From NCBI GenBank assembly GCA_020720405.1, contig DYOS01000004.1:10970-49429 (forward strand): 38,460 nucleotides of DNA, read 5' to 3'. The notes beneath the pieces are model-generated. The model worked only from the letters and a program-made list of their open reading frames with translations, searched no databases and was not told the origin of the DNA. Below are positions 1-38,460 of this stretch, piece by piece. A program made the position numbers and the translations under genes. The stretch's first letter is position 1, and each line of letters opens with the position of its first letter. The stretch is from Caldithrix sp. GTDB lineage: Bacteria > Calditrichota > Calditrichia > Calditrichales > Calditrichaceae.

Positions 1-900
1 TTCGTAGTGCCATAAATCTGTATTTGCAAAGCGCGCCAGATAGGCCTGATATGAATCAAAACGGTTGGCCAGACGGAAAATAGCAGCCGATCTGCTGCCC
101 GATTCATCCTGGGTCAAGCCAAACCCGGCCTTCCAGCCGTTGCTATCCGCTGCAGCGGGATGATATTCAACAAAATAATCGTCACGTTTGTCAAACTGCC
201 GGAAATAGCTAAGCGGAACATAGCCAAAAGTATTGCTTTTGCTGCGCCCGAGATTAACCCAAACCTTTGAATGCGCACCATTTTTATGCAGGTAAAGTGC
301 CGAAAGCCTGAATTGCACAACCTGCGCTGCGCTGTAGCCGCCGGTTACATAACCGCTGTAATAATTGTTTTGGCCGCCCAGCCGCAAGCGGAATTTTTCC
401 GTCCACCGTTTTTCAAACTGAATATCAAGCTGACCGTGCCCGAAATCACCTTCCAGAAAGCGGATTCTGGTTTCTGTTTGCGGCCGGGCTGAACTATCAA
501 CGGCAAAGGGTGTGAACCGAATTTGCGGAAAGAGGGGCAGAACTAAAATATCAGAAATTTCTTCCGCGGCCAGCAGGTTGCTGTTCACCCAGCCCGAAAG
601 CGGATTCTCCAACCTCAATTCGCCAAGCGACAGATCGGTTTGATGGGGATACAGATTGATCAGAGCCAGAGTTTGAGGATGAACGGCATCAAAAAATGTG
701 AAAAGCTGTAAACCCGTCATTTTCTCAGCGGCTTCGCCCAAGCTGGAGAAAACGTATAAATCATACTCCGCTTGAGAGATGAACACCAGGTGTTCAGCTT
801 CCGCCCCATGCTGATAAGTACGGACAGCCGAAGTATCCTGGGCGGAAATCAGTTTGAGTAAGATAAATATAATGAAAAACTTATTTTTAAATCTATTCAT
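1..900 (-). CDS. Secreted / putative outer-membrane beta-barrel protein, 3' end cut by window edge
   Basis: An open frame of 300 codons starts at the ATG at 898-900 and runs without a stop to base 1, so the C-terminus lies outside the window. The protein begins MNRFKNKFFIIFILLKLISA followed by Q-D, a clear signal peptide (basic start, hydrophobic core, A-Q cleavage) like those of its neighbours. The second half has many alternating polar/aromatic stretches (FEKRWTEKFRLRLGG, VVQFRLSALYLHK, YFVEYHPA), which is what transmembrane beta-strands of an outer-membrane barrel look like. I recognise no family, so the barrel assignment is inference. It is divergent from the ferredoxin gene, with a 126-base shared upstream region. 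Confidence 0.8.
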   Translation of the reverse strand, partial: MNRFKNKFFIIFILLKLISAQDTSAVRTYQHGAEAEHLVFISQAEYDLYVFSSLGEAAEKMTGLQLFTFFDAVHPQTLALINLYPHQTDLSLGELRLENPLSGWVNSNLLAAEEISDILVLPLFPQIRFTPFAVDSSARPQTETRIRFLEGDFGHGQLDIQFEKRWTEKFRLRLGGQNNYYSGYVTGGYSAAQVVQFRLSALYLHKNGAHSKVWVNLGRSKSNTFGYVPLSYFRQFDKRDDYFVEYHPAAADSNGWKAGFGLTQDESGSRSAAIFRLANRFDSYQAYLARFANTDLWHYE

Positions 901-934
901 GAAGGGTTTGTCAGTTCCATTCGTCTGTTGATAA

Positions 935-977
935 AATATAGCGATTTTTTTATTTTGAAACGAAATTTTTAAATCGC
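935..977. promoter_or_regulatory. Dyad in the divergent upstream region of the outer-membrane protein and ferredoxin genes
   Basis: GCGATTT at 941-947 and AAATCGC at 971-977 form a perfect 7-base inverted repeat separated by 23 AT-rich bases. On the minus strand a TATATT box (bases 940-935) lies just inside it, about 35 bases upstream of the gene ending at 900. The dyad would therefore cover the -35 zone of a promoter for that gene and lies about 50 bases upstream of the ferredoxin ATG. Promoter or operator function is inferred from position only; the arms are short and AT-rich. Confidence 0.25.
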
Positions 978-1026
978 ACTCTGCGCTTTGCCAAAATTAA
1001 ACAACCATTAACTGTGGAGGAATATC

Positions 1027-1320
1027 ATGGCTTACATCATCACCGAGCCGTGTGTGGGTGTTTGTGATACTGCCTGTGTTGAAGTCTGTCCGGTCGATTG
1101 TTTTTATCCGGCCGAAGGTTATAGTTTTGAAACTGAAGAAGGAAAAGAAAAGCTGCGGGCAGACGGCAAGCAACTTTACATTCACCCTGAAGAATGTATC
1201 GATTGCGGCGCCTGCGAACCGGAATGTCCGGTTGAAGCCATTTTCCCGGAAGATGAAGTCCCCGAAGACCAGCAGGAATTTATCGCTAAAAACTACGAGC
1301 GCTTTGGCCTGAAACATTGA
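1027..1320 (+). CDS. fdxA: FdxA-like ferredoxin (7Fe or 8Fe)
   Basis: Small cytoplasmic electron carrier of 97 residues. Cysteines fall at 9, 13, 17, 21 and 25 ([17 protein letters not shown]) and again at 57, 60, 63 and 67 ([12 protein letters not shown]). C9/C17/C21 plus the second motif match the seven-iron FdxA pattern (one 3Fe-4S, one 4Fe-4S); C13 could let the first site hold a fourth iron. The FdxA tail is preserved ([20 protein letters not shown]). About 20 acidic/basic residues are inserted between the two cluster motifs relative to Azotobacter FdxA. TGGAGG lies 6 bases before the ATG. It is the only plus-strand gene in the window, is monocistronic, and is followed by a terminator. 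Confidence 0.93.
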
Positions 1321-1366
1321 TCCTGTTTCGTGGTTTCAACTTAGCCCCCGCCTCAAGCTTTAGAAC

Positions 1367-1397
1367 AAAAAAAGCCCGGTACTTTCCGGGCTTTTTC
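1367..1397 (+). terminator. Intrinsic terminator after ferredoxin (bidirectional shape)
   Basis: AAAGCCCGG at 1371-1379 pairs with CCGGGCTTT at 1386-1394 around a six-base loop, with a T run on the 3' side and an A run (1367-1373) on the 5' side. It lies 50 bases after the ferredoxin stop. The A/T symmetry would also let it stop transcription arriving on the minus strand from the kinase-like gene. Confidence 0.85.
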
Positions 1398-1400
1398 TTA

Positions 1401-1592
1401 TTATCCGGGCTCAGAGATAAACATTTTTTTACTCAGACCTAACCTGCTTAATTCCTGAATTTGGGCTAAAGCCCAGGGGAGAAGATATTCTTTAGCCCCA
1501 ATCCCGCATGACAGGGTTACAGTTTAAATTGATTTTGCAGCTGCAGAAGGGCGGGAATGGGGTATTTCAAACTCAATGATTTAATTTTATTA
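1401..1592. other. Gene-free spacer between ferredoxin terminator and kinase-like gene
   Basis: No reading frame with coding character is present on either strand. The spacer holds a compact hairpin-forming repeat (separate entry) and further short dyad-like stretches rich in GGG/CCC, such as the GGGCGGG near 1549. It is the 3' side of both flanking genes, the usual place for repetitive extragenic palindromes. Confidence 0.5.
1462..1498. repeat. REP-like palindromic element with two competing hairpins
   Basis: TGGGCTAAAGCCCA at 1462-1475 is a self-complementary palindrome. Its left part GGGCTAAAG (1463-1471) can instead pair with CTTTAGCCC at 1490-1498, giving a longer 9-base stem with an 18-base loop. 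The two structures are mutually exclusive. GGGCTAAAG-type palindromes in convergent spacers resemble repetitive extragenic palindromes, but there is only one copy here, so repeat status is inferred. Confidence 0.45.
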
Positions 1593-2222
1593 CTAATCCA
1601 GGTACAATCCGCCGCTCGACTTCATCCAAACCGCAATCTGATCTGTCGCCGCACTCAGATCGTTATCAGAAATATCCACTTTCAGGATTTGCAATTTCGA
1701 CTGTTCAATAAATTTCTCAAAGAATTCCTGCTCCTGGACAAATAGCTGAAGATTGTCATACTGATCCGGTTTACCCGATACTTTTAGCCGCTCAGTCCGG
1801 GCCGCCTCGAAGGATTCAGGGCTGCGATACAAAAAAACCAGTCTGAAATTTAAATGTTTCAGCCTTTCTTCGAGCCAGTCAAACTGGTAATGACGGTTCT
1901 CATACATGGCCTGATATACCTGGGTTGAAAGATGAAAGCGGTCGATGATCCAAGAATAATACTTTTGCAGTTCAAACAAACGGACCCATGTTTGAAAGGT
2001 CTCCATAGCCAAAGCCTCTTCATCCCTGTTAAAATTGATTAGTCCCCGGCCCCAGGGAAAATTGGTAAAAGCGCACCACTCGCCGGAGATAAGCGGCGAA
2101 TGGTAGCGGTAGCGCCGCGCACCGACTATTTCGGGATGTTCGTTCAGGCGGAAGGCAATTTCTGTTTTGAAGGTCAGGCGGGTCCCTTCAAGAATTATTT
2201 TTGGCACCATTTTCAGGGACAT
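1593..2222 (-). CDS. Thymidylate/deoxynucleoside kinase-like P-loop protein with degenerate Walker A
   Basis: Protein of 209 residues with the layout of the TMPK/dNK fold: an N-terminal strand plus loop KIILEGTRLTFKTE (residues 8-21), the DR-aromatic motif IDRFHLSTQVYQ (D94, R95) that binds the nucleotide in these kinases, and a helical C-terminal half with RSPESFEAARTERL in the lid region. The usual loop is EGxDGAGKST; here the Gly before Lys19 is Phe18 while K19-T20 are kept. It could be an active kinase with an unusual loop or a nucleotide-binding relic. The ATG at 2222 is preceded by GACCGAGG. It is isolated between terminators and has no obvious pathway partner. Confidence 0.75.
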   Translation of the reverse strand: MSLKMVPKIILEGTRLTFKTEIAFRLNEHPEIVGARRYRYHSPLISGEWCAFTNFPWGRGLINFNRDEEALAMETFQTWVRLFELQKYYSWIIDRFHLSTQVYQAMYENRHYQFDWLEERLKHLNFRLVFLYRSPESFEAARTERLKVSGKPDQYDNLQLFVQEQEFFEKFIEQSKLQILKVDISDNDLSAATDQIAVWMKSSGGLYLD

Positions 2223-2287
2223 AAAACCTCGGTCATAGAATTTGAGGATATCAAACTAAGAAAAGGATGGTTTTTTATCCATAAATA

Positions 2288-2325
2288 AAAAAGCCGCCTC
2301 CGGACGAACCGGAAACGGCTTTGCT
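2288..2325 (-). terminator. Intrinsic terminator of the FG-GAP secreted protein gene
   Basis: Read on the minus strand, AAAGCCGTTTCCGG and CCGGAGGCGGCTTT pair with a two-base bulge around a TTCGT loop and run into a T tract (plus-strand bases 2284-2292). It lies just past the stop of the gene ending at 2344 and about 65 bases upstream of the kinase-like start, so that gene needs its own promoter in 2223-2288. Confidence 0.85.
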
Positions 2326-2343
2326 TGACAGAACTTTTTATGC

Positions 2344-4932
2344 CTACTGCATGAGTACCAATTTTTGTGTTTTGCTAAAGGACTCGCTCCTGACCTGCAG
2401 AAAATAAATTCCGGATGCTTGTCTTAATCCGGAATCACTGGTTGCATCCCAGGTCAGACTCAGATCACCGGCTGAAGCTTGTCCGGAATAAAGCGTTTTG
2501 ACCGCCTGGCCCAGGTTATTATAGACGGTGACCGTCAATCGTTTTCCATTGGCCGTGGCCGGGATGGTAAAGCGTATATTGGTGGTCGGGTTAAAGGGAT
2601 TGGGATAGGCATGATGCAATACAAACTGTCCGGCAAGTGCAGCGGTTTTAACTTCAACAGCCGCATGCGTTGTGCGGGCGCCGTTTATATCCACATCCAC
2701 GAGACGATACCAGTAGGTTGTTTCCGGCTCAACCTGCTCATCGCTATACTGGTATTTGGTAAAGGAACTGGAATTGCCCTGTCCCTTTAATTCCGGACTG
2801 GTTTTGTAGGAAGCGATTTCTTCAAAATTAGTTAAATCTTTCTTTGAGCGTTCAACGATAAATCCAAGATTTTCAATCTCACTCTGTGTTTCCCATTTCA
2901 GAGTCACCGAGTTAGCGGCCGGGAAAACGGTCATACCGGTCAATTCAACCGGTAGAGAATTGTCGGTAGTCGCTGAAACAATGGCAAATTCACCAAAATT
3001 ATTAAAAGCCGCGCTAAGCAAAGTTCCATTGCGATTTGTGTTTGAAGGAATCCAGGGACTTCCCGGACCCGAGCGCCAGGCTAATAATAAACGGTCAGGG
3101 TTTTCAACCCCGGAAATACCTGTATAATCCAATGTTAACTGAATTTGGAATCCGCTAAGACCGTCATTTTTGATGATCCAGTATTTATCCGGTGAGACCT
3201 TATCGGGTGTTGAGCTCGCACCATTGGGCGCAAAAGCCGAACCGCTGAAGGAATTGGAGGCTGGTCCAGAATCCAGCATATAGGCTGCGATGGCTCCGCC
3301 TGTGCCGGGCAGACTATTAAATTCCATCTGCATATCAGCCAGAGGGAAGGAGTATACTTCTTCATCATCGGCTTCAATCTGGGTTGCATAGACAAATTTA
3401 TCAGCGGGGATATTGGTAAAAGTATTTACCGAATTCGAAGCATCTGGCCAGGTAACGGACAATGAATTGGTTGTTGTAGCATTGCCCAGACCAAAATGAG
3501 CCCGAAGAGTGTTGTGGCTGCCACGGCCTGTCTGACCAGATATATCCCTGATCAGTGTTTTTAACTCAGCATTAATTGTTGCCTGAACTTTTACAATTGC
3601 TCCAATGGCTGTTTTATTGGCAAAACCGGTAATTCCACCACCTCGGGAAATCACTTCCAGCCAATGGTTTCCAGAGCCGTTATTGTGGTATAGATAATCC
3701 CGGCCTTGTCTGCCAACTATTACATCCAGATCACCATCATTATCGATATCCGCATTAGCTGTACTCTCTCCGTACCCGATTAAATTAATATTGCTAATTG
3801 TATTTTCTGTGAATACACCTGAACCATTATTAACATAATACCGATTGTGGTAGGGCGTAGAGGAACCAAGATCTCCATTCGTCACGGTAATTATATCTAC
3901 ATCGCCATCATTATCAAAATCACCAGCGGTTGTTCCATTGGTAATATCCAGATCGGTAATAATTCCCCCCACACCAGACGTTACTTCGTTCAAAACACCT
4001 GCATCATTTCTGAATAAGTGGTTAACCAGGGGAGAGCCTCCATCAGAAAGACTACAACCAATATACAAGTCTAAATCGCCATCAAGATCATAGTCCAGCC
4101 AACTTGGAGATTCACTACGTGAATTGGCACCGCTTGCTAACAAGACAGTGGAAGTATAATTCGTCCCTGTATCCCGCCAAAGAACCGTGTTTGAAGTTAC
4201 ATTCCCCGATACTGTAACTATATCCTGGTCACCGTCTCCATCAAAATCGGCAATTGCAGCACCGGCTCTACCGGAAGTTCCAGTGGAAGTGATATTATTA
4301 GTATAAGTTGTAAAAGTACCATCATGGTCATTCGTAAACATGGTAAAAGGACGTGGCGCTCCCCCAAATTCGGCATTACTTTCAAAAACATCGAGCCAGC
4401 CATCGTTGTTATAGTCTGCCCAAATCGTGGCTATTTTAGAATTAACATCAGCACTCCCATTTCCTGTTGTTTCTAACCCTAAATCACCCAAGCCAGTCAC
4501 ATCAGTAAAATTTACAGTGTTATTTGCATAGACCTTTGTTTCAGAAAAATATACCGACGCCATACCGGAACCGGTTTGGTGGGTCGCCCCATTTGCTGAA
4601 ATAATATCCAAATCTCCATCATTATTGTAATCACCCCAGGAGGAACCACCTGTATTAAAGTCATCATTTACAATATCACCAAACGAGTAAGCCACTCTTG
4701 TAAAAGTACCATCTTCATCATTGTGATACAAAAAATTTTCCCAGTAATTAACCGGGGTACTTGTAGATCCATGAGTCAAATATACATCATCAAAACCATC
4801 CCCATCATAATCCCCAAACACCGTTCCAACACTCCAATAAACAGTTCCAAAAGTATCAGGTACAGCAAACTGCTGGGCATTTACCGAATTTAGAAAAATT
4901 AATGAAATGATTGTTAGCCAAAACCGAAACAT
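2344..4932 (-). CDS. Secreted FG-GAP/VCBS repeat protein with ASPIC/UnbV, FN3-like and C-terminal sorting domains
   Basis: An 862-residue exported protein. The signal peptide MFRFWLTIISLIFLNSVNA is cleaved before QQ. Seven calcium-binding FG-GAP loops follow, for example DYDGDGFDDV (41-50), DYNNDGDLDI (101-110), DFDGDGDQDI (229-238) and DIDNDGDLDV (395-404), folding as a beta-propeller. Residues about 424-515 match the ASPIC/UnbV domain (GAIVKVQ, GRGSHNTLRAHFGLG). About 655-770 is fibronectin-III-like (VTLKWETQSE, TTYWYRLVD). The last ~85 residues carry AYPNPFNPTTNIRFTIP and GIYFLQV, the FlgD-like / type IX sorting domain. GTTGGAGG sits before the ATG. The role is surface or extracellular, probably adhesion or glycan binding; the substrate is unknown. 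Confidence 0.92.
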   Translation of the reverse strand: MFRFWLTIISLIFLNSVNAQQFAVPDTFGTVYWSVGTVFGDYDGDGFDDVYLTHGSTSTPVNYWENFLYHNDEDGTFTRVAYSFGDIVNDDFNTGGSSWGDYNNDGDLDIISANGATHQTGSGMASVYFSETKVYANNTVNFTDVTGLGDLGLETTGNGSADVNSKIATIWADYNNDGWLDVFESNAEFGGAPRPFTMFTNDHDGTFTTYTNNITSTGTSGRAGAAIADFDGDGDQDIVTVSGNVTSNTVLWRDTGTNYTSTVLLASGANSRSESPSWLDYDLDGDLDLYIGCSLSDGGSPLVNHLFRNDAGVLNEVTSGVGGIITDLDITNGTTAGDFDNDGDVDIITVTNGDLGSSTPYHNRYYVNNGSGVFTENTISNINLIGYGESTANADIDNDGDLDVIVGRQGRDYLYHNNGSGNHWLEVISRGGGITGFANKTAIGAIVKVQATINAELKTLIRDISGQTGRGSHNTLRAHFGLGNATTTNSLSVTWPDASNSVNTFTNIPADKFVYATQIEADDEEVYSFPLADMQMEFNSLPGTGGAIAAYMLDSGPASNSFSGSAFAPNGASSTPDKVSPDKYWIIKNDGLSGFQIQLTLDYTGISGVENPDRLLLAWRSGPGSPWIPSNTNRNGTLLSAAFNNFGEFAIVSATTDNSLPVELTGMTVFPAANSVTLKWETQSEIENLGFIVERSKKDLTNFEEIASYKTSPELKGQGNSSSFTKYQYSDEQVEPETTYWYRLVDVDINGARTTHAAVEVKTAALAGQFVLHHAYPNPFNPTTNIRFTIPATANGKRLTVTVYNNLGQAVKTLYSGQASAGDLSLTWDATSDSGLRQASGIYFLQVRSESFSKTQKLVLMQ

Positions 4933-5057
4933 AAAAAACCTCCAACGCTGTCAAGCATTTAAAACATTTTGAAAAACGCCTGAAAATAGCGATAGGCTTT
5001 GCTCTCCGAGTGGTATAAATCACAAGAGATTTGTATAAAAAAAAGGATAACGGAGTA

Positions 5058-5828
5058 TTATTTTTTAAAGAATTTTTTAGTGATATGAATCAACTCAGCG
5101 GGCTTATCGGCATGAACCCAATGGGAGGCATTATCGATAGTCTGAATGTAAACATGTTTAAAAATACTTCCAATCAAGGTGATATCTTCAGCAACAATAT
5201 GGTTTGAGTTTCCGCCACGGATGAACAGAGTTTCGGTTTCGACAGGCTGCTTCGGGTTAAACTCCGCCATAAGCAATTCAAGATTCAAATCAATAGCCAG
5301 CAGATTTATGCGCCAGGCAAACAGACCGGAGTCGGTTCTGTATAAATTCTTTAACAAAAATTGACGGATTGCGGCATTACCGATTGAATCCGCCAGCTTA
5401 ACTTCGGCTTCCGTTCTGGATGTTAATACGGAAAGGTTTATTTCCTGCAGGGCCTTGATAAACTGGCTGAACAGTGGATTGGAATATTGCCGCGGGCTGA
5501 TATCGACAATCATCATGCGTTTAACCATTTCCGGATTTTCGGCTGCCAGATGCATAAGGACTTTACCACCCATCGAGTGCCCGATGATGTTCACCGGGGC
5601 CAGTTTTTTCTGTTTGATAAAACCGGCCATGTCCCGGCTGAGTGTCGGGTAATCCATTTGCGGGGAATGGAAGGATTGACCGTGGTTGCGCTGATCCGGC
5701 AGAAAAACAGAAAATTCTGTTTCCAGATGGCGGGCAAAACTGACCCAGTTATCCGACATGCCAAACAAGCCATGCAGAATGATCAGCGCCGGGCCGCTTC
5801 CGGAATGGCGGTAATATAGTTCCTGCAA
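5058..5828 (-). CDS. ybfF: YbfF/ABHD11-like alpha/beta-hydrolase (acyl-ester hydrolase)
   Basis: A 256-residue cytoplasmic alpha/beta-hydrolase. HGLFG (19-23) forms the oxyanion region; GHSMGG carries the nucleophile Ser85; VDISPRQY gives Asp109; ASHWVHADKP gives His236. The Asp right after the beta-strand (VDISP) and the GGNSNHI stretch are the arrangement of YbfF and ABHD11 rather than the classical late Asp. Known relatives hydrolyse acyl-CoA or small esters in vitro; the physiological substrate here is unknown. The start is TTG (5826-5828): no ATG or GTG lies upstream in frame before a stop and the N-terminus matches the family, but the RBS is poor. It lies 96 bases downstream of secA and may be co-transcribed. 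Confidence 0.88.
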   Translation of the reverse strand: MQELYYRHSGSGPALIILHGLFGMSDNWVSFARHLETEFSVFLPDQRNHGQSFHSPQMDYPTLSRDMAGFIKQKKLAPVNIIGHSMGGKVLMHLAAENPEMVKRMMIVDISPRQYSNPLFSQFIKALQEINLSVLTSRTEAEVKLADSIGNAAIRQFLLKNLYRTDSGLFAWRINLLAIDLNLELLMAEFNPKQPVETETLFIRGGNSNHIVAEDITLIGSIFKHVYIQTIDNASHWVHADKPAELIHITKKFFKK

Positions 5829-5924
5829 TTTAGGATACCATTGATGATTAGAAACTCTACCAGCCGGCAGATTAGAGCGGATCAGTTCACAGATTTGGAT
5901 GGAAAATCTGTGAACCAGGCTTTA

Positions 5925-8879
5925 CTAAACAACTCCCGCACCGTGGCATTTTTTATATTTTTTACCACTGCCGCAGGGACAGGGTTCGTTGGGGCCTATT
6001 TTTGCTTCTGCCACAATTGGCCTTTTTTTAGCGGAACGCTCCTGTCCGGCTTTTTGAATATCAGTCGCCTGAGCATTAGCTAAACCCATATTGGTGGCTT
6101 CCTGATGAATCATTTGCATCCGTTGCCGGTGGCGGATTTCCTGCCGGTTGACCGGTTCAGCCTGAACCTGGAATTTCCAGAGCCAGTTCAGGGTCTCATG
6201 GTTAATCCGGTGAATTAAGGCTTCGAAAAGTTTAAAAGCCTCTTTTTTATATTCGATCAATGGATTTTTTTGACCATAAGCCTGAAGATGAATGCCTTCC
6301 TTAAGCATATCCATTTCGTACAAATGGTCTTTCCACTGCTCATCAATTACCTTCAGGATAAAGAACCTTTCGAGGATAGCCATCCGTTCCCGTCCGATGC
6401 GGTCTTCCTTTACCTTATAGATAAGCAGGGCTTCTTCTTTCATAAAGGATTTCAGAGATTCCGGATCATATTTTTCCGGATTATTTCGAATTTCATTAAG
6501 TGATACATTCAGAACTCCGCCGGCCTGCGATTCCAGAGCATCCAGATCCCAGTCTTCGGCATGATTCCCCGCCGAGACAGCGTCAGCAATTTCGACATCA
6601 AGATATTCATCCAGAATGTTTAAAACCTCAGCGTGGGTGTCCTCTTCGAGCAAAGCAACCCGGCGCCGGTCGTAAATAATTTCCCGTTGTTGATTCATTA
6701 CATCGTCATATTCCAGCAGGCGTTTACGGATGCCGAAATTGTTCATTTCCACTTTTTTCTGGGCCCGTTCGATTGAGCGGGTAATAATCGGGTGAGTCAG
6801 TACTTCACCTTCTTCCGCGCCAAGCCGGTCCATAACCGCCGCGATTCTTTCACTGCCAAACAGGCGCATCAGATTATCTTCCAGCGAGAGGAAGAAAATG
6901 CTGCTGCCCGGGTCACCCTGCCGTCCGCTCCGGCCGCGCAGCTGACGGTCGATCCGCCGCGATTCGTGGCGTTCGGTTCCGATAATATGGAGACCGCCGG
7001 CTTCCCGCACACCAGGCCCAAGTTTGATATCCGTACCACGGCCGGCCATGTTGGTGGCTATGGTAATGGCTCCTGGCTGACCAGCCATGGCCACAATTTC
7101 TGCTTCCCGCTGATGCTGTTTGGCATTCAGAACATTATGAGGAATTTTTGAACGTTGTAGCATACGGCTTAGTGTTTCGGACACATCAACCGTGGTTGTG
7201 CCAACCAAAACCGGACGCCCCTGTTCCCGTTTGGCGACTATTTCGGTGATGATGGCATTAAATTTTTCCCGGGTGGTTTTATAAATAACATCATCAATAT
7301 CCTTGCGGGTGATGGGTTTATTTGTCGGGGCAACAATTACATCAAGCTTATAAATTTCCCAGAGTTCGGCCGCTTCCGTTTCAGCAGTACCGGTCATACC
7401 GGCCAGTTTCTTGTACATGCGGAAAAAGTTCTGCAGGGTGACCGTGGCCAGAGTCTGGGTTTCACGCTCTATTTTTACATTTTCTTTTGCTTCGATAGCC
7501 TGGTGCAGCCCGTCACTGTACCGGCGCCCGCTCAGAATTCGCCCGGTAAATTCATCAACAATCTGAACTTTATCATCCTGAACAACATATTCCTGGTCCC
7601 GTTCATACAGAGAATAAGCCCGCAGCAATTGAGAAATATTCTGCAGCTTTTCACTTCGCTCATTGTAAAATGTATGCAGTTTTTCTTTGGCGATAATTTT
7701 ATCTTCGGTAGATAGTGAAGCATTACTCTCGATTTTCGCGATTTCATCACCCAGATCCGGAAGCAGAAACATATCAGGATCATGCGGATTAAGACTGGTC
7801 CGGCCAATCTCGGTCAAATCAATAACGTGACTTTTTTCATCGACCAGGTAATACAGTTCGCCAAAATAATGCTCATCCGAAGTCTTATTCTGCCCCTTAT
7901 CCCGCAGGTAGTCATTTTCAACCTGCTGCACGAGTCTTTTAACAGTAGGTTCCTGATAAATTTTCCGCAACCGGGGATGTTTGGGAGCGCCACGCTCAGC
8001 CATAAGCAGCTTGAGACCGGCCTCAGAATCCTTCTCTTCCTGCAGTAATTGTTCTGCATCGCGGATGAGTCGTCCAACCAACCGGATTTGATTATTAACC
8101 AGCCCTTCAACCAGAGGCTTCATTTCTTTAAACTTGTGGGTAGATTCGCTGACCGGACCGCTGATGATCAGTGGCGTCCGGGCTTCATCAACCAGTACGC
8201 TGTCCACTTCATCCACAATAGCATAATGATGACCCCGGCTTTGGACAATGTCCTCCTTAGAACCCGACATATTATCGCGCAGATAATCGAATCCAAATTC
8301 ATTATTTGTACCATACGTGATGTCACAGGAGTACGCAGCCTGGCGTTCTTTTGGGGTCATATCATTGAGGATAACACCAACACTCAAACCCAGGAATTTG
8401 AAGACCTGACCCATCCACTCCGAATCGCGCTGCGCAAGATAGTCATTAACTGTAACCAGGTGCGCCCCTTTTCCCTCCAGAGAATTAAGAAAAAGCGGTA
8501 ATGTTGCCACCAGGGTTTTGCCTTCACCAGTTGCCATTTCAGCAATTTTCCCCTGATGAAGAACGATGCCACCCATCAATTGCACATCATAAGGCACCAT
8601 ATCCCAGACCATCTCACGGCCAATGACAGTAAATTTTTGCCCGACCATGCGTTTACAAGCCTGCTTGACCACAGCAAACGCTTCCGGCAACAGGTCATCT
8701 GTAGTTTCACCTTCCCGGATACGCTGCCTGAATTCTTCTGTTTTAGCTATAACTTGGTCATCTGTCAGGTTGTTGAATTTTTCATAAAATTCATTTATCT
8801 CAGCCACAAGGGGAATAAGCTTCTTGATATCCCGTTTTTCTTTTGAGCCTAAAAGCAATTTAGCGATTTGTCCAAACAT
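5925..8879 (-). CDS. secA: Preprotein translocase ATPase SecA
   Basis: Motor ATPase of the Sec pathway, 984 residues, acting at the cytoplasmic face of SecYEG. Walker A is ATGEGKT (116-122), Walker B is in DEVDSVLVDEAR (~220), and helicase motif VI is in the RQLRGRSGRQGDPG segment. The preprotein-crosslinking region between them is longer than in E. coli (about 120 extra residues around HYFGELYYLVDEKSHVIDLTEIGRT), as is usual in FCB bacteria. The tail ends with the zinc/SecB-binding motif CPCGSGKKYKKCHG. Translation starts at ATG 8879, four bases after the stop of the metallophosphoesterase gene, so the two are translationally close. It is a likely bottleneck for the many exported proteins encoded nearby. 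Confidence 0.98.
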   Translation of the reverse strand: MFGQIAKLLLGSKEKRDIKKLIPLVAEINEFYEKFNNLTDDQVIAKTEEFRQRIREGETTDDLLPEAFAVVKQACKRMVGQKFTVIGREMVWDMVPYDVQLMGGIVLHQGKIAEMATGEGKTLVATLPLFLNSLEGKGAHLVTVNDYLAQRDSEWMGQVFKFLGLSVGVILNDMTPKERQAAYSCDITYGTNNEFGFDYLRDNMSGSKEDIVQSRGHHYAIVDEVDSVLVDEARTPLIISGPVSESTHKFKEMKPLVEGLVNNQIRLVGRLIRDAEQLLQEEKDSEAGLKLLMAERGAPKHPRLRKIYQEPTVKRLVQQVENDYLRDKGQNKTSDEHYFGELYYLVDEKSHVIDLTEIGRTSLNPHDPDMFLLPDLGDEIAKIESNASLSTEDKIIAKEKLHTFYNERSEKLQNISQLLRAYSLYERDQEYVVQDDKVQIVDEFTGRILSGRRYSDGLHQAIEAKENVKIERETQTLATVTLQNFFRMYKKLAGMTGTAETEAAELWEIYKLDVIVAPTNKPITRKDIDDVIYKTTREKFNAIITEIVAKREQGRPVLVGTTTVDVSETLSRMLQRSKIPHNVLNAKQHQREAEIVAMAGQPGAITIATNMAGRGTDIKLGPGVREAGGLHIIGTERHESRRIDRQLRGRSGRQGDPGSSIFFLSLEDNLMRLFGSERIAAVMDRLGAEEGEVLTHPIITRSIERAQKKVEMNNFGIRKRLLEYDDVMNQQREIIYDRRRVALLEEDTHAEVLNILDEYLDVEIADAVSAGNHAEDWDLDALESQAGGVLNVSLNEIRNNPEKYDPESLKSFMKEEALLIYKVKEDRIGRERMAILERFFILKVIDEQWKDHLYEMDMLKEGIHLQAYGQKNPLIEYKKEAFKLFEALIHRINHETLNWLWKFQVQAEPVNRQEIRHRQRMQMIHQEATNMGLANAQATDIQKAGQERSAKKRPIVAEAKIGPNEPCPCGSGKKYKKCHGAGVV

Positions 8880-8883
8880 AGAA

Positions 8884-9600
8884 TTAATATCCTTTTAAGA
8901 GTCGGTCTGCCAGAAAAAACGGCAGTCCGGCTTCAATAATTTTTTTATAGGTTTTTTCAACATCATATTTCAGACGGACATATTCTACATGTTTCGATTC
9001 GGTATCATACAGGCAGATTGATAAGTCTGGATTGCCGTCCCTCGGTTGGCCAAGACTTCCGACATTTATAATATAACGTTGATCCTGCTGTAAATAAAAA
9101 CTGTTCTCACGGAAGGCAGTTTTAGTAGAATAAATTGCCGGCACATGAGAATGACCGATAAAACATACAGGCTGGGTAAAAGAATCCAATTCATAAACGG
9201 CATCATCTTTGGAGAGAACATAATGCCAGGCTAAGGGATTGGCCGGAGCTGAATGAACCAAAAAATAGTCTGCTGTCTGAAATGTAAAAGGGAGCTGTTT
9301 AAGGTAGATTAAATTTTCTTCAGGCAACTGATCGATCGTCCAAAAGGTCGCTTTTCTGGCATACTCGTTGAAATAATTTATATTCTCTGATCCGATGGCA
9401 GCGTAATCATGATTTCCCATCAGGGCAATTTTACAATTCTGGCGGATCAGGTTAATACATTCATTTGGGTTTGGACCGTAGCCAACAATATCACCCAGGC
9501 AATATATTTCTTTTACCTGCCTGGCCCTCAAATAGGTAAGCGTGGTCTCGAGGGCTTCAAGGTTAGAGTGAATATCCGAGATAAGTGCGATATAGCTCAT
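8884..9600 (-). CDS. Calcineurin-like metallophosphoesterase (YfcE/DevT-like)
   Basis: A 238-residue di-metal phosphoesterase. All family motifs are present in order: D-x-H (SDIHSN, D9/H11), GD (CLGDIVGYGP), GNHD (MGNHDYAA), a lone His (HSAPANPLAW) and GHSH (CFIGHSHVPA), followed by NVGSLGQPRDGNP. The GDIVGYGPxPNEC segment is characteristic of the group next to diadenosine-tetraphosphatase and YfcE; the substrate cannot be told from sequence. Its ATG overlaps the nusB stop as ATGA (9597-9600), and secA starts four bases after its own stop, so it sits in a translationally coupled nusB-phosphoesterase-secA block. Confidence 0.93.
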   Translation of the reverse strand: MSYIALISDIHSNLEALETTLTYLRARQVKEIYCLGDIVGYGPNPNECINLIRQNCKIALMGNHDYAAIGSENINYFNEYARKATFWTIDQLPEENLIYLKQLPFTFQTADYFLVHSAPANPLAWHYVLSKDDAVYELDSFTQPVCFIGHSHVPAIYSTKTAFRENSFYLQQDQRYIINVGSLGQPRDGNPDLSICLYDTESKHVEYVRLKYDVEKTYKKIIEAGLPFFLADRLLKGY

Positions 9601-10049
9601 TTAGCGGCAATTTTCGAAACAAGACCACGTCCCGTTTTTTGCAGACGGTCACTTCGTATGAGTTCTTTTAGAATCGAATCCATCAGCCCATTAATAAACT
9701 TCCCACTGGACTCGGTACTGTAGAGTTTTGCAATTTCAATGGTTTCATTAATGGTGACTTCAGGTGGTATATCCGGGAAATACAGAAATTCAATTGCTGC
9801 CATTCTTAACAGAATTTTATCGATAACGGCGATGCGATTATAATCCCAGTTTTCCAGGAATCTAATGATTTCCTGATCAAGTTCCTTCAGGTGCAGCTGG
9901 TACTTTTCAACGATGAGTCGTGAAAATTCTGTAAATGGATTTTCACTTGAACTGCTAAAATTATTATTCAGTATATCCCGGTTTGTATCGTTAAACTCAA
10001 GCGCATACAACATTTGGAGAGCTGCTTCACGTTCTTTTCTTCTTTTCAT
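9597..10049 (-). CDS. nusB: Transcription antitermination factor NusB
   Basis: A 150-residue all-helical RNA-binding factor that pairs with NusE (S10) on boxA of rRNA leaders. The N-terminal KRRKEREAALQMLYALEF and the C-terminal PEVTINETIEIAKLYSTE followed by KFINGLMDSILKEL are classic NusB signatures, and the length is normal. Its ATG shares one base with the dehydrogenase stop (TAATG at 10049), and its stop overlaps the next start as ATGA. nusB embedded between lipid-metabolism genes and secA is unusual, but translation coupling on both sides supports a single transcript. Confidence 0.97.
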   Translation of the reverse strand: MKRRKEREAALQMLYALEFNDTNRDILNNNFSSSSENPFTEFSRLIVEKYQLHLKELDQEIIRFLENWDYNRIAVIDKILLRMAAIEFLYFPDIPPEVTINETIEIAKLYSTESSGKFINGLMDSILKELIRSDRLQKTGRGLVSKIAAK

Positions 10050-10903
10050 TAATTCTCGTAGGTATAGAATCCATTGCCGGTTTTTCGTCCCAATTGACCA
10101 GCAGCGACCATTTTTTTCAATAAGGGACAGGGGCGATATTTCGGATCACCAAGCCCATCATACATTACATTCATTATATTCAGGCAAACATCCAGTCCGA
10201 TGAAATCAGCAAGGGTAAGCGGTCCCATCGGATGGGCCATTCCCAGTTTCATCACCGTATCGATTGCCTCCTTTGATGCCACACCTTCCATCAGGGTAAA
10301 AATGGCCTCATTAATCATCGGCATCAATATCCGGTTCGAAATAAAACCCGGGAAATCATTCACTTCAACCGGAGTCTTATCCAGTTTCAGAGTTAAAGTT
10401 TTTATGTGATCAAAGGTTATATCACTGGTCAGGTGACCACGTATAATTTCAACCAGTTTCATCACAGGTACCGGATTCATAAAATGCATACCAATTACTT
10501 TTTCAGGTCTGTTGGTAACAGCTCCAATCTTTGTTATTGATATTGAAGATGTATTGGAGGCCAGTATTGTATTTTCAGCGCATAAAACATCAAGTTTTTC
10601 AAAAATATTCTGTTTAACTGCTTCATTTTCAGTTGCCGCCTCAATAACGAGTGCAGAATCGGCCGCAGTTTCCATTTTAACCGAAGGTTGAATTCTGGAC
10701 AGAATAACATCACGGTCAGTTTTCGAAATAATTTCTTTTTTAACCTGCCGGTCCAAATTTTTTGAGATTACCTGAATTGCCTTGGTCAATAAATCCAGAT
10801 TCAGGTCAATCAGGTTCACGGAATAACCTGACTGAGCAAAAGTATGGGCAATTCCATTGCCCATAGTACCTGCCCCGATTACGGATATCATTTCTGTTTT
10901 CAT
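10049..10903 (-). CDS. hbd: 3-hydroxyacyl-CoA (3-hydroxybutyryl-CoA) dehydrogenase
   Basis: A 284-residue NAD(P)-dependent dehydrogenase interconverting 3-hydroxyacyl-CoA and 3-oxoacyl-CoA. The Rossmann motif [18 protein letters not shown] is at 10-27. The catalytic His is in [17 protein letters not shown], and the C-terminal domain carries [19 protein letters not shown] and [12 protein letters not shown], all typical of the single-domain Hbd/PaaH type and of normal length. GGGAGCC lies before the ATG. It follows the thiolase gene by nine bases; the pair supplies two adjacent steps of short-chain acyl-CoA metabolism (beta-oxidation or, in reverse, butyryl-CoA formation). No crotonase or acyl-CoA dehydrogenase is in the window, so direction cannot be judged. 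Confidence 0.95.
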
Positions 10904-10912
10904 ACAGGCTCC

Positions 10913-12100
10913 CTACATTTTCTCAACAATAAGTGAGGACGCTTCACCACCACCAATACAAAGTGAAGCTAATCCACGTTTGAGATCGTTTCTTCTCATG
11001 GCATAAAGCAGAGTGGTTAATATTCTTGCCCCACTTGCACCTATCGGATGGCCAAGGGCGATTGCTCCACCATAAATATTTACCTTTTCAACAGGCAACC
11101 CCAATAATTTGTTATTGATCAGGGAAACAACAGCGAAGGCTTCATTGATTTCAAAAAGGTCTATCTTATCCAGGCTTAAACCAGTTTTTGATAATACTTT
11201 ATTTATAGAATCTGTGGGTGCGGTTGTAAAATTGGCCGGAGCCTTGGCAGCAGAAGCCTGACCGATTATTTTTGCCATAGGCTGAAGACCAAGCTCCACT
11301 GCTTTTTCCCGGGACATAACCAGGACGGCAGCAGCTCCATCATTAATTGATGAGGCATTGGCTGCAGTAACTGTCCCATTTTTATCAAAAGCCGGAGGGA
11401 TGGATTTAACTTTATCAAATTTCACTTTACCGGGTTCTTCATCTGTATCAAAGATAACCGGATCACTTTTTCTTTGGGGAATTTCTACCGGAACAATTTC
11501 ATCTTTAAATAAGTCCTGTGACTGAGCGTTCAGAGCCCTTTTATAACTCAGAATTGCATAGTCATCCTGGCTTTCACGCGATATATTGCATTCTTTCGCA
11601 CAGAGTTCAGCCGCAGAGCCCATATGAAAATCATTATATACATCCCATAGCCCATCACGGATCATAGAATCTATAATCTTACCATGACCTAATCGATAAC
11701 CATTCCTGGCTTGGTCCAGATAGTAAGGTGCCCGTGACATGTTTTCCATTCCACCGGCAATAATAACTTCTGCATCACCCGTCTGAATCGCCTGCGCAGC
11801 CAGCATAACGGACTTTAAGCCGGAACCACACACCTTATTAATGGTCAGACAGGAAACAGAATCATTTAAACCAGCACCTAAAGCAGCCTGTCTGGCAGGG
11901 GCCTGACCCTGATTAGCAGGTAAAACAGTGCCCATAATAACTTCATCAACAAAACCGTAATTTATTTTTGCTCTCTCCAAAACAGCTTTGATTACGATAC
12001 TTCCGAGTTTTGTCGCCGGTACTTCCTGCAGTGCACCATTAAAGGTGCCGATTGCAGTTCTGGCGGCACTTATGATAACAACATCTTTTAGGGAATTCAT
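10913..12100 (-). CDS. atoB: Acetyl-CoA C-acetyltransferase (thiolase)
   Basis: A 395-residue thiolase forming or cleaving acetoacetyl-CoA. The nucleophile is Cys91 (NKVCGSGLKSV), His351 lies in GGAIALGHPIGASG, and the second Cys381 is in CIGGGEAS; the NEAFAV box is also present. Length and motif spacing fit biosynthetic/degradative type II thiolases such as AtoB/ThlA, which cannot be separated by sequence alone. GGAAG lies about nine bases before the ATG. It is probably the first gene of a thiolase-hbd-nusB-phosphoesterase-secA transcript or the second after phoH (72-base gap with no clear terminator). Confidence 0.95.
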   Translation of the reverse strand: MNSLKDVVIISAARTAIGTFNGALQEVPATKLGSIVIKAVLERAKINYGFVDEVIMGTVLPANQGQAPARQAALGAGLNDSVSCLTINKVCGSGLKSVMLAAQAIQTGDAEVIIAGGMENMSRAPYYLDQARNGYRLGHGKIIDSMIRDGLWDVYNDFHMGSAAELCAKECNISRESQDDYAILSYKRALNAQSQDLFKDEIVPVEIPQRKSDPVIFDTDEEPGKVKFDKVKSIPPAFDKNGTVTAANASSINDGAAAVLVMSREKAVELGLQPMAKIIGQASAAKAPANFTTAPTDSINKVLSKTGLSLDKIDLFEINEAFAVVSLINNKLLGLPVEKVNIYGGAIALGHPIGASGARILTTLLYAMRRNDLKRGLASLCIGGGEASSLIVEKM

Positions 12101-12172
12101 GGCTGATTTCTTCCAAATTTTTTAAAAAGAAAAAATAACCTATTTGTTTTTTCTAAGCAAGGAATGCTTTAC

Positions 12173-13159
12173 TCAAGAGTGGTCAGAATCAGAATAATCC
12201 TCATAAGCCTTAATAATATCTTTTACTAAAGGATGACGAACTACATCATTTTGAGTTAGTTTTACAAAAGAGATACCTTTAACCTCGGATAATATATGCA
12301 TACTGCTAATAAGTCCGGATTTAGAAGTTGGAGGCAGATCGATTTGTGTAATATCCCCGGTTATAATCGCCTTCGAATTTCGTCCAAGCCTGGTTAAAAA
12401 CATCTTCATCTGAGCAAAAGTGCTGTTTTGAGCTTCATCTAAAATGACACAGGCATTATTCAAAGTTCTTCCACGCATATAGGCTAAGGGCACTATTTCA
12501 ATTACTTCCTGTTCCAGATATTTTCTAAGCTGGTCCCGGCTTAACATATCCTCAAGGGCATCATAAAGTGGTTTCAGATAAGGCGCAATTTTTTCTTTTA
12601 AATCGCCAGGCAGAAAGCCAAGACTTTCTCCCGCTTCGACTGCCGGCCTGGCTAAAATAAGTTTTTTTATTTTTTGTCTTTGTAACTCCTGTACAGCAAG
12701 AGCGACAGCAATATATGTTTTTCCAGTACCAGCCGGGCCGATGGCAAAAACTACATCATTGTATTGAAATTGATTGACTATTTGTTTTTGACCTAAGTTT
12801 TTTATCTTTATTTGGGCTAAGCTTGTTTGTAAAAAAAAGGAATTCTCTTCATCCTGAGATGAATTAATATCATTATCACCTGTCACATCGTAATTACTTA
12901 ATTGTAGCATTGTTCGAATATCATCCAAAGAGATAATTTTTTTTGACTCATTAACAATTCGCAGCATTTTATTTACTATTTCAGCCAAAGTATCAAAACT
13001 TGAATTATCTGATAGAATTACGATCTGTTGATTTCGAATGATGATCCGTGATTTAAAAACAGATTCAAGAAGGCGGATATTACTATCATGGTATCCGCAA
13101 AATGCTAAGTGATCAAATTGTTCAGGAATTTGAATTTTGACTTCAGAAATATTGGTCAT
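12173..13159 (-). CDS. phoH: PhoH-like ATPase
   Basis: A 328-residue cytoplasmic ATPase of the PhoH family. Walker A is GPAGTGKTYIAVALA (~140-155); the PhoH signatures RPAVEAGESLGFLPGDL and VILDEAQNSTFAQMKMFLTRLG (Walker B) and TGDITQIDLP follow in order. The N-terminal ~100 residues are the small PhoH-type leader domain. Relatives act in RNA/ribosome maintenance; the role here is inferred. The ATG at 13159 has no Shine-Dalgarno: the preceding bases are the T tract of the upstream terminator, so the message may be leaderless or have a very short leader. An internal start is less likely because the N-terminal domain would be lost. Confidence 0.93.
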   Translation of the reverse strand: MTNISEVKIQIPEQFDHLAFCGYHDSNIRLLESVFKSRIIIRNQQIVILSDNSSFDTLAEIVNKMLRIVNESKKIISLDDIRTMLQLSNYDVTGDNDINSSQDEENSFFLQTSLAQIKIKNLGQKQIVNQFQYNDVVFAIGPAGTGKTYIAVALAVQELQRQKIKKLILARPAVEAGESLGFLPGDLKEKIAPYLKPLYDALEDMLSRDQLRKYLEQEVIEIVPLAYMRGRTLNNACVILDEAQNSTFAQMKMFLTRLGRNSKAIITGDITQIDLPPTSKSGLISSMHILSEVKGISFVKLTQNDVVRHPLVKDIIKAYEDYSDSDHS

Positions 13160-13165
13160 AATTGC

Positions 13166-13205
13166 AAAAAAAAAGCCTCTGACCGATAGATCAGAAGCTT
13201 TTTAA
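13166..13205 (-). terminator. Intrinsic terminator of the LysM protein gene
   Basis: On the minus strand AAAAGCTTCTGA pairs with TCAGAGGCTTTT (one mismatch/bulge) around an eight-base loop, followed by nine T. It starts about 17 bases after the LysM stop and ends about ten bases before the phoH ATG, leaving almost no space for a separate phoH promoter downstream of it. Confidence 0.85.
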
Positions 13206-13221
13206 TTATATTTTTTAACAC

Positions 13222-14064
13222 TTATCTGGCGATATTTAAAACCTGGTAGGGGAAAATAATATTCGGGTCAGTTATTACTTCTTTATTATTTTCAAATAAT
13301 TTTTGCCACTGGAAAGCATTACCATAAACATTCGAATACCCGGCAATTTTATATAAATATTCACCGCGAACAACTAAATGTTGATTCGGACCAACTTCCC
13401 TGGGTATTAAAAATGATTGATTTGGATAAATAAGATTTGGATCTTTGATCTGTTCTTTGTTCGAAGTATAAATCCTCATCCACGCATAGGCATCGCCATA
13501 AATATCAGGCATTTTAGCAATTTTCCACAGGTAGTCACCCCGTTGAACAGTATAAGAAGGAGGTACAGCAGATTTGCCTTTTCCTCTGGCTTGTTCAATC
13601 ATACTTGCAATTTCATTCAGATCCGCTTCATTTTCAGACATTACTCCAAAATGATTATTCTGAAGTTCGGTTAACCTGGCCTGAAGTTTATCGAGCTCAG
13701 CTGCATTTTGATAAATCTGATCAGGTGACATGGCAAGAAAAGCAGCAACATCTTTCTTTAGTTGCGATATGGCATCCTGATAGGAATTATATTCTTCCTG
13801 TGAAGTGCCAGTGGCTGCGAAAATATCATTCCAGGTCTGACCATATTCAGCATCCATCGACTGTAATTCTTTATTCAATTCATCAATCGTGGCATCCTGC
13901 TCGCTAATTCCACTATTACCCGCATCCAATCTTCCCTGCCATTCAGCGAGATAGGCATTATATTGTTCTTGTGTCATTTCTTCATAATTATATGACTGAG
14001 CATAAAGCGCAGAAGTAAGGAAGAAAAAAACACTGATTGTAATTAACGTTTTTATTGATCTCAT
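13222..14064 (-). CDS. Secreted coiled-coil protein with two C-terminal LysM-like repeats
   Basis: A 280-residue exported protein. The signal peptide MRSIKTLITISVFFFLTSALYA ends at A-Q. Residues ~25-165 are rich in Glu/Gln/Asn and heptad-like (TIDELNKELQSMDAEYG, ELDKLQARLTELQNN), probably an alpha-helical rod. Two repeats follow: YTVQRGDYLWKIAKMPDIYG and HLVVRGEYLYKIAGYSNVYG, each ending in DPNLIYPNQSFLIP or DPNIIFPYQVLNI, the LysM peptidoglycan-binding pattern with a family-specific 10-residue insertion (YGDAYAWMRIY). GGAGAAACC precedes the ATG. It is 32 bases downstream of a coiled-coil lipoprotein; the two probably work together in the periplasm. Confidence 0.9.
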   Translation of the reverse strand: MRSIKTLITISVFFFLTSALYAQSYNYEEMTQEQYNAYLAEWQGRLDAGNSGISEQDATIDELNKELQSMDAEYGQTWNDIFAATGTSQEEYNSYQDAISQLKKDVAAFLAMSPDQIYQNAAELDKLQARLTELQNNHFGVMSENEADLNEIASMIEQARGKGKSAVPPSYTVQRGDYLWKIAKMPDIYGDAYAWMRIYTSNKEQIKDPNLIYPNQSFLIPREVGPNQHLVVRGEYLYKIAGYSNVYGNAFQWQKLFENNKEVITDPNIIFPYQVLNIAR

Positions 14065-14096
14065 AATGGTTTCTCCTATATATCTGTGCCTTAGAA

Positions 14097-14372
14097 TTAT
14101 TTTGCAGTTTCAACACTCTGCATAACTTTATCCTTATCGGATTTCAGTTTTTCCAGATCTTTCTTTTTAGCCGCAATCTTCGCTTCCAAATCTTTCACTT
14201 CCTTCTTTTTATCAGCTAAAGTTTTTTCAGCAGATAAAGCTGCAGATTTTGTTTCTTCTAACTTCTTAATATCTTCCTCGCTTGGTTTCCAACCACAACT
14301 GCTCAGGCTAAAAAGACTAATCGTAAAAAGAATCAAAACTGATGTGTTTAAAGCATTAAAATATTTCTTCAT
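14097..14372 (-). CDS. Small coiled-coil lipoprotein, Lpp-like
   Basis: A 91-residue precursor. A basic start and hydrophobic core end in the lipobox LSSC with Cys26 as lipidation site; the mature chain is 66 residues. Almost all of it is a charged heptad coiled coil (ADKKKEVKDLEAKIAAKKKD) and the last residue is Lys (VETAK). That combination of lipidated N-terminus, single helix and C-terminal Lys resembles the murein lipoprotein Lpp of gammaproteobacteria, though no sequence relationship is claimed. The Shine-Dalgarno is near perfect (AGGAGG, 6 bases before ATG), suggesting high expression. It is followed by the LysM gene. Confidence 0.85.
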   Translation of the reverse strand: MKKYFNALNTSVLILFTISLFSLSSCGWKPSEEDIKKLEETKSAALSAEKTLADKKKEVKDLEAKIAAKKKDLEKLKSDKDKVMQSVETAK

Positions 14373-14413
14373 GCAAACCTCCTGAATTAGAGTAGATCGT
14401 CGTTCTGAATATC

Positions 14414-14442
14414 AAAGTACTAAATACATTTTTTTTTGTCAA
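14414..14442 (-). promoter_or_regulatory. Sigma70-type promoter for the lipoprotein-LysM operon
   Basis: A consensus TTGACA (bases 14442-14437 read on minus) is followed after 17 bases by TACTTT (14419-14414). The -35 overlaps the aspS stop codon (TTGA). The predicted transcript would start roughly 30 bases before the lipoprotein ATG. The -10 is weak (TA---T), so this is a candidate only. Confidence 0.45.
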
Positions 14443-16199
14443 GGATTGAATTGTCTTCTAATGAGACTTAAACCCAATTCTGTTAATTGATTTTCATCAA
14501 CCTCAGATGGACTTGCATCCATTGGAGATATTCCGGACGTAGTTTTAGGAAATGCAATAACATCACGTATGGATGATGCACCGGTTAACAACATAATTAA
14601 ACGATCCATACCAAAAGCAATTCCGCCATGGGGTGGTGCACCGAATTCTAATGCATTTAACAGGAAACCAAACTTATTCTCAGCCTCTTCAGTTGAGATA
14701 TTCAATAATTGAAACATCTTTTCCTGTTCATCCCGATTATGAATTCTAATACTACCGCCAGCAATTTCATTCCCATTTATAACCAGATCATATGCTTTAG
14801 CCAGTATATTTTCTGGTTCGCTTTGCGATATTTTCCCTTTTGGTGATGTAAATGGATGGTGTCTGGCCACCCAACGTTTTTCTTCTTCATTATATTCAAG
14901 CAATGGGAAATCAACGACCCATACAATATTAAATTCATTTGGATCAATCAGATTCAATATTTTTCCAATTTCTAACCGAAGATTTCCTAATGCTGAGAAT
15001 GCTTTATTATATTCATCTACTATAAAAACGAATAATCCATCACTTTTTGATTCAAATAAGTTAATTAAATTTTCTTTTTCTGTTTCTGAAACAAATTTCG
15101 AAAATCCTGAATTAAAAATGGAATTTTCATATTTTAAGTATATTAAGCCACGGCTTCCCAGTTTTTTTACATATTCATTAAATTGGTCAATTTGATTTCG
15201 TGAAAATTTTTGACCATCTGGAATCCAGATACCAGGTGTCTTAAAATTATCAGAATCTGAACCAAAATATTTAAATTCCGAATTTCTAAAGATGTTACTG
15301 GCATCTTTAATTTGAAGATCAAATCTTAAATCAGGCTTATCAGAACCATATTGCTCAAACGAATTTTTATAAGATATTTTTTTAATCTGATCTGGAATTG
15401 AATAATTAATGGTATTTTGGAATATTTCACGAATTAAATTTTCGGTAATTTCCTGTACATCAGATTCATCAACGAATGACATTTCAATATCAATTTGTGT
15501 AAACTCAGGCTGTCTGTCTCTTCGCAGATCCTCATCCCTAAAACATTTTACAATTTGAAAATATCTGTCATATCCTGATATCATTAGTATTTGTTTAAAT
15601 GTTTGAGGCGATTGGGGTAGTGCATAAAATCTACCCTGATAATTCCTGCTTGGGACTAGAAAATCTCTGGCTCCTTCAGGTGTACTTTTCATTAAATATG
15701 GCGTTTCAATTTCCAGAAAATTTTGATGATGTAAAAAATTCCGCACAATTTGGTTAACCCTTGATCTTAAAATCATATTATGCTGGAGAGTATCCCGGCG
15801 AAGATCAAGGTATCTGTACTTGAGTCTCAATTCTTCATTAATTTCAATTTTATCTGAAATTTCAAACGGAGTAGTTTTTGAGTGATTCAGAATTATAATA
15901 TTTTCTACCAATATCTCTATTTCACCCGTGGCCATGTCTTTATTTATTAAAGATACAGGGCGTTCTCCAACCATTCCTTCAATCGATATTACATCTTCAA
16001 GATGTAAGTCTTTAGCAATTTTATAAATATCAATATTTTTATTCGAATCAAAAACTAATTGTGTATTGCCGTATCGGTCTCGGATATTTACAAATATCAA
16101 CCCACCATGATCTCTCCAACTTTTTACCCAGCCGTTTAAACAAATATAAGATCCACTATCCTTTTGACTAAGTTCGCCACAATTATGGGTTCTTTTCAA
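14439..16199 (-). CDS. aspS: Aspartyl-tRNA synthetase
   Basis: Class II synthetase charging tRNA-Asp. From N to C: OB-fold anticodon domain (RTHNCGEL, WRDHGGLIFVNIRDR), motif 1/2 core (RYLDLRRDTLQ, CFRDEDLRRDRQPEFTQIDIEMSF), a bacterial GAD-type insertion (~285-420), and motif 3 (GGIAFGMDRLIMLL). I chose the TTG at 16197-16199: family members begin just before RTHxCGEL, and GGGAG lies five bases upstream. This gives 586 residues. An in-frame ATG at 16250 would add 17 unrelated residues, lacks an RBS, and nearly touches the upstream terminator. The gene is visibly more AT-rich than the ATP-synthase and par genes. Confidence 0.95.
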   Translation of the reverse strand: MKRTHNCGELSQKDSGSYICLNGWVKSWRDHGGLIFVNIRDRYGNTQLVFDSNKNIDIYKIAKDLHLEDVISIEGMVGERPVSLINKDMATGEIEILVENIIILNHSKTTPFEISDKIEINEELRLKYRYLDLRRDTLQHNMILRSRVNQIVRNFLHHQNFLEIETPYLMKSTPEGARDFLVPSRNYQGRFYALPQSPQTFKQILMISGYDRYFQIVKCFRDEDLRRDRQPEFTQIDIEMSFVDESDVQEITENLIREIFQNTINYSIPDQIKKISYKNSFEQYGSDKPDLRFDLQIKDASNIFRNSEFKYFGSDSDNFKTPGIWIPDGQKFSRNQIDQFNEYVKKLGSRGLIYLKYENSIFNSGFSKFVSETEKENLINLFESKSDGLFVFIVDEYNKAFSALGNLRLEIGKILNLIDPNEFNIVWVVDFPLLEYNEEEKRWVARHHPFTSPKGKISQSEPENILAKAYDLVINGNEIAGGSIRIHNRDEQEKMFQLLNISTEEAENKFGFLLNALEFGAPPHGGIAFGMDRLIMLLTGASSIRDVIAFPKTTSGISPMDASPSEVDENQLTELGLSLIRRQFNP

Positions 16200-16261
16200 A
16201 AACACTCCCGATTTGAATAAAACGCAATTTACTTCCAAGTAATAATGCATTCAATTTATTA

Positions 16262-16295
16262 TAAAAAAAAAGCCGCAAAATGCGGCTTTTTTTTT
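16262..16295 (-). terminator. Strong intrinsic terminator ending the ExbBD/AgmX operon
   Basis: AGCCGCA (16271-16277) and TGCGGCT (16281-16287) pair around AAA, extended on both sides by A and T runs to a stem of about 15 pairs, symmetrical enough to work on either strand. It directly follows the stop of the AgmX-domain gene. A TATAAT sequence (minus strand) immediately follows its T run, upstream of aspS; there is no -35 at the right distance. Confidence 0.9.
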
Positions 16296-17394
16296 AACTA
16301 CTGAATATAAATTTTTGTCTGAAGGTCGCATCTCCTTCATTCTCATTTATTGGTTCAAAACGCCAACTGTTTATTCTTTGCCGAACACAGGACTCAACTT
16401 TTGAATTTCGTAAGGTTGATTCTATAATACGAACATCAGAAACACGTCCATCCGCCTTTATTGTAAACTGAACAGATATAGAACCCTTCAAGTTTGGATT
16501 GGTTCTTGCTTCTCTTTTATAACAATCTTCAATTGAGGCAGCATGAGAATTAACAACTTTCTCAATCGCATCCGATGATCTATTAGCAGAACGTGATCCC
16601 TTTCCTGAAACCGTACCTTTTTCCATCTTGAATGAGAGATTGCCCTGCCTTGAAATTGTTACACTTCCAGCTGGTCCGGCACCAGATTCGATTAAATCAT
16701 CAATACCAGCTGCATTGCCTGATTTTCCTGATGATCTTGCACCAAGAACTGTGCGTTGAGAGGATGATGAAGCAGTCTGAAGATTTCCAACACCACTTAA
16801 CACCTGATCAAGATTTCCGACTCCACCACCTCCGCTTTCACCTAAAACATCATATACAGCATCACCACTTCCTCCACCTCCACCTGCCGACAATTCAGCA
16901 AGGATACCTGTTCCGGCAACAGCTTGTTCCATTGCAGCTCTCTGAGCTTGTCTTTGGGCAGCAGCCTGTTGTCTCATGTCTCGTCTTTCCTGGGCTGATG
17001 TTCCTGTCGCCTCGGCGCGTCTTCCCTGATCACGCTCAGATCTGGCATCCTGCTGTGGCTTGGCTTCTTCAGGCTGATCGGTCACTCCACCTTCACCATC
17101 GTCAGAAGCTTCTGCCGCTTGCTGAGTTTCTTCGATGAATTCTGCCTGATAAATTTTTTGCAGATATTTTTTCTTAAAGGCCTCATCCATCAATTCCTGG
17201 GAATATTGAACATTTGCCATATATAATATAGTACCATAGACAATAACGAGAGAGCTTAATAATATAAGATAAAACCGATTATCGATTCCTTCTAAGAGTC
17301 CTCTCTCAAATTCCTTTGGAAAGGTTGATACCAATGGAAATATCCTTGCACTCCCTGGATTTTTAGATGGTTGAGATTTTTTCTGTGTTTCCAT
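16294..17394 (-). CDS. Membrane-anchored AgmX/PglI-domain protein (TonB/GltJ-like energy transducer)
   Basis: A 366-residue protein with TonB-like topology: a cytoplasmic tail, one transmembrane segment (YLILLSSLVIVYGTILYMA, ~42-60), a long Gln/Ala/Glu then Gly/Ser-rich periplasmic linker (~85-270), and a C-terminal domain (~275-366). That domain has Cys291 (IEDCYKREARTNP), Cys336 (ESCVRQRINSWRFEP) and SVQFTIKADGRVSDV, the AgmX/PglI C-terminal pattern, distantly TonB-like. It lacks the zinc-finger, GYF and FHA modules of myxobacterial GltJ/GltG. It follows two ExbD genes by 18 bases, so it presumably couples the ExbBD motor to outer-membrane partners. It is the last gene before a strong terminator. 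Confidence 0.88.
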   Translation of the reverse strand: METQKKSQPSKNPGSARIFPLVSTFPKEFERGLLEGIDNRFYLILLSSLVIVYGTILYMANVQYSQELMDEAFKKKYLQKIYQAEFIEETQQAAEASDDGEGGVTDQPEEAKPQQDARSERDQGRRAEATGTSAQERRDMRQQAAAQRQAQRAAMEQAVAGTGILAELSAGGGGGSGDAVYDVLGESGGGGVGNLDQVLSGVGNLQTASSSSQRTVLGARSSGKSGNAAGIDDLIESGAGPAGSVTISRQGNLSFKMEKGTVSGKGSRSANRSSDAIEKVVNSHAASIEDCYKREARTNPNLKGSISVQFTIKADGRVSDVRIIESTLRNSKVESCVRQRINSWRFEPINENEGDATFRQKFIFSS

Positions 17395-17412
17395 TATGGA
17401 CCTTTATTTTAC

Positions 17413-17898
17413 TTAACCCTTTTTAATGGTTAATAATCTCATTTTATAAAAATCTGATTTACTGCACGTAAACATTACTTTAAACAGGACTTCAAATGCG
17501 GTCTTATCATCACCCTGTATATTCACCTGATGTGTAAATTCCTTACCAACATCTATTTCAAGCTGCTTCTCCTGCCTCGCATATTCAGCCAATCTATCAG
17601 CGAGAGGCATAATTAACATTTGATTTTTATCAATTGTTGCGACATCAATAACCGGAACATCATTAACAAGTATTACCTGTTTAGCAATAGACACACTCAA
17701 TTCCTTTTTTGGCTTTTCGCCCTGCATTGATTCAGGAAGCCGCAAGGTTTCAGATGGTGTAACAAGTGCCCCCTCAGTAGAAAATGACTTAAGTAGAAAT
17801 AATAAAATAATGGTCATCATGTCCATCATTGAATTCATATTTAAACTACCCTGTTCGGGCTCAAGATGACGTTTGGATTTAGAAGGTTGAAAGGCCAT
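17413..17898 (-). CDS. ExbD/TolR-family protein with conserved Asp
   Basis: A 161-residue inner-membrane protein: short cytoplasmic N-terminus, one transmembrane helix with MNSMMDMMTIILLFLLKSF (~21-39), and a periplasmic domain of ~115 residues. Asp26 occupies the position of the proton-carrying Asp of ExbD/TolR (PLVDVMLVLL). The periplasmic domain keeps the ExbD-like beta strands (LSVSIAKQVILVNDVPVI; VNIQGDDKTAFEVLFKVM). With ExbB it should form a proton-driven motor. GGAGATAAA precedes the ATG. It lies 11 bases after a second exbD-like gene in which this Asp is replaced. Confidence 0.92.
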   Translation of the reverse strand: MAFQPSKSKRHLEPEQGSLNMNSMMDMMTIILLFLLKSFSTEGALVTPSETLRLPESMQGEKPKKELSVSIAKQVILVNDVPVIDVATIDKNQMLIMPLADRLAEYARQEKQLEIDVGKEFTHQVNIQGDDKTAFEVLFKVMFTCSKSDFYKMRLLTIKKG

Positions 17899-17909
17899 TT
17901 TATCTCCGC

Positions 17910-18464
17910 TTATTGAATTATGCTGCCAAAATTGACCTGAGGAAACAATAATTGTTGTTCCCCGGCATCATCCGTATAAGTTTGCAAATTATCCATTACA
18001 GAGATAATCACTTGATACTCGATGCCAGGGGATGCTGTTAAAACTGCCCGGTCTGAATCTTTAAAACCTTTACCGGTTATTGCCTTCTTTATCTCAATCA
18101 ATTTTTGCTTTAAAACATCATAGTCATATGATGCATCGGTCTTGAGAGGTACAGTTGGACCAGCGCCTTCTTCATTTGAAAGGAGAGTTTGCGAATTTCC
18201 TATAGTAAAACCATCAGATGTAATAGCTATTTTAAGACCTAATTTTAATTCATTCTCAATAATCTGATTCTGGTTTTCATTTGGCCCGGAAGCACCGACA
18301 TCCTTACTCGGCGGAACATTGATCTCGATTGAACCGATTTTAACCCATTCTGCACTTGCAATTAATAAAGGGATCAAAACAACCATCAGATTCATGACAG
18401 GACGAATATCTAATTCCATGTCAAGAGGTTGACTTTTTTGCCTTAGTGATGGTTTATATGCCAT
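17910..18464 (-). CDS. ExbD/TolR-family protein with Asn in place of the proton-carrying Asp
   Basis: A 184-residue ExbD-type protein. The transmembrane helix starts DIRPVMNLMVVLIPLLIASA; aligning PVMNLMVVL with the family's PLVDVMLVL puts Asn25 where the essential Asp should be. Asp19, six residues earlier, is at the membrane entrance and is not an obvious substitute. The periplasmic part keeps ExbD elements (GLKIAITSDGFTIGN; YDVLKQKLIEIKKAI; AVLTASPGIEYQVIISVMD) and is longer than usual. It lies between exbB and the second exbD, in an operon with spacings of 20 and 11 bases. A structural or regulatory partner of the Asp-bearing ExbD is my inference. Confidence 0.9.
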   Translation of the reverse strand: MAYKPSLRQKSQPLDMELDIRPVMNLMVVLIPLLIASAEWVKIGSIEINVPPSKDVGASGPNENQNQIIENELKLGLKIAITSDGFTIGNSQTLLSNEEGAGPTVPLKTDASYDYDVLKQKLIEIKKAITGKGFKDSDRAVLTASPGIEYQVIISVMDNLQTYTDDAGEQQLLFPQVNFGSIIQ

Positions 18465-18484
18465 AATATTGATTACCTTATTTA

Positions 18485-19144
18485 TTAACGATTACCGGTG
18501 ACTAAATTAATTAATTTTACCAGGTGCTCGTCCAATTCGTCAATAATCTTACTGGTTCTGTTCGAAATATAGGTATATATCATCAGGCTTGGAATAGCTA
18601 CCATCAAACCGAAAATAGTGGTATTCATGGCTGCTGCGATACCAGAAGCCAACAGTCTACTTTTGTCTGCCTCTGATACACCTTGACTACCAACCGCAGT
18701 AAAGGAAAGAATAAGACCATAAATGGTGCCCATCAGTCCGGTCAGGGTAGCAACGTTGGCTAACATGGAAAGATAGTTTGTACGTTCTTTTAATTTCGGG
18801 ATCACTTCCAAAGTCCCTTCATCAACGGCATTTTGAATGGCTCTAAAATCGAGTGTTTCACTCTCATCGGCCCGTTTAAGACCACGAAGAACGACAAATG
18901 GTAATGCTTTCTGTTTACCGCGCTCACATAATTCAATGGCTTTTTTCATATTTCCACCGGCAACTAATTTTCTGATTTCGGCCATGAATTTGTCGGCATT
19001 AACATTTGAACGAACAATAATATAATAAATTCTTTCCACAGAAATTGCCAGAGCTATAGTACCGAATAATGCAATAAAATACATATAACTCGATCCATCT
19101 GAACTCCAGGCAAAAGATTCAGCAAATTGTTTAAAAAAAAGCAT
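18485..19144 (-). CDS. MotA/TolQ/ExbB proton-channel family protein
   Basis: A 219-residue inner-membrane protein with three transmembrane segments (~20-43, ~127-150, ~168-192) and a cytoplasmic loop between the first two, as in ExbB/TolQ/AglR. TM2 carries ATLTGLMGTIYGLILSF and TM3 carries AAMNTTIFGLMVAIPSLM, including the Thr residues that line the channel in the family. The cytoplasmic loop holds KKAIELCERGKQKALPFVVLRGL. AGGAGG precedes the ATG by 8 bases. Its gene order exbB-exbD-exbD matches aglR-aglQ-aglS in myxobacteria; tolQ with a single tolR would be the normal Tol-Pal layout. Confidence 0.94.
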   Translation of the reverse strand: MLFFKQFAESFAWSSDGSSYMYFIALFGTIALAISVERIYYIIVRSNVNADKFMAEIRKLVAGGNMKKAIELCERGKQKALPFVVLRGLKRADESETLDFRAIQNAVDEGTLEVIPKLKERTNYLSMLANVATLTGLMGTIYGLILSFTAVGSQGVSEADKSRLLASGIAAAMNTTIFGLMVAIPSLMIYTYISNRTSKIIDELDEHLVKLINLVTGNR

Positions 19145-19166
19145 TTAAAATCCTCCTACTTACTAT

Positions 19167-19478
19167 TTATCGTTTTCGATTAATTAATATTGTAATATCA
19201 ATTCTTGGTTTAGGCTCATTTATATAAGTTTCATCTAAACTAATTACTTCTGCTTCTCCGGTTATTTCTTTTATAAATGATTTTTCAAGGTTTACGTCAT
19301 CAAATTCTGGTTTTATTCTTTCACTGAATAAAATCACACCTGGTTTTTCAACTGTAATTTTTATTTCAGTTGTCTTCAATTCGATTATTTCGTTCGAAGT
19401 ATTTCGATTTTGTAATTCCTGAGAATACCCGAAACCAATACAGCAAAACAAAAATATTATTAAGACCAATGCTTTCAT
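19167..19478 (-). CDS. Small secreted protein of unknown function in the ExbBD operon
   Basis: A 103-residue protein not recognised from any family. It has a signal peptide (MKALVLIIFLFCCIGFGYSQ) and a mature region of about 83 residues dominated by short alternating beta-like strands (IELKTTEIKITVEKPGVILF; PRIDITILINRKR). It contains no Cys after the signal peptide and no lipobox. It begins eight bases after the stop of the 1580-residue TPR gene and ends 22 bases before exbB, so it is almost certainly part of the same system, acting in the periplasm. Confidence 0.8.
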   Translation of the reverse strand: MKALVLIIFLFCCIGFGYSQELQNRNTSNEIIELKTTEIKITVEKPGVILFSERIKPEFDDVNLEKSFIKEITGEAEVISLDETYINEPKPRIDITILINRKR

Positions 19479-19486
19479 ATTAACAC

Positions 19487-22400
19487 CTATTGATTAGGAT
19501 TAATCCAGTTCTTTCTAAGTATGCTGATTCTTTGAAGAACTATAGGATCGACATCAATTTTTTTGACTTTAGTCTTCTCCTCAGCAACCGCAGTCAGATC
19601 AGCCGGAAGTATTTCCAGATAACCATAAACCTTTAAACCACCACCCGTATAATCTTTATCTTCAACATCAATACCAAGAACATTAGCACCATTTTTTAGG
19701 TAAATATTAAAAATATAGAAATCTGTTGAATCAATTTCTGAATATGAATTAGCTTCATCATCTAAAATATATTCGCCATTCATATATAATCGGAAATCGT
19801 TATCTGCGGATGCATATATTTGTCCACCAACCGGTGTGCCATTTACATTAAACATTTTTCTAAAAAAGGCGATTGAATCCACGGCAACCGAGAATGATTG
19901 CTTTGATATTTCAGATGAATCGGCAGTCATGGACAGCAGAGTATCAGAAACTGCAAAACTATCTATACCTGAAACTACAGAAGCTAAACTATCAGATTCA
20001 AAACTATCTGTATTCATCAACTTCGGCAGCCATATAGCGTCAGGGTTAGCATTAAGTCTCGCGAACTGATTTTCGTTATTAAAAATTATAGTGGCGTATT
20101 CCCAATTTGAATCATCAAAACCAAGTTTTGTCCACTCCTCTCCTGGATAAGTTCTGACCACTTTCCAGCTTTCATCTGATGATAACAGTATTTTTTCTTT
20201 CTCAATACTTCCTGAATATTGGACAGGATCCAGTTTTATAAGCTTATAACTAAGTTTATTTGCCCAAAGACTTTTAATTTGATATTGCTCTTTAACGCTA
20301 TTGGCCGTTTCTAATATGGATTTGGAATTATCGCTTAATAAATAATAATAGTTATCGAAAAACGTCCTTCCATCATCATAATTATAATTTTGTGTAGAAT
20401 CGAACAAAGCTTCATACTTTATTCTGTTCGCTTGTGCTAAAAGTGATTTTTGAAGCATTGAGTCCGATATTTCAACCGAAAACTGAAGTATGTTGTCCTT
20501 TGTGCTTCTTACCAAATCGTTTTTTATTTGATGTTCTTCTGCCATTGTTAGCGTATTCTGGTAATTCTCAACTACAGACTGAGCTAAAATCTTTGTATAA
20601 TCAGTAAGCTGATTCGCATTATTGTCTAGACCATAGTAATCCAAACCTGAGTTAGTTTTGGAGCCAAAGTCCAGTTCCAAAAGCCTCTCTAGCTCTTTTG
20701 TCACATTTCCATATTCAACTAGAGCCAACATTGCGAGGCTTTTGTATTCTGAAGCGAGAATATTTGAAGTTAATAAAACCTGACGTTTTGATTCCTCAAC
20801 AAATTTATTTGAGAGTCCTAAGTTTCCGGCTTCAGCAATATTTCTTAGATGGGCATCAATAGTATTATTTATTGCTGGTTTGGCGACTTTTTGAAGAACA
20901 GTAGCACGGTAAAGCAGAACCTGTAATGGATCTTTAACCGGTGCTAAAATATTGATAGATTGCTCAACATTCTCACTGATTAACGTTGCCTCAGTATAAA
21001 GCAATTCGGAAATTTTATCTTTGGCTTTCACCTGATATTTAAAGGCCAGTTGTTTTGTGGAATCCAGCTCTGCAGCCCTTTTCAATAGGGAACCCGACGT
21101 ATCATCAACAACTGTAATTTTTAATGAATCATTCAAATTAATGCCTAATTTATCGGCAATTATCGGGATATTATCTACTACTTTTCTATACTCATCAACA
21201 GCATGATCATATAACGCGGCGGATTGTTCAATAATCTTTTTTCTTTGAACAAATCTCTTCGTATCGTCAAGATTTGTATCGATCTCCTGGCTTGAATAAG
21301 CTGCAGCAAATTCTTCAAACGATCTGGCAATATTATAAGTAGCTTCAAAGCTTCTCGGAGATCCAAAGGAAATTACTTTCGAATAGGTTTTATTCAACTC
21401 AGTCAAAAGGCTTTTCATTTTACTTTGATCTGTAGTGATTCTGCTTTCAGGCTGAACGAGTTTAATAGCCAGAAATTCATTGTGTAAAATATCGGCCAGT
21501 TTATTTACAGCTTCTGCGGCGATAAATGCATTTGGATCTTTTCCTTGTTTACGAAAAAGCTCACTGCGATTAATGGCTTTGTTGAATTCAGCCTTGGCGG
21601 TTTCCGTCTCACCATTTTTTAGGTAATAAACACCTCTTTCGTAATAAGCGGTAATCGTTTTCGGATCATCCGGATATTTTGCAGCAAATTCGTCATAAAT
21701 TCGGTTGGCTTCTTCTATCTTACCAAGCTTCAAAAATAAATCGGCGTTACTGAAGAACAAATCAATTGTAAAGGGCTGTAAAGGATAACCGGCAATATAT
21801 TTGTTGTTAATCCGAATTGCATTTTCCCAATCCTGAGCCTTTTTAAAGTAAAGACTCGAATTATAAAGTGCGACTTCAGCATTAGGACTTTGAGGATATG
21901 TAGTATATATCCTTTCGTAAACCATAGCCGCCTGATCGAATTGTTCAAGTTCAATATATCCATCCGCCATATATTCCAGAGCATCAAGGGCGTATTTTGA
22001 TTTAGGAAAAGATGTGGGAAGAATATTTAAAGTCTCGACAACACGATTCCAGTCTTTAACCTTCCGGTAATTCAAACCGGCATTAAAAATTGCAGATTCA
22101 ACAAGTCGCTCATCATTGGTCGCTTCTTCATAAACTCTATAAAATTCATTAGCTGCAGCAAAATAATCACCTTGTTCAACTAAGTATTCAGCATTTTTAA
22201 AAATTGCCTGTCCCAGTCGCTTCCCTGCAAATTCTCTTTGTTCTTCAGATAATTGTGTATCGGACATGATTTTCTTAGCAATGATTTCAGAATCCTTGAA
22301 TCTGCCAAGCGCAAAATAGGAATCCATAATAGATCTCATAGCCAGGCTTTTTTCTTCGGCTCCTGGGAATCTCTTAACCAAAGTTTGAAAATATACTTTT

Positions 22401-24229
22401 GCCTCGCCAAATTTTTTATGATTATAATAAATCCCACCTGCAGCAGCCAGAAATTTTGGAGTAAACTCGCCGAACGGAAACAGCCGGATATAATTATCAT
22501 AAGATTCAATAAGTCTGGTTTCTTCGAAAGAGAGCAATTCCGGATTAAGTTGAGTTATGTCAGTCAAATCAACGGTTGATGTGTCGATCTTTGTTTTTAC
22601 AGCTAATAGTGTGTCAGCCACGTTTACTGCGTTCAAAGCCGCATCATGTTGATGAGTTTTTTCTATATAATCATTACTAACCCGAATGTACTCTTCATAA
22701 GCATCTTCAAACCGGCCAAGTTTGCTGTCCAGTGTATAGGCATATGACCAATTGATATCATAGGCATTGCTGTCGGATGGGAAAAACTGAAGATAATTTT
22801 TACAACTCTCGGCAAATTTAGAATACAATTGATTTGCACTTTTCGCACTTGATTCTAATTCCTGGGCTGCAATAAGATCGACTGAAAGATTCGCCCGAGT
22901 TGCTGCTTCTGATAAAGTATAAGCCCTGTTTAAATAAGTAATTCTATCCGGAATTTGAGATTGTTCAAGATTATTATACCATTCAGAATTGGGGCCATAA
23001 TTAATGTACAATCTTAATCTTGTTTCATATACTTTGGCATCATGATGGCCTGCATATTCAGCATTTATAATATTCTGTACAATTCTCGGTGCGTCCTCAT
23101 ACGCTGGATACATATCAAGTAAGGTCTCAAAAGCATAAATTGCTTTAGGTAGTTCATCTATTTTCTGATATGTCTCACCAATAGAGCGCAATATTTTTAC
23201 GCCATAATCCCGGCCACCGATTTTCTGAATAAAATTGCGCGCTTTATCGGTTCCGTTCTTCGTGTAACTCTCATCTGTAAAACTTATACCGATATAAGTA
23301 ATTGCTTCGTCAAATACACTTGGCTTACTGATTTTCTCTTTAGGATCTAATTTCTTTGCCCTGGCAATATCATCGGCGACTGCAACAAAATATGTAATTG
23401 CTTCCGGATAATATTTTGGATTTGAACCTGATAGCTTATAATAACTCCAACCTAATTTATATAATGCTTCATCATATCTTCGGCTTTCCCGATATGTCAA
23501 AACTTTTTTATACAATTGTATGGCTTTTTGGAGTTCAATAAATATCTGTTGTTCGTCATTTTTATCTTCACGCGGTGAAAAGAAATATTCCGCAAGCTGC
23601 ATATAAGACTCGGCAGCAAAATTACTTTCGGGATATTTATCAATCACTTCCTGAAATATTTTTCTGCTCTCAACATTCTGCTCCATTTTGCTCAAAAGCC
23701 AAGCCTTAGAATATAGGGCATCATCCGCGAAATCAGAACCCGGGTATTCTTTTAGTAATCGATCATACAAACTGATTGCCTTGCCGTAATCGAATTTTGG
23801 AAACTTCGGCTCAGTTGGTATCCCGGTTATTTTGCCATCATCAAAAAGTTGCAATTGCTTGCTATATTCTTCAAGCTGTTCATCAAACTTAGCTGCCTTT
23901 ACTTGCTGTTCCGTTTCAGCCTCTTCAATATAGTATTCTGCAATCCTAATATATACTTTATCCCTGTCTTTAATTGAACTGCCTTTTTCACCGAGGAAAC
24001 TTTCGCTTATTTCCATTCCCTGGGTTCTTGTTTTTTCACTTTCAAGTAAAAGTTGCTCGGCCTGTTTTGAATAATATTCCCGTATTCGTATCAGATCTTC
24101 AACACTCATTTGCTTGAATAAAGTATCACCAGCCGCAGGGTTATCAACGGTCTGACCAAACAGAGAAAAGCTGATTACAAATAACCAAAAAATTATTACT
24201 GACTTTTTCAAATTCATATTTCTATACAT
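19487..24229 (-). CDS. Giant exported TPR-repeat protein with C-terminal beta-sandwich-like domain
   Basis: A 1580-residue periplasmic or outer-membrane protein. The signal peptide ends FSLFGQ (~26). A coiled-coil segment follows, then many tetratricopeptide-type helical pairs from about 150 to 1000, for example YGKAISLYDRLLKEYPGSDF, ESRKIFQEVIDKYPESNFAA, AAMVYERIYTTYPQSPNAEV and RIYDEFAAKYPDDPKT. Residues ~1000-1340 are helical without clear repeats. Residues ~1352-1541 look like a galactose-binding-type beta-sandwich (WTKLGFDDSNW, FFRKMFNVNG, SADNDFRLYMNGEYI, NVLGIDVED). M5 is an alternative start. Giant TPR proteins accompany Agl/Glt machines (AgmK/GltI); homology to those is not shown. 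It starts 27 bases after the preceding gene. Confidence 0.88.
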   Translation of the reverse strand: MYRNMNLKKSVIIFWLFVISFSLFGQTVDNPAAGDTLFKQMSVEDLIRIREYYSKQAEQLLLESEKTRTQGMEISESFLGEKGSSIKDRDKVYIRIAEYYIEEAETEQQVKAAKFDEQLEEYSKQLQLFDDGKITGIPTEPKFPKFDYGKAISLYDRLLKEYPGSDFADDALYSKAWLLSKMEQNVESRKIFQEVIDKYPESNFAAESYMQLAEYFFSPREDKNDEQQIFIELQKAIQLYKKVLTYRESRRYDEALYKLGWSYYKLSGSNPKYYPEAITYFVAVADDIARAKKLDPKEKISKPSVFDEAITYIGISFTDESYTKNGTDKARNFIQKIGGRDYGVKILRSIGETYQKIDELPKAIYAFETLLDMYPAYEDAPRIVQNIINAEYAGHHDAKVYETRLRLYINYGPNSEWYNNLEQSQIPDRITYLNRAYTLSEAATRANLSVDLIAAQELESSAKSANQLYSKFAESCKNYLQFFPSDSNAYDINWSYAYTLDSKLGRFEDAYEEYIRVSNDYIEKTHQHDAALNAVNVADTLLAVKTKIDTSTVDLTDITQLNPELLSFEETRLIESYDNYIRLFPFGEFTPKFLAAAGGIYYNHKKFGEAKVYFQTLVKRFPGAEEKSLAMRSIMDSYFALGRFKDSEIIAKKIMSDTQLSEEQREFAGKRLGQAIFKNAEYLVEQGDYFAAANEFYRVYEEATNDERLVESAIFNAGLNYRKVKDWNRVVETLNILPTSFPKSKYALDALEYMADGYIELEQFDQAAMVYERIYTTYPQSPNAEVALYNSSLYFKKAQDWENAIRINNKYIAGYPLQPFTIDLFFSNADLFLKLGKIEEANRIYDEFAAKYPDDPKTITAYYERGVYYLKNGETETAKAEFNKAINRSELFRKQGKDPNAFIAAEAVNKLADILHNEFLAIKLVQPESRITTDQSKMKSLLTELNKTYSKVISFGSPRSFEATYNIARSFEEFAAAYSSQEIDTNLDDTKRFVQRKKIIEQSAALYDHAVDEYRKVVDNIPIIADKLGINLNDSLKITVVDDTSGSLLKRAAELDSTKQLAFKYQVKAKDKISELLYTEATLISENVEQSINILAPVKDPLQVLLYRATVLQKVAKPAINNTIDAHLRNIAEAGNLGLSNKFVEESKRQVLLTSNILASEYKSLAMLALVEYGNVTKELERLLELDFGSKTNSGLDYYGLDNNANQLTDYTKILAQSVVENYQNTLTMAEEHQIKNDLVRSTKDNILQFSVEISDSMLQKSLLAQANRIKYEALFDSTQNYNYDDGRTFFDNYYYLLSDNSKSILETANSVKEQYQIKSLWANKLSYKLIKLDPVQYSGSIEKEKILLSSDESWKVVRTYPGEEWTKLGFDDSNWEYATIIFNNENQFARLNANPDAIWLPKLMNTDSFESDSLASVVSGIDSFAVSDTLLSMTADSSEISKQSFSVAVDSIAFFRKMFNVNGTPVGGQIYASADNDFRLYMNGEYILDDEANSYSEIDSTDFYIFNIYLKNGANVLGIDVEDKDYTGGGLKVYGYLEILPADLTAVAEEKTKVKKIDVDPIVLQRISILRKNWINPNQ

Positions 24230-24256
24230 ACTTTTATCTCGTTTTTTTGGCCAGGA

Positions 24257-26866
24257 TTATTCTTCAATCTCGATATCCGGTGGTAAAGTTGTATCTGGAT
24301 TTTGATTCTGCTCGGTATCATGTGTATCAAAATAGCTTTCCTCAAACTGCCTGGTCAATTCCTCTCGTTCTCTCAACCGCTCCTGTTCTCTGACTTTCCG
24401 GGTCATCAAAGTAATCTCATCTTCAATTAATTTAAGAGTATGTTTTATATTTGCTTTTCTATTTTCAAGGAAGGTGTTAATTTCTTCGATTTGTTTATTC
24501 ATGTACTCAATTTCTTTATTCTTCTGGTTTCGTATAGCAAAATTTACATTTGCCATTCCAAAAGCTCCGTAATCACTCCATCGATCCAAATCTATATTAG
24601 TTTGTCTTAAAGACAGCCCAAATGTTTGGGTTTCCATGAAATCCAGTTTTTTAAGAATATCATCATATCGATTATAAGAAAGCTCAAGTTGAATTTGTTT
24701 TTTATAATCTCTTTGATTCTTTGCATTTAAAATTTGCACATCCAGCGCACTCATCTTCCTGACAAGCTCAAGTCTTTGATTTTTTACATCCTGGCGCATG
24801 GCTTGAATTTTTGCATTCTCATTCTCGACTACGCTTTGCCTCCTGGCAAAAGGATGCTCATCAAAATAATTAATACCTATTTCAGAATCAGAAGAAATAT
24901 CTGATTCATTTATTGCGCGATAGATTCGCAATTGCATTCTTTCAATTCTTTTGACTAACTCGCTATTTTCCTGCTGCTTTGCTATGCTCTTAAGTCTTTC
25001 CAGTTCATCCAATTGCGCCTTGAGCTTTTTAACTTCAGAAGAGGTGGCGATACCGGAAGAACTGAGATCAGCAAAGGCAAGGTTTCGGATTGGGATTCGT
25101 ATTTTTTCCTTAACTGCTTTGGCTCGTTCATAGGTCTGCGTATTTTTCTCTTCCAATGCTTTATTCATTACTTTATCTGCGGTATTGGAAATTTCAAGTA
25201 ACTTAACTTGCTCAGTATTCATATCATCCGATATTTGCTTGACCGCTTTTGAGCGGAAAGCATAATCAAACTGATCAATCGCGGCAAGTGGCTTTTCTTC
25301 AAGCTGATAGATATAGCCTAATAAAGTTTTAGCTTCAAGATAATAATCAGATGTATAATAGACATCCAGAAGAAGTTCAAGATGTTTCCTTGCCGTAGAA
25401 AAATCTTTTAAATCCATTATTGGCTTATTGATTTCAATTTTATAGAAACTCCAGGCATAGCCGATCAAAACCTTGTCCATCTCTGAAAAATTTGAAGGTA
25501 TTAAATTAAAAGTCTCAATGGCCTTAAAATATTCACCCTGTTCATAATTAATATAGCCAAGTTTAAGTAATAATTTAAATCTAAGTTCAGGGCTCTGATC
25601 TGGTAGATCAGTCAGTTTATTTAAAATAATCTCAGCCTGATTTAAATTATGGCTTCCGGCATAAGCTTCTGCCAGTATAAGCTGGGTATTCAGAAAGTAC
25701 GTTGAAGTGTTATTCGTTTCCAGACAGTGATCGATTGTTTCCTGATACAAACCGGCTTTAAGGCTCGAAACAACGGTCAGGAATCTGGCTTCATCCAGAT
25801 TAGGATCTGTTGTCGAAACGATAATCTGCATCTGTCGGAACAAATCAATAACTGAATTATAATTTTGGGAATGATACTCAATATACATCATCCTTTTATA
25901 TGAATACGGGATGAAAGGTGATGATGAATAATTTTCAATTAAATTTCGATATAATTTTTTGGCCGTTGAATATCTTGACAAAAAATAATTGGATTCCGCC
26001 TGATAATACAGACAGTCATCCAGTACCCCAATATTTTTATATCTTTTAAAAATCTCATCAAAACTACGCTCTGCTAAATCAAACATACTGTAATTATAGG
26101 CCTCTGCTGCTTTCTCCAGTTCACGGTTTAGCATTCTCAATGCATCAACCTGGGTTCCGTTTTTCAGCATCCTGTTCTTAATGATCTGCAGATCAGTCCA
26201 CCGGACTTGATACTTTAGTCGTTCGGTCAGCTTCCATTCCTTGTATAAATCAAAAATTGTGGCATCGGCATCAGAATCGGTAGCCGACTTTGCTGCTACT
26301 TTTCCACCAAAAGATTGGACAAATTTGCTTCGACTCTCTTTCATCCCCTGAGAAATTTTTGGATTCTGATTCATTGAAGCATTCGGGTCAAGCTGTATTA
26401 TTTCTTCGGCGATAAAAAGAAGTTGAATGGCATCCTCAATGACTTTCTGCCTCTTAAAATCGATGACTCCGGAATCTTTGGTCTGTTCAATTTTTGATTC
26501 AAGCTCAGATATAAATCCATCAAGTGAATGGTTGCCCATCGCTGAAAGCCTGGTCTGAAGCGCTTGAATTTCCTGCAGTCTGGTATCCAGGCGATCAAAA
26601 TAAGTATTCCGTATTTCTTTATAATTTGTAACCCTTGATCTTATCTCGTCATTGACCATTCTGATCTGCTGAACGATGAACCGTTCATCGTCAATGGATT
26701 CCTGGCCGAATTTAACCATAAGATTATCGACATATCGCTGAAGTGCTGCGTTAAACTCAGGATTTCCAGTTCCAGGATTGGATTGGGCTACTAAAGAATT
26801 AGTAAAAAACTGGAAAAGAAAAACAAGTGTATTGAATGAAACCAACCTGAAGAATTTTACATTCAT
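24257..26866 (-). CDS. Exported TPR and coiled-coil protein, first gene of the ExbBD/AgmX operon
   Basis: An 869-residue exported protein beginning MNVKFFRLVSFNTLVFLFQF with cleavage after LVAQ. The N-terminal ~250 residues are helical with heptads (LDTRLQEIQALQTRLSAMG). TPR-like pairs occupy ~240-570 (AERSFDEIFKRYKNIGVLDD, AKKLYRNLIENYSSSPF, AIETFNLIPSNF, AIDQFDYAF). The C-terminal third (~610-850) is mostly coiled coil (KLKAQLDELERLKSIAKQQE; RKVREQERLREREELTRQF). It ends in an acidic, Pro-rich tail (PDTTLPPDIEIEE). It resembles assembly-scaffold proteins, but no named family is recognised. A promoter lies 40-75 bases upstream. Confidence 0.85.
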   Translation of the reverse strand: MNVKFFRLVSFNTLVFLFQFFTNSLVAQSNPGTGNPEFNAALQRYVDNLMVKFGQESIDDERFIVQQIRMVNDEIRSRVTNYKEIRNTYFDRLDTRLQEIQALQTRLSAMGNHSLDGFISELESKIEQTKDSGVIDFKRQKVIEDAIQLLFIAEEIIQLDPNASMNQNPKISQGMKESRSKFVQSFGGKVAAKSATDSDADATIFDLYKEWKLTERLKYQVRWTDLQIIKNRMLKNGTQVDALRMLNRELEKAAEAYNYSMFDLAERSFDEIFKRYKNIGVLDDCLYYQAESNYFLSRYSTAKKLYRNLIENYSSSPFIPYSYKRMMYIEYHSQNYNSVIDLFRQMQIIVSTTDPNLDEARFLTVVSSLKAGLYQETIDHCLETNNTSTYFLNTQLILAEAYAGSHNLNQAEIILNKLTDLPDQSPELRFKLLLKLGYINYEQGEYFKAIETFNLIPSNFSEMDKVLIGYAWSFYKIEINKPIMDLKDFSTARKHLELLLDVYYTSDYYLEAKTLLGYIYQLEEKPLAAIDQFDYAFRSKAVKQISDDMNTEQVKLLEISNTADKVMNKALEEKNTQTYERAKAVKEKIRIPIRNLAFADLSSSGIATSSEVKKLKAQLDELERLKSIAKQQENSELVKRIERMQLRIYRAINESDISSDSEIGINYFDEHPFARRQSVVENENAKIQAMRQDVKNQRLELVRKMSALDVQILNAKNQRDYKKQIQLELSYNRYDDILKKLDFMETQTFGLSLRQTNIDLDRWSDYGAFGMANVNFAIRNQKNKEIEYMNKQIEEINTFLENRKANIKHTLKLIEDEITLMTRKVREQERLREREELTRQFEESYFDTHDTEQNQNPDTTLPPDIEIEE

Positions 26867-26909
26867 AATCTTGACCTGCTTCTACTCAATTTGCTGAAGA
26901 GACGGTATA

Positions 26910-26937
26910 AATATAACATAAATTTATTTAGTGTCAA
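26910..26937 (-). promoter_or_regulatory. Sigma70-type promoter of the TPR/ExbBD/AgmX operon
   Basis: On the minus strand, consensus TTGACA (bases 26937-26932), a 16-base spacer and TATATT (26915-26910) precede the ATG at 26866 by about 45 bases, leaving room for a short leader with GCAGG near the start codon. It is the best promoter match I see in the window, and it marks the left border of the ATP-synthase operon. Confidence 0.65.
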
Positions 26938-26989
26938 TGATTCGTGTTTTGAATATTACTTCAATAATGATATGAATCAGGAGACACTA
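26929..26989 (-). promoter_or_regulatory. Interrupted inverted repeat spanning the atpC stop and the operon -35 box
   Basis: Plus-strand TAGTGTCAATGATTC (26929-26943) mirrors GAATCAGGAGACACTA (26974-26989): 13 base pairs in two blocks (7 and 6) with a small asymmetric bulge and a 30-base interior. One arm contains the TTGACA of the promoter, the other the atpC TAG stop codon. There is no T run, so it is a weak terminator at best. It may be an operator at the promoter or an mRNA 3' stem for atp. Confidence 0.45.
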
Positions 26990-27394
26990 TTTAAATTTAA
27001 CAACATTCATTCTGTTCACGGCACGCATCAAAGAAACCTTAGCTCTTAAAAAATCAATTTTACCGGTTTGGTCTGCCAGACGCTCCCGGGCTCTTTTCAG
27101 AGATTCAATAGCTCGCATCTCATCAATATCACCGGCAAATTCAGCAGTCTCGGCAATAATCTGAATCTGATTATTATTCACCTCAAAAAAACCACCGCTT
27201 GTCGCTAAATATTTCATTGAGCCACCAAGCTCTTCGATTTTGATCATTCCGATTTCGACTAAGGATAACATCGTCGCATGATTCTTAAGTACCTGAAACT
27301 GGCCGCTAAAACCGGGAACCGTGCAGGTTTTTACATCATTCTGATAGGTTCGGCCGAAAGGTGTAACGATCTGTAAGTACAAATCAGGCGCCAT
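26987..27394 (-). CDS. atpC: ATP synthase epsilon subunit
   Basis: A 135-residue F1 central-stalk subunit. The N-terminal beta-sandwich (LYLQIVTPFGRTYQNDVKT, GFSGQFQVLKNHATMLSLVE, GGFFEVNNNQIQIIAETAEF) and the C-terminal helical hairpin (IDEMRAIESLKRARERLADQ) are both present and of normal length. It is the last gene of the ATP-synthase run. It is separated from atpD by 102 bases, an unusually large gap for this operon that contains a small dyad. Confidence 0.96.
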   Translation of the reverse strand: MAPDLYLQIVTPFGRTYQNDVKTCTVPGFSGQFQVLKNHATMLSLVEIGMIKIEELGGSMKYLATSGGFFEVNNNQIQIIAETAEFAGDIDEMRAIESLKRARERLADQTGKIDFLRAKVSLMRAVNRMNVVKFK

Positions 27395-27451
27395 TTAACA
27401 AAACTCCAAATCAGTTCGGATTCCTGAAGTAAAACTTAAATAGAAAAATGC

Positions 27452-27481
27452 CCGGATCGGTATAAAAAAATTAAAATCCGG
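27452..27481 (-). promoter_or_regulatory. Small dyad in the atpD-atpC gap
   Basis: CCGGAT (27452-27457) and ATCCGG (27476-27481) form a 6-base stem with an AT-rich 18-base loop containing seven A. The gap between atpD and atpC is 102 bases, while other joints of the operon are near zero to 30. It could tune the ratio of the epsilon subunit through mRNA processing; the stem is too weak to call a terminator. Confidence 0.3.
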
Positions 27482-27496
27482 ACTTATCGTCCAAAA

Positions 27497-29775
<2,279 letters not shown>

Positions 29776-29777
29776 CC

Positions 29778-31298
29778 TTATGCCTCGGTCTTAAATCCGG
29801 CCAGGAAGTCACTCAGAATTTTGTCAAGCTGAGCTTTTAATTCATCCGACAGGACTTTTTTGGTCATAATCATTTCAAAAACCTGACCATGTTTCATTTC
29901 CATAAAGGCCAGGAATTCTTTTTCGAATTTTTTTATTGCACCAACAGGGATTTGGTCCAGAAAACCATTTGTGGCCGCATAGATCAGAACAATCTGGCGA
30001 TCGAAAGACATAGGCACGTATTGACCTTGTTTCAGAATTTCGACCAGTCTTTCACCGCGACGTAACTGCTTCTGCGTGGTTTGATCCAGGTCTGAACCAA
30101 ATTTGGCAAAGGCTTCCATTTCACGGTACTGAGCCAGATCAATCCGCAGACGTCCGGCGACCTGTTTCATGGCTTTAATCTGGGCACTTCCGCCGACACG
30201 GGAAACAGAAATTCCAACATTTATGGCCGGACGGACACCGGAGTAAAACAAATTAGATTCCAGGAAAATCTGGCCGTCAGTAATGGATATTACATTAGTC
30301 GGAATATAGGCAGAAACGTCTCCGCCCTGTGTTTCGATAATCGGCAGAGCTGTCAAAGATCCGCCGCCAAATTCATCACTCAATTTAGCAGCCCGTTCCA
30401 GTAAACGCGAATGCAAATAAAACACATCGCCAGGATAGGCTTCCCGACCAGGAGGACGTCTTAACAAAAGCGAAACCTGGCGGTAAGCCCAGGCATGTTT
30501 GGTCAGGTCATCATAGACTACCAGTGCATGGCGGCCATTATCACGAAAATATTCACCCATGGCTGCACCTGAATAAGGTGCCAGAAATTGCAGAGGTGCG
30601 GGATCGCTGGCATTGGCCGAAACAACAATGGTGTAATCCATTGCCCCAAAGCTTTCAAGTTTTTTTACTACTTTGGCTACTGTTGAAGCTTTTTGACCGA
30701 TGGCCACATAGATACAGACTACATCCTTACCCTTTTGATTGATTATCGTATCCAGTGCAACCGCAGTTTTTCCGGTTTGCCGGTCACCGATAATTAATTC
30801 ACGCTGTCCACGGCCGATCGGTATCATCGAATCTATTGCTTTGATACCTGTGGCCAATGGCTCATTGACTGGCTGCCTGGTAACCACACCAGTGGCTTTC
30901 CTCTCCACGAGCTGGGAATGATTAGTTTCAATTGCACCTTTTCCATCCATAGGTAAACCAAGCGGACTAACCACCCGGCCCAGCAGGGCATCACCGGTCG
31001 GCACTTCAACCACACGACGGGTTCGCTTAACTGTATCGCCTTCTTTAATCAGGGTGTCTTCCCCGAAGAGAATAACACCAACATTGTCTTCTTCCAGGTT
31101 GAATACCATACCCATTACATCATGCGGAAACTGGACCAGCTCACCGGCCATAACTTTTTCCAGACCATGAATCCTGGCGATACCATCCCCAACCTGTAAA
31201 ACCGTACCAACTTCATAAATATCACTGGTACGCTCAAAATCTTTGAGTTGTTTTTTCAGAATTGCAGAGACTTCATCAGGTCTTACTGCCACACTCAT
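29778..31298 (-). CDS. atpA: ATP synthase alpha subunit
   Basis: Non-catalytic nucleotide-binding F1 subunit of 506 residues. Walker A is [15 protein letters not shown] (~170-184); the arginine-finger region is in [20 protein letters not shown], and [21 protein letters not shown] is fully conserved. The N-terminal beta-barrel ([19 protein letters not shown]) and C-terminal helical domain are complete. It follows atpH by 23 bases, with a GAGGTAATTTC ribosome-binding region. Confidence 0.98.
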
Positions 31299-31321
31299 TG
31301 AAATTACCTCTTTTTCTTAAC

Positions 31322-31852
31322 TTAACCTATGGCCATTCTATGCCGGATTTTTTCCAGCTGGGTTCTGATACTGCTGTCGACGACCAGATCATCAATTCTG
31401 ATAATAAATCCACCAATAATAGACGGATTAACAACCTGGTTCAGAATGAGATTTTTACCGGTCAGTTTTTCAACTGACGCTTTTAGCTGGCCGATCTGAG
31501 CATCCGTAAATGGGACAACACTAACCAGCTCACCTGATACCTGATTTTGGTGCTTCATCAGAAATGTATTAAAGGCCAATAATATCCGGGACATCTCAGC
31601 CAGCCGTCTTTTCTGTGCCACCAGGCTGATAAAACGCAACACCAAATTACAAACCCGGTGCTCAAACAGATCAAATAAAATTCTTTCTTTTTGAACTGAA
31701 CTGTAAAGCGGATTACTCATTACTTTTCCGAGCTCGGGATGCGCAGAGAAAACATCCTGAATGGTGCGCATATCTAGTGCAACCTGCTCCAGACCATTTT
31801 CGGTGGCCAGCTCAAAAAGCGCTTTGGCATATCGTTTAGCTACCCGTGACAA
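31322..31852 (-). CDS. atpH: ATP synthase delta subunit
   Basis: Peripheral-stalk cap of F1, 176 residues. It begins SRVAKRYAKALFELATENG, the family N-terminus, and ends with GGFIIRIDDLVVDSSIRTQL, the diagnostic C-terminal signature. The intermediate NLVLRFISLVAQKRRL is also typical. It lies 12 bases after atpF. Confidence 0.96.
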   Translation of the reverse strand: MSRVAKRYAKALFELATENGLEQVALDMRTIQDVFSAHPELGKVMSNPLYSSVQKERILFDLFEHRVCNLVLRFISLVAQKRRLAEMSRILLAFNTFLMKHQNQVSGELVSVVPFTDAQIGQLKASVEKLTGKNLILNQVVNPSIIGGFIIRIDDLVVDSSIRTQLEKIRHRMAIG

Positions 31853-31864
31853 AGGCCAACCTCA

Positions 31865-32359
31865 TTAATTGTTCATGGTTTTAGGCAGAGACTGCAAATA
31901 GGCATCAACAACGGTTTTCTGCCTGGCTTCATCTAAGTTTTCGAGGAGAATTTTCTCCGCAGCGCCAATGGCCAGGTCGGCTACTTCAGCACGCAACTCA
32001 GCCAGTGCGCTCTCCTTCAGCGCTTCAATTTCCCGGGTGGTTTTCTCAAGCAATATTGCCGATTCAGCCCGGGATCTCTCCAGTATTTCCTGCCGTAATT
32101 TTTCAGCCAGCAACTGGTTTTCTTTAATAATTTTCTGACCCTGATTTTCAGCTTCAGATAAAAGCTGATTATGCTTTTCAAGCAGGGCCTGGGCTTCAAG
32201 CCTCTGCCTTTCGGCATTCTCCAGGTTTTCTTTTACGCTTAGTTCGCGCGATTCAATTGCCTGAAGAATTGGCTTAAGGGCTGTTTTGGAAAGGATGACC
32301 ATGACAATGGCAAAAGTAATCCATGTCCAGATCATCATACCGGGATCGAGTTCAAGCAT
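31865..32359 (-). CDS. atpF: ATP synthase b subunit
   Basis: Peripheral-stalk subunit of 164 residues: one N-terminal transmembrane helix (MMIWTWITFAIVMVILSKTA, ~8-27) and a long charged right-handed coiled coil (RQRLEAQALLEKHNQLLSEA) ending in the delta-binding tail (AEKILLENLDEARQKTVVDA). Only one b-type gene is present, so the stalk is presumably a homodimer. It lies 27 bases after atpE. Confidence 0.96.
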   Translation of the reverse strand: MLELDPGMMIWTWITFAIVMVILSKTALKPILQAIESRELSVKENLENAERQRLEAQALLEKHNQLLSEAENQGQKIIKENQLLAEKLRQEILERSRAESAILLEKTTREIEALKESALAELRAEVADLAIGAAEKILLENLDEARQKTVVDAYLQSLPKTMNN

Positions 32360-32386
32360 TGTGCATTCCCGTTTTGGTTTTAATGT

Positions 32387-32620
32387 TTATTTACTTGCCA
32401 ACAAGAAACAAACTACCGCTCCAAATAAGGCCACACCTTCAATCATGGCAGCAGCAATAATCATGGTGATACGAATGGCACCACCAGCTTCAGGTTGACG
32501 GGCTGTACCATCCATGGCTGATGCAGCAATTTTACCAATACCAAGTCCGGCTCCGAAAGTTACAATTCCAGCGCCGATACCGGCTGCCAGATACGCAAAT
32601 GCTAAAGCCAAATTCTCCAT
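32387..32620 (-). CDS. atpE: ATP synthase c subunit (ring), proton type
   Basis: A 77-residue proteolipid of two transmembrane helices. Helix 1 has the glycine motif GAGLGIGK (G23, G25, G27, G29); the loop is ARQPEA (40-45); helix 2 carries Glu61 in AAAMIEGVALFGAVV. Compared with the sodium-binding Ilyobacter c subunit, the Gln ligand position is Ile28 and the Ser after the Glu is Gly62, so the ring is predicted to be proton-driven. AAGGAGGT, an essentially perfect Shine-Dalgarno, precedes the ATG, in keeping with the high copy number of this subunit. Confidence 0.97.
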   Translation of the reverse strand: MENLALAFAYLAAGIGAGIVTFGAGLGIGKIAASAMDGTARQPEAGGAIRITMIIAAAMIEGVALFGAVVCFLLASK

Positions 32621-32650
32621 TAGGTTCTACCTCCTTAAATGACAGATTTT

Positions 32651-33499
32651 TTAATGTTCGGGATGTACACTCATTCCAATGAAGAGCGCAGATAATACCG
32701 TAAATATGTAAGCCTGTATAAAGGCCACCAGCAGCTCCAGGAAATAGACAAAGATGGCAAAGCCTATGGAGACCGGTGAAACCAGATAACTTTTAAAAAT
32801 GATAATCAGACCAAGAAAGGCAAAAAGAACAATATGCCCTGCAGTCATGTTGGCAAAAAGTCGAATCGTCAGGGCCACATGCTTGGCAATCAAACCCATT
32901 ATTTCAATCACAAACATCAACGGCCATAAATACCACGGCACACCATGAGGCACTAAGTTTTTATAATAACCTACTGGGCCTGATTCCATTATTCCAAAAA
33001 GCTGTGTAGCAAAAAATGTAATCAACGCCATGGCCGCCGTAACACTGATATTTCCCGTTGCTGTACTAAATAAGGGGATCAGACCCATCAGATTAGCGGT
33101 TAAAATAAAGAAGAAATAAGTTATCAACAGTGGCGTGAACCGCCGGCCTTCTTTTTCCCCCATATTGGCAATCGCAACTTCGTCACGGATAAAAACAACC
33201 AGCATCTCAACAAGAGCCCCGACTCCACGCGGATAAGGCCTGATCTTGCCGAGAGCCAAACGAAAAAGCAAGATAATAAACAAACCAGCCAGAACCAGCA
33301 TCACGACATGATTCGTGATTGACAGGTCAACTTGCACACCAAACAGATTGACAGGGTGAAAATGAGGCAAATGCAGATGCAGCCCAGGCAAATGCCATTC
33401 GTTACTATTCTGAAGATGATGTCCGATCCAGGTGCCGATATTTTCATTCTGGGCAATCGCTGTATCAGCAGCAGCGGCGGTATGCTCAAGATTTATCAC
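32651..33499 (-). CDS. atpB: ATP synthase a subunit with His-rich N-terminus
   Basis: Stator proton-channel subunit of 282 residues with five to six transmembrane segments. The essential Arg lies in ALTIRLFANMTAGHIVL; LVEMLVVFIRDEVA and the C-terminal AYIFTVLSALFIGMSV are conserved. The N-terminal ~50 residues hold eight His, seven of them between 27 and 48 (HHLQN to HLHLPHFHP). The start codon is GTG (33497-33499), overlapping the TGA of the upstream AtpI-like gene as GTGA; AGGAA lies 12 bases upstream. Confidence 0.96.
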   Translation of the reverse strand: MINLEHTAAAADTAIAQNENIGTWIGHHLQNSNEWHLPGLHLHLPHFHPVNLFGVQVDLSITNHVVMLVLAGLFIILLFRLALGKIRPYPRGVGALVEMLVVFIRDEVAIANMGEKEGRRFTPLLITYFFFILTANLMGLIPLFSTATGNISVTAAMALITFFATQLFGIMESGPVGYYKNLVPHGVPWYLWPLMFVIEIMGLIAKHVALTIRLFANMTAGHIVLFAFLGLIIIFKSYLVSPVSIGFAIFVYFLELLVAFIQAYIFTVLSALFIGMSVHPEH

Positions 33500-33885
33500 G
33501 CAGTTTGTTTCCTATTGAGTTTCATATTCAGGAAGAAAACTTCCCAGATCTGCATTGAAAAATGCAATATAATTAAGGCTGTAATAAAAACAAAATCAAT
33601 AACTTCAGCATTTTTCAGAACTGTCAGAATTATCACGATCAGCAATATCAGCCGCACGGCCATTGAGCCAAAAAAGTACTTATTAAATCTATCCTGTGGA
33701 AAGTCAATTATTACCTGCAGTATCAAAAATGAAACAATAATATTCAAAAAGGCAATTCCCCCGGCAAAGACCATAGAATTGAGTCTTGCTGTTTCAAAAC
33801 CCGATCCCTGCAGGTAGAGGAATGAGATCAGGATAAAGACAAACAGAATAAGTAAAATCCCGGACATAAATCTGATTACATTCAC
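33496..33885 (-). CDS. atpI: AtpI-like four-helix membrane protein
   Basis: A 129-residue integral membrane protein with four predicted helices (ILLILFVFILISFLY ~9-23; MVFAGGIAFLNIIVSFLILQ ~38-57; MAVRLILLIVIILTVL ~75-90; FVFITALIILHFSMQIWEVF ~98-117). Position directly upstream of atpB, size and topology match AtpI, the chaperone that helps assemble the c ring; sequence similarity is weak, so the symbol rests mainly on context. The start is GTG (33883-33885), overlapping the atpZ TGA as GTGA, and the stop overlaps the atpB GTG in the same way. Confidence 0.75.
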   Translation of the reverse strand: MNVIRFMSGILLILFVFILISFLYLQGSGFETARLNSMVFAGGIAFLNIIVSFLILQVIIDFPQDRFNKYFFGSMAVRLILLIVIILTVLKNAEVIDFVFITALIILHFSMQIWEVFFLNMKLNRKQTA

Positions 33886-34118
33886 TGCTTTTTATTCTCG
33901 ATTTGCTCAATTGCTTTTAATAAATGGTAAAACCCCAGCCCCAGACCGGTGAATAATCCGATCAGTAAACCTATGGGTTTTGAGTTCAACCGCTGATCAA
34001 TCCAGTTTCCGACGAACCCAAAAAAAACAATACTTCCAAGCAGTACATAACCCATATTAAGGTAGGGCGAAGCTTTGCGGAAAGCCTGATTAAATTCCGG
34101 GCGGACAGGTTTAGGCAT
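33882..34118 (-). CDS. atpZ: AtpZ-like small membrane protein
   Basis: A 78-residue protein with two transmembrane helices: YVLLGSIVFFGFVGNWID (~24-41) and IGLLIGLFTGLGLGFYHL (~49-66). The G-x-W-hydrophilic turn (NWIDQRLNSKP) and position before atpI-atpB match the AtpZ / AtpI-Mg family, implicated in c-ring assembly or divalent-ion supply. Its first eight bases overlap the end of the bactofilin gene (34111-34118), which argues for co-translation. Confidence 0.85.
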   Translation of the reverse strand: MPKPVRPEFNQAFRKASPYLNMGYVLLGSIVFFGFVGNWIDQRLNSKPIGLLIGLFTGLGLGFYHLLKAIEQIENKKQ

Positions 34119-34509
34119 TCTCTGGTTTTACCGGATTTACAGCGGCTGATTTAGGTGACGATTCGACCATGCTGGCATACCCGTCAAAAACAGCACCTTC
34201 ATCAATGATCAGCTTACGGCATTTCAGGTCTCCGATCAGGCTGGATTTACTTTCCAGAACCACCTTTTCAGAAATAATGACTTTACCTTTAATCTGACCA
34301 CTGATCACAGCATTCTGCGCCTCAATGTCGCCTTCAACCATCCCCGGCTCACCTATGGTCAATGTGTTTTTGCAGATAACAGTACCTTTAACTTTACCAT
34401 CTATCCGCAGGCTGCTTTCTGTCCGGATAGAGCCTTCAATCACAGTTCCCTTACCTATGAAATTTATCTGCGTGGATGTTCCTTCGGAAGAATTTGCCTT
34501 AAATGACAT
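34111..34509 (-). CDS. Bactofilin, polymer-forming cytoskeletal protein
   Basis: A 132-residue protein with the right-handed beta-helix core of bactofilins (~15-110): repeating strands such as FIGKGTVIEGSI, LRIDGKVKGTVIC, MVEGDIEAQNAVISGQI and LIGDLKCRKLIIDEGAVFDG. N- and C-terminal tails are short and disordered-looking, as usual. Bactofilins polymerise without nucleotide and often scaffold peptidoglycan enzymes for cell shape. The gene next upstream encodes an M23 peptidase, the classic bactofilin partner (18-base gap), while the gene downstream is the start of the ATP-synthase run. Confidence 0.94.
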   Translation of the reverse strand: MSFKANSSEGTSTQINFIGKGTVIEGSIRTESSLRIDGKVKGTVICKNTLTIGEPGMVEGDIEAQNAVISGQIKGKVIISEKVVLESKSSLIGDLKCRKLIIDEGAVFDGYASMVESSPKSAAVNPVKPENA

Positions 34510-34527
34510 AACACAATCCTTTTGTTT

Positions 34528-35331
34528 CTATTTTCTATTGATTTCGCCGACATAAAATATTGGGTTTACCGGGATACCATTACGCCAGATTTCAAAATGA
34601 ACATGGGCGCCGGAAGTAATCTGGCCGGTATTGCCGAGCAGGGCAATTGCCTGCCCCTTCACTACTTTTTCCATGCGTACCACAGTGTTCCGCAGGTTGT
34701 GTTTGTAAATAGTGGAAAATCCATGACCATGCTTGATAATAACCATATTTCCACCATCCGCCGTCCAGTCGGCAAATTCAACAATTCCGTCAGCACTGGC
34801 TTTTATTGGTGTTCCAACCGGGGCCACAATATCCACACCTACATGGGCATCACGGAATAGTGAACTGGTTTCAAAGCCACGGGTCATATAACCATCGACC
34901 GGTAAAAGCGCCGGGATGGAATTAAAAATGGTTTTCTGCTGCTCGATGGGAAGTTCCGCCAGCCTGGTCGTGGCCAGACTGAGTGTGTCGGCAGAGCTGT
35001 TCTTTTCAATGGTCACATAACCGCTCAGGGAAGAACGAATCTGTTTAGTAAACTGCTGCAGACGTACCAGGTCTTCACGAAGCTCATCCATTTTCTGAAG
35101 GCTTTTGCGCAGCTTGATATTCTCCTCGTTCAGGCGGTTATAGTCCAAAGCCAGTTCGGCAACTTTCCAATAGGTTGAAGCGCCTAAAATAACCAATCCG
35201 ATTAGCACCGCCACCACAACTCCGATGGCCTGAAGGAAAATTAAACGGATATTAAAATTCCAGGTCCGTTCCGAGTTTTCCGGAACAATCAGGAAATTAA
35301 TAAATCTTGTTTTTCTTTTGTGCAATGCCAT
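34528..35331 (-). CDS. Membrane-anchored M23 (LytM-type) metallopeptidase
   Basis: A 267-residue envelope protein: cytoplasmic N-terminus, one transmembrane helix (~30-53, FLQAIGVVVAVLIGLVILGA), a coiled coil (~58-100, NRLNEENIKLRKSLQKMDEL), then the peptidase domain (~145-262). Zinc ligands are His163 and Asp167 (DAHVGVDIV) and His245 (HVHFE), with His243 catalytic, all intact, so the enzyme should be active on peptide crosslinks of peptidoglycan. Its ATG shares one base with the parB stop (TGATG at 35331). The bactofilin downstream probably localises it. Confidence 0.94.
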   Translation of the reverse strand: MALHKRKTRFINFLIVPENSERTWNFNIRLIFLQAIGVVVAVLIGLVILGASTYWKVAELALDYNRLNEENIKLRKSLQKMDELREDLVRLQQFTKQIRSSLSGYVTIEKNSSADTLSLATTRLAELPIEQQKTIFNSIPALLPVDGYMTRGFETSSLFRDAHVGVDIVAPVGTPIKASADGIVEFADWTADGGNMVIIKHGHGFSTIYKHNLRNTVVRMEKVVKGQAIALLGNTGQITSGAHVHFEIWRNGIPVNPIFYVGEINRK

Positions 35332-36209
35332 CAGTTTCCGGTTCCCACGCCTTCGAATAATTCGATAATCCGGTTTAAATCTTCCGGCGAGTAGTAGTCA
35401 ATTTCAATACTACCGCCTTCTTTTTTGGAATGGACTTTAACTTTAGTTCCAAACTTCTCCCGGAGATCATCTTCAATGGTCTGGATAAAAACCGAGCGCT
35501 TTGGCTTAACATGTTCCTGCGGTTCCGGCTGTTTTTCTGCATCTTTGACCATTTTTTCCAGTTGTCGTACAGAAAGCTGTGATTTCAGAGTTTTCTGCCA
35601 CAGTAATTCCTGGATTTCCGGGTCATCAACTGCAAGAAGAGTCCGGGCATGACCCATAGATAATTCGCCCTTCTGTACACTGCGCTTAATCACCTCCGGC
35701 AGTTTGAGCAGGCGGATAAAATTGGTGATGGTGGTGCGGTCTTTCCCAATTTTCTGTGCAACATCATCCTGGGTCAGATTACATTCTTCGATCAGCCGCT
35801 GGTAACCCTGGGCAAGTTCGATCGGGTTCAGTTTTTCCCGCTGAACATTCTCGATGATCGCCAGCTCGAGCATATCTTCTTTATTTTCGACTTCTATAAT
35901 ATGTGCCGGCACGCTTTTATGCTGCAGTTCGGTCAAAGCCCGGAAGCGGCGTTCACCGGCTATTAATTCATAATGATCATCAACCCGGCGCACTGTGATC
36001 GGCTGGATGATACCTTTTTCCCTTATGGAATTTTTTAATTCTTCAAGGGCTTCCGGGTCGAATTCGACCCGTGGCTGATAGGGATTGGGCCGAATTTTAT
36101 CAACCGGGATCTCGGCTACCCCGTGTACTTCTAAGGCTGGTGCGGCTGATTCGGGCTGAACCCGGATCAGGGCATCCAGACCTTTACCGAGCCGCGCTGG
36201 TTTCTTCAC
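35331..36209 (-). CDS. parB: Chromosome-partitioning protein ParB
   Basis: A 292-residue CTPase/DNA-binding protein that loads on parS and spreads. The N-terminal ParA-stimulating peptide is [14 protein letters not shown]; the CTP-binding region contains NPYQPR and [12 protein letters not shown]; the HTH follows ([20 protein letters not shown]); the dimerisation domain closes the protein. The start is GTG (36207-36209), 26 bases inside the 3' end of parA with GGAAG upstream. No perfect parS (TGTTTCACGTGAAACA) was found by eye in the window. Confidence 0.96.
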
Positions 36210-36960
36210 CTAATACTTCCTCAGCCAGGGACATGTAATTTTGACTGCCGCTGCAAACGGCATCATACATTATGATTGGTTTCCCGAAACTTGGCGCTTC
36301 GCCAAGCCGGACATTTCTGGTAATTACGGTATTGTAAACTTTTTCCTTGAAGTACTCACGGACTTCCTCTGCCACCTGATTGCAGAGATTGAGGCGGTTA
36401 TCGTACATGGTCAGGAGTACGCCTTCGATGGCCAAATTTTTATTCAGATTTTTCTGAACAAGATGAATGGTGTTGAGTAGCTGGGAAAGACCTTCCAAAG
36501 CATAATACTCGCACTGAATGGGGATGAGCACGGCATCAGCGGCGGACAGTGCATTCAGGGTTAAAAGTCCCAGTGATGGCGGGCAATCGATAAAGACAAA
36601 ATCGTATTTGTCGCGCGCTGCGGAAATTGCTTTTTTCAGGCGGTATTCCCGTTCCGGCATCTCGACCAGTTCCACCTCGGCCCCAACCAGCTTGATATGC
36701 GATGGCAAAATGTCAAGATAAGGAACGCTCGATCTTAGTACCGCGCTATCCATATCCTGTTCATTCAGCAAAACCTCGTAAGATGAAAGCTGTTCATCTT
36801 TGGCACTTAAGCCCAAACCGCTGGTGGCATTAGCCTGAGGGTCCACATCGATCAGCAAAACCCGGCGCTCGGCAACAGCAATGCAACTGGACAGATTGAT
36901 GGCCGTTGTTGTTTTACCAACACCGCCTTTTTGATTGGCAATAGCAATTATTTTTCCCAT
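36184..36960 (-). CDS. parA: Chromosome-partitioning ATPase ParA (Soj)
   Basis: A 258-residue deviant-Walker ATPase. The P-loop is [16 protein letters not shown] (10-25), with the signature Lys11 and Lys16; motif A' is [13 protein letters not shown], and Walker B is [16 protein letters not shown]. The lack of an N-terminal HTH and the ParB partner indicate the chromosomal (type Ia short / Soj) form. It overlaps parB by 26 bases. It appears to be the first gene of the long run through parB, M23, bactofilin and the ATP synthase. Confidence 0.97.
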
Positions 36961-37033
36961 AAACCCCGATTTTCCATTTAAATAGAGTGGCGAATCTACT
37001 GGATAGCAAAAATCAAATCAAGTAAGACAAAGT
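36961..37033 (-). promoter_or_regulatory. Probable promoter region of the parA-to-atpC run
   Basis: This 73-base gap is the only intergenic space before parA. On the minus strand TTGATT, 17 bases and TAGATT occur in the right arrangement, and GGGG lies four bases before the ATG. The -10 match is weak, so only the location, not the boxes, is well supported. No terminator for the upstream TPR gene is visible, so read-through from it is possible. Confidence 0.3.
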
Positions 37034-38029
37034 CTAAAAGTCGTTGCATCCGGCCTGCAAATCTATAATTTTCTGCAACTTATCAGCTCTGTAGCGGCGG
37101 ATGATTTCCTTACCGGACAGTTGATCAAGCATTTCCTTCTCCCGGCGGCATGCTGTTTTATCCCTGAGCCGGATCAACACTTCAAATAATTTGAACCGGG
37201 CATCGAAAATCTGAACGACCGGCGGATCAACCCTGGCCGAAAGAAGGCGGATAATTTCACGGTATTCAGTGGCGGCTTCTTTATTACGCTGCATTTTATA
37301 ATAGGTGTGGGCCAGGGCCCAACGCATAAAAGCGCTTTCCGGGTAAACGGCACACCATTTCCCGGCTAGTTTTTCTGCTTCTGTAAAGCGGCCGGCATCG
37401 AGCAGGACATAAACCAGCTGATGGGCGGCCATGGCCTGGCTGGGGCTACTCACGGCCGCCACCGCTGAGATCATAGTGATAGCTTCAGCTCTGCGGTCTT
37501 CCAGAAATGGAATCCAGGTTGTTTTACGGCTGCGCCAGTACAGATAAACGCCTATGCCGAGCCGGGCTTCAACCTGGGTTGAGTCCAGCTGCAGGGCATT
37601 TTCCAGATCAGTCATAGAAGCACGGCCATATTTCAGGGCTTCCCACCAGTTTTTTTGTTCGCCGTGGTAAAAAGCCAACAGGCCAAGTGCGCTGCCCCGG
37701 TAAAAATACAGCCGGGAGCGGTCTGCCGGACTCAAACCTGCATTTTCCAGCCTTTGCCCGCTATGGCGGATGACTTCGTCCAATAGCTCAGTATAGGCCT
37801 TCTCTTCAGTTGAATAGCCCAAATCACTGAACCGGGCATGGTACCAGTTTGCTTTATAAAATGAATTCAGCAGTTGGTTCTGAATGGATCCGGTGGTATT
37901 GAGAACAGTCCATGCTTCCTCAAACCGGCCATTGATAACCAGATCGGTGTGAACTTTTACCAGGTCGGTCTGAGCAGAGGAAAAAGTTAAAATGGGCAGA
38001 GCCAGGATAATTATAAAATAGTACTTCAC
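37034..38029 (-). CDS. Exported TPR-containing protein
   Basis: A 331-residue protein with a signal peptide (MKYYFIIILALPILTFSSAQ) and helical TPR-like pairs through the mature part: LVINGRFEEAWTVLNTTG, NWWEALKYGRASMTDLENAL, DAGRFTEAEKLAGKWCAVYP, MRWALAHTYYKMQRNKEAAT. The C-terminal end has a Cys (Q-A-G-C-N-D-F) and another in KTACRREKEML. No enzymatic motif is seen. The start is GTG (38027-38029), with GGGGAAAA nine or so bases upstream. It is probably a periplasmic or outer-membrane-associated scaffold. Relation to the TPR proteins of the ExbBD operon is one of fold only. Confidence 0.85.
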   Translation of the reverse strand: MKYYFIIILALPILTFSSAQTDLVKVHTDLVINGRFEEAWTVLNTTGSIQNQLLNSFYKANWYHARFSDLGYSTEEKAYTELLDEVIRHSGQRLENAGLSPADRSRLYFYRGSALGLLAFYHGEQKNWWEALKYGRASMTDLENALQLDSTQVEARLGIGVYLYWRSRKTTWIPFLEDRRAEAITMISAVAAVSSPSQAMAAHQLVYVLLDAGRFTEAEKLAGKWCAVYPESAFMRWALAHTYYKMQRNKEAATEYREIIRLLSARVDPPVVQIFDARFKLFEVLIRLRDKTACRREKEMLDQLSGKEIIRRYRADKLQKIIDLQAGCNDF

Positions 38030-38080
38030 TAAAATATTTTCCCCTGTGCTGTTGGGTCTGCTTCTTTATTTGTGTTTTCC

Positions 38081-38110
38081 ATTACAGGAAAATAAAAAAA
38101 ATCTGATCAA
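38081..38110 (-). promoter_or_regulatory. Candidate promoter of the TPR protein gene
   Basis: On the minus strand TTGATC (38110-38105) and TGTAAT (38086-38081) are separated by 18 AT-rich bases, about 52 bases upstream of the GTG start. Boxes match the sigma70 consensus at four and five of six positions. Confidence 0.3.
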
Positions 38111-38223
38111 CCGGAGGGTTTAAATTAACACTAAACTACAGTAGATCCGGTCCATCTTCCTGTTCCAGATTTATTAATTTCTCATCGATCCCACAAAAGG
38201 GCGGGATGAGCGCCAACCAAACC

Positions 38224-38280
38224 GTCATTCCAAGTAGCCTGCGACTCGCCTGCGGACGGGCAGGCGAGGAATCCTGAATG
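38224..38280 (+). repeat. GTCATT-type palindromic repeat unit, long-arm variant
   Basis: The unit begins GTCATTCC and ends GAGGAATCCTGAATG. CTCGCCTG (38245-38252) and CAGGCGAG (38261-38268) form a perfect 8-base stem around an 8-base loop, and CATTC (38226-38230) with GAATG (38276-38280) close an outer stem. The outer sequence resembles the units further right while the central arms differ. Confidence 0.65.
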
Positions 38281-38336
38281 GATTGCAAATATCAGGATTT
38301 CCCTACGCGCAGGCTGGTGCAGAATTCCTTAAAACT

Positions 38337-38373
38337 GTCATTTCGATCCCGCCCATGCGGGAGAGAAATCTCT
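38337..38373 (+). repeat. GTCATT-type palindromic repeat unit, copy 2
   Basis: Bases 38337-38362 are identical over 26 positions to 38435-38460. Inside, TCCCGC (38347-38352) and GCGGGA (38357-38362) pair around CCAT. The unit continues GAGAAATCTCTGG, which matches the GAGGAATC end of the neighbouring units. Confidence 0.75.
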
Positions 38374-38392
38374 GGGTTTACAGTCATTTTAA

Positions 38393-38422
38393 GATTCCTC
38401 CGGCTCCGCCGTTCGGAATGAC
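38393..38422 (-). repeat. GTCATT-type palindromic repeat unit in reverse orientation
   Basis: Read on the minus strand it is GTCATTCCGAAC, a small GGCGGAGCC hairpin, then GGAGGAATC, the same outer sequence as the other units with a third variant of the central arms. Confidence 0.65.
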
Positions 38423-38434
38423 GAACTTTGACCC

Positions 38435-38460
38435 GTCATTTCGATCCCGCCCATGCGGGA
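38435..38460 (+). repeat. GTCATT-type palindromic repeat unit, cut by window edge
   Basis: An exact 26-base copy of 38337-38362, including the TCCCGC-CCAT-GCGGGA hairpin. The window ends inside the unit, so its 3' part and any further copies are not visible. Confidence 0.75.

Follow-up and report, generated by a model that had tools for sequence, protein, structure and literature searches.

In current models of 5:2 motors, the two proton sites are taken to be equivalent, giving ten ions per turn. The system closest to the operon described here is the Agl/Glt core complex, which comprises AglR, AglQ, AglS, GltC, GltD, GltE and GltG. Outside Myxococcales, this core complex is found as a standalone operon of unknown function (Luciano 2011, PMC3169522). 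According to a review, the Asp is present in AglQ as well as in AglS, and whether the two form a hetero- or a homodimer is an open question (PMC9389320). In Fibrobacter succinogenes, FSU_2397-FSU_2403 encode a TPR protein (84 kDa), a second TPR protein (147 kDa), the undescribed FSU_2399, an ExbB, two ExbD and a TonB; the TPR proteins are secreted, and the operon is induced on cellulose and was followed in envelope proteomics (PMC6851124, PMC4619616).

A 38,460-nt stretch of DNA from Caldithrix sp. (contig DYOS01000004.1, hereafter the window) carries seven same-strand genes separated, according to the ORF coordinates, by 27, 8, 22, 20, 11 and 18 bp (Table 1). The gene set, products and 8-27 bp gaps given in a preliminary description of this DNA agree with the ORFs and their domains (TPR, MotA_ExbB, ExbD, ExbD and AgmX/PglI). 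The signal peptides of both TPR proteins and of the 103-aa protein were judged by eye. As in the Agl/Glt core, there are one ExbB-type protein, two ExbD-type proteins and secreted TPR proteins, together with a transducer that resembles GltG. Unlike in Agl/Glt, the TPR proteins have no homology to GltC, GltD or GltE detectable with the models used, the transducer lacks the FHA domain of GltG, the longer ExbD (184 aa) is encoded before the shorter one (161 aa), seemingly the reverse of AglQ (162 aa) and AglS (194 aa), and ExbD2 never carries a transmembrane Asp. The F. succinogenes genes, likened by description only, are of similar size and, going by their locus numbers, follow each other as here (PMC6851124, PMC4619616). 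The PVC vWA force-transducer operons share a TPR gene, a tolQ-like gene, an unlike pair of tolR-like genes and a transducer of TonB topology, but this transducer ends in a vWA fold and that of the window in an AgmX/TonB domain (PMC12204202).

Table 1. Features of the operon and its surroundings (positions in the window)
Feature	Coordinates	Strand	Remarks
TPR protein, 869 aa, secreted, all-helical	24257..26866	-	signal peptide, without lipobox Cys; AF2 pLDDT 84
TPR protein, 1580 aa, secreted	19487..24229	-	C-terminal sugar-binding-like beta-sandwich, ~aa 1345-1545
Small secreted protein, 103 aa	19167..19478	-	kept phylum-wide; aligned in 34 sequences
ExbB/TolQ/AglR-type channel subunit, 219 aa	18485..19144	-	MotA_ExbB 83.7 bits; PDB match to TolQ
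ExbD2, 184 aa, partner without transmembrane Asp	17910..18464	-	ExbD domain 37.1 bits
Asn25 codon of ExbD2, site of the proton-carrying Asp	18390..18392	-	invariant in 34/34 sequences
ExbD1, 161 aa, canonical partner	17413..17898	-	ExbD domain 51.3 bits
Asp26 codon of ExbD1, the proton-carrying Asp	17821..17823	-	invariant in 34/34 sequences
Putative GltG-type transducer, 366 aa	16294..17394	-	AgmX/PglI C-terminal domain 103.4 bits, cut-off 40
Intrinsic terminator GCCGCA-TTT-TGCGGC-T9	16264..16290	-	by eye; position kept in 29/32 loci
Sigma70-like promoter match TTGACA-16-TATATT	26910..26937	-	not kept in relatives
F-type ATP synthase genes b, delta, alpha, gamma, beta, epsilon	26987..32359	-	directly upstream, phylum-wide

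The seven-gene set is present as a single copy in 37 of 40 Calditrichota genomes and in all 23 high-quality ones, presence and copy number being judged by ExbD2. Twenty complete loci show the identical gene order, as do all partial ones, atpC and aspS flank the set wherever contigs allow, and an ortholog of the 869-aa protein is found in all loci whose contig reaches that gene. The gene order thus recurs throughout the phylum and is not confined to the source genome. Scans of viral contigs gave no relatives, and searches of plasmids gave no match with the transducer and chance matches only with ExbD1. The 103-aa protein matches no Pfam or NCBIfam model.

Two features of the 5:2 PMF motor superfamily, the pore threonines of ExbB and at least one transmembrane Asp in ExbD, are both present: T140, T175 and T176 of ExbB are invariant in the alignment, as is the Asp of ExbD1. 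At the corresponding site (D25 of E. coli ExbD, on which N25 aligns), ExbD2 carries Asn in every sequence. This asymmetry between two ExbD partners, which the preliminary description missed together with the atp linkage and the secretion context discussed below, is a new observation. A distant syntenic operon is carried by the Vibrio alginolyticus plasmid pMBL96 (NZ_CP013488.1), where genes for a small secreted protein, ExbB, an Asp-less ExbD, an Asp-bearing ExbD and a protein of TonB topology follow each other in the same order. The Vibrio ExbB is 35% identical to that of the operon, and a Vibrio ExbD matches the operon profile (hhalign, 95%). The Asp-less protein, which has Ser at the Asp site, scores 34.2 bits with the ExbD2 profile vs 2.1, and the Asp-bearing one 18.2 bits with the ExbD1 profile vs 5.2. 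The plasmid operon differs in several ways: no TPR homology is detectable in its large secreted protein, it includes an outer-membrane barrel and a small lipoprotein, and the C-terminus of its transducer is unrecognised; neither the TPR proteins nor the transducer of the window show detectable homology to its large proteins. As the same asymmetry (Asp/Ser) occurs there, the stator is implied to be an obligate heterodimer that has a single proton site, although ExbD2 could instead form a separate, non-conducting homodimer. The asymmetry bears on the question of hetero- versus homodimers. For a motor family in which the Asp is permanently missing from one axle subunit, five ions per turn and steps of 72 degrees are predicted; if the heterodimer exists, such a motor would be a 5:2 rotary motor with, by nature, a single site.

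The transducer has an invariant cytosolic FPKEFE motif, one transmembrane helix, a glycine-rich linker and the AgmX/PglI (TonB-like) domain, which contains two invariant Cys. Its residues 25-365 (to the end) match the GltG model with 76.7 bits (E 1.5e-21), far under the equivalog cut-off of 650, and the only part of GltG that it lacks is the cytoplasmic FHA half. The TonB-like domain could be taken to indicate a TonB-type energiser of nutrient import, but a second ExbB-ExbD-ExbD-TonB set, whose TonB domain scores far better (76.8 bits; 70.3 bits), is encoded in the genome, and coupling to TonB-dependent transporters does not need a TPR scaffold. Moreover, the His of the SHLS motif found in the transmembrane helix of TonB and TolA is missing from the window transducer, and none is apparent in the alignment, so that coupling to ExbB may differ; a role in import is very improbable.

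The TPRs are YbgF-like, and the TPR proteins match none of the NCBIfam gliding models. The C-terminus of the 1580-aa protein resembles lectin/rhamnosidase modules and, by its fold, GH2 sandwich domains. The 869-aa protein is close in length to SprE/PorW but has no Cys near the end of its signal peptide, and its assignment to SprE was rejected, SprE lying outside the top 50 Foldseek matches and giving only a weak HMM match (E 3.2e-4).

These data suggest that the operon probably encodes a PMF-driven machine that spans the envelope and is of the same type as the Agl/Glt core complex. The proton-driven machine leaner than Agl/Glt that had been proposed earlier is thus borne out, both by the match to the GltG model minus its FHA half and by the content and order of the core-complex genes. 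Judging from these sequences, its functioning in Calditrichota may be pictured as follows. A pentamer of ExbB would enclose an obligate ExbD1-ExbD2 heterodimer, in the 5:2 stoichiometry of the superfamily, with the proton-binding Asp on ExbD1 only. The motion of this stator would be passed to the GltG-type single-pass transducer with its TonB-like periplasmic domain, then to a periplasmic scaffold made of the two long TPR proteins and the small secreted protein. This scaffold would finally act on an outer-membrane client. Against this picture, the operon itself includes no outer-membrane protein.

Gliding or the transport of surface polymers, as by Agl-Glt/Nfs in Myxococcus, would agree with the GltG-like transducer, the two ExbD partners and the sugar-binding-like domain that ends the 1580-aa protein. 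However, Myxococcus gliding takes more than the core genes (PMC3169522), none of the Group A Glt genes was detected in the operon, the genome carries a flagellar cluster and a housekeeping role fits the universal conservation better. As the genome paper of Caldithrix abyssi also reports no gliding machinery of the Bacteroidetes type, the motility role suggested in the preliminary description is not upheld, and a gliding or polymer-transport machine appears improbable.

With Tol-Pal, the operon shares a PMF motor, a periplasm-spanning transducer and YbgF-type TPRs, but it lacks TolB and Pal and has two unlike ExbDs and giant TPR proteins. No Pal or TolB equivalog exceeds the curated cut-offs in any of the 40 genomes, and a standard Tol-Pal system, which the preliminary description had named as an outcome that would refute its reading, was rejected on this ground. 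A TolB_N match on contig C112 belongs to a 403-aa protein that the LpoB model fits better. The machine might therefore substitute functionally for Tol-Pal and maintain the outer membrane and constriction. Besides the missing equivalogs and the YbgF-like TPRs, this is consistent with the universal, single-copy operon linked to housekeeping genes and with the OmpA domains of the source genome, which are confined to a 469-aa protein and a pair of MotB-like proteins. On the other hand, OmpA proteins of ~217-246 aa scoring 80-95 bits occur in some genomes, and a divergent Pal could be missed because other phyla had served to set the curated cut-offs; the operon has no Pal-like lipoprotein, and contig C146 of the same genome carries a separate TonB/TolA-ExbB-ExbD set. 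Outer-membrane integrity thus ranks as an unlikely second choice of client.

The SprA translocon of the type 9 secretion system (T9SS) is matched in 40 of the 40 genomes (in 38 above the cut-off), vs none of the 40 for GldM and GldL in a model search run without a positive control genome. This presence of SprA throughout the phylum without a GldM or GldL match is also new. Since Pal and TolB stay under their cut-offs as well, the motor is a candidate power source for the T9SS or a Tol-Pal substitute. Like GldLM, it would be a PMF-driven motor of 5:2 type acting on the outer membrane, although its transducer and scaffold are unrelated in sequence to those of GldLM. The preferred client, tentatively, is the SprA/PorV translocon, the machine replacing GldL/GldM and energising export through SprA. 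PorV-family genes are located close to SprA, and the window gene at 2344-4932 carries a T9SS type A sorting tail (45.9 bits, cut-off 23). The lack of Bacteroidetes-type gliding machinery in C. abyssi agrees with this proposal, as do the syntenic Fibrobacter TPR protein FSU_2397, found in a complex with cellulases (PMC6851124), and the T9SS signals reported on F. succinogenes cellulases. Against it, the link between SprA and the operon, both universal in the phylum, is one of co-occurrence. In one closed genome 46 kb separate the two, but in another the distance is 318 kb. The missing lipobox and the fold matches of the TPR proteins also speak against SprE/PorW counterparts. The fuller proposal, an SprA-type translocon driven by an unrelated ExbB-ExbD1-ExbD2-GltG motor whose asymmetric and strictly conserved dimer binds protons on one side only, is more doubtful still. 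If true, the translocon and the motor of the T9SS would be evolutionarily separable modules, and the core complex, to which the 2011 description could assign no role, would gain a possible function. SprA without GldLM raises the question of what energises T9SS-type export outside Bacteroidota; the operon, universal in these genomes, is a candidate, and C. abyssi is a cultured thermophile for testing.

Concerning transcription, the operon had been presented as bounded on both sides. Its 3' end stands, as a terminator-like site follows the AgmX gene in 29 of 32 loci vs 6% of random windows. The lipoprotein and LysM genes located 3' of aspS are conserved in the phylum but are not counted as parts of the machine, because the whole stretch to secA is equally conserved and this terminator lies between. 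At the 5' end, the sigma70 match is present, but promoter-like sites are frequent by chance in the scan and it is not conserved in relatives, whose mean best score of 8.4 compares with 7.9 for shuffles; as, in addition, none of 22 relatives has a terminator between atpC and the first machine gene, this boundary is unsupported. In two relatives these genes are only 7 bp apart, and transcription of the atp operon may continue into the seven genes.

The seven-gene operon is real and strongly conserved. Its genes, order, sizes and gaps, as listed in the preliminary description, are all confirmed in the window: the two large proteins contain TPR arrays, others match MotA_ExbB and ExbD (twice) and the last gene carries an AgmX/PglI TonB-like domain (Pfam, NCBIfam). 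A scan of named records with the 184-aa ExbD (ExbD2) matched 34 loci. Almost all of their titles read Calditrichota or Caldithrix, and the handful of exceptions comprises 'bacterium' bins and one bin each of Caldisericaceae and KSB1. One copy of this protein is found in each of 37/40 Calditrichota genomes, including 23/23 of high quality. The gene order, whose recurrence the preliminary description proposed to check, does recur in Calditrichota, as order, strand and approximate length are constant in the 33 loci fetched (20 of them complete) as far as the contigs extend, and F1-ATPase genes and aspS flank the set throughout. This phylum-wide single copy with constant order and flanks suggests that the operon is inherited vertically and serves a general role. 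In the source genome (3.33 Mb in 266 contigs), the operon lies within a larger block (see the table). Two coiled-coil proteins encoded after aspS in most of the phylum are possibly tethers between the outer membrane and the wall.

Features of the window and of the source genome (G000)
Feature	Location	Strand	Description
T9SS-tagged protein	2344-4932	-	862 aa, FG-GAP/ASPIC; T9SS type A sorting tail (TIGR04183, 45.9 bits, cut-off 23)
Gene block	5925-32359		atpA-G-D-C, machine, aspS, lipoprotein, LysM, phoH, thiolase, nusB, phosphoesterase, secA; largely syntenic phylum-wide
LysM protein	13222-14064	-	280 aa, secreted, two LysM domains
Lipoprotein	14097-14372	-	91 aa, Lpp-like layout
Promoter match	26910-26937		11/12 to consensus
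SprA	G000:C227:3164-9169 (L142)		source genome copy

The operon had been described as bounded, which holds on its 3' side only. The last gene is followed by a clean hairpin and T9, and a similar terminator site is found there in 29/32 loci, versus 6% of random windows. On the 5' side, the promoter is not conserved in relatives, and 0/22 relatives have a terminator between atpC and the first machine gene, a gap reduced to 7 bp in two relatives. This side is therefore open, and the set may be either transcribed as the last part of the atp unit or expressed from its own weak or variable promoter.

The operon holds more of interest than a first reading of the sequence could reveal. Asp26 of the 161-aa ExbD1 (within SMMDMM in the window) is Asp in 34/34 sequences, and Asn25 of ExbD2 (within PVMNLM) is Asn in 34/34. 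Profile alignment with ExbD proteins of known structure puts this Asn at Asp25 of E. coli ExbD, the established proton-carrying residue. The pore threonines of ExbB are kept. The mechanism of the machine is inferred from its anatomy. For the ExbD pair, the simplest reading is that the two proteins would form an obligate heterodimer in which only one proton site is present.

When ExbB was searched against 72,556 plasmid records, it retrieved the Vibrio alginolyticus plasmid pMBL96 (NZ_CP013488.1), whose operon encodes, in order, a small secreted protein, ExbB, an unannotated ExbD, an ExbD and a TonB-topology protein. The first ExbD has Ser in place of Asp (NITPFLSLMVVLIP) and the second retains Asp (LNLVALMDIF). 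The Calditrichota ExbD2 profile scores 34.2 bits on the Vibrio ExbD of the same position versus 2.1 on the other, and that of ExbD1 18.2 versus 5.2. The N-terminus of ExbD2 matches its Vibrio counterpart with an hhalign probability of 95%, and these Vibrio records are the only plasmid matches of ExbD2 at E up to 10. Since an Asp-less/Asp-bearing pair, matched by position, occurs in Vibrio, the loss of Asp in one partner is no Calditrichota accident. The Asp-less Vibrio protein is annotated as hypothetical; the operon also includes an outer-membrane barrel, and is accompanied by an upstream Ig-like protein gene and a downstream LapG-like cysteine protease.

The transducer, encoded by the last gene, carries an invariant cytosolic FPKEFE motif and a single TM helix devoid of the His found in TonB/TolA. 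A linker rich in glycine follows, then a TonB-like domain in which two cysteines are invariant. The match to the GltG model starts at residue 25 and runs through to the C-terminus, so that by domain content the protein would correspond to GltG minus the FHA half. For the 869-aa protein, the model is entirely helical (pLDDT 84), with generic TPR fold matches. By profile, the C-terminal region of the 1580-aa protein resembles lectin and rhamnosidase modules; its model (pLDDT 75) is similar to GH2 enzyme sandwich domains, at modest TM-scores.

Among published systems, the closest is a core complex of seven genes that Luciano and colleagues reported from Gamma-, Delta- and Betaproteobacteria and one Fibrobacter, and whose function is unknown (PMC3169522). 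The Calditrichota operon is a likely member of this group. Both AglQ and AglS carry Asp according to a review, which gives their hetero- or homodimeric state as unknown (PMC9389320), whereas in Calditrichota only ExbD1 carries it. Fibrobacter FSU_2397-2403 has the same layout, and its TPR protein FSU_2397 has been reported as part of a vesicle complex that also comprises cellulases, an OmpA protein and a fibro-slime protein (PMC6851124). T9SS signals have been reported on Fibrobacter cellulases. These data are suggestive, not proof, of a role in surface protein display.

No canonical Tol-Pal system was detected, as 0/40 Calditrichota genomes have a Pal or TolB equivalog above the cut-off. SprA, the outer-membrane translocon of the T9SS, is found in 40/40 (38 above cut-off), near PorV-family genes, although most T9SS papers consider this system Bacteroidota-specific. 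The 862-aa protein encoded near the operon is, from its sorting tail, a probable T9SS cargo. GldM and GldL were found in 0/40 genomes by a search devoid of positive control (SprA and GldL positive in 0/14 control genomes), and the authors of the Caldithrix abyssi genome paper likewise detected no gliding machinery of the Bacteroidetes type. With the T9SS pore and tagged cargo but no recognised T9SS motor on the one hand, and a universal unassigned PMF motor on the other, the phylum makes this operon a candidate T9SS motor, a tentative and rather doubtful assignment that draws on co-occurrence only. Two contigs of the source genome (C10, L050, and C42, L051) hold flagellar genes clustered with MotAB, together with another MotAB-like pair.
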